From: Streptomyces kanamyceticus
GTDB lineage: Bacteria > Actinomycetota > Actinomycetes > Streptomycetales > Streptomycetaceae
Length of the DNA: 64,000 bases
Assembly: GCF_008704495.1 (NCBI RefSeq)
Contig: NZ_CP023699.1
Span: 8,866,001-8,930,000 of the forward strand
Direction of reading: 5' to 3'
Part shown: in pieces, positions 1 through 64,000 of the stretch
How positions within the stretch are numbered: the stretch's first letter is position 1
How the letters are laid out: each line of letters opens with the position of its first letter
Notes under the pieces: generated by a model
Told to the model about the DNA's origin: nothing
What the model saw: only the letters and a program-made list of their open reading frames with translations
Database searches by the model: none
Made by a program: the position numbers and the translations under genes

Positions 1-96
1 CCGCCGCCGTGCTGCCGTACCGCCGTGCCGTCCCGCGATGACATCGCGCCGCGCCACCGCCGCCGCCAGGCCCGCACTACCCACCGGGTTCCCCTC

Positions 97-1830
97 ATGT
101 CGAAGCTCCGCCAGTTCCCCTCCCGCGGCGCCGTGCGCGTCGCCCGTATGCGCCCCGTCGACCTCCTCGTCCTGCTCGGCGTCGTGGCCGTCTTCTACTG
201 CGCGGCCCGGATCGGCGCTTCCGCCGACCAGCCGTACGACGCCGCCGCGCCGCCCGTCGTCTCCACCGATCCGGGCCAACTGCCCTACTACGCGGGCCGT
301 TCGCTGCTGCGGATGTTCGCGGGCCTGGTGCCCGCCGTCCTGTTCACCATCGTCTTCGGCACCTGGGCGGCCCGCTCGCGGCGCGCGGCCAAGGTCATCG
401 TGCCTGCCATCGACATCCTTCAGTCGGTGCCGGTGCTCACCTTCCTGAGCATCACCGTCACCGGGTTCATCGCGATGTTCCCGCACTCCACGATCGGGCT
501 CGAACTCGCCTCGGTCTTCGCGGTGTTCACGGCACTCGTGTGGAACATGGCGATGGCCTTCTACCAGTCGCTCACCACCCAGTCCAGGGAACTGGACGAG
601 GCCGCGCGGCTGATGCGGCTCACCCGCTGGCAGCGGTTCTGGAAGGTGGACGTGCCCAGCGGCATGATCGCCCAGGTCTGGAACGGCATGATCAGCTTCG
701 GCGCGGCCTGGTTCGCGCTCTCCGCCTCCGAGACGATCAGCGTCAACGGCAAGGACAACGGCCTGCCGGGCGTGGGCTCCTACGTGGCGCAGGCCCTGGA
801 CAACGGCCAGGGCGGCCGCGTCGCCCTGGCGGTCGTCGTCATGATCACGATGGTCGTCTCCGTCAACTTCTTCTTCTGGCGGCCCATCACGGCATGGGCC
901 GAGAGGTTCCGCACCGAGGACTGCGAGATCGCCGAGCAGCCCCGCAGCTGGTTCCTGAACCTGCTGCGCCGCTCCACCCTGCCCGCGCTGCTCGGCCGCG
1001 TGCTGCGTCCGGCCGGTGAGCGGCTCGACCGGGCCATGCGCGTCCTCGGCACGAGCCCCGGGCGGCTGCGGCACGACCCGGTCCGCCGCAGGCGTGCCGA
1101 CCTGGTCTTCCACGTGCTCTACGCGATGGCCGTCGGTCTGATCGTGTGGCGGGCGTTCGCGTACATCCTCGACAACGTGCCGGTCGGCGAGATCGGGCAC
1201 GCGGCCTGGCTCGCGCTCATCACGTATGGCCGGGTCATGGCGCTCGTGGTCTTCGCCACCCTGGTCTGGGTGCCGATCGGTGCCTGGATCGGGATGAACC
1301 CCAAGGTCAACCGGATCGCCCAGCCCGTCGTGCAGGTCCTGGCCTCCTTCCCGTCCAACTTCCTCTTCCCGCTCGCCGTCGTGGTCCTCGGCGCCTCCGG
1401 CATCTCCCTCAACTGGGGCGCGATCGCCCTGATGGCGCTCGGCGCGCAGTGGTACGTCCTGTTCAACGTGATCGCGGGCGCGAGCTCCATCCCCGGAGAC
1501 CTGCGCGAGGCGGCCGACGACCTGGGGCTGCGGGGCTGGCTGCGCTGGAAGCGGCTGATCCTGCCCGCGGTGTTCCCCTCGTACACGACCGGCGCCCTGA
1601 CGGCGTCCGGCGGCGCCTGGAACGCGTCCATCCCGGGCGAGTCGGTCTCGTACGGCACCACCACGCTGACCGCCGTCGGCATCGGCGCGTACATCACCCA
1701 GGCAACGGACTCGGGAGACTTCGCCCGCAACTTCCTCGGCGCGGTCGTGATGAGCGTGTACGTGGTCGTCATCAACCGGCTGGTGTGGCGCCGTCTGTAC
1801 CGCTACGCGCAGAACCGGTGCGCGCTGTGA
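97..1830 (+). CDS. ABC transporter permease, fused two-domain, NitT/TauT-like
   Basis: This is a membrane-embedded permease with two complete binding-protein-dependent transport domains in one chain (about residues 50-275 and 345-560), each with several hydrophobic segments and an EAA-type loop (ELDEAARLM and DLREAADDL). Half-size permeases are the usual form, so this is a natural fusion that would supply both membrane halves of the transporter. The ATPase gene follows 125 bp downstream on the same strand. No periplasmic binding protein gene is present in the window. The frame is open to the left edge of the window; ATG at 97 is chosen because the conserved hydrophobic part starts soon after, but GTG at 25 or a start outside the window is possible. 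The substrate is not deducible; nitrate, sulfonate and bicarbonate are the family's usual ones. Confidence 0.85.
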   Translation: MSKLRQFPSRGAVRVARMRPVDLLVLLGVVAVFYCAARIGASADQPYDAAAPPVVSTDPGQLPYYAGRSLLRMFAGLVPAVLFTIVFGTWAARSRRAAKVIVPAIDILQSVPVLTFLSITVTGFIAMFPHSTIGLELASVFAVFTALVWNMAMAFYQSLTTQSRELDEAARLMRLTRWQRFWKVDVPSGMIAQVWNGMISFGAAWFALSASETISVNGKDNGLPGVGSYVAQALDNGQGGRVALAVVVMITMVVSVNFFFWRPITAWAERFRTEDCEIAEQPRSWFLNLLRRSTLPALLGRVLRPAGERLDRAMRVLGTSPGRLRHDPVRRRRADLVFHVLYAMAVGLIVWRAFAYILDNVPVGEIGHAAWLALITYGRVMALVVFATLVWVPIGAWIGMNPKVNRIAQPVVQVLASFPSNFLFPLAVVVLGASGISLNWGAIALMALGAQWYVLFNVIAGASSIPGDLREAADDLGLRGWLRWKRLILPAVFPSYTTGALTASGGAWNASIPGESVSYGTTTLTAVGIGAYITQATDSGDFARNFLGAVVMSVYVVVINRLVWRRLYRYAQNRCAL

Positions 1831-1955
1831 TCCGGCGCTGCCTCGCGATCAGGCGCTGCCCGCTCGGCCCGCGCCTCCACGACCGCGCCCGCCCTGACCC
1901 CGGCGCCAGCGTCACCTATCCCCGTCACCTCACCGCATCCCTGAGGAGCACCCCC

Positions 1956-3311
1956 ATGAACGCCTCCGCCACCACCCCGACGGTCGTCAGCGAGCGGGAC
2001 CCCGGCGCCCGCACCCCGGTCATCACCGTGACCGGTCTCTCCAAGGACTTCACCGCACCCTGCGGGGACCGGCTGCCGGTCCTGAAGGACATCGGCCTCA
2101 CGCTGCACGAGGGCGAAGTCGTCGCGCTCCTCGGCAAGTCGGGCTCGGGCAAGTCGACGCTGCTGCGGCACATCGCGGGGCTCCTCGCCCCCACCAGCGG
2201 CACCGTGCACTACCGGGGCAGCCAGGTGAACGGCCCCAACCCCGGCACGGCCATGCTCTTCCAGTCCTTCGCCCTGATGCCCTGGCTGACCGTGCAGCAG
2301 AACGTCGAACTCGGGCTGCAGGCAAGGGGAGTGGCGGCCGCCGAGCGCAGGGAGCGGGCCCTCGGCGCCATCGACATGGTCGGCCTCGACGGCTTCGAGA
2401 ACGCCTACCCCAAGGAACTCTCCGGCGGCATGCGCCAGCGCGTCGGGTTCGCCCGCGCCCTGGTCGTGGAGCCGGACGTGCTCCTCATGGACGAGCCGTT
2501 CTCGGCGCTCGACGTACTGACCGCGCAGACGCTCCGCAACGAACTCCTCGAACTGCTCACCCACCCCGAAAGCCCCACCCGCACCGCCCTCCTGGTCACC
2601 CACTCCATCGAGGAGGCCGTACAGCTCGCCGACCGGATCCTCGTCCTCGGCACCGACCCCGGCACCATCCAGCGCGTCCTTCCGGTGGACCTGCCCCGGC
2701 CCCGCAACCGCCACACCCCCGGCTTCGGCACCCTCGTCGAGGACGCCTACGAGGCCCTGACCGGCGAGCGCTCAGGGACCGCGGGCGCCGAGGGGCACGA
2801 CCCGCTGTGGGGCTCGGCGCCGCTGCCGCGCGCCGAAGTGGACACCCTCGCCGGTCTCCTCGAAGAGGTGGACGGCAGGGGCGGCGCCGTCGAACTCGCC
2901 GTCCTGGCCGACGCGTTGTCGTACGAAGTGGACGATCTGATGCCGCTCATCGAGGCGGCCGAGTTGCTCGCCTACGCCAGGATCGGGGCCGGGAAGCTCA
3001 CGCTGACCGCCACCGGGCGCGGTTTCGCCCGCGCCGACATCCTCACGCGCAAGCACCTCTTCGCGGCGGCCTCGCTGGCCAACGTGCCGCTCATCGCCAC
3101 CGTCCGCACGCTCCTGACGGCCTCCGACAACGGACGGCTGCGCGAGCGCTACCTCCACGACCGGCTCGACGCGAGCGGCGCGCAGCACGCCCAGGCGCGC
3201 GGGCTCGACACCGCGATCGCCTGGGGCAGGTACGCCGAACTCTTCGAGTACGACGCCCGCGACCGCGTCCTGCTGCTGCCCGCGGAGAGCCGCCCCGGCC
3301 ACGCCGCCTGA
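1956..3311 (+). CDS. ABC transporter ATP-binding protein with C-terminal AAA-associated domain
   Basis: This is the cytoplasmic ATPase partner of the upstream permease. Residues about 15-260 form an ABC domain with Walker A (GKSGSGKST), signature (LSGGMRQR) and Walker B (VLLMDEPFSALD). The family is NitT/TauT/SsuB. After about residue 290 there is an additional 150-residue helical domain of the AAA-associated C-terminal type found in a subset of nitrate/sulfonate/bicarbonate ATPases, which makes the protein 451 residues instead of about 260. ATG at 1956 is preceded by GAGGAG at a good distance. The extra domain probably regulates ATPase activity or senses substrate, but this is inference. Confidence 0.88.
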   Translation: MNASATTPTVVSERDPGARTPVITVTGLSKDFTAPCGDRLPVLKDIGLTLHEGEVVALLGKSGSGKSTLLRHIAGLLAPTSGTVHYRGSQVNGPNPGTAMLFQSFALMPWLTVQQNVELGLQARGVAAAERRERALGAIDMVGLDGFENAYPKELSGGMRQRVGFARALVVEPDVLLMDEPFSALDVLTAQTLRNELLELLTHPESPTRTALLVTHSIEEAVQLADRILVLGTDPGTIQRVLPVDLPRPRNRHTPGFGTLVEDAYEALTGERSGTAGAEGHDPLWGSAPLPRAEVDTLAGLLEEVDGRGGAVELAVLADALSYEVDDLMPLIEAAELLAYARIGAGKLTLTATGRGFARADILTRKHLFAAASLANVPLIATVRTLLTASDNGRLRERYLHDRLDASGAQHAQARGLDTAIAWGRYAELFEYDARDRVLLLPAESRPGHAA

Positions 3312-3347
3312 CCCGCCGTACCCCTCATTTCATTGGAGGCGCATCCC

Positions 3348-3584
3348 ATGAATGCTCTGAAGCTGAATGCTCTGAAGCCCGTAAGGACCCTCACCCGGTC
3401 GGGTCCTGCGGCCGCCGCGCTGACCGGCGTCTCGGCCGCGCTGCTCGCCGCCGTGAGCTTCGCCCCGCCCGCCGCGGCGTACGTCATCTGCGGCGCGCTG
3501 CTCGGCGCCTCGGTGACCGCCGTGGGGTTCGCCCTGGTCGGCTGGGGCGCCTGTGCACGGCGCGCGGCCGGCGGCCGGATCTGA
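3348..3584 (+). CDS. small hydrophobic protein
   Basis: A 78-residue protein follows the ATPase gene by 36 bp with a GGAGG-type ribosome site before ATG 3348. It starts with two near-identical MNALKLNALK segments and contains two hydrophobic stretches (about residues 24-45 and 48-68) rich in Ala, so it is predicted to lie in the membrane. It may be an accessory subunit of the ABC importer or a membrane partner of the nuclease-fold protein that follows 24 bp later. No family was recognised. Confidence 0.6.
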   Translation: MNALKLNALKPVRTLTRSGPAAAALTGVSAALLAAVSFAPPAAAYVICGALLGASVTAVGFALVGWGACARRAAGGRI

Positions 3585-3608
3585 GGGCGGCAGACGGTAC
3601 GACCACTC

Positions 3609-4517
3609 ATGCGCATCGTCCTCCCCGCCTTCCTCCTCGCGGGACTGCTCGCCTTCCCCGGCGTCGTGCCCGACGCGCCGGGCCACATCGGCAGCCTCGT
3701 CGAGACCGCCCTGCCCTGGTTCGGCCTGGGCATCCCGTTCCTCGTCCTGGGGGCGGCGCTGCGCCGCTCGCGCACGGGCCTGGCCGCCGCGCTGGTCCCC
3801 GCGACGGTCTGGGCGGGCCTCTTCGGCCAGGCCCTCCTCCCCGAACAGGCCCCGGCGCAGGCCGACGTCCAGGTCCTGACCCTCAATGTCGGCGGCGACC
3901 GGACCGCCCCGCGCGAGGTCGCCCGCCAGGTGATCGACACACACGCCGATGTCGTGGCCCTGGAGAAAGTGCCCAGAGCCGCGATGAAGGAGTACGAGAA
4001 GCAGCTCGACGCCACCTATCCCCACAACGCCACCCGCAACACCCTTGGCCTGTGGTCGCGTTACCCGCTCACGGACGTCGAGGCGCTGCACCTGGGCGGC
4101 GCCTGGCCGCACGCGCTGCGCGCCGTCGCCCGTACTCCCGGCGGTGACACGGCCGTGTACGCGGTGCGCCTGCCCTCGGTGAGGGTGACCCCCGGCAAGG
4201 GGTTCGCCGTGCGCGACCGGGACGCGAGCGCCGCCGAACTCGCCGAGCGGGTCGACGCCGACCCGGTACGGCGCGTGGTGCTGCTCGGCGACCTCAACGG
4301 CAGCCTGCGCGACCGGGGCCTCGCCCCGCTGGCCCGCGACCTCACGGACGCGCGGGAAGGGGCGGGCAGGGGGACCGGGTTCACCTGGCCCGCCGCGTTC
4401 CCCGTCGTCCGCATCGACCACGTCCTGACGCGCGGTCTCGAGGCGACCGGCACCAGGGTCCTGCCGGACCTCGGCAGCGACCACCGCCCGGTCCTGACGG
4501 GACTGCGCTTCAGATAG
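3609..4517 (+). CDS. membrane-anchored endonuclease/exonuclease/phosphatase family protein
   Basis: The 302-residue protein has three hydrophobic segments in the first 80 residues and then an EEP (DNase I / sphingomyelinase / inositol phosphatase) fold. Motifs in order are LTLNVGGD, VVALEKV with the metal-binding Glu, LLGDLNG (Asp-x-Asn), RIDHVL and SDHRPVL with the catalytic His. The topology places the catalytic domain outside the membrane. EEP enzymes with this N-terminal anchor are common in actinobacteria; the substrate (nucleic acid, phospholipid head group or other phosphodiester) cannot be told from sequence. It is probably transcribed with the upstream importer genes. Confidence 0.82.
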   Translation: MRIVLPAFLLAGLLAFPGVVPDAPGHIGSLVETALPWFGLGIPFLVLGAALRRSRTGLAAALVPATVWAGLFGQALLPEQAPAQADVQVLTLNVGGDRTAPREVARQVIDTHADVVALEKVPRAAMKEYEKQLDATYPHNATRNTLGLWSRYPLTDVEALHLGGAWPHALRAVARTPGGDTAVYAVRLPSVRVTPGKGFAVRDRDASAAELAERVDADPVRRVVLLGDLNGSLRDRGLAPLARDLTDAREGAGRGTGFTWPAAFPVVRIDHVLTRGLEATGTRVLPDLGSDHRPVLTGLRFR

Positions 4518-4640
4518 CTCAGCGGGCGTTCAGGAACGACACCACATCATCAAAAGGCCGCACCGCACGGCAGCGAGCCACACCACACGACACCACACCG
4601 TACGGACTCGGAATCCGCTCCCGCAGAAAGGCAGTTTCCC

Positions 4641-5711
4641 ATGGCGCCGACAGCGATGGATGTCCCGGCGGGTTCCGCCGTGGCGCGCGTCCACGACCCC
4701 TCGGACGAGCCACGCCCGCCGGGCTTCCTGCCCGAACGCCTGCCCGCGCAGGTCCTGGCGGGGGCATGGACCGACCTGGACGTACTGGCCCACGCCGCGG
4801 CCGTGGCGCGCGCTCCCGAGGAGGCCAGGAAGCTGGTCGAGCGCTCGGGCAGAGCGGGCGAACTCGCGGTCCTGCGCCAGCGTGTCAACCGGCTCTCGCC
4901 GCCGCGGGCCAGGGCCGCCGCGATGCGCGTGGCCGTCATCGCGGCGGCCTGCGGCTGGTCCGACCTCGACCCTCTCGCACCGGAGTCCCGGCGGGTCGCG
5001 CGACAGGACTTCCTCGGACTGTGGGCCTCGCTCGCCCACCGCGGCGACCACGAGAGATTCGTGGCGCTGCCCACGCTCGCCCTGCTCAACTGGGCCCCTC
5101 GGCACAAGTCGCAGCGCACCAGGACCACCGACCAGCTGGCCCGCTGCGAGGTCCTCGTGCCCATCGTCCGCTGGTCGCCAGCGGGTCAACCGCTGTCCCG
5201 CATCGACCGGTTCATGCTGGCCGCGGTGCGCCTGGAGGCCCAGGGGATCTGGCTGCTGCGCATCGCCGAGAGCCTGGCGGGCCGGGGCCCCGGCGACGAG
5301 ACCGTGGCCATGGCGCTGTGCAGGTTCACCCGCATCCAGCACGTACTGCGCGGACAACTGCGCACGGAGACGGTGAAGTTGGCGATGGCGCCGACGACCG
5401 CGCAGCAGCGGGGCGTGCTGCGCTCGCTCGCCGAGCGGGGCGCGCTGGAGCCGCCGATCCTCCTGGCGGCGGACACCGTCCTCGGCATCGGCGGCCGCCA
5501 GGGCGGCACGAGCCGTCAACAACTGCGCCGCCACCTGCCCGCCGAGCACCGCTGCCGCCTGTCCGCCCTGGACCGCGACTGCGCGCCCCTGCGCACCCTG
5601 GCACACCGCAGCGGCCCCGACGCGGACGCCTACCGAGAGGCCCAGGAATCACTGATCGTGCTGCGCCGCACCTACACGGAGCTGGTGCACACGGCCATGG
5701 CGCCGGGCTGA
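4641..5711 (+). CDS. hypothetical protein, alpha-helical
   Basis: A 356-residue protein with actinomycete codon usage and a plausible ribosome site (GAAAGG) before ATG 4641. It is rich in Leu, Ala and Arg and looks mostly helical and soluble, without signal peptide or membrane segments. Conserved-looking blocks are around RIDRFMLAAVRLEAQGIWL and the region near AADTVLGIGG. I do not recognise the family. It stands alone between the importer operon and a convergent small gene whose stop lies only 2 bp away, so it is probably monocistronic. Confidence 0.7.
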   Translation: MAPTAMDVPAGSAVARVHDPSDEPRPPGFLPERLPAQVLAGAWTDLDVLAHAAAVARAPEEARKLVERSGRAGELAVLRQRVNRLSPPRARAAAMRVAVIAAACGWSDLDPLAPESRRVARQDFLGLWASLAHRGDHERFVALPTLALLNWAPRHKSQRTRTTDQLARCEVLVPIVRWSPAGQPLSRIDRFMLAAVRLEAQGIWLLRIAESLAGRGPGDETVAMALCRFTRIQHVLRGQLRTETVKLAMAPTTAQQRGVLRSLAERGALEPPILLAADTVLGIGGRQGGTSRQQLRRHLPAEHRCRLSALDRDCAPLRTLAHRSGPDADAYREAQESLIVLRRTYTELVHTAMAPG

Positions 5712-5713
5712 CG

Positions 5714-6103
5714 TCAGAGCCGAACGGTCAGCGCGGGCGGCACGATCAGGTGTCGCGCCCGGTGCTCAGCCGCGGCCGTCACCGCGTAGAGGGCGGCGCC
5801 CTCAGATCTGGCAGGCCGCTCCAGGTTCTCCTGGCACGCTGTGCACCGAGGGCACGCGGGGTCGAAGTCGGGGAGCAGATCCGTGTGTTCGCGCCCCATG
5901 TGATGGCCGAGAGCCAGCTGGGCGGACAGGCCCGAGTCGAACGGGTCGCAATCCACCACCCCTGACGTGGTCAGCTCGGCCTCCGCGACTGCCTCCCGGG
6001 TGGCGATCATCCGCTGGTAGAGGCTCGTGCACTGGTCGCAGGCCATCAGCCACGCCGGAGGAACCGGCCACAGCTCACTGTCGTTCAAGTCGTCCGCCGC
6101 CAT
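5714..6103 (-). CDS. hypothetical Cys-rich (probable zinc-binding) protein
   Basis: A 129-residue soluble protein with CDQC near the N-terminus, CPRCTAC further on, and several His (HHMGREH), a pattern expected for a structural zinc site. The frame is open up to 6259, but that longer start would overlap the coding start of the divergent small ORF at 6258, so ATG 6103 (MAADDLND) is chosen; it leaves about 155 bp for both promoters. Function is unknown. Convergent with the preceding gene. Confidence 0.6.
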   Translation of the reverse strand: MAADDLNDSELWPVPPAWLMACDQCTSLYQRMIATREAVAEAELTTSGVVDCDPFDSGLSAQLALGHHMGREHTDLLPDFDPACPRCTACQENLERPARSEGAALYAVTAAAEHRARHLIVPPALTVRL

Positions 6104-6257
6104 GAGCCGTGAGCCTAGACCCGACAGCGGCGTGGCGGCCTCGTCTCCAGCCAACAACAGCGGCTGTTGGACCTCGACCGGTACCCGACGCGGGACGGCG
6201 CGCATGGGCCACGGACCGCCGGGCATTGAAGGCACATACAGTGAGGTGACGCTCGCC

Positions 6258-6416
6258 ATGGAAGAGCGGATCGTGGAGTACCTTCAGTCCGTTTGGGAGA
6301 AGGAGGTAGTGGGGGCCGGACTGTGTACGCCGCCGTTTCCCATCTCGTCCCCAGATGATCTTCTGAATGAGGCTCCGCCGCTGTTCAGCGGCCTTCCAGC
6401 GCTGGAGAATGAATGA
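6258..6416 (+). CDS. 52-residue ORF translationally coupled to TmrB-Nudix gene
   Basis: A short reading frame (MEERIVEYLQ...) starts at ATG 6258 after GAGGTG at 7-8 bases and ends in an ATGA overlap (6413-6416) with the next gene. The protein is acidic, with a helical first half and a Pro-rich second half, and has no membrane segment. The exact stop/start coupling is the main evidence that it is translated: ribosomes finishing here would reinitiate on the fusion gene. It could be a leader or a small partner protein. Confidence 0.55.
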   Translation: MEERIVEYLQSVWEKEVVGAGLCTPPFPISSPDDLLNEAPPLFSGLPALENE

Positions 6417-7471
6417 TCGTCTGGATCAACGGCGCGTTCGGTGCGGGCAAGACCAGTGCCGCACGGGAACTGATCGAGCTGATCCCGAACAGCACGCTGT
6501 TCGACCCCGAGGTCATCGGCGGCGCCCTGCCGTACCTGCTGCCGCCCAAGCGCCTCTCCGAAGTGGGCGACTACCAGGACCTGCCGATCTGGCGCCGCCT
6601 CGTCGTCGACACGGCGGCCGCGCTGCTCGCCGAGGTGGGCGGCGTCCTGGTGGTGCCGATGACGCTGCTGCGCCAGGAGTACCGCGACGAGATCTTCGGG
6701 GGTCTCGCCTCGCGCAGGATCTCCGTACGCCATGTCCTGCTCGCCCCGGACGAAACGATCCTGCGCGCGCGAATAACCGGCCGCGACGTGTCCCTGGAGC
6801 TGCCCGACGGAGAGCAGCCCGACGGTGACCTGCGCGTGCGGCAGTGGTCGTTCGATCACATCGAGCCCTACCGCGCGGCGCTCGCTGGCTGGCTCGGCAC
6901 CGACGCCCACCGCGTCGACACCAGCGCCCTCACCCCCTACGAGAGCGCCAAGTGCGTCGCCGAGGCGATCCGCACCGGCGCCGCCGCCGTCTGCGACATC
7001 GTGCAGACGCCCGAACCCACCGCGGAGACCGTCGCCGCGGGCGTGCTGCTCTTCGACGAGCGGGACCGGGTGCTGCTCGTCGACCCGACGTACAAGGCGG
7101 GCTGGGAGTTTCCCGGCGGCGTCGTCGAACCGGGCGAGGCCCCCGCGCGCGCGGGCGTGCGCGAGGTCGCCGAGGAGACCGGCATCCAGCTCACCGGAGT
7201 TCCCCGGCTGCTCGTCGCCGACTGGGAGCCGCCCGCGCCGCCCGGGTACGGGGGGATGCGGTTCCTCTTCGACGGAGGGCGGCTCGACAGCGATCAGGCC
7301 CGTCGCATGCTGCTCCCCGGACCCGAACTGCGCGGCTGCCGCTTCGTCACCGAGGAGGAAGCCGCCGTCCTGCTGCCCGCCGTCCGCTACGAACGGCTGC
7401 GCTGGGCCCTGCGCGCGCGGGAGCGCGGCGCCGCCCTCTACCTGGAGGCAGGTGTTCCGGTCGGGGGCTGA
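6413..7471 (+). CDS. TmrB-like P-loop domain fused to Nudix hydrolase
   Basis: The 352-residue protein has two domains. Residues 1-190 resemble the Bacillus TmrB tunicamycin-resistance ATP-binding protein: a P-loop right at the N-terminus (GAFGAGKT, residues 7-14), the DPE...LPYLLPP segment after it and a second arginine-rich kinase-like part. Residues 205-345 are a Nudix domain with a perfect box at about 236-258 (G-x5-E-x7-REVAEETGI). Nudix enzymes hydrolyse nucleoside diphosphate derivatives; TmrB binds ATP and protects against the UDP-GlcNAc analogue tunicamycin. A joint role in handling a nucleotide-like compound is inference. The start overlaps the stop of the 52-codon ORF. Confidence 0.85.
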   Translation: MIVWINGAFGAGKTSAARELIELIPNSTLFDPEVIGGALPYLLPPKRLSEVGDYQDLPIWRRLVVDTAAALLAEVGGVLVVPMTLLRQEYRDEIFGGLASRRISVRHVLLAPDETILRARITGRDVSLELPDGEQPDGDLRVRQWSFDHIEPYRAALAGWLGTDAHRVDTSALTPYESAKCVAEAIRTGAAAVCDIVQTPEPTAETVAAGVLLFDERDRVLLVDPTYKAGWEFPGGVVEPGEAPARAGVREVAEETGIQLTGVPRLLVADWEPPAPPGYGGMRFLFDGGRLDSDQARRMLLPGPELRGCRFVTEEEAAVLLPAVRYERLRWALRARERGAALYLEAGVPVGG

Positions 7472-7475
7472 GACG

Positions 7476-7553
7476 CGACGTCACGTGGCTGCGACGTCAG
7501 GCGCCCGCGACGGCAGGTCGCCGCGTCGTCAGGCGCCTTCGACGTCACGTGGC
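7476..7553. repeat. short direct repeats at convergent gene ends
   Basis: The 14-mer CGACGTCACGTGGC occurs at 7476-7489 and 7540-7553, and GTCAGGCGCC at 7496-7505 and 7528-7537. The repeats fill the gap between the convergent Nudix fusion and DJ-1 genes and enter the last codons of the latter. They look like remains of a local duplication; no strong terminator stem is evident. Confidence 0.6.
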
Positions 7554-8372
7554 CGCGTCGTCCAGCAGCTTCAGCGCCAGCTCCCGCGTCGCCGCGTCCG
7601 CCTTCTCCGGACTCCCGGTGTCGTACGGCGGCTCCGGGTCGTACTCGACCGCGAGCTGCATCGCCTGTGCCACCTTCTCGTCGGACAGCCGGGCGGCGAG
7701 ATGGAGACCCATGTCGATACCGGCGGAGACCCCGGCGGCCGTGATGATCTTCCCGGTCTCCACGAAACGCCCCGGCGTGTACGTCGCGCCCGCGTCCTTC
7801 AGGAACGGGCGCGAGGCCCAGTACGTGGTGGCGGGCAGACCGCGCAGCAGACCGGTCGCCCCGAGGATCAGCGAACCCGTGCACACCGACGTCGTCCACA
7901 CCGAACGACGGTGGATGCGGCGGATCCAGTCGTGGACCTCGGTGTCGGCCATCATCGCCAGGACACCGCGGTTCCCGCCGCCGGGAATCAGCAGCACGTC
8001 GGCCCGGCGCACGTCCCGCATCGCCCGCTCCGCGACCAGGCTCAACTCGCCGGTGTCCGTGCGGACGGGCCCCTTCCCGGCGCGGCCGACCATCGTCACC
8101 CGCACGCCCGGCACACGGCACAGCACCTCGTAGGGGCCCACCGCGTCCAGCGCGGTGAACCCGTCGTAGAGCAGCACCGCCACTTGGACGCGCCCGTCAC
8201 CGGCCGCAGCACCCTCACCGGACGCCGCACCTTCGCCGGAGGCCGCCCACGCGGGCCCGGCCGTCGCCCCGGCGGCGACGACCCCCGCCCCCACGGCCCC
8301 GGCCGCCGCGCCCCGCAGCAGCCCGCGACGGCTCGGCTTCCGCCGTGTCTCATCCGTCTCATCCGCACTCAT
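7545..8372 (-). CDS. DJ-1/PfpI family protein with Tat signal
   Basis: A 275-residue protein that starts with a twin-arginine export signal (SRRGLLRGAAAGAVG, then Ala-x-Ala near residue 45), so it is probably exported folded. The mature part is a class I glutamine amidotransferase-like DJ-1/PfpI domain with the nucleophile Cys164 in SVCTGSLIL. This elbow resembles isonitrile hydratases and the N-terminal domains of GATase-like AraC regulators, but no DNA-binding domain is present. ATG 8372 is preferred over the upstream GTG at 8432 because the Tat signal begins there. An inverted repeat lies in its promoter region. Confidence 0.85.
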   Translation of the reverse strand: MSADETDETRRKPSRRGLLRGAAAGAVGAGVVAAGATAGPAWAASGEGAASGEGAAAGDGRVQVAVLLYDGFTALDAVGPYEVLCRVPGVRVTMVGRAGKGPVRTDTGELSLVAERAMRDVRRADVLLIPGGGNRGVLAMMADTEVHDWIRRIHRRSVWTTSVCTGSLILGATGLLRGLPATTYWASRPFLKDAGATYTPGRFVETGKIITAAGVSAGIDMGLHLAARLSDEKVAQAMQLAVEYDPEPPYDTGSPEKADAATRELALKLLDDAAT

Positions 8373-8404
8373 GACCGACCAACGCCCCTCGCTCAAACAG
8401 CAGT

Positions 8405-8428
8405 TGACGTACCAGTAGTCGTACGTCA
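8405..8428. promoter_or_regulatory. 24-bp inverted repeat upstream of DJ-1 gene
   Basis: TGACGTAC and GTACGTCA form perfect 8-bp arms around an 8-bp spacer. The element ends 33 bp before the ATG of the DJ-1/PfpI gene, a position suited to a repressor or activator site. The cognate regulator is not evident in the neighbourhood. Confidence 0.5.
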
Positions 8429-8477
8429 CCACGGCCGGGTTCCCGCGAGGGGCGAAGTCGTCGGATGAGTGCCGCGG

Positions 8478-9833
8478 TCAGCTCGCCGCGTACTTCCGCA
8501 GGAACAGCGCCTCGGCGACGGAGAGCCGCTCCAACTCCTGAGGAGACACGCTCTCGTTGACCGCGTGGATCTGCGCCTCGGGCTCGCTCAGACCGATCAG
8601 CAGGATCTCCGCCTCCGGGTAGAGCGAGGCGAGGGTGTTGCAGAGCGGGATCGAGCCGCCCTGGCCCGCGTACTGCATCTCCTCGCCCGGGTAGGCCTCG
8701 CCCATCGCCTCAGCCATGGCCGCGTACGCCGGGCTCGCCGTGTCCGCGCGGAACGGCTGGCCCTGCCCGATCTGCTCCGTGCGCACCCGCGCGCCCCACG
8801 GAGTGTGCGCCTCCACATGAGCCATGAGCAGCTTCGTCGCCTCGGCGGCGTCCACGCCCGGCGGCACCCGCAGGCTGATCAGCGCCCGCGCGCCCGCCTG
8901 CACGGACGGGGTCGCGCCGACCACCGGCGGGCAGTCGATGCCCAGGACGGTGACGGCGGGGCGGGCCCAGATCCGGTCGGCGACCGTGCCCCCGCCGATG
9001 AGCTCGACGCCGTCGAGGACCTTGGCGTCCTTGCGGAAAGCGGCCTCTTCGTACTGAAGACCGTCCCAGTCGGCGTCGCCGGTCAGGCCGTCGACCGTCG
9101 TCGAGCCGTCCTCGGCGCGCAGCGAGTCGAGGACGCGCACCAGCGCCGCGAGCGCGTCGGGTGCCGCGCCGCCGAACTGCCCGGAGTGCAGATTGCCTTC
9201 GAGGGTGTCGACGCTGACACGCACGAGCGTCATGCCGCGCAGCGTCGAGGTCACCGTGGGCGTGCCCACCCGGAAGTTGCCCGCGTCGCCGATCACGATG
9301 GTGTCGGCGGTGAGCAGTTCGGGGTGCTCCTCCGCGTACCGCTCGAGACCGCCCGTGCCCTGTTCCTCCGAGCCCTCCGCGATCACCTTGACGTGCACCG
9401 GCACGCCGCCGTTCGCCTTGAGGGCGCGCAGCGCGAGCAGGTGCATGATGACGCCGCCCTTGCAGTCGGCGCTGCCGCGGCCGTACCAGCGTCCGTCGCG
9501 CTCGGTGAGCTCGAAGGGCGGGGTGGCCCAGGCGGCCTCGTCGAGGGGCGGCTGCACGTCGTAGTGCGCGTAGAGCAGGACCGTCGGGGCGCCCTCGGGG
9601 CCCGGCAGGCAGCCGTACACCGACTGCGTTCCGTCGGGGGTGTCGAGCAGCGCGACGTCCTCGAAGCCCTCGGTGCGGAGCGCGTCGGCCACCCAGTTCG
9701 CGGCGGCCTCGCTCTCGCTCTTGGGGAACTGCTCGAAGTCCGCCACCGACTTGAAGGCCACCAGTTCGGTGAGCTCCGCCTTCGCCTTCGGCATGAGTGA
9801 GGCGACGGTCTCGGCGATCGGATTCGGCGACAT
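8478..9833 (-). CDS. M20 family dipeptidase/peptidase
   Basis: The 451-residue protein is a dinuclear zinc M20 peptidase of the carnosinase/CNDP-like dipeptidase branch. Visible metal and catalytic motifs are LYAHYDVQP (His, Asp), GRGSADCKGG (bridging Asp), and IAEGSEEQGTGG (catalytic Glu pair). The dimerisation insert and the C-terminal His (QIHAVNES) are present, so it looks complete and active. No signal peptide is seen, so it acts in the cytoplasm on peptides. GAGGAG precedes ATG 9833. It is divergent from the flavoprotein gene at 9969. Confidence 0.9.
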   Translation of the reverse strand: MSPNPIAETVASLMPKAKAELTELVAFKSVADFEQFPKSESEAAANWVADALRTEGFEDVALLDTPDGTQSVYGCLPGPEGAPTVLLYAHYDVQPPLDEAAWATPPFELTERDGRWYGRGSADCKGGVIMHLLALRALKANGGVPVHVKVIAEGSEEQGTGGLERYAEEHPELLTADTIVIGDAGNFRVGTPTVTSTLRGMTLVRVSVDTLEGNLHSGQFGGAAPDALAALVRVLDSLRAEDGSTTVDGLTGDADWDGLQYEEAAFRKDAKVLDGVELIGGGTVADRIWARPAVTVLGIDCPPVVGATPSVQAGARALISLRVPPGVDAAEATKLLMAHVEAHTPWGARVRTEQIGQGQPFRADTASPAYAAMAEAMGEAYPGEEMQYAGQGGSIPLCNTLASLYPEAEILLIGLSEPEAQIHAVNESVSPQELERLSVAEALFLRKYAAS

Positions 9834-9968
9834 GGGCACGCTCCTCGTAGGTGCGACGTTGTACGTGTGGGTACATGTGATCCTCCCACAGGCGGCGCTC
9901 CGAAGGGGTCGCCGTAGGATGCCTGGGGAAAGCGCGGCCAACAGCTGGATCAGGAGCGGTAGACCAAC

Positions 9969-11171
9969 GTGAGCAGCGAGAACACAGCGGACGACGCCCG
10001 GCACGTGTGGGATGTCGTGGTGGTCGGAGCGGGCCCCGCGGGGGCCTCGGCGGCCTACGCGGCAGCCGTCGCGGGACGCAGCGTCCTGCTCCTCGAGAAG
10101 GCCGAACTGCCCCGCTACAAGACGTGCGGCGGCGGCATCATCGGTCCCTCGCGCGACTCCCTGCCGCCCGGCTTCGATCTGCCCCTGCAGGACCGGGTGC
10201 ACGCGGTGACGTTCTCCCTGGACGGCAAGTTCAGCCGCACCCGCCGCTCGCGGCAGATGCTGTTCGGCCTGATCAACCGCCCGGAGTTCGACCAGCAGCT
10301 CGTCGAGCACGCGCAGAAGGCGGGCGCCGAGCTGCGCACCGGCGTCACCGTCGCGCGCGTGGAGCAGCACGGCCCGGACGTGCCCGACCGGCGTACCGTC
10401 GCCGTCATGCTGCAGGGTGGCGAGACCGTCCTGGCCCGCTCGGTGGTCGGCGCCGACGGCAGCGCGAGCCGCATAGGGGCGCACGTCGGCGTGAAGCTCG
10501 ACCAGGTCGATCTCGGTCTGGAGGCCGAGATCCCGGTGCCGAAGACCGTCGCCGAGGACTGGGCGGGCCGCGTCCTCATCGACTGGGGCCCGATGCCGGG
10601 CAGTTACGGCTGGGTGTTCCCCAAGGGTGACACGCTCACCGTCGGCGTGATCTCCGCGCGCGGCGAAGGCGCTGCCACCAAGCGGTACTTGGAGGACTTC
10701 ATCGCCCGGCTCGGCCTCGCGGGCTTCGAGCCCAGCATCTCTTCCGGGCATCTGACGCGCTGCCGCGCCGACGACTCGCCGCTCTCCCGCGGCCGGGTCC
10801 TGGTCTGCGGCGACGCGGCGGGCCTCCTGGAGCCGTGGACCCGCGAGGGCATCTCCTTCGCCCTGCGCTCCGGCCGCCTCGCGGGGGAGTGGGCGGTGCG
10901 CATCGCCGAGGCGCACGACGCGGTGGACGCGCGGCGCCAGGCGCTGAACTACGCCTTCGCGATCAAGGCGGGGCTCGGCGTCGAGATGAGCGTGGGCCGC
11001 CGGATGCTCCAGGTCTTCGAGCGCCGCCCGGGCATGCTGCACGCGGCGATCACCGGCTTCCGTCCCGCGTGGAACGCGTTCGCGAGGATCACCCGCGGCT
11101 CGACGACCCTGGCCGAACTGGTCCGCACGCACCCGCTCGCGGGCCGCGCCCTGGGGACGCTGGACCGCTAG
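9969..11171 (+). CDS. geranylgeranyl reductase family FAD-dependent oxidoreductase
   Basis: A 400-residue flavoprotein with an N-terminal dinucleotide-binding fingerprint ([13 protein letters not shown]), the motif GGGIIG after a Cys, a second FAD motif VVGADGS and the third FAD motif VLVCGDAAGLLEPWTREGI. This order is typical of the geranylgeranyl reductase family, which saturates isoprenoid chains of lipids or quinones. The Streptomyces members are often assigned to menaquinone or lipid metabolism, but the substrate here is inference. GTG 9969 is used, after AGGAG. Confidence 0.87.
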   Translation: MSSENTADDARHVWDVVVVGAGPAGASAAYAAAVAGRSVLLLEKAELPRYKTCGGGIIGPSRDSLPPGFDLPLQDRVHAVTFSLDGKFSRTRRSRQMLFGLINRPEFDQQLVEHAQKAGAELRTGVTVARVEQHGPDVPDRRTVAVMLQGGETVLARSVVGADGSASRIGAHVGVKLDQVDLGLEAEIPVPKTVAEDWAGRVLIDWGPMPGSYGWVFPKGDTLTVGVISARGEGAATKRYLEDFIARLGLAGFEPSISSGHLTRCRADDSPLSRGRVLVCGDAAGLLEPWTREGISFALRSGRLAGEWAVRIAEAHDAVDARRQALNYAFAIKAGLGVEMSVGRRMLQVFERRPGMLHAAITGFRPAWNAFARITRGSTTLAELVRTHPLAGRALGTLDR

Positions 11172-11195
11172 GGCCGGGGAGGCCGCGGGGAGGCC

Positions 11196-11732
11196 CTACT
11201 TCCCCTGGCCGTCGCCCTCGCCCTTGCCCTTTCCGTGCTTCTTCGCGCCCATCACGGTGATCCGGAAGACGGGGTGATCGGGCGCGGCCGCCAGGATCTC
11301 CTCGTCGGAGGACTTGGCGGTCACGCCCTTGAAGTACTGGTTGACCTCCCAGCCCCACCGCTCCAGATAGCCGCGCAGCAGCGGCAGCTTCTCGGCGTCG
11401 GGCACCTCCACCGCGGTGAACTCCCGCACCTTGCGCCCCACACGCAACTCCCCGCCACCCGCGACGCGCATGTTCCGCACCCACTGGGAGTGCCCGCGCG
11501 CCGACACGAGGTACTGGCCCTGGCCGCCCTGGTCACCCAGCTCGCCCTTGTGCGTGTACGGGTTGACGGGAATGCGCTGCATCTTGCCGCTCTTGCGGCC
11601 CCGCACGGAGAGCTCGGCGCTGCCCATCAGGCTGACTCCGTGCCGCGCGAGCCAGCCCATGACGCTGTTGAGGCGGACGGTGAGCGGGCTGCCCTTGAGG
11701 TAGTACGGGGGCGGAGTCGCGGACGCGGACAT
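11196..11732 (-). CDS. nitroreductase/deazaflavin (F420)-dependent oxidoreductase family protein
   Basis: A 178-residue protein of the split-barrel deazaflavin-dependent nitroreductase (Ddn-like) family: a short N-terminal helix, then LSVRGRKSGKMQRIPV, which is the signature R-G-R-x-S-G-x-x-R-x-x-P block of that family, and GQYLVSARGHSQWVRNMR. The Lys-rich tail is unusual. GGAGGT precedes ATG 11732. The gene is divergent from a TetR regulator and shares with it a repeat-rich promoter region, so it is probably the regulator's target. Confidence 0.85.
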   Translation of the reverse strand: MSASATPPPYYLKGSPLTVRLNSVMGWLARHGVSLMGSAELSVRGRKSGKMQRIPVNPYTHKGELGDQGGQGQYLVSARGHSQWVRNMRVAGGGELRVGRKVREFTAVEVPDAEKLPLLRGYLERWGWEVNQYFKGVTAKSSDEEILAAAPDHPVFRITVMGAKKHGKGKGEGDGQGK

Positions 11733-11767
11733 GTGGACCTCCAGCGGGTGGCACGGACCGGGGTTTC

Positions 11768-11835
11768 GAGAGCGCTGCTCTTGCTTGAGAGCAGTGTGTC
11801 GGAGATTGGCGATCCAAAGCAAGAGCAGTGCTCTC
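11768..11835. promoter_or_regulatory. inverted pair of palindromic operators in TetR/oxidoreductase promoter
   Basis: A 17-mer at 11768-11784 (GAGAGCGCTGCTCTTGC) recurs inverted at 11819-11835 with one mismatch. Each copy itself contains AGAGC-N3-GCTCT, and a further half site AGAGCAGTG lies at 11788-11796. The elements sit between the divergent oxidoreductase and TetR genes, where TetR proteins normally bind to repress both. Confidence 0.65.
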
Positions 11836-11840
11836 TAAAG

Positions 11841-11886
11841 TGTGCACTGCTTCTGAACATGTGCACCGCTCCTGAATGTGTGCACC
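11841..11886. repeat. three 19-bp-spaced direct repeats
   Basis: Units beginning TGTGCAC at 11841, 11860 and 11879 follow at exactly 19 bp; the first two are TGTGCACTGCTTCTGAACA and TGTGCACCGCTCCTGAATG, and the third is partial (TGTGCACCGATCC). They lie directly before the TetR start codon and are distinct from the AGAGC operators. Confidence 0.65.
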
Positions 11887-11914
11887 GATCCACCCCCGTG
11901 GCAGACTGGTCCAC

Positions 11915-12622
11915 ATGAGCCGCAACACCAGTGTCACCAAGGGAGCCCGGGCCCGAGCCCGCGAAGAAGTCACCGTGGCGATCAAGGACGAAGCCCGGAG
12001 ACAGCTCGCTGCCGAGGGCGCCGCCAAGCTCTCGCTGCGCGCCGTCGCCCGCGAGCTCGGCATGGTCTCGTCCGCGCTCTACCGGTACTTCCCCAGCCGT
12101 GACGACCTGCTGACCGCGCTCATCATCGACGCGTACGACTCGATCGGCGCCGCCGCCGAGGCCGCGCACGCGGAAGTCGCCGGGCAGGAACCCGTACGCC
12201 GGTGGACGGCGGTGTGCGAGGCGGTGCGTGTCTGGGCGCTGGCGCATCCGCACGAGTACGCGCTCATCTACGGCTCGCCCGTGCCCGGTTACCGTGCGCC
12301 GGACTCCACGGTGCGGGCCGCCGCGCGGGTGGGGCAGTTGCTCGTCGACATCGTGCGGGACGCCCATCGGGGGCGGGGGATCGCCGTGCAGCCCCTGCCC
12401 GGCGGGTTGCGTACGGAGGGGGAGCGGCTCGCGGCCGATCTGGCGCCCGACCTGCCGCCTGCCGCCGCCACCGCGATGGTCGCGGCGTGGGCGCAGCTGT
12501 TCGGCCTTGTGGGTTTCGAGGTGTTCGGGCAGTTCAGCCGGGTGGTCGAGGACCGTGAGGCGTTCTTCTCGCACGCGGTGACGCAACTCGCCCGAGGCGT
12601 GGGGCTGTTGCCGCAGGGGTGA
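11915..12622 (+). CDS. TetR/AcrR family transcriptional regulator
   Basis: A 235-residue repressor-type protein. The N-terminal helix-turn-helix region is clear (LSLRAVARELGMVSSALYRYFPSRDDLLTALI), and the C-terminal part fits the TetR_C_13/WHG-type ligand domain of actinomycetes. ATG 11915 is chosen because the HTH begins about 20 residues later. It is divergent from the deazaflavin enzyme gene and is flanked by palindromic elements that are likely its own operator. Confidence 0.88.
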   Translation: MSRNTSVTKGARARAREEVTVAIKDEARRQLAAEGAAKLSLRAVARELGMVSSALYRYFPSRDDLLTALIIDAYDSIGAAAEAAHAEVAGQEPVRRWTAVCEAVRVWALAHPHEYALIYGSPVPGYRAPDSTVRAAARVGQLLVDIVRDAHRGRGIAVQPLPGGLRTEGERLAADLAPDLPPAAATAMVAAWAQLFGLVGFEVFGQFSRVVEDREAFFSHAVTQLARGVGLLPQG

Positions 12623-12681
12623 GCGCCGGGAACCGGAAGCGGGGAGAAGAGGAAGCGCGCCCGGCACCGCCTACTCCCACC

Positions 12682-12703
12682 GCGTACTCCCACGGGAGTA
12701 CGC
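12682..12703. promoter_or_regulatory. 22-bp inverted repeat before two-component system
   Basis: GCGTACTCCC and GGGAGTACGC form perfect 10-bp arms around AC; the flanking C and G extend the stem by one more pair. The element ends 57 bp before the kinase start. A very similar element with the same spacing precedes the ABC exporter operon at 26254-26275. It is probably the binding site of the NarL-type response regulator. Confidence 0.7.
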
Positions 12704-12760
12704 GTGATCACCACGCCCGTCGGACGCCCCCGGGCCGCCGCCCGGTCTAGCGTGGCCGCC

Positions 12761-14074
12761 ATGGACGAGCAGCGCGAACGCAGGGCCGACGGTCCGTCCC
12801 CGGGATGGGGCGGACCGTCGATGTGGCGGCACGGGCCGCCGTGGTGGAACCAGGGCGACGGCGCGAGCGGGGGCCGTCGGCTGCCCTGGCTGACGACGCT
12901 CGCGCTCACCGTGTTCGTCCAGATCGGCTCCGGGTTCGCCGGGCACGCCCAGAGCGGACGCGAGCAGCTCGACCCCTACGCCAGGGTGCTCCTGTTCCTG
13001 GCCACGGCGGTGCTGCTGTTCCGGCACCGCTTCCCGCGGTCCGTCGCCTGGGCCACCGCCGGACTCACACTGATCTACATCGGCGCCGGATACCCGTACG
13101 GACCCGTCTTCCTCGCCGTCGCCGTGGGCTGCTTCGCCGCGGTCGTGGCGGGCCACCGCCGTGCGGTCTGGAGCGCCGTGGGCGCGCTGTGGGCCGGACA
13201 CCTGCTGATCGCGCACTGGCTCTACCGGTGGCTGCCGCCCGGCGACGACGGCGCGAGGCCCTGGAGCGAGGAGGTCGCGGTCGCCGTCTGGGTCGTCGCG
13301 ATCGTGGCGGTGTCCGAACTCGCCCGCGTGCGCCGTGAACAGTGGGTCAAGGAGGGCGCCGAGCGCGCGCAGGCCGCCAGGCGGCGTGCGGACGAGGAGC
13401 GGCTGCGGATGGCGCGCGAGCTGCACGACGTGCTCGCGCACAGCATCTCCGTCATCAACGTCCAGGCGGGCGTGGGCCTCGCCCTGCTCGACTCCGACCC
13501 CGAACAGGCCCGCACCGCGCTGACCACCATCAAGGCGGCGAGCAAGGAGGCGCTCGGCGAGGTGCGCCAGGTCCTCGACACCCTGCGCGCCCCCGGCGAC
13601 GCGCCCCGCGCCCCCGCGCCGGGCCTCGACCGGCTCCCCGAACTCGTCGAGCAGGCGCGGAGCACGGGCCTCACCGTCGACGTCACCACCGAGGGCGCCC
13701 GCGCGAAACTGCCGCCCGGTCTCGACCTCGCCGCGTTCCGCATCGTCCAGGAGGCGCTGACCAACGTCGTACGGCACTCCGTCTCACGCCACGCGCGCGT
13801 GCTGGTGCGCTACGACAAGGCGAAGTCGGACCGCGGCGCGCCTGGCAACGCCGCCGCACTCACCCTGCGCATCGACGACGACGGCCCCGCCACCGGCACC
13901 GACGCGGGCGGCAGCGGCAACGGACTTGCCGGGATGCGGGAGCGCGCCGCGGCCCTGGATGGCACGATCGAGGCGGGCCCGCGCCCGGACGGCGGCTTCC
14001 GCGTGACCGCCGTACTGCCCCTGGTGGCGGACCGGGACGCCACGACCCGCACCGCACCCCGGGAGGACCAGTGA
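12761..14074 (+). CDS. two-component sensor histidine kinase (NarL/DesK type)
   Basis: A 437-residue membrane kinase. A Trp/Pro/Gly-rich N-terminus precedes about five hydrophobic segments between residues 45 and 200, then a HisKA_3 domain with the phospho-acceptor His222 in ELHDVLAHSISV, an N-box (EALTNVVRHS) and G-box (GNGLAGMRERAAALDG) of the ATPase domain. The sensing part has no large extracellular loop, which suggests detection of membrane state or a membrane-active compound. The last codon overlaps the response-regulator start (GTGA), so the two are co-translated. Confidence 0.92.
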   Translation: MDEQRERRADGPSPGWGGPSMWRHGPPWWNQGDGASGGRRLPWLTTLALTVFVQIGSGFAGHAQSGREQLDPYARVLLFLATAVLLFRHRFPRSVAWATAGLTLIYIGAGYPYGPVFLAVAVGCFAAVVAGHRRAVWSAVGALWAGHLLIAHWLYRWLPPGDDGARPWSEEVAVAVWVVAIVAVSELARVRREQWVKEGAERAQAARRRADEERLRMARELHDVLAHSISVINVQAGVGLALLDSDPEQARTALTTIKAASKEALGEVRQVLDTLRAPGDAPRAPAPGLDRLPELVEQARSTGLTVDVTTEGARAKLPPGLDLAAFRIVQEALTNVVRHSVSRHARVLVRYDKAKSDRGAPGNAAALTLRIDDDGPATGTDAGGSGNGLAGMRERAAALDGTIEAGPRPDGGFRVTAVLPLVADRDATTRTAPREDQ

Positions 14075-14736
14075 TCCGCGTACTGCTCGCCGACGACCAG
14101 TCCCTGGTCAGGGCAGGCTTCAAGGCGCTCCTCGACGCCCAGGCGGACATCGCGGTGGCGGGGGAGGCCGCGGACGGCGAGGAGGCGGTGCGGCTGGTGC
14201 GCGAGCTGCGCCCCGACGTCGTCCTGATGGACATCCGCATGCCGCGGCTCGACGGCCTCGCGGCGACCCGGCGCATCACCGAGGAGCCGGACCTGGACGG
14301 GGTGAAGGTGGTCATGCTGACCACCTTCGAGCTCGACGAGTACGTCTTCGAGGCGATCCGCGCCGGGGCGTCCGGCTTCCTCGTCAAGGACACCGAGCCG
14401 GACGAACTGCTGCGCGCCGTAAGGGCCGTGGTCGAGGGCGACGCGCTGCTCTCGCCGGGGGTGACGCGCCGTCTCATCGCCGAGTTCGCGGCCCGCTCCA
14501 AGGAGCCCGCGGCCGCCGACGCGCTCGGCGAACTCACCGAGCGGGAGCGGGAGGTGATGGCGCTGGTCGGCGTCGGCCTCACCAACGAGGAGATCGCCCG
14601 CCGCCTCGTCGTCAGCCCGCTCACCGCGAAGACCCACGTCTCACGCGCGATGGTCAAACTCCACGCCCGGGACCGTGCCCAGCTCGTCGTCACCGCGTAC
14701 GAGACGGGCCTGGTGCGGCCCGGCTGGCTGGGATGA
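14071..14736 (+). CDS. two-component response regulator (NarL/FixJ type)
   Basis: The 221-residue partner of the preceding kinase. The receiver domain holds the acidic pair (LADDQ), the phosphorylation site Asp54 (VLMDIRMP) and the conserved Lys of FLVKDTEP; the C-terminal LuxR-type helix-turn-helix is ELTEREREVMALVGVGLTNEEIARRL...TAKTHVSRAM. GTG 14071 overlaps the kinase stop. Proteins of this class bind inverted repeats; the 22-bp repeat before the kinase and its twin at 26254 are candidate sites. Confidence 0.93.
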   Translation: MIRVLLADDQSLVRAGFKALLDAQADIAVAGEAADGEEAVRLVRELRPDVVLMDIRMPRLDGLAATRRITEEPDLDGVKVVMLTTFELDEYVFEAIRAGASGFLVKDTEPDELLRAVRAVVEGDALLSPGVTRRLIAEFAARSKEPAAADALGELTEREREVMALVGVGLTNEEIARRLVVSPLTAKTHVSRAMVKLHARDRAQLVVTAYETGLVRPGWLG

Positions 14737-14786
14737 CGGCCCGTACGAAGGAGAAGTCGAAGCGGTAGGGAGGAAGCGTCGGGTTC

Positions 14787-15236
14787 CTACCCGCTCGCGG
14801 GCGGCTCCAGTACGAAGACGGGGATCACCCGGTCGGTCTTCTCCTGGTACTCGGCGTACTGCGGAAACGCGGCGACCGCGCGCTCCCACCACTCGGACTT
14901 CTCGTCCCCGGTGATCTCACGGGCCGTCATGTCCCGGCGTACGGCCCCGTCTTGGAGCTCCACGTGCGGGTCGGAGATGAGGTTGAAGTACCAGACCGGG
15001 TGGCGGGGGAAGCCGCCCTTCGAGGCCACGGCCGCGTACCGCCCCTCGTGCTCGACGCGCATCAGCGGGATCTTGCGGATCTTGCCGCTCTTCGCGCCCC
15101 GCGTCGTGAGGATGACGACGGGCAGGCCCGTGTCCCAGAGCGTCGATCCCTCGGTGCCGCCCGAACTCTCGTACAACTCGACCTGATCGCGGATCCATTG
15201 CGCCGGACTCGGTCCGTACTCGCCCTCAAGAGGCAT
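14787..15236 (-). CDS. nitroreductase/deazaflavin-dependent oxidoreductase family protein
   Basis: A second small split-barrel protein of the Ddn-like family (149 residues). The diagnostic block is [19 protein letters not shown], followed by [20 protein letters not shown]. Such enzymes bind F420 or FAD and reduce a wide range of compounds; the physiological substrate is not known. ATG 15236 ([11 protein letters not shown]) is preferred because an AAGG box precedes it, but GTG 15245 is possible. It shares only the family, not close identity, with the gene at 11196. Confidence 0.85.
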
Positions 15237-15324
15237 CGCCTTCACCCCATCGTCACGTCATGAAGTGTGCTGCCCCACAGGTGGTCGGGTAAAACGCCCG
15301 GCGCCCACGACCGGGGAGATACGG

Positions 15325-15368
15325 TGGCCGCTCCCGGCGGGCGAGCAATTGCCTGCCAGGAGCGGCCA
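15325..15368 (-). terminator. strong stem-loop after MFS gene
   Basis: TGGCCGCTCC pairs with GGAGCGGCCA, and after one mismatch a further seven pairs (one G-T) close an 8-base loop. The hairpin starts 18 bp past the MFS stop codon on the minus strand and has no T-run, which is usual for Streptomyces terminators. Confidence 0.75.
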
Positions 15369-15385
15369 GTTGGGGCGTCAAGGGG

Positions 15386-16906
15386 TCAGTCTCGGGCGGC
15401 CACCGGCTCCCGTTCCACCGGCTCCAGGTCTGCCAGCCCCTGATCCGCCGCCCCCTGCGGCACCGACTTGGCGACGACGGCACTCTCCCGCGTACGCGAC
15501 GTCCGCAGCCCGGTGAGCATGACGAGGAGTCCCGCGACCGCGATGGCGGTGACCACGATCAGGCCGGGCCGGAAGGTGTCCAGGACTGCCTGCGGCGACG
15601 CGTCGCCGTCGTGCGACGACGCGGTGACCACGGCGGTGACGACCGCGAGGAAGATCGCGCCGCCCACCTGGATCGAGGTGTTGAGCAGGCCGGACACCAT
15701 GCCCTGCTCGTCGTCGTCCACGCCGTTGGTGGCCTGGATGTTGAGCGAGGGGAAGACCAGGGCGCACGCGAAGCCGAGCAGGATCATCGACGGCAGGACC
15801 ACCGCCGCGTACGCCGGGGTCAGACTGATCCGGAGGAAGAGCGCGTAGGAGGCAACGAGCAGCACGAACCCGGCCACGATGACCCGCGGGGTGCCGAACC
15901 GGTCGATGACCGAGCCGACCTTCGTCGACGACAGGGCGACGAGCGCGCCCGCGGGCAGGAAGGCGAGCGCGGTCTCAAGGGCGGACCAGCCGAGCAGCGA
16001 CTGGAAGTACTGCGTGGCCAGGAACTGGAAGGAGACGTAGCCGCCGAAGAACGTCATCGCGCCCAGCTGTGCCCGCAGTTGAGGTCCCGAGCGCAGTACG
16101 CCGAGCCGGATCAGCGGGCTGGCGCTGCGCAGTTCGACGCGTACGAAGACGGCGAGCAGCGCGGCGGCGACGAGGAACGACAGGAGCGTGCGGGCCGAGG
16201 CCCAGCCCGCCTCGGGGGCCTCCACGACGGTGAAGACGAGCAGCAGCATGGCCGCGGTGCCGGTGATGGCGCCCGGGATGTCGTAGCCGCCGGTGTTCTT
16301 CTCGCGGGCGCTGCGCGGGATCAGCTTGATGCCCGCGACCAGCGCGAGCAGGGCGATGGGCGCGGGCAGCAGCATGGTCAGGCGCCAACTGGCCTCGGTG
16401 AGCAGGCCGGAGAGGACCAGGCCCATGGAGAAGCCGGTGGCGGCGCAGGTGGTGTAGATGGTGAGCGCGCGGTTGCGGACCGGGCCCTCGGCGAACGTCG
16501 TGGTGATGATGGAGAGACCGGCGGGTGCGGTGAACGCGGCGCTCAGCCCCTTGATGAAGCGGCTCGCGATGAGCAGTGGCCCGGAGTCGACGAAGCCGCC
16601 GAGCAGCGAGGCGAGCGCGAAGACGGCGAGCGCGATCAGGAAGACCCGGCGGCGGCCGAGCAGGTCGGCGGCCCGTCCGCCGAGGAGGAGGAGTCCCCCG
16701 TAGCCGAGGATGTAGCCGCTGACGACCCACTGCAGGGTCGAGGTGGAGAGGTCGAGTTCGGAGCCGATGGAGGGCAGGGCGACGCCGACCATCGATACGT
16801 CGAGTGCGTCGAGGAACATCGCGGCGCAGAGCACCAGCAGAGTGCCCCACAGACGCGGGGTCCAGCGCTCCGGGGACGTGGAGACAGCTGTGAGCGGAGA
16901 AGTCAT
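15386..16906 (-). CDS. MFS drug exporter (DHA2/EmrB type, 14 TM)
   Basis: A 506-residue major facilitator with about 14 hydrophobic segments. The N-terminal motif LDALDVSMVGVALPSIGSELDLS, the loop GRAADLLGRRRVF (MFS motif A) and the segment GFSMGLVLSGLL (motif C) place it among proton-driven multidrug or antibiotic exporters. ATG 16906 is used. It is divergent from a MarR regulator with a shared inverted repeat between them, the classic arrangement of a MarR-controlled efflux pump. Confidence 0.9.
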   Translation of the reverse strand: MTSPLTAVSTSPERWTPRLWGTLLVLCAAMFLDALDVSMVGVALPSIGSELDLSTSTLQWVVSGYILGYGGLLLLGGRAADLLGRRRVFLIALAVFALASLLGGFVDSGPLLIASRFIKGLSAAFTAPAGLSIITTTFAEGPVRNRALTIYTTCAATGFSMGLVLSGLLTEASWRLTMLLPAPIALLALVAGIKLIPRSAREKNTGGYDIPGAITGTAAMLLLVFTVVEAPEAGWASARTLLSFLVAAALLAVFVRVELRSASPLIRLGVLRSGPQLRAQLGAMTFFGGYVSFQFLATQYFQSLLGWSALETALAFLPAGALVALSSTKVGSVIDRFGTPRVIVAGFVLLVASYALFLRISLTPAYAAVVLPSMILLGFACALVFPSLNIQATNGVDDDEQGMVSGLLNTSIQVGGAIFLAVVTAVVTASSHDGDASPQAVLDTFRPGLIVVTAIAVAGLLVMLTGLRTSRTRESAVVAKSVPQGAADQGLADLEPVEREPVAARD

Positions 16907-16927
16907 GGGCAGTAAGGTACATGCACA

Positions 16928-16961
16928 TGCATTGGATGCAAGCGCATTTAATTCCAATGCA
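16928..16961. promoter_or_regulatory. probable MarR operator
   Basis: TGCATTGGA (16928-16936) and TCCAATGCA (16953-16961) are perfect 9-bp inverted arms in the 89-bp space between the divergent MFS and MarR genes. The region also has TTGCAT-like sub-repeats. Position and symmetry fit a MarR dimer site that covers both promoters. Confidence 0.65.
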
Positions 16962-16995
16962 ACAAAGTGCGGATTCTCTGCTACCTTGCGATGTC

Positions 16996-17397
16996 ATGGC
17001 GGCGAAAACGGCCGAGCAAGGGCTCGTGGACCAATGGCGCGACATCCTCGCGGTGCATGCGCGTACCCTGTGCGAGCTCGATCGTGAGCTCCATCCGCAC
17101 GGCCTGGGAGCGAGCGACTTCGAGGTGCTCGACGTCCTCGCGGAGGGCTCGTCGGACGACGGCGGCTGCACATTCCGCGTCCAGGAGATCTCCTCGCACG
17201 TCCATCTGAGCCAGAGCGCGCTCTCCCGCCTGATCGGACGTCTGGAGAAGGACGGCCTCGTGGAGCGCGGCATGTGCAGCGAGGACCGGCGCGGCGTGCG
17301 CGTCTCCCTGACGGACAAGGGGCGCGAACTCCACACGGAGGTGCGGCCCTTGCAGCGGGCGGTCCTCAAGCGCATGCTCGCGGGGACTACGGACTGA
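16996..17397 (+). CDS. MarR family transcriptional regulator
   Basis: A 133-residue winged-helix protein: FRVQEISSHVHLSQSALSRLIGRLEKDGLVERGMCSEDRRGVRVSLTDKG gives the recognition helix and the D-R-R wing typical of MarR. ATG 16996 is chosen as the first start giving a normal family length. The divergent MFS exporter is the likely target. Confidence 0.88.
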   Translation: MAAKTAEQGLVDQWRDILAVHARTLCELDRELHPHGLGASDFEVLDVLAEGSSDDGGCTFRVQEISSHVHLSQSALSRLIGRLEKDGLVERGMCSEDRRGVRVSLTDKGRELHTEVRPLQRAVLKRMLAGTTD

Positions 17398-17424
17398 CGC
17401 TCGCGCGGGGCGCGTCGGCGGCGG

Positions 17425-18180
17425 TCAGCTCATGACGATGGCCGACTTCTCGCGCCACAGCGCCGCGAGCGAACGGTCCCCGCTCACCTCGGGGAACGGC
17501 AGTCGGTTCCACAGCGCCGGATAGAGCCGCGCCGCGGGACCGGACACCTCGCAGTCGGCGGGAGCCGTCGAGCCGCGCTCGGTGACGGGCGGCCCTTCCG
17601 AGAGCCGCACCGTCCAGCTCCCCTCCCCGGGCGCGTCCGTGGCCCGCACCCGCAGCACCCGCGGTACGTCGCTGCGCACCTGACTCCTGGACCGCGCGTG
17701 GAAGCCGAACAGCAGCTCCTCGATCCCGTCCACCGCGAACGCGGTGCGGATCGGCGAAAACGACGTACCGCCGCGCGCCGACTCGGCGTCCATCCGGTGG
17801 ACCGTCGTCTCGTGCGCCTGCCGCCGGGCCCAGAAGGCCAGCGGCGAGGGGGCGGGCAGGAAGGCCCAGCACTCGACGTCCGGCGGCGCGCCGTTGAGCG
17901 TCTCGACGAGCGCGGCGTGCCCCTGCCGGAACCAGCCGACGAGCGCGTCCCCTTCGAGATCGGGAACCTCGCCGCCGAGCTGGTACGCGGTGCGCCGCTC
18001 CGTGATGAACGCGGCGGCCCAGCGGTGCACCATCCCGGTGTGCCGCAGCAGGTCCCGCACCTGCCAGCCGGGACAGGTGGGCACCTTCGCCTCGGTCCCC
18101 GCCTCCTCGGCGGCCCGCGCGAGCAACTGGCCTTCGTCGTCGACCACTTGGATGAGTGCGGAAATCTCCATCGTCGTCAT
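17425..18180 (-). CDS. maleylpyruvate isomerase N-terminal (DinB-like) domain protein
   Basis: A 251-residue protein of the actinobacterial MDMPI family: the N-terminal four-helix DinB-like part has VPTCPGWQVRDLLRHTGMVHRW, and later ARRQAHETTVHRMDAE, which carries the His residues of the metal site. Members are related to mycothiol-dependent maleylpyruvate isomerase, but most have unknown substrates. ATG 18180 is used. No catabolic operon surrounds it, so a specific role cannot be given. Confidence 0.8.
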   Translation of the reverse strand: MTTMEISALIQVVDDEGQLLARAAEEAGTEAKVPTCPGWQVRDLLRHTGMVHRWAAAFITERRTAYQLGGEVPDLEGDALVGWFRQGHAALVETLNGAPPDVECWAFLPAPSPLAFWARRQAHETTVHRMDAESARGGTSFSPIRTAFAVDGIEELLFGFHARSRSQVRSDVPRVLRVRATDAPGEGSWTVRLSEGPPVTERGSTAPADCEVSGPAARLYPALWNRLPFPEVSGDRSLAALWREKSAIVMS

Positions 18181-18245
18181 GCGGAAGATTCTGGCGGGAG
18201 ATTCCGCTGGATGGGGCGAGCCCGAACCGGAACCTCCGGATGATG

Positions 18246-19526
18246 TCAGACCGTTTCCGTACGCTCCGTACGCTCTGTACGTGCGGCGGGCTCCGCATGC
18301 TCCGTACGCTCGGTGTGCCGCGTCGCGAAGCCGATGAGCGCGGCCGTGGCGGCGAGCAGCGCGACGCTGGTCAGCGCCGCGGGCAGCGAGTACCAGTCCG
18401 CCATGAAGCCGATCAGCGGCGGCCCCACCAGCATGCCGCCGTAGCCGAGCGTCGAGGCGGCGGCGACCCCGCCGGGACCGGCGAGCGCGCCCGCGCGTTC
18501 CACGGCCACGGGGAAGATGTTGGCGAGTCCGAGCCCGGTGACGGCGAAACCGGCGAGCGCGAGGCCCGTCGAGGGGGCGAGCGCGCCGAGCAGCATGCCG
18601 ACGCAGGCCGTGGCGCCGCCGCCGACCACCGTGCGAGTCCTGCCGAGGCGTTCGAGGAGCGTGGTGCCGGAGAGGCGCCCGATGGTCATGGCGAAGGCGA
18701 AGCAGGAGTAGCTCGCGGCGGCCACGCCCGGGTGCGCGTGCAGGTCCTGCTCCAGGTGCAGCGGGCCCCAGTCCGCGATCGCGCCCTCGCCGTACGCGGT
18801 GCACAGCGCGATGAGCCCGAAGACCAGCACGAGGCCGCGGGTGCGGCGGTCCATGCGGTGGGGCGCCCGGGCGCCAGGGGCCGGGCGCGCGTCCGGGTTC
18901 GAGGAGTGCTCGCGCAGCCGGTCCGGCGCGCCGTCCCGCAGCAGTACGGGCGCGGTGACCGCGGTGACCGCCAGGCCGACGACCGTGATGCCGAGCAGGT
19001 GGGGCGTGGGGGAGAGGTGGCCCGCGACCAGGCCGCCGAGGCCTGCGCCGATCATGCCGCCGAGGCTGAACGCCGCGTGGAAGCTGGGCATCACGGGGCG
19101 GCGCAGCGCGGCCACCAGATCGACCGCCGCGCTGTTCATCGCGACGCTGATCCCGCCGTACGCCGCGCCGAAGAACAGCAGGACGAGGCCAAGTACGAGC
19201 ACCGAGTCGGTCAGCGGCGGCAGCGCGACGCTGAGCGGGAGCAGCACACCGCAGGCCACGGTCGTCTGGAGGCTGCCGTAGCGCCTGCAGAGCCGTCCCG
19301 TGAGCGTCATCGTGATCACCGCGCCCGCGGAGACGGCGAGCAGCGCGAGGCCCAGCTGGCTCGCCGACGCCCCGGTCTGGTCCTTGATCGCGGGGATGCG
19401 GACGACCCAGCCCGCGAAGACGAAGCCGTCGAGCGCGAAGAAGACGGTCAGCGCGACGCGCAGGCGGCGCAGGCCGGGGGCGGTGGGCCGCGGCGCTGCG
19501 GTCCCGAGTTTGTTTCGTAGCGGCAC
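18246..19526 (-). CDS. MFS transporter
   Basis: A 426-residue, 12-segment major facilitator with motif A-like sequence (TLTGRLCRRYGSLQ) and a long middle loop rich in Pro and Arg. It is related to the fucose/sugar-permease-like and drug-like MFS group often paired with ROK regulators. It is divergent from such a regulator at 19668, 141 bp away. The last 20 residues are a low-complexity tail of RTE/HTE units encoded by tandem CGCTCCGTA-like repeats at about 18256-18316. Confidence 0.85.
   Translation of the reverse strand: MPLRNKLGTAAPRPTAPGLRRLRVALTVFFALDGFVFAGWVVRIPAIKDQTGASASQLGLALLAVSAGAVITMTLTGRLCRRYGSLQTTVACGVLLPLSVALPPLTDSVLVLGLVLLFFGAAYGGISVAMNSAAVDLVAALRRPVMPSFHAAFSLGGMIGAGLGGLVAGHLSPTPHLLGITVVGLAVTAVTAPVLLRDGAPDRLREHSSNPDARPAPGARAPHRMDRRTRGLVLVFGLIALCTAYGEGAIADWGPLHLEQDLHAHPGVAAASYSCFAFAMTIGRLSGTTLLERLGRTRTVVGGGATACVGMLLGALAPSTGLALAGFAVTGLGLANIFPVAVERAGALAGPGGVAAASTLGYGGMLVGPPLIGFMADWYSLPAALTSVALLAATAALIGFATRHTERTEHAEPAARTERTERTETV
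18256..18316. repeat. 9-bp imperfect tandem repeat in 3' end of MFS gene
   Basis: Copies of a CGCTCCGTA-like 9-mer run through the end of the gene and encode the R-T-E-R-T-E tail. The repeat keeps the frame because the unit is 9 bp, so copy number may vary without harming the transporter core. Confidence 0.55.
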
Positions 19527-19667
19527 AAAGTCACACTAGGGGTGTTCCCGGGTCGCGCACAACACGATGGCGCGATGGCCGAAGATGTGCGGTCGCCGAA
19601 GGGCGGAGGAGGAGCGGATGACGGCTGAACGGCGAGGCGGTGTACGGATCATGGGAGACTCGCCCAC

Positions 19668-20900
19668 ATGAACGGCAAGGCTGCCCCCCGCGGCGAGGGG
19701 GAAGTGTCCACGCGCACCCGTCTGGAGCGGGGGCGCGGCGCGCTGGGTCCCGCGCTCGAACTCGTCCACACCGGCCGGGCCCCCACCCGTGCCGTGCTCA
19801 CCGCCGAGCTCGGGGTCACCCGCGCCACCGCGGGTGCCGTCGCCGCCGAACTGGAGGCGCTCGGCCTGATCAGGATCGACGCGAAGCCGAGCGCGGCCGC
19901 GGGTTCGCAGGGCAGGCCCTCGCACCGGCTCTCCGTCGTCGAGACGGGGCCCGTCGCGCTCGCCGCGCAGGTGCACGCGGACGGGTTCCGGGCGGCCCTG
20001 GTCGGGCTCGGCGGCCGCATCGTGGCGACCGCGCCCGGCTGCGAGGCCGTCGGCGCCGACCCCGCCCAGGTGCTCGGATCGGTGGTCGAGGCGGGCGCCC
20101 GGCTGCTGCGCGAGACCGGCAGGCGGTGTGTGGGCGCGGGTCTCGCGGTGCCGTCGGCGGTCGCCGAGCCCGAGGGCACGGCGCTCAATCCGCTGCACCT
20201 CGCCTGGCCAGCGGGCTCGCACGTCCGTGAGATCTTCGCCGATCGCGTCCGCGAAGCGGGCATCGAGGGACCGGCGTTCGCCGCCAACGACGTGAACCTC
20301 GCCGCGCTCGCCGAGCACCGGCACGGCGCCGGGCGCGGCGCCCGCGACCTGCTCTGTGTGGCGACCGGGCACCGCGGGGTCGGCGGCGCCCTGGTCCTCG
20401 ACGGCCGTCTGCACACGGGCAGTTCGGGCCTCGCCCTGGAGGTCGGGCACCTCACGGTGAACTCCGAGGGGCAGGCCTGTTACTGCGGCGGCCGCGGCTG
20501 CCTCGACGTGGAGACCGACCCCCTCGCCTTCCTGACGGAGGCCGGGCGCGCGCCGGGCCCCGAGGGTTTGCTCGTACAGGCTCGCGAACTGATCCGCGGC
20601 TCCTACGCGGACCCCTCCGTGCGCTCGGCGGCCGAGGTCCTCATCGACCGCCTCGGCCTCGGGCTCGCGGGTCTGGTCAACATCCTCAACCCCGACCGGA
20701 TCATCCTGGGCGGCCTGCACCGCACGCTCCTGGAGGCGGACCCGGAGCGGCTGCGCGCCGTCGTCGCCGACCGGAGCCTGTGGGGGCGCAGCGGCGGCGT
20801 GCCGATCCTGGCGTGCACGCTGGACTACAACAGCCTGGTGGGGGCCGCCGAGCTGGCCTGGCAGCCGGTGCTCGACGACCCCTTGGCGGCGCTGGGTTAG
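19668..20900 (+). CDS. ROK family transcriptional regulator/sugar kinase-like protein
   Basis: A 410-residue ROK protein with an N-terminal winged helix (RAVLTAELGVTRATAGAVAAELEALGLI), an ASKHA-fold body, and the ROK zinc motif EVGHLTVNSEGQACYCGGRGCLDVE. The N-terminal DNA-binding domain marks it as a repressor of the NagC/XylR type rather than a simple kinase. The divergent MFS transporter is its likely target, with a sugar or glycoside as effector by analogy. Its stop codon overlaps by 4 bp the stop of the convergent MFS gene. Confidence 0.9.
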   Translation: MNGKAAPRGEGEVSTRTRLERGRGALGPALELVHTGRAPTRAVLTAELGVTRATAGAVAAELEALGLIRIDAKPSAAAGSQGRPSHRLSVVETGPVALAAQVHADGFRAALVGLGGRIVATAPGCEAVGADPAQVLGSVVEAGARLLRETGRRCVGAGLAVPSAVAEPEGTALNPLHLAWPAGSHVREIFADRVREAGIEGPAFAANDVNLAALAEHRHGAGRGARDLLCVATGHRGVGGALVLDGRLHTGSSGLALEVGHLTVNSEGQACYCGGRGCLDVETDPLAFLTEAGRAPGPEGLLVQARELIRGSYADPSVRSAAEVLIDRLGLGLAGLVNILNPDRIILGGLHRTLLEADPERLRAVVADRSLWGRSGGVPILACTLDYNSLVGAAELAWQPVLDDPLAALG

Positions 20901-22123
20901 ACGGGCTGGGTGCTGCGCTCGGCGGGCTGGTCGTCCAGTCGGGCGGGCTCGGCCGCGTCATCGGCGCCGGATCGGTCCGCCGTCCGGCGGTGCAGCAGGT
21001 CGGGAAGGAGCGTGCCGAGCCCGAGGACCGCGAGGCCCGCGCCGATCCACAGGGGCGCCCGCAGGCCGTGCGCGTCGATGGCGGGTCCGCCGACGGACGT
21101 GGCGATGATGACGCCGAGCGTGATGAACGACGAGTGGACGGTGTTGACCAGCGGCCGCGCGTTGCTGGCCCGCTGCACCCGGGTGATCAGGGCCGGGTTC
21201 ATGGTGACGCCGACCAGGCCGACGCCCAGCATGAACAGCACGGCGGGGACGGTCAGTTGGGCGAAGAGCGCGAACCCGACGAGGAAGGTCAGGTTGAGCG
21301 CGAGACCCACCACGAGTACGGGCAGGGCGCGGCGGTCGGCGAGCCTGCCGACGACGGTGTTGCCGATGACGGTGGCCGCGCCGTACGCGATGAGCAGCAG
21401 CGGGACGGTGCCGGTGGAGAAGCCCGTGACCTTGGTGAGGATCGGGTTGAGGTAGCTGAAGGCGGAGAAGGTCGCGCCGATGGTGAAGGTGCTGGTGATC
21501 ATGACGAGCCAGAGGCGCGGGCTGCGGAAGGCGCCCACCTCCTGACGGAGGCCGCCACCGGCCTCCTCGGCCTCGCCGTCCGTGTGCGGCACGAACGCCA
21601 GCGTGGCGAGAGCGGCCAGTACGGTCAGCGCGGTGATGGCCCAGAACGCGGCGCGCCAGCCCAGGTGTTCGCCGACGACGGTGGCGAACGGAAGCCCGAG
21701 CAGGGTCCCCAGCATCAGCCCGTTGAGGACCACGGCGACGGCGCGGCCGCGCACTTCGGGGCGGGTGATGCGCGAGCCCAGCGAGATGGAGACGCCGAAG
21801 AACGCCTGCGAGGCGATGCCGGTGAGCACGCGGGCCACCAGCATGGTGCGGTAGTCGGGCGCGAGCGCGGCGAGCACGTTGCCCGCCAGGAAGATGCCGA
21901 ACAGCACCATCAGGGCGGACTTCTGACGCATCTTCAGTACGGCCACGGTGAGGACGGGTCCGCCGAAGGCCATCGCCGCCGCGAAGGCGGTGATGAGATA
22001 ACCGATCTCGGGGATGGTGGCGTCGAGCCCGTCGGCCATCTGGGGCATCAGTCCTGCGACCACGAATTCGCTGGTCACCATGGCGAAGATGCCGAGGGCC
22101 AGTACGTATACGGCGCGGGGCAT
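20897..22123 (-). CDS. MFS exporter (AraJ/Cmr-like, 12 TM)
   Basis: A 408-residue transporter of the drug:H+ antiporter-1 group: VLALGIFAMVTSEFVVAGLMPQMA, motif A-like loop GRAVAVVLNG, and 12 hydrophobic segments, with an acidic hydrophilic C-tail. AGGAG precedes ATG 22123. A TetR gene lies just upstream on the same strand. Chloramphenicol-type efflux is typical of close families; the actual substrate is unknown. Confidence 0.88.
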   Translation of the reverse strand: MPRAVYVLALGIFAMVTSEFVVAGLMPQMADGLDATIPEIGYLITAFAAAMAFGGPVLTVAVLKMRQKSALMVLFGIFLAGNVLAALAPDYRTMLVARVLTGIASQAFFGVSISLGSRITRPEVRGRAVAVVLNGLMLGTLLGLPFATVVGEHLGWRAAFWAITALTVLAALATLAFVPHTDGEAEEAGGGLRQEVGAFRSPRLWLVMITSTFTIGATFSAFSYLNPILTKVTGFSTGTVPLLLIAYGAATVIGNTVVGRLADRRALPVLVVGLALNLTFLVGFALFAQLTVPAVLFMLGVGLVGVTMNPALITRVQRASNARPLVNTVHSSFITLGVIIATSVGGPAIDAHGLRAPLWIGAGLAVLGLGTLLPDLLHRRTADRSGADDAAEPARLDDQPAERSTQPV

Positions 22124-22149
22124 GGGTGGGCTCCTGTCAGGCATGAGTA

Positions 22150-22167
22150 TTGGATAGATCAGTACAA
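22150..22167. promoter_or_regulatory. possible TetR operator before MFS gene
   Basis: An 18-bp imperfect palindrome (TTGGATAGATCAGTACAA, 12 of 18 positions symmetric, centred on GATC) lies 27 bp before the MFS start in an unusually A/T-rich stretch. Its place between the TetR stop and the MFS start suggests regulation by that TetR protein. Confidence 0.4.
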
Positions 22168-22235
22168 AAAAAGGGCATGCGGAGGCATGGAGGCGCGGAG
22201 GGCCCTGTGGGGGCGGTTCCGGCGGCTCGTGCCGG

Positions 22236-22835
22236 TCAGTGCACCGCCAGCGCGTCGAGCGCGGTCCCGGCGATCGCCTCCAGGGCGGCGCGGTCGGCGC
22301 CGCCCTGCGCGGAGACGCGCATGCCGCCGATGACGGCGTTGAGGTAGCGGGCGAGGGTGTCGGCGTCGCGCTTCGGCGTGATGTCACCGGCGAGCTGCCC
22401 CGACCGGACGACGGCGCCCAGTGACGCGAGCCGGAACTCCAGGTCGCGCGCCAGCATCCCGGCCGCCTCCGCGTCGCGGGAGGCGAGCCCGACGGTCGTG
22501 TTCACGGTCAGGCAGCCGATGCTGTGATCGTCCTGCCGGGTCGCGAACTCGCCGTCGATGACCCGGTCGAACAGTGCGCGCAGCCGCTCCGTCGCGGGCC
22601 GCTCCACGTCGTCGAGGATCGCGGTCTGACCGGCGTTCATCGTCTCCATGTAGCGGGCGAGGGCCCGCCGGAAGAGGTCGTGCTTGCTGCTGAACGTGTT
22701 GTAGATGCTGCTGCGGCCCAGTCCGGTGGCTTCGCACAGGTCCTGGGTCGAGGTGGCCTCGTAGCCCTTCACCCAGAAGGCGTGCATCGCCGCGTCCAGG
22801 GCCCGCTCCTCGTCGAAAGTCCTCGGTCGGGCCAT
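22236..22835 (-). CDS. TetR family transcriptional regulator
   Basis: A 199-residue regulator with the AcrR/NemR-type HTH ALDAAMHAFWVKGYEATSTQDLCEATGLGRSSIYNTFSSKHDLF. The C-terminal part includes GCLTVNTTVGLA, seen in the NemR-like/TetR_C_16 group that senses electrophiles through a Cys; one Cys is present there. It is placed 112 bp upstream of the MFS exporter on the same strand, and probably controls it. Confidence 0.88.
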   Translation of the reverse strand: MARPRTFDEERALDAAMHAFWVKGYEATSTQDLCEATGLGRSSIYNTFSSKHDLFRRALARYMETMNAGQTAILDDVERPATERLRALFDRVIDGEFATRQDDHSIGCLTVNTTVGLASRDAEAAGMLARDLEFRLASLGAVVRSGQLAGDITPKRDADTLARYLNAVIGGMRVSAQGGADRAALEAIAGTALDALAVH

Positions 22836-23060
22836 GGGGGAACCGTACCCGTTTTGGAACGTGCGGTGCAATACGGCGTGGGGCGCACGGTGCGATACGT
22901 GCGCAAGGGCTGGCGCGCGCCGGGCGAGAACATCGGAAGGTCACATGCCGGTGGCATTCCAGTACCGGTTCCCGCACGATGCCCACGAGGGGGCCTCCCC
23001 CCGGCGCCCGGCGGGTTCACCATGAGCCTCCTCCTACCGGCACTTCCCGAGGAGGTCACG

Positions 23061-23642
23061 ATGCGCCGACTCATCGCAGCCGTCGTCCTCTCAGTCCTCG
23101 CACTCGGCACCACGGCCTCCTGCGGTGGTGATGACGGCGGCGTCGTCACCGACCCGAAGTCCACGTCCAAGTCGGCCGATTCCAAGGGCGGTTCGAAGTC
23201 CAAGAAGCCCGACGCGGACGACGGCAAGGCCGAGCTCGGCGACACGCTCTCGCTGAAGGGCCTGAACAGCGGCACCCGGCTCGACGCGACCATGGAGAAG
23301 TTCGTCGCCTCCGCGGAGTCGTCCAACGATTTCCTCAAACCGGCCGCGGGCAAGAAGTGGGTCGCCGCCCGCCTGAAGCTGGTCAACAAGGGAGGCAAGA
23401 CCTATCAGGACGCCCCCAGCAACGGTGCGCAGGTGACCGACAAGAAGGGGCAGGGCTTCCATGCCACCGTCGTCGAGGTGACCGCTGGTCCTTCGATGTC
23501 CGCGTCCCTCAAACTTCCGCCCGGTGACACGGCCAGGGGCTGGCTGGTCTTCGAGATCCCGAAGTCGTCCGTCGTCGTGAACGTGCAGTGGACACCCGAT
23601 TCGGGGTTCGCCCCCGACACCGGCCAGTGGAAGGTCAGCTGA
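23061..23642 (+). CDS. lipoprotein, DUF4352-like
   Basis: A 193-residue secreted lipoprotein: a short signal peptide ends in the lipobox TTASC at residue 21, followed by a Ser/Lys/Asp-rich linker and a DUF4352-type immunoglobulin-like domain (KKWVAARLKLVNKGGKTYQDAPSNG...GDTARGWLVFEIP). This domain is common in Gram-positive surface proteins of unknown role. GGAGG before ATG 23061 decides the start. Its 3' end overlaps the convergent phosphotriesterase gene by 8 bp. Confidence 0.8.
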   Translation: MRRLIAAVVLSVLALGTTASCGGDDGGVVTDPKSTSKSADSKGGSKSKKPDADDGKAELGDTLSLKGLNSGTRLDATMEKFVASAESSNDFLKPAAGKKWVAARLKLVNKGGKTYQDAPSNGAQVTDKKGQGFHATVVEVTAGPSMSASLKLPPGDTARGWLVFEIPKSSVVVNVQWTPDSGFAPDTGQWKVS

Positions 23643-24561
23643 CGCCCCACCGCACCCCGAACGCCCGCCCCGGATTGACCGTCAGGATCCGCTCCACCAG
23701 CTCCTGGCCCACGGCGAGTTCGAGACGGGGACGCACTCCGCGCAGCAGGTGGGGCATGCCGGGGCCGCCGTTCACCGAGCGGGCCCCCGCCGTGGTCGTG
23801 TCACCGCCCAGGAGCAGCCGGTCGCCGAAGCCCGCTTCGGCGAGCGCCCGTACGGCGTCCGGCATGCGCCAGTCCGTGGCGTGGTGGGCGCGGGACGGAC
23901 CGTCGAAGGCCAAATAGGCGCCTGCTTGCGCAGCCTGATGGTGGATCAGCAGGTCGGGAGAGCGATTCAGGTGGCCGAGGACCACTCGCTCCGGCGGGAC
24001 GTCCAGTTCGCCGCAGAGCAGGTCGAGTACGTCCAGGGCGCCGGTGCCCAGCTCCAGGTGGACGGTGATCGGGGCGCCCGTGGCGTGGTGCGCCTCGGCC
24101 GCAGAGCGCATGGTCCACCGGGCGTGCGCGTCGAGCCCGTGGAAGCCGCCCGCGACCTTGATGAGACCGGCCCGCACGCCCGAGTCGCCGATGCCTGCGG
24201 TGAGTTCGCGGATGAAGACGTCCGTGAGACCCTCGCCGCGCAGCTCGTCGAGCAACTCCGGTGTGTAGTGGGCCGCTTGGTGCAGTCCCGTCGCTGCGAC
24301 GATCCGTATGCCCGTCGATCGGGCCAGCGCGGGCAGCCGTCCGGCACGGCGCCCCATCCCGTACGGAGTCCACTGGATGACGCTCTGCCCGCCCGCCGCG
24401 CCGAACGCCGCCAGCTCGCGGGCCGCCGCGTCGGCCGAGTCCAGCTCCTGGCCCGGCAGTTGAGGACTCCTGATGAACACGTGGTCATGCGCGTCACACG
24501 TGCCGAGCTCGGCAGGGGGGATGTCGCCGAGGACCGTCCGTACGGTGCGGGGCGCGCTCAC
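23635..24561 (-). CDS. phosphotriesterase/lactonase family metallohydrolase
   Basis: A 308-residue amidohydrolase-superfamily barrel. The N-terminal metal motif H-x-H is in CDAHDHVF, the bridging residue region is IKVAGGF (Lys), further His are in VHLELG and LGHLNRS, and the last metal Asp is in LLGGDTTT. The family includes phosphotriesterase-like lactonases and AttM/PHP enzymes. GTG 24561 overlaps the stop of the DUF4865 gene (GTGA), so the genes are coupled. Substrate is unknown; a small lactone is plausible given the cupin and TetR in the operon. Confidence 0.82.
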   Translation of the reverse strand: MSAPRTVRTVLGDIPPAELGTCDAHDHVFIRSPQLPGQELDSADAAARELAAFGAAGGQSVIQWTPYGMGRRAGRLPALARSTGIRIVAATGLHQAAHYTPELLDELRGEGLTDVFIRELTAGIGDSGVRAGLIKVAGGFHGLDAHARWTMRSAAEAHHATGAPITVHLELGTGALDVLDLLCGELDVPPERVVLGHLNRSPDLLIHHQAAQAGAYLAFDGPSRAHHATDWRMPDAVRALAEAGFGDRLLLGGDTTTAGARSVNGGPGMPHLLRGVRPRLELAVGQELVERILTVNPGRAFGVRWGVS

Positions 24562-25142
24562 CACTGCCGACCCCGCGTCAGCTCGTCCCGCTCCGGTGCC
24601 GACAGGTGCAGGACGTCGAAGACGTCACCGACGCCGTGCGGCGAAGCGTGGTCCCAGAGCGAGAAGTGCACCGCCTCCCAGGCATGCGGGTCGATGGCGA
24701 CCGCCGCGCTCACCGCCCCGTCCTGCCGGGCCAGCCGCTCCGCCTCGTGGGCGAGTTCGACGGCGTACTCCGGCAGTGGGGTGCGTGCCGGTATCCGCTG
24801 CGCGCGTCGGATCGCCGCCTTGGGCGTGGCCGATGCGGCGGCTCCCTCCTCGTAGGCGAGGACCGTCCAGTTCCGTACGTCGGGCCGTCCGAAGTCGTCC
24901 GCGAGACCCCTGAACCCCGGCCCCCAGAGGAAGGAGTTCATGCCCTCGGGGCTGTTCCAGAGGTAGAACGGCGCGTACTGGTTCACGGGCGAGCCGTCCC
25001 TGCCGCGTTCGCGCGTCAGATACGCCTTGAGGCCCAGCCCGGGGAAGTCGTCGAGCAAGTGCCCCTTCGTCGCCACCCGGTGGCGGATGATGCCCATGTC
25101 GTAGTCGGCGGGCAGGGTGATCTCGTACTGCATGGCGTGCAC
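24558..25142 (-). CDS. DUF4865 family protein
   Basis: A 194-residue protein matching the DUF4865 pattern: MQYEITLPADYDMGIIRHRV at the start, LGLKAYLTRERG, and NQYAPFYLWNSPEGMNSFLWG. Such proteins usually sit beside TetR or LysR regulators and small oxidoreductases; their activity is unknown, although the fold is suggested to be ferredoxin-like. GTG 25142 is used because GAGGAG stands six bases before it; the nearer ATG 25133 would be too far. It is the middle gene of the cupin operon. Confidence 0.78.
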   Translation of the reverse strand: MHAMQYEITLPADYDMGIIRHRVATKGHLLDDFPGLGLKAYLTRERGRDGSPVNQYAPFYLWNSPEGMNSFLWGPGFRGLADDFGRPDVRNWTVLAYEEGAAASATPKAAIRRAQRIPARTPLPEYAVELAHEAERLARQDGAVSAAVAIDPHAWEAVHFSLWDHASPHGVGDVFDVLHLSAPERDELTRGRQW

Positions 25143-25189
25143 GGCGTACTCCTCAAAGAGTGTGTGGGGACTGTCGGTTGGCTACCGGG

Positions 25190-25585
25190 TCAGCTGTTGG
25201 GGTCGGCGTCGTCGACCAGTTCGCCCCAGGTCACGGTCGTGCCGTCCACGGCCGCCTCGACCGCCGCCAGATGCGTCATGAACGTGCGCGGCCCCGCCCC
25301 GTGCCAGTGCCGCTCGCCCGGCTCGATCCAGACGGTGTCGCCCGCACGGATCGGCTCGACGGGACCCCCTTCGCGCTGTACGCGTCCCTCGCCCTCGGTG
25401 ACGTGGAGGACCTGGCCGTGTGGATGGGTGTGCCAGGCCGTGCGGGCGCCCGGTGCGAAGTGCACGCTGAACATCCGCAGCCGGGAAGGGAGTTCGGGTG
25501 CGGCGATCTCGTCGAGCCAGACCGCGCCGGTGAAGTGCTCGGCGGGGCCCTGCTTGCTGTCCGGGCGGGTTCGGGTGATGTGCAC
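25190..25585 (-). CDS. cupin domain protein
   Basis: A 131-residue single-domain cupin. Motif 1 is G-x5-HxH (ARTAWHTHPHGQVLHVTEGEG) and motif 2 is GDTVWIEPGERHWHG; together they supply the metal-binding His. It resembles the HNL-type (R)-selective cupin/carboxymuconolactone-associated proteins found next to small-molecule detoxifying genes. It begins with GTG, 31 bp from the TetR stop. Confidence 0.85.
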   Translation of the reverse strand: MHITRTRPDSKQGPAEHFTGAVWLDEIAAPELPSRLRMFSVHFAPGARTAWHTHPHGQVLHVTEGEGRVQREGGPVEPIRAGDTVWIEPGERHWHGAGPRTFMTHLAAVEAAVDGTTVTWGELVDDADPNS

Positions 25586-25616
25586 CGTAGGGATCCTTGC
25601 TCGGTGGTGGGGTGGG

Positions 25617-26189
25617 TTACGGGCGGGCGGGTGCGGCCGCCCGTAGCAGCGCGAGCAGCCCGCGCACGCCCGCGTCGAACGCGGCGGGCGATCCGGCAGA
25701 ACGGGCCAGGACGTAGCCGCCCTGGACCGTCGCGACGATCGCCGAGGCGATCTCGCCCGCGTTCAGGGACGGCGTGAACTCGCCCTGGTCGCAGCCCTCT
25801 TGGACGATTCCGGCGAGCCGGTCGCGCAGCCAGTCGAGGGTCTCCGTGACGGGTGCGCGCAGCTCGTCGCTCGCGATGACGTCGGGGTCCATCGTGAGCC
25901 TGCCGACCGGGCAGCCCCGCAGCACGTCGCGCTCGCGCAGCAGGTACGCCTCCACGCGCTCGTACGCCGAACCGGGCCCGGCGAGCACGGCTTCCGCGGT
26001 GGCGCGCATCTCCTCGGCCGTGCGCCGGATCGCGGCGAGTGCCAGATCCGGCTTCCCCGCGAAGTGGTGGTACATGCTGCCCTGGCCCGCGCCCGCGTGC
26101 TGCTGGATGGCCTTGGGGCTCGTGCCCACGTAACCGCGCTCCCACAGGAGCTCGCGGGTGGCCTCGATCAGTCGCTCCGGAGTGCTCAT
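25617..26189 (-). CDS. TetR family transcriptional regulator
   Basis: A 190-residue repressor-type protein, HTH in LIEATRELLWERGYVGTSPKAIQQHAGAGQGSMYHHFAGKPDLALAAI; the C-terminal part fits the YxaF/LmrA-type TetR_C_6 group. It heads the minus-strand operon TetR-cupin-DUF4865-phosphotriesterase. A 22-bp palindrome directly before its start codon is its likely operator. Confidence 0.9.
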   Translation of the reverse strand: MSTPERLIEATRELLWERGYVGTSPKAIQQHAGAGQGSMYHHFAGKPDLALAAIRRTAEEMRATAEAVLAGPGSAYERVEAYLLRERDVLRGCPVGRLTMDPDVIASDELRAPVTETLDWLRDRLAGIVQEGCDQGEFTPSLNAGEIASAIVATVQGGYVLARSAGSPAAFDAGVRGLLALLRAAAPARP

Positions 26190-26196
26190 GAGGACA

Positions 26197-26218
26197 CTGT
26201 ACATACTAGTAGGTACAG
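26197..26218. promoter_or_regulatory. 22-bp palindromic TetR operator
   Basis: CTGTAC and GTACAG flank the core TACTAGTA; 20 of 22 positions are symmetric. It begins 8 bp upstream of the TetR ATG, so the bound repressor would block its own operon. Confidence 0.75.
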
Positions 26219-26253
26219 AAGTCAGTCATCGAGGGAGCAGCCGGGCGCGCCAT

Positions 26254-26275
26254 GCGTACTCCCGCGGTGGTACGC
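26254..26275. promoter_or_regulatory. 22-bp inverted repeat before SHOCT-ABC operon
   Basis: GCGTACTCCC-GC-GGTGGTACGC has the same left arm, spacer length and total length as the repeat at 12682-12703 before the two-component system; the right arm differs at two bases. It ends 90 bp before the SHOCT gene. Confidence 0.65.
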
Positions 26276-26365
26276 GGGGTGCCGCTGCCCGTACGACGAC
26301 GTGGGGGCCCTGCCGGAGCGACCTTGGAGGCGTCGGAGAAACCGCTCTAGAGGAGATGACTTCAG

Positions 26366-26659
26366 ATGCAGACCCTGGCGCAATGGGACGGCGGGCCCGG
26401 CCCGTGGATCCTCTTCTTCCCGCTGATCTGGGCGGCCGTCGTCGTCGGCGCCGTCACCCTGCTCCGCCGCACCGTGTGGCGTGGCCGCCGCGGACCCTTC
26501 CGGGCCGCGGGGCACCCGGCGGGCCTCGGGGAGCAGTCGCCCATCGCCGTGCTCGGCCGCCGTTTCGCCTCCGGCGAGATCGACGAGGACGAGTACTGGC
26601 GCCGACTGACCGTCCTGAACGAGGAGTTCGGCCGTACCTCCAAGGGCGGCGCGGCATGA
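26366..26659 (+). CDS. small membrane protein with SHOCT domain
   Basis: A 97-residue protein with one membrane segment (about residues 14-34) and a C-terminal SHOCT domain (LGRRFASGEIDEDEYWRRLTVL). SHOCT motifs are short C-terminal helices thought to help oligomerisation. Its stop overlaps the start of the ABC ATPase (ATGA), so it is made in step with the exporter and may be an accessory part of it. Confidence 0.83.
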   Translation: MQTLAQWDGGPGPWILFFPLIWAAVVVGAVTLLRRTVWRGRRGPFRAAGHPAGLGEQSPIAVLGRRFASGEIDEDEYWRRLTVLNEEFGRTSKGGAA

Positions 26660-27456
26660 GCACCTCGACCGGACGGATCGCGGCCCCCGTGCGCACGGAC
26701 GCCGCCCGCGTCACCGACGCAGTGAAGGCCTACGGCAGCGGCGACACCGCCGTACGGGCCCTGGACGGAGTGGACGTCGGCTTTCCCGCCGGACGCTTCA
26801 CCGCCATCATGGGCCCGTCCGGGTCGGGCAAGTCCACGCTGATGCACTGCGCGGCCGGGCTCGACACGCTCACCTCGGGCGCCGCGTTCATCGGCGACAC
26901 CGAGCTCGGCGCCCTGGATGACCGGCGCCTCACGCTGCTGCGCCGCGACCGGATCGGCTTCGTCTTCCAGGCCTTCAACCTGGTGCCGACGCTGACCGTC
27001 GCCGAGAACATCACGCTGCCCATGGACCTCGCGGGCACCCGCGGCGACCGCGAGTGGACCGAGGCCCTGATCGACGTCGTCGGCCTGCGCGACCGGCTGC
27101 ACCACAGGCCCGCCGAGCTCTCCGGCGGACAGCAGCAACGCGTCGCCGTGGCACGGGCGTTCGCCGGACAGCCCGACGTCGTCTTCGCCGACGAGCCCAC
27201 CGGGAACCTGGACTCGCGCGCGGGCGAGGAGGTCCTCGGACTCCTCGGCCGCGCCGTGCGCGGGATGGGCCGCACCGTCGTCATGGTCACCCACGACCCG
27301 GTGGCGGCCGCCCACGCCGACGAGGTCGTCTTCCTGGCCGACGGGCGGCTCGTGGACCGGATGGAGGCGCCGACCGCGGATCTGGTCCTCGACCGCCTGA
27401 AGGTGCTCGACACGGAACCGTCCGCCACGCGGCCCGGCAGGAGGACGTCGTCATGA
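26656..27456 (+). CDS. ABC exporter ATP-binding protein (MacB/LolD type)
   Basis: A 266-residue ATPase: Walker A GPSGSGKST, Q-loop FQAFNLVPTLT, signature LSGGQQQRVAVARA, Walker B VVFADEPTGNLD and H-loop VTHD. The PTGNLD form is diagnostic for the MacB/LolD/FtsE branch that works with FtsX-like permeases. The permease follows with an ATGA overlap. The exporter most likely moves a lipophilic or peptide compound out of the membrane. Confidence 0.93.
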   Translation: MSTSTGRIAAPVRTDAARVTDAVKAYGSGDTAVRALDGVDVGFPAGRFTAIMGPSGSGKSTLMHCAAGLDTLTSGAAFIGDTELGALDDRRLTLLRRDRIGFVFQAFNLVPTLTVAENITLPMDLAGTRGDREWTEALIDVVGLRDRLHHRPAELSGGQQQRVAVARAFAGQPDVVFADEPTGNLDSRAGEEVLGLLGRAVRGMGRTVVMVTHDPVAAAHADEVVFLADGRLVDRMEAPTADLVLDRLKVLDTEPSATRPGRRTSS

Positions 27457-30023
27457 GCTCCTTCGGCGCCTCCGCGCGCATCAGCCTGTCCTCGCTGCGC
27501 GGCCACAAGCGGCGCTTCGCCGGTACGTTCCTGGCCGTCATGCTCGGCGTCGCCTTCCTGGCGGGCACCCTCGTCATGGGCGACACCCTGCGCGCCAGCT
27601 TCGACACGATGTTCGGCAACGCGACGAGCGGCACCGACGCGGTCGTCCGCGGCGCGGACACCATCACCACCCCCGACGACAGCCAGGGCACCCGCAAGCC
27701 CGTGAGCACCTCCCTGGTCGGGAAGATCGAGAAGACCGAAGGCGTCGCGGCCGCGGCCCCCGACATCCAGGGCGCGGGCCAGCTGCTCGGCAAGGACGGC
27801 GAGCCCATCGGCGGCAAGGGCCCGCCCACGCTCGCGGGCAACTGGATCGACGACGCACAGCTGAACGCGTACCAGCTCGCCGAAGGGCGCGTCCCCGCCG
27901 CCCCCGGCGAGGTCGTGATCAACCGGGGCGCCGCCGACTCCGGAGACCTGAAGATCGGCGACACCACGACCCTGCGCACTCCCGACCCCGTCCAGGTGAA
28001 GATCGTGGGACTCGCGACCTTCGGCGGCGCGGACGGTATGGCGCAGACCACCTTCACCGGCATGACACGGGCCGACGCGGAGAAGTACCTGACGCCGAAG
28101 CCCGGCGAGGCCTCGACCATCCAGGTGCGGGCGGGCCCCGGAGTGAGCCAGCGGGAACTCGTGGACGCGCTGACTCCCGTACTGCCCAAGGGAGTCGAGG
28201 CCATCACGGGCGAGGAGTCGGCGGCGGAGAACACGGAGAACATCTCCGGCCAGTTCCTCTCCCTGTTCACCAGCTTCCTGCTGGTGTTCTCCGGGGTCGC
28301 CCTGCTCGTGGCGACCTTCAGCATCCACAACACCTTCGCCATCGTCGTCGCCCAGCGCACCCGCGAGAACGCGCTGCTCCGCGCGCTCGGCGCATCGCGC
28401 CGCCAGGTCACCGCGTCGACCCTCGTCGAGGCGAGCGCCGTCGCCGTGGTCGCGTCGGCCGCGGGTCTCGCGGGCGGCATCGGGATCGCGGCAGGGCTCC
28501 AGGCACTCTTCCCCGCCATCGGATTCCCCTTTCCCGAGGGTGACTTGGTGATCAGCGCGCTCTCCATGCTGCTGCCGCTCGCCGTCGGCGTCGTGGTCTG
28601 TCTCGGCTCCGCGCTGCTGCCCGCCGTACGCGCCGGGCGCACGGCGCCCCTGGCCGCGCTGCGGGAGACCGCGGTGGATCACTCCGGGGCCTCGCGGGCG
28701 CGGGCCTTCGCGGGCGCGGGCCTGGCGCTGGCGGCCGTCGGCCTCGCCCTGACCGGTGTCCTCGTCAGCCCCTCGGTGTGGCTGGCGGGCGCGGGCGCCG
28801 TCCTCGCCCTCGCGGCGTTCGTGGTGCTCGGCCCCGTCGCGTCCTCGCGGGCGGTAAGGATCATCGGCGGGCCCCTCGACCGGCTTCGCGGCGTCACGGG
28901 CGGGCTCGCCAGGCGCAACGCCCTGCGCAGCCCCAAGCGGACCGCCGCCACCGCGAGCGCCCTGATGATCGGCGTCGCCGTCGTCTCCCTGTTCACGGTC
29001 TTCGGCGCCTCACTGAAGGCGACCATGGACCAGACCGTGAACCGCTCCTTCGCGGGCGACGTCGCGATCAGCACCCCGGGATTCGGCGCGGGCGGCAGCG
29101 GCCTGAGCCCGAAGCTGGCCCCCGCGCTCGCCGAGCGGCCCGAGGTGGCGACCGCCGTCGGCCTCGGCAAGGGCGCCGCGGAGGTCAACGGCGAGGGCCG
29201 CGCGCTGACCGTCACCGACCCCGGACCCTTCGTCAAGTCCTTCGACCTCGGCACGGTCGACGGGTCCCTGGACGCGCTCGGCGACCACGGCATCGCGATC
29301 ACCCGCGCGGAGGCCGACAAGCTGGACCTGAAGGTCGGCTCCAAGGCGCGACTCGCCTTCGCCGACGGCACGAAGGACACCTTCACGGTCCGCGCCGTCT
29401 TCGGGCGCTCCGAGCTCGCGGGCGACTACGTCATCAGCAGGCAGGCCTGGGCCCCGCACCGCGCCCAGGACGCCGACAGCCTCGTCTCCGTGACGTTCAA
29501 GGACGGCGTGAGCACGGCCGAAGGCAAGGCGGCGATCGCCAAGACCGCGCAGGAGTACGGGAATCCGGATGTGCAGACCCGCGACGAGTACGCGCAGTCG
29601 GCGGCCGGTGGCATCGACATGATGCTGACCCTCGTCTACGCGCTGCTCGCCCTCGCCGTGCTCATCGCGCTGCTCGGCATCGCCAACACGCTGACCCTCG
29701 CGGTCCACGAACGCACCCGCGAACTCGGCCTGTTGCGTGCCGTCGGACAGACCAGGGCGCAGCTGCGGGCCATGGTCCGCTGGGAGTCGGTGCTGGTCGC
29801 CGCGTTCGGCACGGCGGGCGGGCTCGCGCTCGGCGGCTTCCTCGGCTGGGTGCTGGTCAAGGCGTCCGACGGCGCGACCGACAGCGCCTTCGCGTTCGCG
29901 CTTCCGCCGACGCGGCTCGCGGTGGTCGCCCTGGTGGGCCTGGCCGCGGGAGCCTTGGCGGGCCTGCGTCCCGCTCGGCGGGCCGCGCGCCTCGATGTGC
30001 TGCGGGCCATCGCCACCGAGTGA
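27453..30023 (+). CDS. FtsX-like ABC transporter permease, two-module
   Basis: An 856-residue permease built as two FtsX modules in tandem: N-terminal anchor (residues 18-38), extracellular region to about 265, three membrane segments (about 270-405), then two further segments, a second anchor, an extracellular part to 710 and a final three-segment FtsX block (from LVYALLALAVLIALLGIANTLTLAV). Such full-length permeases are typical of Streptomyces MacB-like exporters involved in antimicrobial peptide or envelope stress responses. Confidence 0.92.
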   Translation: MSSFGASARISLSSLRGHKRRFAGTFLAVMLGVAFLAGTLVMGDTLRASFDTMFGNATSGTDAVVRGADTITTPDDSQGTRKPVSTSLVGKIEKTEGVAAAAPDIQGAGQLLGKDGEPIGGKGPPTLAGNWIDDAQLNAYQLAEGRVPAAPGEVVINRGAADSGDLKIGDTTTLRTPDPVQVKIVGLATFGGADGMAQTTFTGMTRADAEKYLTPKPGEASTIQVRAGPGVSQRELVDALTPVLPKGVEAITGEESAAENTENISGQFLSLFTSFLLVFSGVALLVATFSIHNTFAIVVAQRTRENALLRALGASRRQVTASTLVEASAVAVVASAAGLAGGIGIAAGLQALFPAIGFPFPEGDLVISALSMLLPLAVGVVVCLGSALLPAVRAGRTAPLAALRETAVDHSGASRARAFAGAGLALAAVGLALTGVLVSPSVWLAGAGAVLALAAFVVLGPVASSRAVRIIGGPLDRLRGVTGGLARRNALRSPKRTAATASALMIGVAVVSLFTVFGASLKATMDQTVNRSFAGDVAISTPGFGAGGSGLSPKLAPALAERPEVATAVGLGKGAAEVNGEGRALTVTDPGPFVKSFDLGTVDGSLDALGDHGIAITRAEADKLDLKVGSKARLAFADGTKDTFTVRAVFGRSELAGDYVISRQAWAPHRAQDADSLVSVTFKDGVSTAEGKAAIAKTAQEYGNPDVQTRDEYAQSAAGGIDMMLTLVYALLALAVLIALLGIANTLTLAVHERTRELGLLRAVGQTRAQLRAMVRWESVLVAAFGTAGGLALGGFLGWVLVKASDGATDSAFAFALPPTRLAVVALVGLAAGALAGLRPARRAARLDVLRAIATE

Positions 30024-30055
30024 CGCCCGGGCGGCGGGTGCGGGTCACCGCCCGG

Positions 30056-30535
30056 TCAGCCGGCAACGGCCGACCGGGCGGGAGCGTGTTCCGCCGACAC
30101 CGCGCCGTAGCCGGGACAGGCGGGCAGGGCCACCGCGGGGGAGGAGGCGGGCAGCGTGAACCAGACGATCTTTCCCGCCGCGCCCTGCGGGCGCACGCCC
30201 CAGCTCTCGCTCACCGCCGCGACCATCGCGAGCCCGCGGCCACAGGTGGCGAAGGGTTCCGCGTCGCGCAGCTGGGGCAGCCGGGGATCGTGGTCGTGCA
30301 CGGACACCGTGAGGCGGTCGAGCAACAGCTCGATCTCCACCGTGCACACCTTGTCCGGCTCGGCGTGCCGGTGGACGTTGGTGAGCAGCTCGGTGACGCC
30401 GAGGGCGGCCTGGTCTATCAAGGGATCGAGATGCCAGTAGCGCAACTGCGCAGAGACGATTCTGCGGACCTGGCCGATCCGCGACGGCAGGGCTTGGAGC
30501 TCTACCGTGCAATGCCTGCTTGGCTGGCTGATCAC
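30056..30535 (-). CDS. ATP-binding anti-sigma factor-like protein (HATPase_c)
   Basis: A 159-residue single-domain GHKL ATPase of the RsbW/SpoIIAB type: N-box ELLTNVHRHA, then VSVHDHDPRLP and the G-box GRGLAMVAAVSESWG. Streptomyces code for many such proteins, most with unknown sigma-factor or anti-anti-sigma partners; none lies beside it. The C-terminal 20 residues are Ala/Pro-rich. Convergent with the ABC exporter. Confidence 0.85.
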   Translation of the reverse strand: MISQPSRHCTVELQALPSRIGQVRRIVSAQLRYWHLDPLIDQAALGVTELLTNVHRHAEPDKVCTVEIELLLDRLTVSVHDHDPRLPQLRDAEPFATCGRGLAMVAAVSESWGVRPQGAAGKIVWFTLPASSPAVALPACPGYGAVSAEHAPARSAVAG

Positions 30536-30732
30536 GGCTGCGACTCCCCGAATTGAGGTCCGGAAGAAGACGACGTTCGGATCCAGCAGGGGGCCGCGTG
30601 GTCTGCCGCCTGCTGTATGGCCGGCGGGCTGGTTCGCAGCGTCATCGCCGGTAAACCCAGAGTGATGTTGTGAGACCAGAGTGACTCAGGGGGTGCGGGC
30701 GTGCAACTCGCGCGAGGGTGCCGCGGGTCCGC

Positions 30733-31062
30733 TCAGCCTCGCGGCCGCTGCCCGGCGGCCCTGCGGACGGCGTCGAGGAAGCCGCGCACCGTCGGCGGTC
30801 CGCCCTCGCCCGGGGCCGGTTCGCGCTCGCCGAGGGTGAGCAGATATCGCTTGCCGTTCACATCGGCGAGGGCCCTGTCGTCCGCGGCGAACCAGGGCTT
30901 GCCCGTGCGCACCGCCTGCACCGGCGCGCTGTCGATCTCCGTGCCGTAGCTGGTGAGCAACTCCAGCCTGCCGTCGGTGATCCGGACCTGTCCCGCCCGG
31001 GTGAGGGAGCGCAAGCGCCGCCCGATCCGCACGCCTGTGGCTGTGAACTCCGGCTCCGCCAT
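30733..31062 (-). CDS. hypothetical protein
   Basis: A 109-residue soluble, basic protein starting at ATG 31062. Its sequence contains alternating beta-like segments (RLELLTSYGTEIDSAPVQAV) and no known motif was recognised. The reading frame extends further upstream, but the part before ATG 31062 has non-coding character. Divergent from the cysteine-synthase-like gene. Confidence 0.6.
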   Translation of the reverse strand: MAEPEFTATGVRIGRRLRSLTRAGQVRITDGRLELLTSYGTEIDSAPVQAVRTGKPWFAADDRALADVNGKRYLLTLGEREPAPGEGGPPTVRGFLDAVRRAAGQRPRG

Positions 31063-31240
31063 GACGCTCCGCCCCCTAGTGCGCTTCGGTGAATCGCTTC
31101 GATCGGGACGGGCGTCCCGCTGCGTCGCAGTCTGCCCGCACCCGGCGTCGAGCACCAGTACGCATGACGACGTCCCGCCAGGTCGAAGAGACCTTTACCG
31201 AGGCTACTCCTGACCTTTGCCGACCGCTGCGCCAGCAGTG

Positions 31241-31259
31241 CCTTTGAGGTGCTCAAAGG
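31241..31259. promoter_or_regulatory. 19-bp perfect inverted repeat
   Basis: CCTTTGAG and CTCAAAGG flank GTG, 97 bp before the start of the PLP enzyme. Two further CCTTT-containing repeats (GACCTTTACCGA and GACCTTTGCCGA, about 31189 and 31212) lie just upstream. A regulator of sulfur-amino-acid genes is a natural guess, but no match to a known consensus was made. Confidence 0.55.
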
Positions 31260-31355
31260 TGTGTTTATGCAGGTGAGAAGCGTGCGGAGGGTGTTTAAGA
31301 TCGAGGTGTACGGCCGCGTCGAATCGCGTCCGGCACGACGCGAAGGAGTTCCGCG

Positions 31356-32489
31356 GTGAGCACCCCCCACCCCGTTCGAGCCGACGAACCGATGCCCACG
31401 CTCGACGTGGACCACAGCGACGACGAGTACCGTGCCTGGCTGAAAGAAGCCGTCCGCAAGGTCCAGGCCGACGCCAACCGCTCGGCCGACACCCACCTGC
31501 TGCGCTTCCCGCTGCCCGAACAGTGGGGCATCGACCTGTACCTCAAGGACGAGTCCACCCACCCCACCGGCAGCCTCAAGCACCGCCTCGCCCGCTCGCT
31601 CTTCCTGTACGGCCTGTGCAACGGCTGGATCCGGCCCGGGCGCCCTGTCATCGAGGCGTCCAGCGGCTCGACGGCCGTCTCCGAGGCCTACTTCGCCAAG
31701 CTGATCGGCGTGCCCTTCATCGCGGTGATGCCGCGTACGACCAGCGCCGAGAAGTGCCGACTGATCGAATTCCACGGTGGCGGGTGCCACTTCGTGGACG
31801 ACTCCCGCACGATGTACGCCGAGTCGGCCGCCCTGGCCGTCGAGACCGGCGGCCACTACATGGACCAGTTCACGTACGCGGAACGGGCCACCGACTGGCG
31901 CGGCAACAACAACATCGCCGAATCCATGTACCAGCAGCTGAAGTTGGAGCGCTACCCCGAGCCCGCGTGGATCGTCGCCACGGCGGGTACCGGCGGCACG
32001 TCGGCGACCATCGCGCGCTACGTGCACTACAACCAGCACGACACCCGCATCTGCGTCGCCGACCCGGAGAACTCCTGTTTCTTCGACGGGTGGACCAAGA
32101 ACGACCCGGACGCGACGAGCGACTGCGGATCACGCATCGAGGGCATCGGAAGGCCCCGCATGGAGCCGAGCTTCGTGCCCGGCGCGATCGACCGCATGAT
32201 GAAGGTGCCGGACGCGGCGTCCGTCGCCGCCGTGCGCGCCCTGGAGCAGGCCATCGGCCGCAAGGCGGGCGGCTCCACCGGCACGGGCCTGTGGAGCGCC
32301 CTGAAGATCGTCGCCGAGATGGTGGCGGCGGGCCGCACCGGCAGCGTCGTCACCCTGATCTGCGACGGCGGGGACCGCTATCTGGACAAGTACTACTCGG
32401 ACCGGTGGCTGGCCGAACAGGGCCTGGACATCGCACCGTACGGGCAGGCGATCGAGACGCTGCTCGCGACGGGGGCGTGGCCCGAGTAG
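31356..32489 (+). CDS. PLP-dependent cysteine synthase family protein (Cds1-like)
   Basis: A 377-residue fold-type II PLP enzyme. The Schiff-base Lys75 is in [11 protein letters not shown], the substrate loop is [19 protein letters not shown], and the glycine-rich phosphate loop is [13 protein letters not shown]. The sequence is closer to the actinobacterial L-cysteine desulfhydrase Cds1 group than to CysK: it is longer and has the C-terminal [14 protein letters not shown] segment. It would release H2S, pyruvate and ammonia from cysteine if the assignment holds. GTG 31356 follows a GAAGGAG box. Confidence 0.8.
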
Positions 32490-32518
32490 GGCGATGTCCC
32501 GAGTGTCCCGGGCGGTCG

Positions 32519-32998
32519 TTACGCCTCGGCCGCCGCGAGCCGCCGGTCGAGCGCCGTGACCGCGTCGCGGAACGCCCGGCCGAGGCCCGAGCGGCCGAGC
32601 TTGAGCGTGCCCCGGAACACGGCGGTACCGTCCACGGCGAACGTCCACTGCACGCGGGTGCCCGGTCCCGCCGGGGTGAGCCGCCATTCCTCGACGAGGG
32701 CGCGCAGTCCTGGCGCGTTCGACTCGTCGATGCGGTAGGCGTACCGCTCGGGACCCTCGGCCACGAGGATCGACTCCTGGAAGCGGGTGCCGCCCTTGAG
32801 GTGGACCTCGCGGCCCTTGCCGCCGTCGGTGGGCCTGCACAGGGTGACCGCGGTGAACCACCGCGGCCAGTCGGTCACCTCGTCGGCGAGGGCGCGATAG
32901 ACGGCCTCGGGGGATGCGCTCACCTCGCGCGCGAAGACCAGGCGCAGTGGAGCGGACTCTATGAACTCAAGCCCCACAGGGCTCAGTTGGCGTGCCAT
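32519..32998 (-). CDS. SRPBCC (START-like) family protein
   Basis: A 159-residue polyketide cyclase/START-like protein: FAREVSASPEAVYRALADEVTDWPRWFTAV at the start and a C-terminal long helix (FRDAVTALDRRLAAAE). The fold makes a lipid- or ligand-binding cavity; single-domain forms in Streptomyces are mostly uncharacterised. ATG 32998. Convergent with the PLP enzyme gene. Confidence 0.82.
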   Translation of the reverse strand: MARQLSPVGLEFIESAPLRLVFAREVSASPEAVYRALADEVTDWPRWFTAVTLCRPTDGGKGREVHLKGGTRFQESILVAEGPERYAYRIDESNAPGLRALVEEWRLTPAGPGTRVQWTFAVDGTAVFRGTLKLGRSGLGRAFRDAVTALDRRLAAAEA

Positions 32999-33086
32999 CG
33001 AACGCTGACCCCCAGCGGAATAGGGCGGTGACCCGGCATGGCCACCATAGCTGGCGGCCCGTCAGATGTCTGCGTGGGCCCGGCCG

Positions 33087-33983
33087 TTACAGATCCGCCG
33101 CCGGACCAGCCGCTTCGGCCGCGGCCGCCTCGCCGGTCGTGTCCTCGGTGTCGTAGGCGCCGGCCGCGCTCTCCGGCTCGCCCGCGACCACAAGGCGGTG
33201 CAGATGCTCGGAGATCTCCGTACGCGCGTCCGCGGGCAGCCCCGCGTCCGTCACCAGCGTGTCGACCTGGGTCAGTGCGGCGAACGAACTCAGGCCCACC
33301 GTGCCCCACTTGGTGTGGTCGGCGACCACGATGACGCGCCGCGCCGACTGCACGAGACGCCGGTTGGTCTCCGCCTCTGCGAGGTTCGGCGTCGACAGAC
33401 CGGCCTCCGGCGATATGCCGTGCACACCGAGGAAGAGGACGTCGAAGTGGAGTGCGCCGATCGCCTGGTCGGCCACCGGGCCCACCAGCGAGTCCGAAGG
33501 GGTGCGCACGCCGCCGGTGAGGACGACCGTCGCCGCGCCCTGGCGCTGGCCCGAGCTGCGCTGCGCGGAGTGGAAGACGTCCGCGACCCGGACCGAGTTG
33601 GTGACCACCGTCAGATCCGGCACGTCGAGGAGGTGGTGTGCGAGCGCGTACGTCGTCGTGCCGCCGGAGAGCGCGATCGCCGTGCCCGGCGACACCAGCG
33701 ACGCCGCGGTCCGCGCGATGTCCTCCTTGGCGGTCAGCTCGAGCCCGGACTTGGCCTCGAAGCCCGGCTCGTGCGTGCTCGCCTCGACCACGGGCACCGC
33801 GCCGCCGTGCACCTTCTCCAGGACACCCTGGCGGGCGAGCGCGTCGAGGTCGCGGCGGACCGTCATGTCCGAGACACCCAGCTTGCGGGTGAGTTCGTTG
33901 ACGCGGACCCCGCCGCGGCGGCGCACCTCGTCGAGGATCAGGGCACGGCGCTGCTCGGCGAGGAGGTTCTGATTCTCGCTCAA
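33087..33983 (-). CDS. DeoR/GlpR family transcriptional regulator
   Basis: A 298-residue DeoR regulator: HTH block RRGGVRVNELTRKLGVSDMTVRRDLDALARQGVLEKVHGGAV, then the sugar-phosphate sensor domain with SGGTTTYALA and VVADHTKWG. Only a TTG start (33983) fits the conserved N-terminus, which is unusual but seen in the family. No sugar operon is adjacent, so it acts on targets elsewhere or on itself. The C-terminus carries a Glu/Ala-rich tail of about 30 residues. Confidence 0.9.
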   Translation of the reverse strand: MSENQNLLAEQRRALILDEVRRRGGVRVNELTRKLGVSDMTVRRDLDALARQGVLEKVHGGAVPVVEASTHEPGFEAKSGLELTAKEDIARTAASLVSPGTAIALSGGTTTYALAHHLLDVPDLTVVTNSVRVADVFHSAQRSSGQRQGAATVVLTGGVRTPSDSLVGPVADQAIGALHFDVLFLGVHGISPEAGLSTPNLAEAETNRRLVQSARRVIVVADHTKWGTVGLSSFAALTQVDTLVTDAGLPADARTEISEHLHRLVVAGEPESAAGAYDTEDTTGEAAAAEAAGPAADL

Positions 33984-34191
33984 TCCCGGTCAGGCCCTTC
34001 TGCCTCGTCACACCCCTCGCGCCCGTCCGGCGCGCTGCCTCATCCTCGCACGCGGCACCGACACCCGTGCCACCGCCCGCAGGGCGTGCGCGCGGCCGGA
34101 ACGGGGAGATTCCGTGACGGTCGATGCGCCGGGGCCCGAGAGCCGGGATCCTTGTCCCCCGTACACCACGCATCTCGGGGGAAGCTGAACA

Positions 34192-36561
34192 GTGGAGCGT
34201 GCGACGCAGGACGAGACCGCCCTGGAACTCCTGGTCCATGGAGTCGGGGGAACCACACCGGAAGAGATGCTCGGCGATCCGCGGACCGTGCGGGTCTCCG
34301 GGGACGAGACGGCGGCCGTCTTCCGCCGCACGGAGGACGTCGACGCCGAGCGGCGCCCCGACGACTACCGGGGCAAACCCGTGCCCGAGGCGTACGTCTG
34401 GTGCAACCTCACCTCGGGCAACGGCTCGCGCGCCCTGTGGCTGCTGCTCCTGCCCTTCATGGTGGTCAACCTCGCGCACTGGATGCGCCCCACCTCCCGC
34501 CACCGCAAGCGGCTCGTACGCACCTACGGCCTCCTGGTCCGCCTCACCGGCCTCACCCTCACCGTGCTGCTCGTCGCCGCGGCCTGCGAGGTCGCGCTCG
34601 ACCTGACGGCCTGGCAGTGCGCGGGCACCCCGCAGTGCGCCGACGAGCGCGCCTGGCTCGGCTTCCTGTCGGCCGACGCCCAGGGACACGGCGGCTGGTG
34701 GTCCCAGCCCGGCCGCCGCCTCGCCCTCGCCGCGCTCGTGCCCGCCGCGCTCACCGGCCTGCTCTGGTACCTCTCGCACCGGACCTGGAGCGCGTACGAG
34801 TCCGTGCGGCCGCTGCCCCACCAGGCCGACCCGGAGGAGGAGACCAGCCGTACCGCGCTCGGCAGGCCCGGCTTCTGGTACGGCCGCAGGCTGGTGGCCC
34901 GGCTGCGCGCGGCCCACACGGCCGCCGGGTTCCTCACCGTCGCCGCGGCGGTCGGTGCCCCGGCCGCCCGCCAGGACCGGCGTCCCGGCGGCCCCGGCCT
35001 GCTCGACTCCCTGGGCTGGCTCCTGAACTCAACCCTGCTGCTCGGCGGGGCCGTTGTGGTGTGGGTGGTGTGCCGCAGGGGGCGCAGCGAGAATAAGCTC
35101 GACCGCGGGCTCGACAGGACCCTGGTGCGCTGGCTCCCGGTGAGCGCGCTCGCGCTGCTCGGGCTCGTGCTGCTCTACGCGGGGTGGTCGCGCCCCGGCT
35201 GGCGCTCCGAGGGAAGGCTGCCGGGCGACGCGACGTTCGGCGGCATCGCGCTCGTGCAGGGCATCCTGGTCCTCGCCCTCGCGGTGGTGGCGTACTTCCT
35301 GTTCCGCACGTCGCCCGACTCGCGCACCGCCATCCGCGGCTTCGGCGGCCCCGCCGTCGCCATGCTGGCCTGCGCGCTCGGCGGCGTGATGTCCGGCGGC
35401 GGCGCCCAGCGCGTCGCCGACTGGCTGGACGGCGGGGGCTCGCCGGGCGCGGGCGGCACCATCGACGGGCCGCCGGTCCTGCTGACCTGGCAGGCCTCCG
35501 TGATTCCGCCGCTCCTGGTCGTCGTCGCGCTGCTGTGCGCCTGGTTCGGCATCCGCACGCTGCGGCTCAAGCGCCGCGAGATGGAGCGGGTGGCCCTCGA
35601 CTACCCGGACGAGGAAGAGCGCGAGGACTCCGAGCGCACCCGGCGCATCGCGAGCAAACGCGCGCGTGCCACCCTCACCGACCGCGCACCCGTGCTCGTC
35701 GGCATCATCTCCGCGGTGACGCTGCTGCTCGGCACGGGCGCCCTCACCGGCGCGTGGCTGACCGAGAAGGTGCCGGGCAAGGCCGCGCGGGGCGAGCCCG
35801 ACGTGGTGGAGGCGGCCGCGCAGACCGCGCAGGCGCTCGGCTCCTGGCTGATCGGCCTCGGCTTCATACTCTTCGTCACCTGGGGCCGCCGCGCCTACCG
35901 CGACCCCTCGGCCCGCCGCACCATCGGCATCCTCTGGGACGTCGGCACCTTCTGGCCGCGCGCGGCCCACCCCTTCGCCCCGCCCTGCTACGCCGAGCGC
36001 GCGGTGCCCGACCTGACCTGGCGCATGGCCGCCTGGACGCGCTCCACGGGCGGCAGGCTCGTCCTCTCCGGGCACTCCCAGGGCAGCGTCCTGGCCGCGG
36101 CCGCCGCCTGGCAGCTGCGCCCCTCGGTCCGCAGACGCGTCGCCCTGCTCACCTACGGCTCGCCGCTCGAACGGCTTTACGGCCGCTGGTTCCCCGCCCA
36201 CTTCGGCCCCGCGGCCCTCACCTCACTGCACCGCGAGGTCGACTGCTGGCGCAATCTGTACCGCGCCACGGACCCGATCGGCGGCCCCGTACGCCTGCCC
36301 GGCGAATGCGGCCCGCAGGTCGACAGGGACGCCCTCAAGGACCCGCTCGCCTACGGCCGTACGGAGGCGCACCCGCTGCCCGCGCCGATCCTGGGCCACG
36401 GCGAGTACCAGACCGACCCGGCCTTCGCGGAGGAACGCGCCAGGCTGCTCGCCCGCCTCAAGCACAGCGTGCCGCCGCCACGACCGCCGGGCGCGGAGGT
36501 CCCGCAGGTGCCGGAAGCCGTCACACCAGCTCCGGCAGATCCTCCGGATACAGCAGCGTGA
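34192..36561 (+). CDS. large membrane protein with split alpha/beta-hydrolase domain
   Basis: A 789-residue protein. Residues 13-20 read LLVHGVGG, the oxyanion-hole strand of alpha/beta hydrolases. Then a long middle part with about nine membrane segments (near 80-100, 118-138, 170-190, 235-255, 270-290, 310-330, 345-370, 390-410, 430-450 and more to 570) interrupts it. The nucleophile elbow GHSQGS (Ser629) follows, with likely Asp694 (RATDPIGG) and His736 (GHGEYQ) completing a triad. It probably is an intramembrane or membrane-surface lipase/esterase. GTG 34192 follows GGGGAAG. The 3' end overlaps the convergent beta-helix/AAA gene by 41 bp. Confidence 0.75.
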   Translation: MERATQDETALELLVHGVGGTTPEEMLGDPRTVRVSGDETAAVFRRTEDVDAERRPDDYRGKPVPEAYVWCNLTSGNGSRALWLLLLPFMVVNLAHWMRPTSRHRKRLVRTYGLLVRLTGLTLTVLLVAAACEVALDLTAWQCAGTPQCADERAWLGFLSADAQGHGGWWSQPGRRLALAALVPAALTGLLWYLSHRTWSAYESVRPLPHQADPEEETSRTALGRPGFWYGRRLVARLRAAHTAAGFLTVAAAVGAPAARQDRRPGGPGLLDSLGWLLNSTLLLGGAVVVWVVCRRGRSENKLDRGLDRTLVRWLPVSALALLGLVLLYAGWSRPGWRSEGRLPGDATFGGIALVQGILVLALAVVAYFLFRTSPDSRTAIRGFGGPAVAMLACALGGVMSGGGAQRVADWLDGGGSPGAGGTIDGPPVLLTWQASVIPPLLVVVALLCAWFGIRTLRLKRREMERVALDYPDEEEREDSERTRRIASKRARATLTDRAPVLVGIISAVTLLLGTGALTGAWLTEKVPGKAARGEPDVVEAAAQTAQALGSWLIGLGFILFVTWGRRAYRDPSARRTIGILWDVGTFWPRAAHPFAPPCYAERAVPDLTWRMAAWTRSTGGRLVLSGHSQGSVLAAAAAWQLRPSVRRRVALLTYGSPLERLYGRWFPAHFGPAALTSLHREVDCWRNLYRATDPIGGPVRLPGECGPQVDRDALKDPLAYGRTEAHPLPAPILGHGEYQTDPAFAEERARLLARLKHSVPPPRPPGAEVPQVPEAVTPAPADPPDTAA

Positions 36562-38929
36562 GATCGTCCGTGCTCGGCTCGCCGACCTGGGCGACTCGTC
36601 CCGCGTGCCGCTCCACCATCGCCTCGAAGGTCTGCCGCGCGGTGCGGCCGTTGCCGAACGCGGGCCCCTTGGGGAGCGCGGTGAAGTACTTCAGGAGCGC
36701 CTCGGAAGCACCCGTGCCGAGGCGGTACTCGTGCTCGTCGGCCTGCTGCTCCACGATCCGCAGGAGTTCCTCGGGCAGATAGTCGCTGAAGGTGATGGTC
36801 CGCGAGAAACGGGACGCCACACCGGGGTTGACCGAGAGGAAGCGCCGCATCTCCTCGGTGTAACCCGCGACGATCACCACCACGGCCTCGCGGTGGTCCT
36901 CCATCAGCTTCACCAGCGTGTCGATGGCCTCACGGCCGAAGTCGCGTCCGGAGTCCTCGGGCGAGAGCGCGTAGGCCTCGTCGATGAACAGCACACCGCC
37001 GCGCGCCCGGTCGAAGGCCTCCTGCGTACGGATCGCCGTCGAGCCGATGTGCTCGCCGACCAGGTCGACGCGGGACACCTCGACGAGGTGGCCGCTCCGC
37101 AGGACGCCGAGAGAGGCGAGGATCTCGCCGTAGAGCCGTGCGACGGTGGTCTTGCCCGTGCCGGGGGAGCCGGTGAAGACCAGATGGCGCCGGACCGACG
37201 CGGCCTTGAGCCCGGCCTGCTGCCTGCGCCTGCCCACCTCGATCATGTCGGTGAGGGCGCGCACCTCGCGCTTGACGCTGTCCAGGCCGACCAGGGCGTC
37301 GAGTTCGCCGAGCACCTCCTTGGAGGCGCGGGTGGCGGCAGGCTCGGGCGCCGCGGGCCCCGGAGCCTGCTGGGCGGGCACGGAGCCGAGCAGCCCGACG
37401 GTCTGCGTGGCCGTCTGTACGGCGGGAGTCTCCTGCGCGGCGGACGTCGGCGTCCGCAGGCCGCCGCTCTCGTCGCTCGTGCAGTCCTCGACGAGCGGCC
37501 CCTCCTCAGAGAACTCGAAGCCGCCGCGCGCGCACCGTTCCGTACGACACTTGCGCAAGGTCGTACGGCAGCCGTCGATGACGTGGAAGCCGTACCCGCC
37601 GCTGCCGGAGACCCGGCAGCCGTGGAAGGTGCCGCGGCCGCCCGCGGAGACGTAGAAGCCCGCCTCGGCGGGCGAGTCGACCGTGCAGCGTTCCAGGGTG
37701 GGGTCCGCGCCCTTGGTGACGATCACGCCGGTCTGCACGCTGTCGACCGTGCAGTTGGCCAGCGTGCCGCCGCTGCCGTGGTCGCGGAACCACGCGCCCG
37801 TGGCGGCCTCGCGGATGCGGCAGTCGTCGAGCTGCGCCGTCGCGCCGTCGCTCACCGACACCGCGGTGTTGCGCACCTGGGAGAGGTCACTGTCGACGAC
37901 GTCGGCGCGCGAGCCGCGGTCCAGGACGAACAGGGCGTCGGGCACGTCGTGCACCCGGCAGGACTCCAGGACGGCGGTCGCGCCGTCGGAGACCCACACC
38001 GCCGGATAGTCGCCCGTACTGTCGTGGATCTCGCACTGGTTGGCGTCCACGCGCGTGCCGGGGTCCCACACGGAGAGGCCATTGCGCCCGAACTGGCGCA
38101 CCGTGGACCGGGTCAGCGTGAGCACCGAGCGCGAGCGCAGGTCGATCGCGTTCTCCGGGATGTCGTGGATGCGGCAGTCGGCGAGGGTCAGCACGGCGTC
38201 CGTGTCGAGCGTGACTCCGTCGGACGTGGTGCGGTGCACGTCGCAGTCGGTCAGGTGCGCCGTGGCGCGCCCGGCGATCTGCACCCCGGCGCCCTTGACC
38301 TCGTACACCTCGCAGCCGATGGCCTCGAGCCCGGTGTGCTCACCGGTCACCGAGAGCCCGGCGCCCGACGTGTGGTGCACGCGGCAGCGCTCCAGACGGG
38401 GATGCGCGCCGCCGCGCACCGCGACACCGGACTGGCCCGCCGCGACGATCTCGCACTCCTCGTAGACACCGCCGCCCCCGTCGAGCACGGCGATGCCGAT
38501 GCCGCCCGGGTTGTCGACGGTGCAGCGGCGCACCGTGGGGCGCGCGCCGCCGCGCACCTCGATGCCGGTCGCGGAGCGCGTCACCACGCGGATGTCGGTG
38601 AGTTCGGGGGCGCCGTCCTCGACGAGCAGCGCGGGCGCGGAGGAGTCCTGGCCCTCGATGTGCAGGTCCTGTACGAGAGCGGAGGCGCGGACGGTGAGCG
38701 GTACTCCCTCGGAGGGCGCGATGCGCACGGAGCCGGGGGAGCCCTCCGGGCCGCGCAGGGTCACCGCACGCTGGATGACGAGGTTCTCGCGGTAGGTGCC
38801 GGCGTTGACGGTCAGTACGTCCCCGTCGCTCGCGGCCTCCAAAGCAGCGGCGAGCGATGCGTATTCGCCGGTGCGGCGCCGCCACCGCGACGTGCCGGTG
38901 TGCGTCACCTGGACCGTGCCCTGTGCCAT
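36521..38929 (-). CDS. right-handed beta-helix repeat protein fused to CbbX-like AAA+ ATPase
   Basis: An 802-residue fusion. Residues about 20-490 consist of roughly 20 parallel beta-helix rungs of about 22-24 residues with the periodic pattern G-A-x-x-x-L-x-x-C-x-V/I-x-x, preceded by a plectin-like start. An Ala/Pro/Thr linker (490-545) leads to a CbxX/CfqX-type AAA+ domain with Walker A GSPGTGKTT (Lys593), Walker B FIDEAY (Asp650-Glu651) and sensor FSRTITF. CbbX/EccA-like ATPases remodel protein complexes; the helix would be the recognition part. No signal peptide, so it is cytoplasmic. Confidence 0.9.
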   Translation of the reverse strand: MAQGTVQVTHTGTSRWRRRTGEYASLAAALEAASDGDVLTVNAGTYRENLVIQRAVTLRGPEGSPGSVRIAPSEGVPLTVRASALVQDLHIEGQDSSAPALLVEDGAPELTDIRVVTRSATGIEVRGGARPTVRRCTVDNPGGIGIAVLDGGGGVYEECEIVAAGQSGVAVRGGAHPRLERCRVHHTSGAGLSVTGEHTGLEAIGCEVYEVKGAGVQIAGRATAHLTDCDVHRTTSDGVTLDTDAVLTLADCRIHDIPENAIDLRSRSVLTLTRSTVRQFGRNGLSVWDPGTRVDANQCEIHDSTGDYPAVWVSDGATAVLESCRVHDVPDALFVLDRGSRADVVDSDLSQVRNTAVSVSDGATAQLDDCRIREAATGAWFRDHGSGGTLANCTVDSVQTGVIVTKGADPTLERCTVDSPAEAGFYVSAGGRGTFHGCRVSGSGGYGFHVIDGCRTTLRKCRTERCARGGFEFSEEGPLVEDCTSDESGGLRTPTSAAQETPAVQTATQTVGLLGSVPAQQAPGPAAPEPAATRASKEVLGELDALVGLDSVKREVRALTDMIEVGRRRQQAGLKAASVRRHLVFTGSPGTGKTTVARLYGEILASLGVLRSGHLVEVSRVDLVGEHIGSTAIRTQEAFDRARGGVLFIDEAYALSPEDSGRDFGREAIDTLVKLMEDHREAVVVIVAGYTEEMRRFLSVNPGVASRFSRTITFSDYLPEELLRIVEQQADEHEYRLGTGASEALLKYFTALPKGPAFGNGRTARQTFEAMVERHAGRVAQVGEPSTDDLTLLYPEDLPELV

Positions 38930-39103
38930 GGAGTTGCTCTGCCCCCACCTCGTCGTACGCGGGATCTCGCGTCGATGGCCGCTTCGTGCGGTGTCGATGC
39001 GCGAGGAGCCGAAGAGTTCGGCCGGTCCACCGTAGCGCGCGCGGGCAAGGCGAGTTGACCCGATGCCCAGGCTCTCACCTGCGTGACCGCGCGGGCGGGC
39101 CGT

Positions 39104-39754
39104 TCAGGAGCCGGTGCCGGTCCTGCCCCAGTCGGGGCCCGCCTTGTCCCATGCCTGGTCCCAACGGGCATAACGCCCGCGCGCGATGCGCCAGAGGATC
39201 AGCTTCCTGGTCCCCTCGACCAGTCCCGCCGCGGCCGTGGCCGCGCCGAATCCGGCGAGGACCGCGTGGGTCGTCGCGGTCGCGCCGTCCAGCGGCCTGC
39301 CGACCACGCGGCCGCTCGCGTCGGTCCAGATCGTGAAACGGTCGCCCGGGTCAGGGGCCTTGAGGTCGGACATGACCACGCCCGAGCGCTCGATGCCGTC
39401 CGGCGCGATCCAGTGGGCGAGTACGCGGCTGTGCGCGTCCCGCGCCGAGGAGGTCTCCGGGTCGGGGTCGATCGGGGGAGCCGCGACCTTCCTGGTGACC
39501 GTGGCGACGGTCTCGTGGCGGCTCTCGCGCTGGTGCCGGATGGAGGTCAGCAGGGCCTCGCGGGTCAGCTCCGTGGTGACGACGGCGGCCACCGGGACGG
39601 CCACCAGGATGAGTACCAGGGCGGCGAGAGCCACCCACGCCTCGACCAGATCGGTCCTGCGGCGCAGCGGATTGTGCCGCCAGCGCCAGAGTCCGGCGAT
39701 CGCTCGCAACAGTCCTGCACCCCCTTCCGCGTCCGTCTCGACCGGTGACGGCAC
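39104..39754 (-). CDS. Rv1733c family membrane protein
   Basis: A 216-residue protein with the actinobacterial Rv1733c plan: N-terminal WRWRHNPLRRRTDLVEAWVALAALVLILVAVPVAA (first membrane segment), an extracytoplasmic loop of about 100 residues, and a second membrane segment (AVLAGFGAATAAAGL) followed by a basic tail ending in W and Arg. The function is unknown; the mycobacterial member is a dormancy-regulon antigen. GTG 39754 is the start. Confidence 0.85.
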   Translation of the reverse strand: MPSPVETDAEGGAGLLRAIAGLWRWRHNPLRRRTDLVEAWVALAALVLILVAVPVAAVVTTELTREALLTSIRHQRESRHETVATVTRKVAAPPIDPDPETSSARDAHSRVLAHWIAPDGIERSGVVMSDLKAPDPGDRFTIWTDASGRVVGRPLDGATATTHAVLAGFGAATAAAGLVEGTRKLILWRIARGRYARWDQAWDKAGPDWGRTGTGS

Positions 39755-39902
39755 GGCCCACGCTCAGGTGGGGGAAGAGAGCGGCGCCACCTTCGACGTC
39801 GCTCCTGGTCGCCCTTCTCTATGATTCCACGATTCCCTGTCGCTCAACGTCCGTGCCCCGCCTTCGAGTTCCCCACTCGGCGGTGATCATTCAGGACGGA
39901 GG

Positions 39903-40727
39903 TCAGTCAAGGACGGTGACCGGATCGCCGACGCGCAGGACACCGGTCGATTCGGGCACCAGGTTCTGCCCGAAGACGAGTTGGTCGCCGAAGCGGCGGT
40001 GGCGCGCGAGCGTGCGCAGGGGCTCCTTGCCGCGCTCCGCGGTGTCCTGGTCGGTGGTGGTCACCACGCAGCGCCCGCACTTCTTGGCGACGCGGAAGGT
40101 GACGTCCCCGATGGCGACGCGCGACCAGTCGTCCTCGGCCCACGGCGGGGTGCCGTCCACCACCACGTTCGGCCGGAACCGGTTCATCGGGAGCGGGCCC
40201 TCGTCGGCGTGATCGCCCTGCGCGATCAGTGAGTTCAGGGCGTCGAGCGAGGAGAGCGTGGTGAGCAGCAGCGGATACCCGTCGGCGAAGCTGACCGTCT
40301 CGCCGTCCTTGGCGTACGCGGGGTCGATGGGGCGGCGCTTGGCGGGGTCGTCGAGGTGGACGAGGCGCACCTCCGTGTCGAGGTGGGCGCTGAACCAGGC
40401 GTCCGCCGCGGCGTCGACGGGCACCGCCTCGACCTGGTCCCGCCAGATCTCCACCGTGACGGTCTCGAGGGGCTCGGGCACCGCGATCGTCAGCGGTTCG
40501 AGGCCGGGCGCGGACACGCGAATGCCGCCGTCGGGCAGTTGCTCGACGGCGGCCAGCGCCATCCGCGGATGCGGTCGTTGCGAGACGAACCGCCCGTCGC
40601 TGTCGACCAGCAGCCATCGACGGTCACCCGCGAGCCCCCAGGGCTCCACGACGGCCTCACGCGGTGCGTGCCCCCTGGCCGCCTTGAGCGGGTGGACGTG
40701 GATCGAGCGAAGTGCTGGGTTCGACAT
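39903..40727 (-). CDS. MOSC domain protein with N-terminal beta-barrel
   Basis: A 274-residue protein with MOSC_N barrel (IHVHPLKAARGHAPREAVVEPWGLAGDRRWLLVD) and a C-terminal MOSC domain whose conserved Cys is in KKCGRCVVTTTDQDTAERGKEPLRTLARHR. This is the bacterial mARC/YcbX-type molybdenum-cofactor enzyme class that reduces N-hydroxylated compounds; it lacks a fused ferredoxin, so it needs a separate electron donor. ATG 40727. Confidence 0.9.
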   Translation of the reverse strand: MSNPALRSIHVHPLKAARGHAPREAVVEPWGLAGDRRWLLVDSDGRFVSQRPHPRMALAAVEQLPDGGIRVSAPGLEPLTIAVPEPLETVTVEIWRDQVEAVPVDAAADAWFSAHLDTEVRLVHLDDPAKRRPIDPAYAKDGETVSFADGYPLLLTTLSSLDALNSLIAQGDHADEGPLPMNRFRPNVVVDGTPPWAEDDWSRVAIGDVTFRVAKKCGRCVVTTTDQDTAERGKEPLRTLARHRRFGDQLVFGQNLVPESTGVLRVGDPVTVLD

Positions 40728-40772
40728 GCGGCCATCCTGCCAGCAGCCACTGACAGGGAAGGCCGCGGGCGA

Positions 40773-41198
40773 TCAGTAGCCGCGGTAGGGGCGGTTGTAC
40801 GGATCCTCGTACGACGCGGGCGCGGGGCGCGGCGCCGCTGGGCGCATCGCCTCGTAGCCCGTGCCGGTGGCGGGACGCTGGGGCTGGGCACCCGGGTAGC
40901 CGCGGGGCGGCGCGGCCTGCTGCGGGATGTACGGCGCGGGGGCCTGCTGCAGCGGGGCGTGCTGCTGGGCCGACTGGTAGCCGTACGCCGGGTTGTGGTG
41001 GGAAGGCGCGGCCGGGAGCGCGGGCAACGCGGCCGGGAGGGCGGGCAGGTGACTGCCGGTGTCGTACGCGGACGGAACTCGAATCGGGGCGATCTGAGGA
41101 GTGCCCCGCTCTGCGACGAGAGAGTCGTAGATCGGAGTGTCCGGGAAGGACGGCGCGGAGTAGTAACCGCCGCCATAGGTGGAGCGGGGGGAGGTCAT
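40773..41198 (-). CDS. Pro/Tyr/Gln-rich protein, DUF6643-like
   Basis: A 141-residue low-complexity protein. The first 50 residues are conserved-looking (SPRSTYGGGYYSAPSF...YDSLVAERGTPQIAPIRVP), the rest is rich in Pro, Ala, Tyr and Gln and most likely disordered. I believe this is a Streptomyces-specific family (DUF6643); its job is unknown. It is divergent from the TerD gene across a 315-bp space. Confidence 0.65.
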   Translation of the reverse strand: MTSPRSTYGGGYYSAPSFPDTPIYDSLVAERGTPQIAPIRVPSAYDTGSHLPALPAALPALPAAPSHHNPAYGYQSAQQHAPLQQAPAPYIPQQAAPPRGYPGAQPQRPATGTGYEAMRPAAPRPAPASYEDPYNRPYRGY

Positions 41199-41513
41199 AC
41201 TCCATAAGTTAAGCCCTTGATGTGCTGGTTGGGGAGACCGATAAGAGGGTTGTTTTCCGTGTCGGCAGTGACTACGGATCCCCAATGCGAGCGAACTTGG
41301 GAAAATCGGTCGCCGAACCGCGTAGGGATCGTGTAAAGGCCGAGTTCCCGGCGGGTTACCCGCGGTCGGCGCCAGGGCGGCGAGTCAGCTATCGAACGCG
41401 GTATCGAAAAGCCTCGGAAGGCGGCCGTGCGGCGCTTCGAGGTCCAGGTAATAGGTTGGTCATGAACGGATCGGCGGCCCCGCCGGATGCGGCTACTTGT
41501 GATGGGGGCGGAC
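41199..41513. other. gene-free divergent intergenic region
   Basis: This 315-bp region between DUF6643-like and TerD genes has no convincing reading frame. Its G+C content is visibly lower than that of the flanks near 41199-41290 and 41440-41470 (TAATAG-like hexamer about 41449), where promoters are likely. No strong inverted repeat or riboswitch was recognised. Confidence 0.5.
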
Positions 41514-42812
41514 ATGACAATGCCTAAAGGATCGAATGTTCCGGTACCCGCGCCTGCGGTGCGGGTCGAATTGGGGTGGGGCGCCGGTCCCGGTGCGCCC
41601 GACGCGGATGCGTCCGCGCTCTTGCTGGGTCCTTCCGGAAAGGTCCGTTCGGACGCGGACTTCGTCTTCTACAACCAGCCGGAGCACGCCTCGGGCGCGG
41701 TACGGCACGAGGGCAAACAGCGCACCGCGACCGGCGTGACCGATGTGCTCGCTGTCGACCTCGCGCGCGTGGAGCCGGAGATCGAGACCGTGGTGCTCGC
41801 CGCGTCCGCCGACGGGGGCACCTTCGGACAGATCCCGGGGCTCTACGTCCGGGTCCTCGACGCGGCGAGCGGCGCCGAACTCGCGCGCTACGACAGCGCC
41901 GACGCGACGGTGGAGACGGCCTTCGTCCTCGGCGAGCTCTACCGGCGCCAGGGCGCGTGGAAGTTCCGTGCCGTGGGCCAGGGTTACGGCAGCGGCCTCG
42001 AAGGGCTCGCCACGGACTACGGCATCGCGGTGGACGAACCGCAGCAGTCGGCGCCCGCCGCGCCGCCCGTCGCCGCCAGTGTCCCCGCAGCTCCTGAGGC
42101 GCCGCCCGCCCCGCCTGTCACGGCGGCAGCTCCCGCCGCACCGCCGCCCCCGGCGGCCCCCGCGCCCGAGCCCGTGCGCCTCACCAAGGTCACCTTGACG
42201 AAGGAGACCCCGTCCGTCTCGCTCCGGAAGCAGGGCGGCACGTCGGGCGGCATGCGCGTGAACCTCAACTGGCAGGTGCGCAAGCAGTTCAAGGGATGGG
42301 GCGCGAAACTCGGCCGAGCCGTCGCCATGCACGCCGACCTCGACCTCGACCTCTGCGCGCTCTACGAACTGGCCGACGGCCGCAAGGGAGTCGTCCAGGC
42401 ACTCGGCAACGCCTTCGGAGCGCTGCACCAGCCGCCGTACATGCTGCTCGACGGCGACGACCGCACCGGCGCGCTCAGCAGCGGCGAGAACCTCACCATC
42501 AACCTCGACCACATCAAGGACTTCCGCCGCATCGTCATCTTCGTGACCATCTACGAAGGCGCGCGCAGCTTCGCCGATCTCAACGCCACGGTCACCCTCC
42601 AGCCGCAGCACGGCGCACCGGTCGAGTTCTCCCTCGACGAGTGCACGGTTCCCTCCACCGTGTGCGCGCTCGCCCTGCTCACGAGCGACGGCAGCGACCT
42701 CGTCGTCCAGCGCGAGGTCCGCTATCTCGTGCCCGACCGCGGCGTCAGCCCGCAGCGCACCATCGACCACGCCTACGGCTGGGGCATGAACTGGACGCCG
42801 GGCAGGAAGTGA
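41514..42812 (+). CDS. TerD family protein with two TerD domains
   Basis: A 432-residue cytoplasmic protein with two tellurium-resistance TerD domains: the first at about residues 8-170 ([41 protein letters not shown]), then a Pro/Ala linker (175-215), and the second at about 225-425 (RVNLNWQ...[14 protein letters not shown]...). TerD folds bind calcium with acidic clusters; Asp-rich loops are present in both, but the first domain's DADASALLL is the more canonical. ATG 41514 is used, ATG 41520 is possible. No other ter genes are adjacent. Confidence 0.88.
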
Positions 42813-42816
42813 CGGT

Positions 42817-44004
42817 TCAGCGCTGCTCGGGCGCGGCCTGAGCGGCGGTGTCGGGGCGTGCGTACGTACGCCCCTTCCACTGCGCCCCGCGCCCCCTGTA
42901 GTGCTGCACCGCCGAGTCCACGGTCATCAGGAGGTACAGGAACGCGGTGCCGGGAAGCAGCGGCGCGAGCAGGAGCGGCAGGCGGTAGTAGCGGAGCATC
43001 GGCAGGTACGTCGCGGTCATCACCAGCCAGGCGAGACCACCGGCCACCGTGGCCTCCGTGCTTCCTGCGGCGAGCCCCCAGACCAGCGTCACCGGGGGAG
43101 CGAGATACACCAGGGCGAGACCGGCGACCGTGCCGACCAGCAGCAGCGGGTTGTGCCGCAGTTGCGCGTACGCGCTGCGCGACACCATCCGCCACAGATC
43201 GCCCAGGTGCGGATAGGGGCGCACGCTGTCGACGCGCTCGGCGAGGCCGAGCCAGATGTGGCCGCCGGAGCGCTGCACCGCCCGCGCCAGTGCCACGTCG
43301 TCGATCACCGCGTGCCGGATCGCGTCCGGGATCCGTGCCCGCTCGGCGGCCGCCGTGCGCAGCAGCACGCAGCCGCCCGCGGCGGCGGCCGTGCGCGAGC
43401 CCTGCCGCGCGATCCACCGGAACGGATAGAGCTGCGCGAAGAAGTAGACGAAGGCCGGGACCACCAGGCGCTCCCACACGCTCTCCACGCGCAGCCTGGC
43501 CATCTGCGAGACGAGGTCGTAGCCGCCCGTCCCCGCCGCGGCCACCAACTCCCGCAGGCTGTCCGGCGCATGGGCGATGTCCGCGTCCGTCAGGAGCAGG
43601 TACTCGGGCTCACGCGCGCGTGCCAGGCCGATGCCGTGGCGTACCGCCCAGAGCTTGCCCGTCCACCCGGGCGGCGGCTCACCGGGCGAACCGACGGTCA
43701 GCGGCAGACCGCCGTGCCGCTCGGCCAGGGCGCGGGCCAGATCACCCGTCCCGTCCGAACTGCCGTCGTCGACAAGGAAGATCTCGGCCCGACCCGGATA
43801 GTCCTGCGCGAGGAGCGAGGGCAGGCTCTCGGAGAGGACGGCCGCCTCGTCGCGGGCGGGGACGACGACACAGACCGACGGCCAGCGGGCGGGTTCCCCG
43901 CGCGGTGGCAGACGCACGTCCGTACGCCAGAAGAAGCCCTGCCCCAACAACAGCCACAGCCACACGGCAAGCGATCCGGCGGCGATCCACGCAACGGCGC
44001 TCAT
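42817..44004 (-). CDS. glycosyltransferase family 2, HpnB-like
   Basis: A 395-residue membrane glycosyltransferase: one N-terminal membrane segment, GT-A fold with VCVVVPARDEAAVLSESLPSLLAQDYPG, the DxD motif in LLLTDADIAHAP, the ED-like acceptor motif in VIDDVALARAV, and C-terminal membrane segments. It is most like the hopene-associated HpnB group, yet the hopanoid genes are not nearby. Its stop lies 5 bp from the TerD stop (convergent). Confidence 0.85.
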   Translation of the reverse strand: MSAVAWIAAGSLAVWLWLLLGQGFFWRTDVRLPPRGEPARWPSVCVVVPARDEAAVLSESLPSLLAQDYPGRAEIFLVDDGSSDGTGDLARALAERHGGLPLTVGSPGEPPPGWTGKLWAVRHGIGLARAREPEYLLLTDADIAHAPDSLRELVAAAGTGGYDLVSQMARLRVESVWERLVVPAFVYFFAQLYPFRWIARQGSRTAAAAGGCVLLRTAAAERARIPDAIRHAVIDDVALARAVQRSGGHIWLGLAERVDSVRPYPHLGDLWRMVSRSAYAQLRHNPLLLVGTVAGLALVYLAPPVTLVWGLAAGSTEATVAGGLAWLVMTATYLPMLRYYRLPLLLAPLLPGTAFLYLLMTVDSAVQHYRGRGAQWKGRTYARPDTAAQAAPEQR

Positions 44005-44062
44005 CCGCCGAAGTCTGCCCCACACCACGGTGCCTGTGGGGCCCATCGACTATGGTGACCGG

Positions 44063-44863
44063 GTGAAGATCGCGCTCATGGACTCCGGTATCGGACTGCT
44101 CGCCGCGGCCGCGGAGGTGCGCCGCCTGCGACCCGACGCCGAGCTCGTTCTCTCCTCGGACCCGGACGGACTGCCGTGGGGACCGCGTACTCCGGAGGAC
44201 ATCACCCGGTGCTCCCTCACGGTCGCCGAGGCCGCGGCGGCCCATCGCCCCGACGCGCTGATCGTCGCCTGCAACACCGCTTCCGTGCACGCGCTCCCCG
44301 CGCTGCGCGCCCGCCTGGAGCCCGGCATCCCGGTCATCGGGACCGTCCCCGCGATCAAGCCCGCCGCCGCCAGCGGCGGACCCGTGGCCATCTGGGCCAC
44401 CCCCGCCACCACCGGCAGCCCCTATCAGCGGAACCTCATCGAACAGTTCTCGGGCGGCGCCGCCGTCACCGAGGTGCCCTGCCCCGGGCTCGCCGACGCC
44501 GTGCAGTACGCCGACGAGCGGGCCATCGACGAGACGATCGCCGCCGCGGCCGCCCTCACCCCGCCCGAGGTAAGGATCGTCGTCCTGGGCTGCACCCATT
44601 ACGAGCTGGTCGCGGAGCGTATCCGCGCCGCCGTGCAGCAGCCCGGCCTGCCGCCCCTCGTCCTGCACGGCTCAGCCGGAGCGGTCGCCGCCCAGGCACT
44701 GCGCAGGGCGGGCGAGCGCCCCGGTACGGGCCCCGGCACAGACTCCGCCGCCGGTCTCCCGGGCCTGACGGTCCTGCTCAGCGGCCGCGAGGAGCAGCTC
44801 CCGCAGGCGGCGCTCGCGTACGCCGAGGGGCGCATGCTCGCGGCGGTCAGCCCGGCGCTCTGA
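44063..44863 (+). CDS. aspartate/glutamate racemase family protein
   Basis: A 266-residue MurI-like protein: IALMDSGIGLLAA at the N-terminus and the two catalytic Cys, Cys70 in IVACNTAS and Cys177 in VLGCTHYEL. True MurI has DSGVGG; here the second Gly is Leu, so this is a divergent relative. It may supply D-glutamate or another D-amino acid, or act as a back-up enzyme. GTG 44063. Confidence 0.83.
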   Translation: MKIALMDSGIGLLAAAAEVRRLRPDAELVLSSDPDGLPWGPRTPEDITRCSLTVAEAAAAHRPDALIVACNTASVHALPALRARLEPGIPVIGTVPAIKPAAASGGPVAIWATPATTGSPYQRNLIEQFSGGAAVTEVPCPGLADAVQYADERAIDETIAAAAALTPPEVRIVVLGCTHYELVAERIRAAVQQPGLPPLVLHGSAGAVAAQALRRAGERPGTGPGTDSAAGLPGLTVLLSGREEQLPQAALAYAEGRMLAAVSPAL

Positions 44864-44958
44864 GCCCGCGCGGACTCCGCGGCCCCGCACCGCGGCCGTA
44901 GGGAGTAACCCTCCGCGACGCGGTGCCTTCGCAGCGGAACGTGAGTAGTCTCGAAGGC

Positions 44959-45507
44959 ATGAGGGACCACGCCCCCGAGGAGCGGGCCACCGCCGACAGC
45001 CCGCCCGACGTCTGGACCGGCCGCGCGACCAACCGCGTGCAGTGGCTGCTCGCCTGCGCGGGCGCCGCCTGCCTCGCGCTCGGCATCGAGCTCGCGGTCG
45101 ACTCCATGTGGACATCGGGCGTAGCGCCGCTCGCCATGTCCGTCGTCGGGTGCATCGCCGTCGGGCTCCTGATGCTCTTCGGGACGCTCGCCTTCGTCCA
45201 TGTGGCCGTCAAGGTCGACAAGGACTCGCTCGAAGTGCGCTGCGGCCATCTGGGCCTGCCGCGCCGCAGCATCCCGCTCTCCCACGTCGTCGGCGCCGAA
45301 TTCGCGCCGGCGGTCACGCCCCGTCAGTGGGGCGGCTGGGGGTATCGCTGGCGGCCGGAGAAGGGCACCGCCGTCGTCGTCCGCCGTGGCGAGGGCCTGG
45401 TGCTCAGCCTCGGCGACGGCCACAAGTTCACGGTCACCGTCGACAACGCGGAATCGGCCGTGCGCGCCATCAGGTACCGCCTGGGCCTCGCTGGCAACGC
45501 GGCGTAA
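44959..45507 (+). CDS. hypothetical membrane protein
   Basis: A 182-residue protein with two membrane segments (about residues 29-48 and 53-80), followed by a soluble C-terminal part with PH-like beta strands (VKVDKDSLEVRCGHLGLPRRSIPLSHVVGAEF). This plan resembles DUF3093/bPH-type membrane proteins of actinobacteria, but the assignment is not certain. ATG 44959. Confidence 0.7.
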   Translation: MRDHAPEERATADSPPDVWTGRATNRVQWLLACAGAACLALGIELAVDSMWTSGVAPLAMSVVGCIAVGLLMLFGTLAFVHVAVKVDKDSLEVRCGHLGLPRRSIPLSHVVGAEFAPAVTPRQWGGWGYRWRPEKGTAVVVRRGEGLVLSLGDGHKFTVTVDNAESAVRAIRYRLGLAGNAA

Positions 45508-45553
45508 CAGCGGCTCAGCGCCCCACAGCGGCTCAGCGCCGCTGCCGCCCCGG
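45507..45553. repeat. 16-bp direct repeat with hairpin at convergent ends
   Basis: ACAGCGGCTCAGCGCC occurs at 45507-45522 and 45525-45540; the second copy plus following bases (CAGCGGC-TCAGC-GCCGCTG) can fold into a 7-bp stem. It lies between the stops of the convergent membrane protein and O-antigen-ligase-like genes and may act as a two-way terminator. Confidence 0.5.
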
Positions 45554-45561
45554 CCCGCACG

Positions 45562-46695
45562 TCAAGGTGCCCTCGGTTCGTCCGTCAGGGGACGCGCCGT
45601 CGCGATCCCCGCGAGCACACCCGCGCCTGTCGTCACCGCCGTCACGCTGAGCGCGTTGCCCACCGCGGCCACGGCTGTCAGCGCGGTCAGGGCCGCGCCC
45701 GCCGACAGGACGACCTGGGTGGAGCGCGGCGAGCGCCACAGGGCGTAGAGCAGCCAGCAGAACACCGCGGCGAGCAGTGCCGCTCCCACCACCCCTTGCT
45801 CCGAAGCCAGCTGAAGCGGCGCCGAATGCGGTTTGCCGTCGGCCAGGACGTCGTCGGCGTGCACCGGGCTGACCTCGCCGAACCGGCCGGGTCCTACCCC
45901 CATGGCGGGCTCGCGCGTCGCGAGGCCGAGCGCGTCCTGCCACAGCAGCACACGGTGCCGGCCGAGCTGCCCCTCCAGGGGAGCCGTGAGCCCGTCCGGC
46001 AGCGTCTCGTCGGCCACCGCCACGGACACCCCGGTCACCAGGAGCGCGCTCACCGCGAGGACCGCGAGGGCGGGCGCCCTGCGCCGGGTCAGGGCGGTGG
46101 CGAGCGAGCAGAGCAGGACGACGGCGCAGCCGACGAAGCCGAACAGCGAGCCGAGCGCGGCGGCCGCGCCGGTGATGCCCACGGCGAGCAGCCGCAGCGC
46201 CAGGCACGCTGAGGGAGTCCGCGCCGCCCACGCCGCACAGCAGGCCGCGCCCGCGGCCAGGACGAGGAGCGCGGCGGTGGCACCGGCCAGGCCGAGCGGG
46301 GAGGTGAGTCCGAGCGGGACGTGCGGTGCGGCCGCGGCGAGGCCGAGCCCCACGAGCGCGCCCGCGCACGGGGCCGCGACCGGGAGCAGCGCCCCGCAGA
46401 TCCGGCCGCCCGCGTAGCCCGCGGCCACCGCGAGCACCGCGAGCAGCACACCCTCGGGACTTCCGCCGCGCACCCCCGCGGTGATCAGCGCCCAGGCGGC
46501 GCACGCACCGAGCAGCGCCACGCCGGTCGCGTCGGACGCGCCCCGCCGCTCGTGCACCTCTGTCGGACCGGCCGCAGCGGCCGTCCCCATTGACCCCACC
46601 CCGTCGCCCCCCGGTGTATGACGGGCCCCGGACGGCGCCGTCGGCGCGGGCGGGTCCGCCGCGGCGGACCGGCCGTTCGTCCGGGACTCGGCCAC
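45562..46695 (-). CDS. O-antigen ligase-like membrane protein
   Basis: A 377-residue protein with about ten membrane segments after a 50-residue disordered N-terminus. The block RVLLWQDALGLATREPAMGVGPGRFGEVSP...PHSAPLQLASEQGVVG is the Wzy_C/O-antigen ligase signature (periplasmic loop plus H-x-x-x-L). In Streptomyces these proteins may ligate or polymerise surface glycans. No glycan operon is next to it. Confidence 0.82.
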   Translation of the reverse strand: MAESRTNGRSAAADPPAPTAPSGARHTPGGDGVGSMGTAAAAGPTEVHERRGASDATGVALLGACAAWALITAGVRGGSPEGVLLAVLAVAAGYAGGRICGALLPVAAPCAGALVGLGLAAAAPHVPLGLTSPLGLAGATAALLVLAAGAACCAAWAARTPSACLALRLLAVGITGAAAALGSLFGFVGCAVVLLCSLATALTRRRAPALAVLAVSALLVTGVSVAVADETLPDGLTAPLEGQLGRHRVLLWQDALGLATREPAMGVGPGRFGEVSPVHADDVLADGKPHSAPLQLASEQGVVGAALLAAVFCWLLYALWRSPRSTQVVLSAGAALTALTAVAAVGNALSVTAVTTGAGVLAGIATARPLTDEPRAP

Positions 46696-46828
46696 ACGCT
46701 AACGGCTGGCGCCGCGGTGCGGGAGTCACTTGCGCAGGAACGATACGGCGGGTGGCTCGGCGGACGGCTCGGCCGGGCCCCGCCGACCACGCTGTCGGCG
46801 CCCAGGTGAGGCGCCGTACACTCCCCGA

Positions 46829-48460
46829 GTGACCGCCACCACCACTCCCGTGGACGAGCCGGGCAGGCTCGACCCGGAGCCCGCGCAGGCCCCCCGTGCC
46901 GCGCGCGTTCTGCGTCGTCTCGTGCCCGCCGCCGCGGCGGCCCTCTCCGGAGTGCTGCTCTACGTAAGTTTTCCGCCCCGCACCCTGTGGTGGCTCTCCC
47001 TGCCCGCCTTCGCCGTGTTCGCGTGGTGTCTGCGCGGCCGCACCTGGAAGGCCGGACTCGGCCTCGGCTACCTCTTCGGTCTCGGCTTCCTGCTGCCGCT
47101 GCTCGTCTGGACCGGCGTCGAGGTCGGCCCCGCACCGTGGCTGGCGCTCGCCGCCATCGAGGCGGTCTTCGTCGCCCTGGTGGGCGCGGGCATCACGGCC
47201 GTCTCCCGGCTGCCCGGCTACCCGCTGTGGGCGGCGGCGCTGTGGGTCGCGGGGGAGGCGGCACGCGCGCGTGTGCCGTTCAACGGATTCCCGTGGGGCA
47301 AGGTCGCCTTCGGCCAGGCCGACGGCGTCTTCCTGCCGCTCGCGGCGCTCGGCGGCACCCCCGTACTCGGCTTCGCGGTGGTGCTCTGCGGATTCGGGCT
47401 CTACGAGGTCGTGCGCCGGATCCTCGACGCCCGCGACGCCGACGGCGTACTGGACGTACGCGGCGTACGACGCGGGGCGACGGCCGTGGCCGTACTCAGC
47501 GTGCTCGTTCCGCTCGCCGGTGCCTTCGCGGCGCGCCCGCTCGTCAGCGACAAGGCCGAGGACGGCACGGCGACCGTCGCCGCCGTCCAGGGCAACGTCC
47601 CGCGCGCGGGGCTCGCCTTCAACGCGCAGCGCCGCGCGGTCCTCGACCACCACGTGCGCGAGACCGAGCGCCTCGCCGCCGAGGTGAAGGAGGGCAAGGT
47701 CAAGCGCCCCGACTTCGTCCTGTGGCCGGAGAACTCCTCCGACATCGACCCGTTCACCAACCCCGACGCCCGCGCGGAGATCGACAACGCGGTCGACGCC
47801 ATCGGAGTGCCCCTCTCCGTAGGCGGCGTCGTCGAGACCAAGGACGGCAAGCTCTTCAACGAGCAGATCCTGTGGGACCCGAAGAAGGGCCCCACCTCTA
47901 CGTACGACAAGCGGCAGATCCAGCCGTTCGGCGAGTACATCCCGCTGCGCTCCTTCATCGGCCTGCTCAGCAGCGACATCGGCAAGGTGCGGCAGGACTT
48001 CAGCAGGGGCAGCGAGCCGGGCGTCTTCACCATGGCGGGCACCAAGGTGGGCATCGCCACCTGCTACGAGGCGGCCTTCGACTGGGCCGTGCGCGACACC
48101 GTCACGCACGGCGCGCAGGTGCTCTCGGTGCCGAGCAACAACGCCACGTTCGACCGCAGCGAGATGACCTACCAGCAGCTCGCGATGTCCCGGATCCGCG
48201 CGGTCGAGCACAGCCGTGCCGTGGCGGTGCCGGTGACCAGCGGCGTCAGCGCCGTGATCATGCCGGACGGCGAAGTCGTCGCGAAGACGAAGTGGTTCAC
48301 CGCCGACACGCTCGTCGAGGACGTCCCGCTGCGCTCCTCGCAGACCCCCGCGACCAAGCTCGGCGTCCTGCCCGAGGGCATCATCGTGCTGATCGCGGCC
48401 GCCGGACTCGGCTGGGCCGTGACGTCGGCGGCGCGCGCCAGGAGGGCCCGGCAGGCGTGA
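46829..48460 (+). CDS. lnt: apolipoprotein N-acyltransferase
   Basis: A 543-residue membrane enzyme of lipoprotein maturation: about seven membrane segments to residue 215, then a nitrilase domain with the triad Glu301 (WPENSSD), Lys361 (YDKRQIQPFGEY) and Cys412 (GIATCYEAAF), and a final membrane segment. It transfers a third acyl chain to the N-terminal Cys of lipoproteins. Streptomyces usually have two Lnt homologues of partial activity. GTG 46829 is the start. It would act on the lipoproteins coded in this window (23061, 51866, 61234). Confidence 0.92.
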   Translation: MTATTTPVDEPGRLDPEPAQAPRAARVLRRLVPAAAAALSGVLLYVSFPPRTLWWLSLPAFAVFAWCLRGRTWKAGLGLGYLFGLGFLLPLLVWTGVEVGPAPWLALAAIEAVFVALVGAGITAVSRLPGYPLWAAALWVAGEAARARVPFNGFPWGKVAFGQADGVFLPLAALGGTPVLGFAVVLCGFGLYEVVRRILDARDADGVLDVRGVRRGATAVAVLSVLVPLAGAFAARPLVSDKAEDGTATVAAVQGNVPRAGLAFNAQRRAVLDHHVRETERLAAEVKEGKVKRPDFVLWPENSSDIDPFTNPDARAEIDNAVDAIGVPLSVGGVVETKDGKLFNEQILWDPKKGPTSTYDKRQIQPFGEYIPLRSFIGLLSSDIGKVRQDFSRGSEPGVFTMAGTKVGIATCYEAAFDWAVRDTVTHGAQVLSVPSNNATFDRSEMTYQQLAMSRIRAVEHSRAVAVPVTSGVSAVIMPDGEVVAKTKWFTADTLVEDVPLRSSQTPATKLGVLPEGIIVLIAAAGLGWAVTSAARARRARQA

Positions 48461-48508
48461 CCCCGGAGGCCGGCGGGAGCGGCGACGGGACACCGTTAGG
48501 GTCGGTCC

Positions 48509-48988
48509 ATGGCTACTCCCGACTTCATCACCGCACTCCGTGCCGACGCGGGGCAGCAGTTGCTCTGGCTGCCCGGAATCACCGCCATCGTCTTCGACGA
48601 CGAGGGACGAGTGCTGCTCGGACGACGTTCCGACAACGGCAAGTGGTCGGTGATCGGCGGGATCCCCGACCCGGGGGAGCAGCCCGCCGAGTGCGCCGTG
48701 CGCGAGGTGTTCGAGGAGACGGCGGTGCGCTGCGTGGTGGAGCGGGTGGTCCTGGTGCAGGCGCTGAAGCCCGTCACCTACCCCAACGGCGACACCTGCC
48801 AGTTCATGGACATCACCCTGCGCTGCCGTGCCGTCGGCGGCGAGGCGCGCGTCAATGACGACGAGTCGCTCGAAGTGGCGTGGTTCGACGTGGACGCGCT
48901 GCCGCGGCTCCACGAGTTCTCGGCGTACCGGATCAAGCAGGCCCTGTCGGACGAGCCCACCTGGTTCGAGCCGGCCGTCGTGGAGTGA
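48509..48988 (+). CDS. Nudix hydrolase
   Basis: A 159-residue single-domain Nudix protein with the box GGIPDPGEQPAECAVREVFEETAV, complete for G-x5-E-x7-REVxEE. Substrate cannot be fixed; small actinobacterial Nudix enzymes often clean oxidised nucleotides or ADP-ribose. It follows lnt by 48 bp and may be read through from it. Confidence 0.9.
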   Translation: MATPDFITALRADAGQQLLWLPGITAIVFDDEGRVLLGRRSDNGKWSVIGGIPDPGEQPAECAVREVFEETAVRCVVERVVLVQALKPVTYPNGDTCQFMDITLRCRAVGGEARVNDDESLEVAWFDVDALPRLHEFSAYRIKQALSDEPTWFEPAVVE

Positions 48989-49044
48989 TCGCGGACGACA
49001 GTGATCGGGGAGTGCGAAGAACTCGGGCAGGCGGAGGTCGGACA

Positions 49045-49755
49045 GTGGGGCACAGGGTCTACGCCCAGGGACTGCGGGCGCTCGCCTGCGCCCTGATGGC
49101 CTGGCAGGTCTGGCTGGTGTGGCACATCAGCACCTATGACGCGTCGACGGTCCAGTGGACCTGCGACGGCACGGGCAGCTGCGGCAGCGACCAGTTCGCG
49201 GGCGTGGCGCCGCTGGTCGGGATCGCTTCCGCGGTCCTGCTCGGCTTCCTTTCGGCGCGGTTCCTGCAGCGCGCCACGGCGGGCGTGGTGGTCGTGTTCT
49301 GCGCGCTCGCCGCGGCCGTCGGCTGGTACGACGCGGTCGCCGCGGGCCGCGTGGAGTACGCGACGGTGACCGACTTCCACCTCGTCCTGCCGATCAAGGC
49401 CCTTTCCGTATCGGCCTGGCTGACCTTCCTGTGGTCGGTCGCGGGGGCGGGCTGCCTCGCCGCGTGCTGGGGCGCCGCCGTGAGCGTCCGGCGCACCGCC
49501 GTGCTGCGCAGACTCTCCCGCCGGTACACCACCGCGGAGGCCAAGCTGGAGGGCTGGCGCACCGTCAGCCGCTCGTACGGCGAGGCCGTCGTCGTCTTCA
49601 CCGACGCCGGGGGCCTGGAGCACCAGGTGCCCACCGTCGTCGAACGGATCGCCCTGGACCGGCCCGTGCTCGCCGTGTACGACGCCGACCGCCCCGCCGA
49701 CCCCGACCGCACCAGGGTCGCCGTTCCCCGCAAGAGGCTGCTGCGCATCTCATGA
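49045..49755 (+). CDS. membrane protein, DUF3592-like
   Basis: A 236-residue protein with four membrane segments in the first 155 residues and a soluble C-terminal part of about 80 residues (EGWRTVSRSYGEAVVVFTDAGGLEHQVPTVV). A Cys pair (CDGTGSC) in the first outer loop may form a disulfide. GTG 49045 follows GGAGG at seven bases. It overlaps the next gene (ATGA). Confidence 0.7.
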   Translation: MGHRVYAQGLRALACALMAWQVWLVWHISTYDASTVQWTCDGTGSCGSDQFAGVAPLVGIASAVLLGFLSARFLQRATAGVVVVFCALAAAVGWYDAVAAGRVEYATVTDFHLVLPIKALSVSAWLTFLWSVAGAGCLAACWGAAVSVRRTAVLRRLSRRYTTAEAKLEGWRTVSRSYGEAVVVFTDAGGLEHQVPTVVERIALDRPVLAVYDADRPADPDRTRVAVPRKRLLRIS

Positions 49756-50399
49756 ACGCTTCGACTCCCTCCCTGACGTCCTCGGTCCGCAGGTTCGTCG
49801 CGCCGCCCGCCCTCGCGGGCGCCCTCGTCGTGGCCGCCGCGCTCGCCACGCTGGCCCAGGGCATCATCGGTGGCACCACCTGGGTGCTCCTGGTCGGCCT
49901 CACCGCCACCGCCGTCGTCCTCGCCCTTCTGGGCAGCCTCGCCGACAGCGGGTACGGGCCCGGCGTCGCGTCCGGACTGCGGTCGGGCGGGCCGCGCGCC
50001 CACGCGCCCGCCGTCGTGCACGGGGTGCGCGCGGTGCACCGGAGCACCGGGGCGGCCGTCGTGGACGGGCAGCGGCAGAGCAGCGTCTTCGTCTTCGACC
50101 TGACGGTCGTCCCCGACGAGGGCCCCGCCTTCCGTGTCGCCGTGCGCCACCCCCTCGACGTACAAGGCCTGCTGCACCGGACCAGGGCCGTCGTCGAGTA
50201 CGACCCCGAGCAGCCCTGGCGGGTGATCCTGCCGAACGACCCGCCGCGCCCCCTGCTGGCCCGCGCGCAGCTGCTCGACGACGAGGCCGCGCACGGCGCG
50301 TCGCGGCCCGCCCGAGGACTGCCGCCGGGCGCCCACCCGCTGGTGACGGGCGCGATCCTCGCGGCGCTGCTCACGGTGCTCGTGCGCCTTGCGGGCTGA
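49752..50399 (+). CDS. membrane protein
   Basis: A 215-residue protein: two N-terminal membrane segments (about 18-38, 42-64), a soluble beta-rich domain (VVDGQRQSSVFVFDLTVVPDEGPAFRVAVRHPLD) of the DUF3592-like kind, and a last membrane segment at the C-terminus. Its start overlaps the preceding stop by 4 bp and both proteins have similar outer domains, so they probably form a complex. Function unknown. Confidence 0.72.
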   Translation: MNASTPSLTSSVRRFVAPPALAGALVVAAALATLAQGIIGGTTWVLLVGLTATAVVLALLGSLADSGYGPGVASGLRSGGPRAHAPAVVHGVRAVHRSTGAAVVDGQRQSSVFVFDLTVVPDEGPAFRVAVRHPLDVQGLLHRTRAVVEYDPEQPWRVILPNDPPRPLLARAQLLDDEAAHGASRPARGLPPGAHPLVTGAILAALLTVLVRLAG

Positions 50400-50429
50400 G
50401 CCGACGGCTCCGTTAGCCTTTGGGGCACG

Positions 50430-51623
50430 ATGAACGACCGTTTGAGCACGTCATGGGGCGCGTACGACCTCACCCGCTTTCCCGCGGACCCACGGGACCA
50501 TCTGCGCGCCTGGTCCGCCGCCGACGCCTATCTGCTGCGGCACCTCGCGGGGGAGGAGGGGGCGCCCGCCGTCGACCTCACCGGGACGGTGGTCGTCGTC
50601 GGCGACCGCTGGGGCGCGCTGACGACCGCGCTCGCCGGGCACGAGCCCGTGCAGATCACCGACTCCTTCCTGGCCCGCCAGGCGACCCGGGCCAATCTGG
50701 CCCGGGCAGGGCACACGCCGGACGAGACGCGGCTCCTGACGACCAGGGACGCCCCGCCCGCATCCGGTGCGGAGGGCGGCGGCGTCGACGTGCTGCTGAT
50801 CCGTGTACCGAAGAGCCTCGCGCTCCTGGAGGACCAGCTGCACCGGATCGCGCCCGCCCTGCACGCGGGCACGGTCGTCATCGGCACCGGCATGGTCACC
50901 GAGATCCACACCTCGACCCTGGAGCTGTTCGAGCGGATCATCGGGCCGACGAAGACGTCGCTGGCCCGGCAGAAGGCGCGGCTCATCTTCAGCACGCCGG
51001 ATCCGGCAGCGGCGGCGGGGCCGAGCCCCTGGCCGCGCACGTACACGCTGCCCGCCGACTCCGGGGCGGGCGCGGGCCTGACCGTCGTCAACCACGCCGG
51101 GATCTTCTGCGCCGAACGGCTCGACATCGGCACCCGCTTCTTCCTCAAGCACCTGCCGCGCGCCCGCGCCGGTGCGCACGTCGTGGACCTCGGCTGCGGC
51201 AACGGCGTGCTCGGCACCGCGGCGTCCGTCGCCGCCCCCGACGCCACGGTCACCTTCATCGACGAGTCCTTCCAGGCCGTCGCCTCCGCCGAGGCCACCT
51301 TCCGCGCCAACGCCGCCGAGGGCGCCGAGGCGGAGTTCGTGGCCGGGGACGCGCTCGCCGCCGTGCCGCCCGGCACCGTGGACCTGGTCCTGAACAACCC
51401 GCCCTTCCACAGCCACCAGGCGACGACCGGCGCGACCGCGTGGCGGATGTTCAGCGGCGCCCGTGCGGCCCTGCGCCCCGGCGGCGAACTGTGGGTCGTC
51501 GGCAATCGCCATCTGGGCTACCACCTGAAGCTGCGCAAGCTCTTCGGGAACGCGCAGGTCATGGCGAGCGACCCGAAGTTCGTGGTGCTACGGGCGGTGA
51601 AGGGCGAGCGCGGCGGGCGGTGA
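50430..51623 (+). CDS. class I SAM-dependent methyltransferase, RlmG/RsmC-like
   Basis: A 397-residue protein of two related halves, as in RsmC and RlmG (guanine-N2 methyltransferases of 16S/23S rRNA). The N-terminal half is degenerate; the C-terminal half carries motif I VVDLGCGNGVLG and the catalytic motif NNPPFH, diagnostic for N2-guanine methylation. It is a normal length for the family. ATG 50430. Confidence 0.87.
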   Translation: MNDRLSTSWGAYDLTRFPADPRDHLRAWSAADAYLLRHLAGEEGAPAVDLTGTVVVVGDRWGALTTALAGHEPVQITDSFLARQATRANLARAGHTPDETRLLTTRDAPPASGAEGGGVDVLLIRVPKSLALLEDQLHRIAPALHAGTVVIGTGMVTEIHTSTLELFERIIGPTKTSLARQKARLIFSTPDPAAAAGPSPWPRTYTLPADSGAGAGLTVVNHAGIFCAERLDIGTRFFLKHLPRARAGAHVVDLGCGNGVLGTAASVAAPDATVTFIDESFQAVASAEATFRANAAEGAEAEFVAGDALAAVPPGTVDLVLNNPPFHSHQATTGATAWRMFSGARAALRPGGELWVVGNRHLGYHLKLRKLFGNAQVMASDPKFVVLRAVKGERGGR

Positions 51624-51711
51624 AGGCCGACGGGCGATGGTGACCCACCCTGCGCCAGGGAGCGGGGTGGGTCGTACGAGGGCGGTCGGCGGCCGCGCCG
51701 TGCGCGCCACA

Positions 51712-51816
51712 GCGGTGCGCCAGGCCATGGCCGACGCGCGCACCTGCCACCACTCCTGGATCCGCGAGCACGGCACCGACCTGCCCGAGGTGGCCGACTG
51801 GGCGTGGCCCTTCTGA
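51712..51816 (+). pseudogene. relic of phosphoketolase C-terminus
   Basis: The frame ending with TGA at 51814-51816 reads AVRQAMADARTCHHSWIREHGTDLPEVADWAWPF, which matches the usual end of phosphoketolase (REHG-x-D-x-PEV-x-DW-x-WP). No upstream part of the enzyme exists: the frame before about 51700 is unrelated and the methyltransferase gene ends at 51623. It looks like the leftover of a deleted or moved xfp gene of about 2.4 kb. ATG 51727 lies inside it, but there is no ribosome site of note. Confidence 0.75.
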
Positions 51817-51865
51817 CTCCCCTACGATCACGTGCCGGGAGCGGCGCGAAGGGGGAAGCGGAACC

Positions 51866-52483
51866 ATGCGTACGACGTCGGGCTCTTGCCGGGCACTCGC
51901 GGCCTTGCTGGCCGTGGCGGCGGCTCTGACGGCCACGGCCTGCGGGGCGTCCGGCGACGGCGGCGGAGCCAAGGGGGCGGCGCGGCCTTCGGCAACGTCC
52001 GTGCCGTCGACGCCGTCGACCGCCCCCGCGCGGACGTCCACGCCGCCGCCGTCCCGCCCTGCCCGGGGCCCCGCCTGCACCGGAGCCACCACGGAGGCGA
52101 GCGTCGCCGAGGATCCCCACGGCGACCTCATGCTGACCGCCACCAACACGAGCGGTTCGCCCTGCGTCGCCTTCGGGGCGCCCCGCCTGCGCTTCGGTGA
52201 CGCCACGGCGGCCGTCGCGCCGTCCCGGGACACCGCGCCGGGCACCCCGGTGACGCTGGGCCCCGGTGAATCCGCGTACGCGGGCATCCTCAGCGCCTGG
52301 GAACCCGACGACTACGTCACCGTCGACAAGGTCTCCCTGACCTTCGCGGCCGACGCCGAAGGACGCCGCGCCGCGGGGGCGCCCGAGACCGTCGCACTGC
52401 CCCGCAAGACCCCGTACGAAGAGCTCGACGCCGAGGTCACGTACTGGCAGCGCAGCCGCGAGGACGCCCATGCCGACGGGTGA
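51866..52483 (+). CDS. DUF4232 lipoprotein
   Basis: A 205-residue secreted lipoprotein: signal peptide with lipobox TATAC (Cys26), a long Ser/Thr/Pro linker and a DUF4232-type beta domain (ACTGATTEASVAEDPHGDLMLTATNTSGSPCVAFGAPRLRF) with a probable disulfide between the two later Cys. Its 3' end overlaps alkB by 14 bp in another frame. Confidence 0.82.
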   Translation: MRTTSGSCRALAALLAVAAALTATACGASGDGGGAKGAARPSATSVPSTPSTAPARTSTPPPSRPARGPACTGATTEASVAEDPHGDLMLTATNTSGSPCVAFGAPRLRFGDATAAVAPSRDTAPGTPVTLGPGESAYAGILSAWEPDDYVTVDKVSLTFAADAEGRRAAGAPETVALPRKTPYEELDAEVTYWQRSREDAHADG

Positions 52484-53213
52484 CGAGCTGTTCCCCCGTG
52501 GTGCGTCGGTGATCGGCCCGGGGGCGGTGCACGTGCCGGACTGGCTGGGGAGCGCGGAGCAGCGGCGCCTGGTCGAGGCCTGCCGCGCGTGGGCCAGGCC
52601 GCCCGCCGGGCTGCGGCTCGTGCGCACGCCGGGCGGTGGGACGATGACGGCCAGGCAGGTCGGGCTCGGCTGGCACTGGTTCCCGTACGGCTACGCGCGC
52701 AGCGCGGTCGACGGCGACGGCGCGCCGGTGAAGCCGATGCCGCGGTGGCTCGCCGAACTCGGCCGTACGGCCGTGGGGGCGGCACGGGCGTACGACGGCG
52801 AGAACACGTACAGCGGCGAGAACACGTACGGCGACGAGCGCGCGTACGACTACGACATCGCGCTCATCAATTTCTACGACGGCGACGCCCGCATGGGCAT
52901 GCACCGCGACAGCGACGAGAAGTCCGGCGCCCCCGTGGTGTCCCTGAGTCTCGGCGACACCTGTGTGTTCCGCTTCGGGAACACGGAGACCCGGACGAAG
53001 CCGTACACGGACATCGAGCTGCGCAGCGGGGACCTGGTGGTGTTCGGCGGGGCCTCGCGCCTCGCGTACCACGGGGTGCCGCGGGTGCACCCGGGCACCG
53101 CGCCGCCCGACCTCGGGCTCACCGGGCGGCTGAACATCACCCTGCGCGTCAGCGGGCTCGCCGACGAAGGGCCCCGCGGTGCCTCAGGCGTTGTGGAAGA
53201 CGAGCCCCAGTGA
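52470..53213 (+). CDS. alkB: alpha-ketoglutarate-dependent dioxygenase AlkB
   Basis: A 247-residue Fe(II)/2OG oxygenase that removes alkyl groups from N1-meA and N3-meC in nucleic acid. The iron triad is His145-x-Asp147 (MHRDSDE) and His201 (YHGVPR); the 2OG-binding arginines are in RLNITLR. Upstream is the nucleotide-recognition lid. An in-frame duplication (GENTYSGENTY, 52795-52835) inserts about ten residues before the core. ATG 52470 overlaps the lipoprotein gene. Convergent, 30-bp overlap, with the second 2OG oxygenase. Confidence 0.88.
   Translation: MPTGDELFPRGASVIGPGAVHVPDWLGSAEQRRLVEACRAWARPPAGLRLVRTPGGGTMTARQVGLGWHWFPYGYARSAVDGDGAPVKPMPRWLAELGRTAVGAARAYDGENTYSGENTYGDERAYDYDIALINFYDGDARMGMHRDSDEKSGAPVVSLSLGDTCVFRFGNTETRTKPYTDIELRSGDLVVFGGASRLAYHGVPRVHPGTAPPDLGLTGRLNITLRVSGLADEGPRGASGVVEDEPQ
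52795..52835 (+). repeat. 18-bp tandem duplication inside alkB
   Basis: GGCGAGAACACGTACAGC is followed at once by GGCGAGAACACGTACGGC, coding for GENTYS-GENTYG. The repeat is in frame and probably lengthens a surface loop. Slipped-strand duplication is the simplest origin. Confidence 0.7.
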
Positions 53214-53902
53214 CCTGCGCAGACCCGAGCGCACGGTGCTCACGCCGTGCCGCACCGGGCCCGCCGACCAGCCGCGCGTCGAGCGGATCGGGCGGTCGCG
53301 GGTGGTGAAGACCAGGCCGTGGCCCTGGGGCAGGACCGTGGAGGTGCCCCGCGACTGGGCCCGCGGTCGCTGTTCGACGAGCAGGAACTCGCCGCCCGTG
53401 TAGTCCACGCCCTGTTCGTCGAGGCCGATGACGACCTGGAGCGGGAAGACCAGGTCGCCGAAGAGATCGCGGTGCAGGGCGTTCCAGTCGCCCGCCTCGT
53501 AGCGCAGGAGGATCTGCGAGGACTTGGTCTGACCGGCCGCACGACACCGCTCCAGCCACTCCTCCAGGGAGTCGGGCCAGGGCGCCGGGCGGCCGAGGCG
53601 GGCCGCCCAGTCGCGCGCGACGGTCAGCAGGTGCGGATAGAGCGCGGCCCGCAACTCGGCGACGACGGGCGGGAGTTCCTCGGCGAAGTAGCGGTACTGC
53701 CCGGAGCCGAAGCGGTGCCTCGCCATGTCGACCGTGGACCGGAACAGCGTGAGGTCGTCGTAGAGCGCGGCGATGGCGCGGCACTGGTCCGGTTCGATGA
53801 GCCGGGGCGTGAGCGCGCAGCCGTCCGCGTCGAGCTCGGTGGCGAGCGCCGCCCAGTCCGCCGCGTCGACGACCGCCGCGGGCGCCTGCCGCGCCGTGGT
53901 GG

Positions 53903-53906
<4 letters not shown>
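53184..53906 (-). CDS. 2OG-Fe(II) oxygenase
   Basis: A 240-residue oxygenase with the cupin-like double-stranded helix: His145-x-Asp147 in LHRDLFGDLVFPLQ, the distal His in PVRHGVSTVRSG, and an Arg shortly after for 2OG. It resembles the proline-hydroxylase/AlkB-neighbour group found beside ogt and alkB in actinobacteria; the substrate is probably nucleic acid or protein in alkylation repair, but this rests on context. Its start overlaps the ogt stop (ATGA). Confidence 0.83.
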
Positions 53907-56592
<2,686 letters not shown>

Positions 56593-56618
56593 GGCGCGCC
56601 GTCCCTAGGATTGGCGCC

Positions 56619-57152
56619 ATGTCACTCCCGCACGCGATCCTCACCGCGCTCCTAGAGAAGCCGTCGTCCGGGCTCGAACTGACCCGCAGGTTCGACAAGT
56701 CCATCGGCTACTTCTGGTCGGCCACGCACCAGCAGATCTACCGCGAGCTGGGCAGGCTGGAGCGCGAGGGGGCCATTCGCGCCCTGCCGCGACAGGGCGC
56801 GACGCGCGGGCAGAAGAAGGAGTACGAGGTCCTGCCGGCGGGCCGCGCCGAACTGGCCCGCTGGACCGCGACGAGCCAGGACCCCAAGCCACTGCGCGAC
56901 ACGCTCCTGCTGCGCCTGCGCGCCGCCGCGGTCGTCGGCACGGACGGCATCCAGGCGGACCTGCACCGCCATCTCGACCTGCACCGCCACCAGTTGGCCG
57001 AGTACGAAGAGATCGAGCGGCGCGACTTCCCGCCCGGCAGGGACGCCGTCGAGGACCGCCTGCGGCACGTGGTCCTTCGGGCGGGCATCGACCTGGAGAC
57101 GTTCTGGACGCGGTGGCTGGAACGGACGATCGAGGAGCTGGAGGCGCCGTGA
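56619..57152 (+). CDS. PadR family transcriptional regulator
   Basis: A 177-residue winged-helix regulator: ILTALLEKPSSGLELTRRFDKSIGYFWSATHQQIYRELGRLEREGAI is the PadR N-terminal domain, and the C-terminal helices form the PadR_C2 dimerisation domain. It follows fadH and probably shares its transcript; whether it binds the palindrome before fadH is open. ATG 56619. Confidence 0.88.
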   Translation: MSLPHAILTALLEKPSSGLELTRRFDKSIGYFWSATHQQIYRELGRLEREGAIRALPRQGATRGQKKEYEVLPAGRAELARWTATSQDPKPLRDTLLLRLRAAAVVGTDGIQADLHRHLDLHRHQLAEYEEIERRDFPPGRDAVEDRLRHVVLRAGIDLETFWTRWLERTIEELEAP

Positions 57153-57155
57153 TCC

Positions 57156-57350
57156 ATGGCTGACTCGGGGTGGTACGACGACGGTGCCGAGAGCGACGCG
57201 GTCGAGCGGGCGGAACGGGCGACACGCGTCGGGTGGGCGGCGATCGCGGGCATCACGGGATTGCTCGGCTGCGCCGTGATTGCCGTTGCCGTCGCCACCC
57301 TGGTCGGCATTCTCGCCTGCCTCGGCGTCGTGCTGGCCATGAACTATTAG
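57156..57350 (+). CDS. small single-pass membrane protein
   Basis: A 64-residue protein beginning 4 bp after the PadR stop, with a good GGAGG box. Residues about 28-60 are strongly hydrophobic; the N-terminal half is acidic. It may anchor or signal in the envelope. No family recognised. Confidence 0.6.
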   Translation: MADSGWYDDGAESDAVERAERATRVGWAAIAGITGLLGCAVIAVAVATLVGILACLGVVLAMNY

Positions 57351-57384
57351 GAGGCCGGGGCCACCGCAAGCGCTCGGGGAACCG

Positions 57385-58488
57385 CTAGCCGAGCGTCGCC
57401 TCCCGTGGGTCCCACTCCTCGGGCAGTGGCTCCGGGGGTACGACCTCGGTGGCGAGCGGGGTGAACTCGGCGTGGTCCGCGGAGTGCGTGATCGCCGTCA
57501 TCGTCTGCAGGACGTGCAGCGCGAGCGCGCCCGAGGCACGGTGGGCGGTGTCGCCGCGCAGGGCCCTCGCCATGTCGACCACGCCGATGCCGCGCCCGTC
57601 GAGAGGGCCGCGCACGGGCAGTTCGCGCCAGTCGTCGGAGCCGCCCGGCAGCAGCTTCAGCGGGCCGCCGAACGTGTTCGGATCGGGTACGGCGAGGGTG
57701 CCCTCGGTGCCGGTGATCTCGAAGCCGATGCGGGGGAGCGCCGAGTCGAAGCTGAACGTCGAGTTGGCCCGCACCCCCGAGGCGAACTCGACGAGCGAGG
57801 AGACGTGCGTCGGCACGTCCACCGGGAACACCTGTCCGGCCTTCGGGCCCGACCCGACGGAGCGCTCCCGGCGCGCGCGGGACGAGACCGCGGCCACCCG
57901 CGCCACGCTGCCGAACAGGGCGATGAGCGAGGTCAGATAGTAGGGGCCGAGGTCGAAGAGCGGGCCCGCGCCCGGCTGGTAGAGGAACGCCGGGTCGGGA
58001 TGCCAGCGCTCGGGCCCCAGGCTCTGCGTCACGGTGGTCGCCGTCATGGGCGTGCCGATGTGCCCGGCCGCCACGGCCCGCAGCGCCGACTGCAGACCCG
58101 CGCCGAGGAACGTGTCCGGCGCGTTGCCCACGCGCAGCCCCCGCTCCGACGCCTGGGCAAGGAGCTTCTCCGCATCGGCGGGCGCGAGGGCGATCGGCTT
58201 CTCGCCGTAGACGTGCTTGCCCGCGCGCAGCGCCTCCGTCGCCACCTGCGCGTGCGCCGCGGGCACGGTGAGGTTGACGACGAGCTCGACCTCGGGGAGC
58301 GCGAGCACCGTCTCGGTGCCGCCCCACACCGGGATGCCATGGGAGCGGGCGGCGGCCTGCGCGCGCGCCTCGTCGAGGTCGGCGACGGCCACGACCCGGA
58401 CGTCGGGGAAGCCGCCGAGCGTGCGCAGGTACTGTGCGCTGATGACACCCGCGCCGACGACGGCTATGCCGACGGGGCCCGAACTCAC
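57385..58488 (-). CDS. Gfo/Idh/MocA family oxidoreductase
   Basis: A 367-residue NAD(P)-dependent sugar dehydrogenase-like protein: Rossmann motif IAVVGAGVISAQYL, EKP motif (GEKPIAL) and the C-terminal alpha/beta domain with DLGPYYLTSLIALFG, which has the Asp/His-like catalytic area. GTG 58488 follows GGAGG. It overlaps the preceding gene's stop (GTGA). With the isomerase it probably handles inositol- or sugar-derived substrates. Confidence 0.88.
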   Translation of the reverse strand: MSSGPVGIAVVGAGVISAQYLRTLGGFPDVRVVAVADLDEARAQAAARSHGIPVWGGTETVLALPEVELVVNLTVPAAHAQVATEALRAGKHVYGEKPIALAPADAEKLLAQASERGLRVGNAPDTFLGAGLQSALRAVAAGHIGTPMTATTVTQSLGPERWHPDPAFLYQPGAGPLFDLGPYYLTSLIALFGSVARVAAVSSRARRERSVGSGPKAGQVFPVDVPTHVSSLVEFASGVRANSTFSFDSALPRIGFEITGTEGTLAVPDPNTFGGPLKLLPGGSDDWRELPVRGPLDGRGIGVVDMARALRGDTAHRASGALALHVLQTMTAITHSADHAEFTPLATEVVPPEPLPEEWDPREATLG

Positions 58489-59255
58489 GCCGCCTCCAAG
58501 GAGTTTACGTAGGTGAGGCTCGCGGCGAGTGCGTCGAAGAGGTCGTCCGTGCCGCCCGCGCACGCGTCGAACTCGATGACCCGCCGGGCGCCGGGCGCCG
58601 CGGCGAGGATCTCCGGCACCGGCATGGTGCCACCGCCGACGGCCACGTTCGGGTCCTCCTTCGTGCCGGGGCCGTCCTTGAGGTGCAGCGCCGCCACCCG
58701 GTCGCCCAGGCCGTGCAGCAGGCGCGGCACCTCCGCGCCGCCGACGGCCGCCCAGTAGGTGTCGACCTCCAGGAACACGGCGGGGTCGAGGAGTTCGGCG
58801 AGGACCTCGACGGCATGCCGGAGCGGTGCGTCATCCCCGTCGCCGAAGCGGGGCTCGATCTCCCACCAGTGGTTGTGGTAGCCGACGCGGACGCCGTGCC
58901 GACGGGCCGGTTCCACCAGGGAGTTGAGGCGGTCGGCGGCCTTGGCCAGCCCTTCGCGCGTGGTGAAGTCGTCGGGCGGCAGTCCGGCGGGGACGATCGC
59001 GAGGTCGGTGCCGAGCGTCGCCACCGCGTCGAGGGCGGGGCCCGGATCCGGGGCGAGCAGCTGCCCGGCGTGCGCGCCGGACACGGTGAGCCCGAGGTCG
59101 TCGAGGATCAGGCGGTGGCCCCGGGGGTCGGAGAGCACGTCGTACGGCTCGACCGCGCCGTAACCGAGTCCGGCCAGGCGGCGCACCGTCCCAGGCCAGT
59201 CCTCGGCGAGCTGATCGCGCACGGTGTAGAGCTGAACGCTGAGCGGTCGTGGCAT
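58485..59255 (-). CDS. sugar phosphate isomerase/epimerase (AP endonuclease 2 fold)
   Basis: A 256-residue TIM-barrel protein of the IolE/xylose-isomerase-like family: LSVQLYTVRDQL at the start, GYHNHWWEIEP (His), EVDTYW (Glu, Asp), ALHLKDG (His, Asp) and a last Glu (IEFDAC) for the metal site. Pairs of this enzyme with an adjoining Gfo/Idh/MocA oxidoreductase are widespread and act on inositols or keto-sugars. GGAGGG before ATG 59255. Confidence 0.88.
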   Translation of the reverse strand: MPRPLSVQLYTVRDQLAEDWPGTVRRLAGLGYGAVEPYDVLSDPRGHRLILDDLGLTVSGAHAGQLLAPDPGPALDAVATLGTDLAIVPAGLPPDDFTTREGLAKAADRLNSLVEPARRHGVRVGYHNHWWEIEPRFGDGDDAPLRHAVEVLAELLDPAVFLEVDTYWAAVGGAEVPRLLHGLGDRVAALHLKDGPGTKEDPNVAVGGGTMPVPEILAAAPGARRVIEFDACAGGTDDLFDALAASLTYVNSLEAA

Positions 59256-59360
59256 GAGCGCGCCCTCCCTGTCGGCTGGGAGGACGGTAAGTCGGTTCAC
59301 CGGGGCGGGCAAGGGTGCCCCGGCGCGGGCGGAAGAGGGCGTGCCCGGAACCCGGACGTG

Positions 59361-59403
59361 CGGCTGCCGCCCACCCGGAGCGAAATCGGGTGGGCGGCAG
59401 CCG
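59361..59403 (-). terminator. perfect 17-bp stem-loop
   Basis: Bases 59361-59377 (starting CGGCTGCCGCCCACCCG) pair perfectly with 59387-59403 around a 9-base loop. It lies 58 bp past the stop of the minus-strand surface protein gene and before the isomerase gene, and separates the two units. No T-run. Confidence 0.8.
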
Positions 59404-59461
59404 GTGGTGCGGTGTGCTCTGCGGGGCTCGTGGCCTGTGGCTCGTGGCCCGTGACCCGCCG

Positions 59462-59959
59462 TCAGGTCCGGCTGCTGGCGCCCCGGCGCCGCAAGTACCA
59501 GACACCGCCGGTCGCCGCCGCGGCCACCAGGGCCCCGCCGGTGACGAGCGTCAGCGTGCCCCGGTCCTCCGTACCGCCCCCGAGCCCGCCCCGGACGCCG
59601 CGCGAGGGCGCGCTGGTCGAGGAGGTCGTCGGCGCGGTGCCGACGGTGACGGTCTGAGGACCGGATTCGCCGCCGCCCGAGCAGTTGCTGACCATAACGG
59701 TGTAGGTGCCTGGACTGACGTTCTGCCAGGCACCACTGCCATTGTTGATCTGCACCTGTTGGCCTCCGGCGAAGCTGGCGTTGTTGGCGCCCATCAAGGA
59801 GGCCGTGCCACCGGCGCAGGCCCCCGTGACCTGCACGGTCGAGCCGGTGGCCGTCACGGTGATGCCGCCGCCCGCGGACGCGGGAGCGGCCAGTGTCAGC
59901 GGCAGCGCGGCGGCGGCGACGATCAGGCCGGAGCGGACGAATATCTGGGTGGTACGCAT
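59462..59959 (-). CDS. secreted, C-terminally membrane-anchored surface protein
   Basis: A 165-residue protein with a classical signal peptide (cleavage near ASA-GG, residue 29), a beta-rich middle part with two Cys (ACAGG and SNCSGGG) and a Ser/Thr linker, and a C-terminal membrane segment followed by RRRG. It looks like a sortase substrate in plan, but no LPxTG/LAxTG motif is visible, so it is probably anchored by the membrane helix. Function unknown. Confidence 0.75.
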   Translation of the reverse strand: MRTTQIFVRSGLIVAAAALPLTLAAPASAGGGITVTATGSTVQVTGACAGGTASLMGANNASFAGGQQVQINNGSGAWQNVSPGTYTVMVSNCSGGGESGPQTVTVGTAPTTSSTSAPSRGVRGGLGGGTEDRGTLTLVTGGALVAAAATGGVWYLRRRGASSRT

Positions 59960-60147
59960 GAGTCTGCCCTCCGGTGACACGGGAGGCGGTACAACCCATG
60001 CGCCGCCGAGGATTGGGGAACGCCCGTGCTACCTGACGAAGAGCCAACGTGCCGTCGGCGGGGTCCGCATGCGGACGGCCTCCGGGCAGGTGACGAAATC
60101 CTTCGTACGGCGGAGAGCTGACCGGGCGTCACGACCCGGCCGGGTGA

Positions 60148-60576
60148 CTAGGGGGCAGGGACGAGGCCGTCGGCGACCAGCCCCGCGTACACGGCCTGAC
60201 CGAGCACCTGGACGGCGGACTGCGGCCGCACCATCACGGTGAACTCCTTGATCAGCCCCTCCTCGTCGAAGTGCAGCAGGTCGATGCCGTGGATCTCCTT
60301 GCCGTTGACGGTCGTACGGAAGAGCAGGACGGCCGACTCGGCCTCGCTGCCGTCGGAGCTCGTCCGCGACTCCCCGGCGAACGACCCGACGTACCGGAAG
60401 TCCTCGAAGGTCCGAAGGAGCACGCCGAAGAGCCCGAGCACCATCGGCCGCCCCTCGAAGGGCGTGAACTTCACCGGGCTGTAGAAGCGGATGTCAGGGG
60501 TGAACAGCTCTTCGAGCGCGTCGAGGTCGCCCGCCTCGACGACGGCGCGGAAGCGGGCGGCGGTGGGGTGCGTCAT
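60148..60576 (-). CDS. nuclear transport factor 2-like (SnoaL) protein
   Basis: A 142-residue alpha+beta-barrel protein of the NTF2/SnoaL type: FRAVVEAGDLDALEELFTPDIRFYSPVKFTPFEGRP at the start and HGIDLLHFDEEGLIKEFTVMVRP at the end. Members are isomerases, hydrolases or pure binding proteins. GGAGGA precedes ATG 60576. It is divergent from a PadR regulator with a large palindrome between, so it is the likely target of that repressor. Confidence 0.85.
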   Translation of the reverse strand: MTHPTAARFRAVVEAGDLDALEELFTPDIRFYSPVKFTPFEGRPMVLGLFGVLLRTFEDFRYVGSFAGESRTSSDGSEAESAVLLFRTTVNGKEIHGIDLLHFDEEGLIKEFTVMVRPQSAVQVLGQAVYAGLVADGLVPAP

Positions 60577-60593
60577 GGGGTCCTCCATCGTTC

Positions 60594-60631
60594 CATAGTC
60601 ATCAATCTGAGTAGTCAGAATGATGACTATG
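60594..60631. promoter_or_regulatory. 38-bp near-perfect palindrome (PadR operator)
   Basis: Outer arms CATAGTCATC and GATGACTATG are perfect 10-mers; the inner 18 bp match at 14 of 18 positions, giving 34 of 38 overall. It starts 18 bp before the SnoaL start and ends 43 bp before the PadR start, so one bound PadR complex could close both promoters. Confidence 0.75.
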
Positions 60632-60674
60632 ATGATGGGGGTACGAGACGGCGAAAGGGAAGGGGAACCGGGCA

Positions 60675-61253
60675 ATGGCTCTGCGACACGCGGTGCTCGC
60701 CGCGCTGCTTGACGGCGAGTGCAGCGGCTACCAGCTGGCCAAGGGCTTCGACATCGGCGTGGCCAACTTCTGGCACGCGCTGCCGCAGCAGCTCTACGCG
60801 GAGCTGGCCAAGCTGGAGGCGGCAGGGCTTGTCGCCGGGCGTGAGGTCGTCCAGGAGGGGCGCCCGAACAAGCGGCTCTTCCGGGTGACCGGCGAAGGAC
60901 TCGCCGAGATGGAGCGGTTCGCCGCCCGCGCCGCGAAGCCGTCGTTCATCCGCGACGACCTCCTGGTGAAGGTGCAGGCCGTGGACGGCGTCGCCGCCGC
61001 GCCGGTGATCGAGCAGCTCCAGGAGCGGGCCGCGATCGCCGACGCGAAGATCGAGGTCCTGGAGAAGCTGCTGCCGCGGTTGCGCGGCGGCGTCGAAGAG
61101 GAGGACTTCCTGCGCACAGGGGAGCGCGTCGGCCCCTATCTGACCTGTCTGCGCGGCCTGGCCTTCGAGCGGGAGTCCCGCGACTGGTGCCGGAGCGCGG
61201 CGGACATCCTCATGGCTCGGGCGGGATCCGGAGTCAAGATCGCCCCGTCGTGA
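60675..61253 (+). CDS. PadR family transcriptional regulator
   Basis: A 192-residue PadR protein: VLAALLDGECSGYQLAKGFDIGVANFWHALPQQLYAELAKLEAAGLV forms the winged helix and VIEQLQERAAIADAKIEVLEKLLPRL the coiled-coil dimerisation domain (PadR C-terminal Vir-type). ATG 60675 follows AAGGGGAA. It is probably autoregulated by the 38-bp palindrome. The end overlaps the FN3 lipoprotein gene by 20 bp (convergent). Confidence 0.88.
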   Translation: MALRHAVLAALLDGECSGYQLAKGFDIGVANFWHALPQQLYAELAKLEAAGLVAGREVVQEGRPNKRLFRVTGEGLAEMERFAARAAKPSFIRDDLLVKVQAVDGVAAAPVIEQLQERAAIADAKIEVLEKLLPRLRGGVEEEDFLRTGERVGPYLTCLRGLAFERESRDWCRSAADILMARAGSGVKIAPS

Positions 61254-62223
61254 CCGTCCGCTCGGGCGAGTAGCCGCCCCACGTCCCGTCGGGCAGCTTG
61301 GGACGGATCCGTATCCGGTGCCTCTCCCCGGCCTTCTCGCCGATGTAGAAGCTGTGCTCGGCCTTGTCGCGCGGCGCCGTGCCGCCGAAGACGAGCGAGG
61401 TGACGGTGCGGCCGTCCAGCTGGATCTGATACTCCGTCACCGCACCGCCCGTGTCCGGCGGGGTCCAGGCCAGATCGATGTAGTACGCCCCGTCGGCGCG
61501 GTGCGTCGTCGCGCGGAAGCCGGACGGCGCGGTGGCGCGTCCGCCGTCCTTGCCCGCCGCGGTGGTGAGGCGGACCTGCCCGCTCGCGGGCGAGAAGTTG
61601 TCGGCCGCGTCGCGCGCCTTGACCGTGAAGACGTAGGTGGTGTTCGGCCGCAGGCCGGTGACGAGCGTCGCGGTCTGCGCCCCGCCGACGCTGTGGATCT
61701 TCGATGTGCCCTGGTAGATCTCGTACGAGGCCACCTTCTGGTTGTCCGACGACTTCCCCCAGGACAGCGAGGCCGCCCGGCTGCCCGCCGCCTCGCCCCG
61801 GAGCTTCCCGGGCCGCGACGGCGGCTTGTGGTCGGCCGCGGTCGCCGCGGGCGTCGTGACGGAGAGCCTCCTGCTGTCCTCGCTGACGTTGCCCTCGGCG
61901 TCGCGGGCGCGGACGGTGAAGGAGTACCGGGTGGCGGGCTTCAGGCCGACGACGTCCACCATGTGCTGCCCGCCCGGCACCCGCTTGACCCTCTTGGCGT
62001 CGCGGTACACCTCGTACCCGGTCACCGCGGTGTCGTCGGAGGCCTGGTTCCACATGACGTGGGCGGTGGTGGCGCTGCCCGCCTGCACGGTCAGTCCGCG
62101 GGGCGCCGCGGGCGGCTTGGAGTCGTGGCTGTCGCCGCCGCCCCACGCGCAGCCGCCGAGAGCGGCGACGGCCAGGGCGGTCAGCAGGGTCAGGGGGGTG
62201 GACAGGTGCGGGGTCCGTCGCAC
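61234..62223 (-). CDS. fibronectin type III domain lipoprotein
   Basis: A 329-residue lipoprotein: signal peptide with lipobox LGGC (Cys25), then three FN3 domains (about residues 40-125, 135-220 and 230-325), each with the L...W and Y-x-V/F conserved pattern (GYEVYRDAKRV, SYEIYQGTSK, EYQIQLDGR). FN3 repeats are common spacers in actinobacterial chitinases and glycanases; here they stand without a catalytic domain. GTG 62223 follows GGAAGG. It is divergent from a chitosanase gene 217 bp away. Confidence 0.87.
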   Translation of the reverse strand: MRRTPHLSTPLTLLTALAVAALGGCAWGGGDSHDSKPPAAPRGLTVQAGSATTAHVMWNQASDDTAVTGYEVYRDAKRVKRVPGGQHMVDVVGLKPATRYSFTVRARDAEGNVSEDSRRLSVTTPAATAADHKPPSRPGKLRGEAAGSRAASLSWGKSSDNQKVASYEIYQGTSKIHSVGGAQTATLVTGLRPNTTYVFTVKARDAADNFSPASGQVRLTTAAGKDGGRATAPSGFRATTHRADGAYYIDLAWTPPDTGGAVTEYQIQLDGRTVTSLVFGGTAPRDKAEHSFYIGEKAGERHRIRIRPKLPDGTWGGYSPERTVTTGRS

Positions 62224-62246
62224 GGTGCTGCCTTCCACTCGACGGC

Positions 62247-62262
62247 ATTGGTCCGGACCTAT
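62247..62262. promoter_or_regulatory. GGTC-CG-GACC palindrome, DasR-box-like
   Basis: ATTGGTCCGGACCTAT contains the perfect 10-bp palindrome GGTCCGGACC and agrees with the DasR consensus A(C/G)TGGTCTAGACCA(C/G)T at 11 of 16 positions. It lies 24 bp upstream of the FN3 lipoprotein start; TTGACA (62263-62268), a -35-like hexamer for the chitosanase direction, follows it directly. Confidence 0.4.
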
Positions 62263-62439
62263 TTGACACAGGTGACGGGGGCACATCAAGAGGTGGGGTG
62301 GACCGGTTGGTGCCGACGCGCGCGGCGGCGGGGCGTCCGCCGTCCGGGCCTCGAACGCCGGATGGGGCATACGACGGGGCGCAGATTGGGATATCTGGCC
62401 TACGAGCCGTCACATGTCCCCTACGAAGGGTTTCTTCTC

Positions 62440-63231
62440 GTGCGTACCAGAACGGCGGCCCTGGCCGCCGCTGCCGGGGCCGCGCTGCTGGCCCCCGCCT
62501 CGTTCCCCGCCGCGGCGCAGCAGCCGTCGGCCGAACCGGTCGTCAAGTCGCCCGACGAGGTGGCGAGTTCGGGCCGCGGGTTCAGTGGAGCGCCGAGGGT
62601 TCCCGCTTTGGCAGTCCCTGCCGCCCCTGCCTCCCTGCCCGGGGAGGGTTCCGTGCGGGCCGCCGATCTGCTCGCCAGGACCGGTTCCTGCCGGCAGATC
62701 TCGCACGGGAAGTTCCGCACGGACGACGGCGCCCGCGCGACCGTGCCCGTGTGCGCGAAGCGCGGCGCGGTCTTCTGGAAGGCCGACATGGACATCGACT
62801 GCGACGGGCGGCCGACCAGGGCCTGCAACCGGCGCACCGACCCGCTCTTCTTCCACGCCACGGCGTTCCAGCAGTCCGACGGCCGCCAGCTCGACGCGGA
62901 ACACCTGCCCTACGTCGTGGTGCCGGGCGCGAGCCGCCGCTGGAAGCACGCCGCCCACGGCATCACCGGCGGCACGGTCGCCGCCGTGATCCACCGCGGC
63001 AGGGTGCGGTACGCCGTCGTCGGCGACACCGGGCCCACGGACCTCATCGGCGAGGCGTCGTACGCGACGGCCAAGGCCCTCGGCATCCGGCCCGATCCGA
63101 GGAGCGGCGGCGTGGACTCCGGCGTCACGTACCTCTTCTTCAAGGGCCCCAAGGCGACGCCCATCGAGAGCCACCGGGCAGCGGTCGCCCGGGGCGAGGC
63201 GCTGGCCCGGCGGTTCGTGCGACAGAACTAG
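62440..63231 (+). CDS. glycoside hydrolase family 75 chitosanase
   Basis: A 263-residue secreted enzyme: signal peptide to about residue 26 (ASFPAAAQQ), a Pro/Ala linker, and a GH75 endo-chitosanase domain with FWKADMDIDCDG, whose Asp residues are catalytic in the family, and VVGDTGPTDLIGEAS, the second conserved block. It would hydrolyse chitosan outside the cell. GTG 62440 follows GAAGGG. Confidence 0.88.
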   Translation: MRTRTAALAAAAGAALLAPASFPAAAQQPSAEPVVKSPDEVASSGRGFSGAPRVPALAVPAAPASLPGEGSVRAADLLARTGSCRQISHGKFRTDDGARATVPVCAKRGAVFWKADMDIDCDGRPTRACNRRTDPLFFHATAFQQSDGRQLDAEHLPYVVVPGASRRWKHAAHGITGGTVAAVIHRGRVRYAVVGDTGPTDLIGEASYATAKALGIRPDPRSGGVDSGVTYLFFKGPKATPIESHRAAVARGEALARRFVRQN

Positions 63232-63265
63232 CGGTACGCCTGGCGGAACGCCCCGCCCCGGCGGC

Positions 63266-63697
63266 TCACACCTTCCGGTAGGAGTACGCCTCCGCCGCCG
63301 CGGCCTCGACGGCGGCGATGTCGGCACCGGCCGACGCGGTGACCACGGCGGCGACCGCGCCCTCCACGAAGGGCGCGTCCACCAGGCGCGCGCCGTCCGG
63401 GAGTTCGTCGCCCTCCGCGATGAGCGCCTTCACCGTGAGGACCGCGCTGCCGAGGTCGGTGAGGATCGCGACGCCCGCGCCGCGGTCCACCTCGGCGGCG
63501 GCCGCCGCGATGAGGTCGGAGCTGGTGCCGAGCCCGCCGTCCTCCGTACCGCCCGCCGCGGCCACCGGCACGGTGACGCCGCCGCCCGCGAGTCCGCGCG
63601 CGAGCGCGGCGACCGCTTCGGCCACCGGGCCGCTGTGCGAGACGAGGACGATGCCGACCAGCTTGTCGCCGCCGTCCGTGTCCCTGTCGTCAGCCAC
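63266..63697 (-). CDS. dhaM: PTS-dependent dihydroxyacetone kinase, phosphotransferase subunit DhaM
   Basis: A 143-residue EIIA-Man-like protein: the phosphorylated His is in VLVSHSGPVAEAV, and GTSSDLIAAAAAEVD...GVAILTDLGSA continues the family pattern. DhaM passes phosphate from HPr to ADP bound by DhaL. GTG 63697 overlaps the dhaL stop by 8 bp. Only the EIIA domain is present, as in other Gram-positives. Confidence 0.88.
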   Translation of the reverse strand: MADDRDTDGGDKLVGIVLVSHSGPVAEAVAALARGLAGGGVTVPVAAAGGTEDGGLGTSSDLIAAAAAEVDRGAGVAILTDLGSAVLTVKALIAEGDELPDGARLVDAPFVEGAVAAVVTASAGADIAAVEAAAAEAYSYRKV

Positions 63698-64000
63698 GGT
63701 CGGCCTCCGGGGTGTCGTTGCCGCCGTCCGCGGCTTCGGCGAGCGCCTCGAAGAGCAGGGCGGACGAGGTGGCGCCGGGGTCCTGGTGCCCGACGCTGCG
63801 CTCGCCCAGGTAGCTGGCGCGGCCCTTGCGCGCCTGCAAGGGAGTGGTCGCGAGGGCGCCGTCGCGCGCGGCGTCCCGCGCGGCGGCGAAGGAGTCGCCG
63901 AGCGCGTCGACGGCGGGGACGAGCGCGTCCAGCATCGTCTTGTCGCCGGGCGCGGCACCGCCGAGCGCAGCCACCGCGTCCACGCCGGTGCGCAGCGCGT
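63690..64000 (-). CDS. dhaL: dihydroxyacetone kinase subunit DhaL (partial, N-terminus outside window)
   Basis: The last 103 residues of DhaL, the ADP-binding helical barrel: LRTGVDAVAALGGAAPGDKTMLDALVPAVDAL and ARKGRASYLGERSVGHQDPGATSSALLFEAL, where GDKTMLDAL and GRASYLGERS are diagnostic. The frame runs off the right edge; dhaK is expected beyond it. Dha kinase turns dihydroxyacetone into DHAP. Confidence 0.9.
   Translation of the reverse strand, partial: ALRTGVDAVAALGGAAPGDKTMLDALVPAVDALGDSFAAARDAARDGALATTPLQARKGRASYLGERSVGHQDPGATSSALLFEALAEAADGGNDTPEADRG

Follow-up and report, generated by a model that had tools for sequence, protein, structure and literature searches.

Does a two-component system of Streptomyces kanamyceticus use one operator sequence to control both its own genes and those of a distant membrane protein operon? 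The question arises from a stretch of 64,000 nucleotides of the genome (the window), in which an earlier note had seen the inverted repeat GCGTACTCCC-N2-GGGAGTACGC before a sensor kinase gene and, with two changes, before a SHOCT/ABC operon. Both occurrences are confirmed in the sequence. Site 1, the 7-2-7 palindrome GCGTACTCCC-AC-GGGAGTACGC (12682-12703, plus strand), is an inverted repeat with no mismatch between its arms, lies 59 bp downstream of a TetR-family stop codon, and is the putative operator of the kinase-regulator promoter. Site 2, the imperfect palindrome GCGTACTCCC-GC-GGTGGTACGC (26254-26275, plus strand), is the putative operator of the SHOCT promoter; its degenerate right half makes it asymmetric, and the 7-2-7 geometry is kept. 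The distances also agree, with 57 bp from site 1 to the kinase ATG (12761) and 90 bp from site 2 to the SHOCT ATG (26366).

Sites of this kind are rare. The window holds two matches at three or fewer mismatches, against none in 100 dinucleotide shuffles, and the genome, a single contig of 10,133,897 bp, holds five, against two for a reversed-pattern control. At two or fewer mismatches, for which base composition predicts 0.09 sites genome-wide, sites 1 and 2 stand alone in the 10.13 Mb, which is the result that the proposed genome scan had called for. Shorter patterns behave differently: the inner 18 bp at three or fewer mismatches gave 54 sites in the whole genome and likewise 54 for the control, and so do not discriminate, and the 16-bp core TACTCCCNNGGGAGTA at one or no mismatch gave four sites against one for the control. 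These four include site 1; site 2 falls outside them because its right half is degenerate. The idea that the motif is private to the two units therefore holds at 22 bp and fails at the 16-bp core.

On the plus strand, the first unit begins with the TetR-family gene TetR1 (11876-12622; Pfam TetR_N and TetR_C_33), a relative of which stands upstream of the kinase in many related loci. It is followed by site 1, by a -35-like GACG box at +20 to +23 after the site (12723-12726), whose bases are each conserved to 95-96% in an alignment of 100 kinase promoters, and by a -10-like element, TAGCGT (12748-12753), each base of which is present in 85-90% of the same promoters. From the position of TAGCGT, the kinase transcription start would lie about at the ATG, giving a leaderless transcript. 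The kinase (12761-14074, 437 amino acids) has HisKA_3 and HATPase_c domains with H222 in the motif ELHDV, and the NarL-type response regulator (14071-14736, 221 amino acids) has REC and GerE domains (Pfam Response_reg, 5.7e-29; GerE, 2.4e-15), with the phosphoacceptor aspartate and acidic pocket all there (D8, D9, D54, T84, and K106). The second unit begins with a divergent TetR-family gene, TetR2, assigned by Pfam (25617-26204, minus strand; its likely start, judged by eye, is the ATG at 26189). Beyond site 2, a GACG box (26295-26298, plus strand) repeats the spacing of the kinase promoter; its bases are each conserved to 99-100% in an alignment of 98 SHOCT promoters, and a poor -10 follows. 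The SHOCT-domain membrane protein (26366-26659, 97 amino acids) was recognized by Pfam, hydropathy, and alignment, and has one hydrophobic stretch followed by a C-terminal SHOCT domain. After it, also on the plus strand, come the exporter's ABC ATPase (26656-27456; Pfam ABC_tran) and an 856-residue MacB/FtsX-type permease (27453-30023; Pfam FtsX, 8.6e-33; MacB_PCD, 2e-25), in which each domain is matched in two stretches.

Across 150 Streptomyces genomes, the sites are conserved in the orthologous promoters, as the earlier note had asked: at five or fewer mismatches, they are present in 100 of 103 kinase promoters and in 86 of 99 SHOCT promoters, the other 13 SHOCT promoters having a site with at least six mismatches. 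In the same promoters, 20 scrambled palindromes averaged 0.90 (kinase) and 0.85 (SHOCT), and the reversed pattern gave 0 in both. These sets derive from 105 genomes with a kinase match and 101 with a SHOCT match, after excluding late alignment starts and starts with less than 150 bp of DNA around them, merging copies identical in their last 100 bp, and leaving out the kinase fragment of genome G008. The 22-mer at two or fewer mismatches occurs in 55 of the 150 genomes, against one genome for the reversed pattern. Its position is also kept: in 42 of 102 promoters it lies 57 bp upstream of the kinase start, and in 89 of 98 it lies 82-118 bp upstream of the SHOCT start (search span, 75-160 bp). 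GACG at +20 to +23 is common to both promoter sets. The composite of site, 22 bases, and GACG has, with no mismatch, two places in the S. kanamyceticus genome and is present in 90 of the 150 genomes, whereas the reversed control occurs in none of the 150. With two mismatches it has 26 places in the S. kanamyceticus genome, as has the control, so weaker targets are indistinguishable from background. A class-wide search found the composite in 29 of 394 genomes, 26 of them Streptomyces; the three outside the genus are about at background, since the control matches four there. The SHOCT relatives from a protein search are Streptomyces wherever the source organism is given, and, among the matches listed, kinase relatives at 60-72% come, for example, from S. 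antibioticus, S. galbus, and S. viridiviolaceus. Together, the shuffles, the genome scan, the counts in 150 genomes, and the scrambled palindromes rule out a chance origin, and the two palindromes are a real, conserved control site.

The two genes also travel together. Of the 150 genomes, 97 have both kinase and SHOCT, eight the kinase only, four SHOCT only, and 41 neither (Fisher p ~4e-24, uncorrected for relatedness); in six loci, SHOCT lies directly behind the regulator gene, with its own site kept in each. The exporter is less constant. The earlier note had taken it as the regulator's target, and the site does precede the SHOCT/ABC operon; however, a permease was found in 47 of the 101 SHOCT genomes, and the site persists where none was found, which rules out the exporter as the constant target. 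This count comes from scoring the six top-ranking candidates in each genome and may therefore have overlooked a diverged permease; it leaves out G032 (contig end), and its match in G118 covers residues 349-856 only. The SHOCT site has on average 0.52 core mismatches where the exporter is absent and 0.13 where it is present; mismatches over the 22-mer do not differ significantly between these groups (p = 0.16). Judged from sequence, the SHOCT membrane protein is the constant target of the predicted circuit.

These observations make it very likely that the palindromes are operators of the NarL-type regulator encoded at 14071-14736, an autoregulated switch that also serves SHOCT. Regulators whose recognition helices most resemble its own are encoded in operons that carry similar palindromes. 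The proposal that the regulator acts on itself and on the SHOCT/ABC operon is thus supported by conservation, common promoter layout, and co-occurrence, and the two-component system very probably controls its own genes and the SHOCT protein through the predicted shared site. We suggest that the phosphorylated regulator would bind as a dimer to the two heptamers, TACTCCC-N2-GGGAGTA, about 68 bp upstream of the transcription start, and would activate two operons, its own kinase-regulator operon (positive autoregulation) and that of SHOCT. The constant output would be the small SHOCT protein, which may act as a membrane effector or feed back on the kinase as its partner; in about half of the species that have SHOCT, S. 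kanamyceticus among them, the gene is followed, presumably within a single operon, by the ABC/FtsX exporter. From the class of the proteins, the circuit probably responds to envelope or antimicrobial stress.

Several known systems resemble this one in part. Like NarL/NarP of E. coli, it has a REC and GerE regulator and, as those proteins are described in PMC4549865 and PMC4886647, inverted heptamers two bases apart (7-2-7); TACTCCC fits the consensus TACYYMT given in PMC4886647 at six of seven positions. The last heptamer base is C here instead of T, however, and the targets differ; the kinase scores far below the cut-offs of the NarX and NarQ family models, and the regulator scores 154.2 with the NCBIfam NarL equivalog for E. 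coli, below its cut-off of 250. Among solved structures, the best sequence match of the regulator is VraR (5hev, E 2.7e-43). VraR/LiaR-type envelope stress systems are similar in their regulator, and small membrane proteins are described as part of the Lia two-component system (PMC11237479); the LiaS family model gave 42.8 against a cut-off of 450, and the output here differs in being a SHOCT protein, to which an ABC/FtsX exporter may or may not be added. The exporter resembles those of the MacB/FtsX type in having an ABC ATPase and a permease with MacB_PCD and FtsX domains, whereas here the ATPase is separate and the permease has 856 residues and two stretches per domain; with the MacB equivalog model, the permease scored 64.6 and the ATPase 192.1, below the cut-off of 966. 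Within Streptomyces, the MacRS box is TGAGTAC-N2-GTACTCA, with half-sites that face the opposite way to those of the site here. MacRS of S. coelicolor is like the present system in being NarL-type with membrane protein genes as targets, as described in PMC9739842 and PMC10345050.

Other explanations have to be weighed against an activating NarL-type regulator. NarL itself activates or represses depending on the promoter (PMC4549865), and repression at these promoters is conceivable; it is unlikely, however, as the site centre would lie about 68 bp upstream of the transcription start, away from the -35/-10 region, and the poor SHOCT -10 is what an activator-dependent promoter would be expected to have. 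It is the position of the site that leads us to infer activation. That site 2 serves TetR2, or that TetR2 alone controls the exporter, is highly improbable. In its favour, 52 of 99 loci have TetR2 within 600 bp of SHOCT and divergent from it, and the intergenic stretch with site 2 also holds a conserved palindrome of TetR2's own. This palindrome, TGTACATACTAGTAGGTACA (26198-26217, no strand assigned), is the likely TetR2 operator; it differs in sequence from site 2, lies over TetR2's own start, and recurs at three or fewer mismatches in 51 of 53 loci with a divergent TetR2. Furthermore, 45 loci have upstream sequence longer than 500 bp but no divergent TetR2 within 600 bp, and nearly all of these keep the SHOCT site, including the six with SHOCT behind the regulator gene. 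The separate palindrome and these 45 loci disfavour TetR2 as the owner of site 2. The perfect symmetry of site 1 and its place behind TetR1 would also suit a terminator hairpin, but this reading, like that of chance, is barely credible: no T run directly follows either site, scrambled palindromes are not conserved, the letters themselves and not pairing alone are conserved at both promoters, and site 2, imperfect and between two divergent gene starts, is conserved base by base. Conservation at the base level and the imperfection of site 2 lead us to reject the hairpin.

A further explanation is that the sites are read by, or common to, the paralogous NarL-type regulators RR-B (G000:C1:1762019) and RR-D (6791788). 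Close paralogs have palindromes identical or similar to these, which precede kinase, MMPL, or RND genes of their own; of the four core sites in the S. kanamyceticus genome, three stand upstream of the kinase-regulator operon and of the RR-B and RR-D operons, and the recognition helices of the three regulators are nearly identical (SPLTAKTHVSRAM, SPFTAKTHVSRAM, and SPLTAKTHVSRIM). Because the core is common to these systems, another regulator could bind. We regard such cross-talk as rather unlikely. Against it, kinase and SHOCT are present together or jointly absent in the genomes counted above, within their own genome these two promoters are set apart by the GCG...CGC flanks and the GACG spacing, and the SHOCT sites are weaker in the four genomes where no kinase was found (mean core mismatches, 1.75; one of the four, G050, is incomplete, and in another, G126, the kinase promoter is at a contig end). 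A related pattern, TACTGCGNNCGCAGTA, looks by eye no commoner than its control genus-wide at one or no mismatch, and ten of its 30 examined loci lie exactly between RR-C and RND genes.

A circuit of this kind is ordinary, and the present one appears to be undescribed: in the open-licence literature we found no description of the system or motif, and subscription papers may contain one. For a two-component system present in 105 of the 150 sampled Streptomyces genomes, the analysis predicts an operator and a very small regulon and proposes a candidate output. SHOCT domains are termed understudied in PMC11237479; the SHOCT gene of this system is linked to a dedicated sensor and retained where its exporter neighbour was not found. 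The paralogous systems form a natural series of recognition helix, half-site, and transporter type. Tentatively, and with slightly more doubt than belief, we speculate that this Streptomyces NarL subfamily consists of parallel modules with a common operator code, SHOCT, and not the exporter, being the essential output of the module in the window. If so, SHOCT with or without ABC/FtsX, MMPL, and RND transporters would each have one regulator, acting through TACTSCS-N2-SGSAGTA, and the half-site would appear to vary with the recognition helix, being TACTCCC where the helix is TAKTHVSR and TACTGCG where it is TVKTHVNR. SHOCT would then perhaps be a feedback or effector partner of the kinase, retained through repeated exporter turnover.

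Two transcription units of the Streptomyces kanamyceticus window are linked by paired conserved operators, a common promoter layout, and the co-occurrence of their kinase and SHOCT genes. A 22-bp palindrome at 12682–12703 lies 57 bp 5' of the start codon of a HisKA_3 kinase gene (12761–14074), itself 3' of a TetR-family gene and followed by a REC-GerE regulator gene (14071–14736), and a similar palindrome at 26254–26275 lies 90 bp 5' of the gene for a 97-aa SHOCT protein (26366–26659), which is followed by an ABC ATPase gene (26656–27456) and an 856-aa MacB/FtsX permease gene (27453–30023). These assignments come from domain searches, as does that of the divergent TetR-family gene facing the second unit (TetR2, 25617–26204, minus strand). 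The regulator carries the phosphorylation residues expected of it, and among solved structures it matches VraR, NarL, and DevR best over its full length. The positions agree with an earlier note, in which the regulator was proposed to drive the ABC exporter operon and its own genes through the shared repeat; moreover, a scan of the whole genome (10,133,897 bp) for the 22-mer of the first site with up to two mismatches returned these two sites only, where base composition alone predicts 0.09. With up to three mismatches, there are two matches in the window versus none in 100 shuffles, and five in the genome versus two for the control. The inner 18-mer at up to three mismatches shows no genome-wide excess (54 sites, and 54 for the control).

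Across the genus, the 22-mer with up to two mismatches occurs in 55 of 150 Streptomyces genomes, versus one of 150 for the reversed control. Sorted by neighboring genes, the 66 sites found in this way include 35 before the orthologous kinase (one at a contig end, placed by synteny), 12 before SHOCT, five before an MMPL gene, two before other two-component systems (one called from a regulator match alone), one flanked by regulator and RND genes, and 11 in other settings. Orthologs were then collected independently of the motif (kinase matches in 105 genomes and SHOCT matches in 101), and 103 kinase and 99 SHOCT upstream stretches were scored. Both sites proved to be kept in the orthologous promoters of other Streptomyces: at up to five mismatches, a site is present in 100/103 kinase promoters (scrambled palindromes, mean 0.90; reversed pattern, 0) and in 86/99 SHOCT promoters (mean 0.85 and 0, respectively). 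In the worst-failing kinase promoter (G058, eight mismatches), the site lies farther upstream, beyond the scored stretch. The site-to-start spacing is constrained in both sets; with the search for the best site confined to −40 to 200 bp (kinase) or 75 to 160 bp (SHOCT) before the predicted starts, 42 of 102 kinase promoters have it at 57 bp and 89 of 98 SHOCT promoters at 82–118 bp. The gene-proximal half, GGGAGTA, is near-invariant among the kinase promoters, and the SHOCT promoters have the opposite asymmetry, with the distal half, TACTCCC, kept and the proximal half variable.

When the promoters are aligned on the site, GACG stands at +20 to +23 after it in 95–96% of 100 kinase promoters and 99–100% of 98 SHOCT promoters, and positions +45 to +50 hold a −10-like element in both sets, which reads TAGCGT before the kinase and is weaker before SHOCT. 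We infer that the kinase transcript starts at the ATG and is leaderless; because the −10-like element places the start there, the site would be centered near −68, a position that suggests activation. Without mismatch, a composite pattern (the site, then 22 bases, then GACG) has two matches in this genome and is present in 90 of 150 genomes, versus none of 150 for the reversed control; at up to two mismatches there is no excess in this genome (26 places, and also 26 for the control). Among 147 composite matches counted by eye, 136 fall inside the kinase and SHOCT promoter sets, and another is that of G058. Two, in G126 and G112, adjoin a contig end and neighbor genes that in the window stand upstream of the kinase (by eye), one precedes another two-component system (G123), six lie elsewhere, and one is untraced. 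Immediately after the first site, GTGATCACC (12704–12712), which includes the perfect palindrome GTGATCAC, is conserved in kinase promoters; the SHOCT consensus differs at the matching positions.

The kinase and SHOCT occur together in 97 of the 150 genomes, the kinase alone in eight, SHOCT alone in four, and neither in 41 (Fisher p ~4e-24, uncorrected for relatedness); at six loci, SHOCT lies 134–302 bp after the regulator gene and keeps a site of its own even in this arrangement. SHOCT, not the exporter, is the target that stays constant. A permease match (E 1e-200 or better) was obtained for 48 of the 150 genomes, and 47 of the 101 SHOCT genomes are in this group; for 53 of the 54 SHOCT genomes lacking such a match, 1.4 to 4.5 kb was examined, and 48 loci have no ATPase or permease above 100 bits, the other five having partial genes. 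The gene that comes after the exporter in the window, a HATPase gene, was found downstream of SHOCT in 41 of the 48 exporter-less loci. A quick kinase-regulator tree requires at least 22 changes of exporter state among its SHOCT genomes; direction is not readable from the tree, but the partial genes suggest that the exporter was lost repeatedly. The site is retained where the exporter is absent: 49 of 50 exporter-less loci have two or fewer mismatches at the 11 specified core positions, and the reversed core, as a control, has three to five in 97 of 99 loci. Mean core mismatches are 0.13 with the exporter versus 0.52 without it, and 22-mer mismatches do not differ significantly between exporter-bearing and exporter-less loci (p = 0.16). 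The HATPase gene (30056–30535 (−); RsbA-like, a weak match) and a second small gene (30733–31155 (−)) adjoin SHOCT in most inspected exporter-less loci. One genome, G041, has the exporter permease (locus L293), and the SHOCT search found no match there. A distinct palindrome (26198–26217) spans the TetR2 start and is kept in 51 of 53 loci. To judge from the sequence, TetR2 is probably autoregulated, and the exporter region may therefore be under two inputs.

The 16-bp core (TACTCCC-N2-GGGAGTA) with up to one mismatch occurs at four places in this genome, versus one for the control. The first site of the window is one of the four. A second lies about 110 bp before the likely start (by eye) of the kinase gene paired with the paralogous NarL-type regulator RR-B (63% identical), and a third lies 120 bp 5' of an MMPL gene, behind which comes a further paralog, RR-D (61% identical). 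The fourth, TACTCCATCGGGAGTA at C1:862438 on the single contig (L438:439–454), has no clear target gene. For a third paralog, RR-C (64% identical), whose gene is followed by one for an RND exporter (the pair at L435:3401–7386), the perfect palindrome TACTGCG-CC-CGCAGTA lies between the two, and this junction accounts for 10 of 30 fetched loci with the TACTGCG pattern at up to one mismatch, that of this genome included. The closest recognition helices among 30 regulators examined, by eye, are those of the window regulator, RR-B, RR-C, and RR-D. A core site with up to two mismatches was found in two of the 30 regulator loci (~3.6 kb each), those of the window regulator and RR-B; that of RR-D falls outside its scanned locus. 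The MMPL transporter at L349:241–2476 has an operator-like site 5' of it and the related RR-D farther on, and similar sites lie 5' of MMPL in G069, G074, G030, G037, and G119.

Passages of PMC4549865 and PMC4886647 describe phosphorylated NarL-type dimers binding 7-2-7 heptamers, and by family knowledge a phosphorylated dimer of this regulator would occupy the two heptamers. SHOCT-like domains have a predicted role in membrane localization, according to a passage of PMC11237479, and the signal is most likely of the envelope or antimicrobial stress class. We found no description of this system or motif in the open-licence literature. The circuit type is already well known; its unusual features are a regulon centered on SHOCT and an operator series that extends over paralogs.
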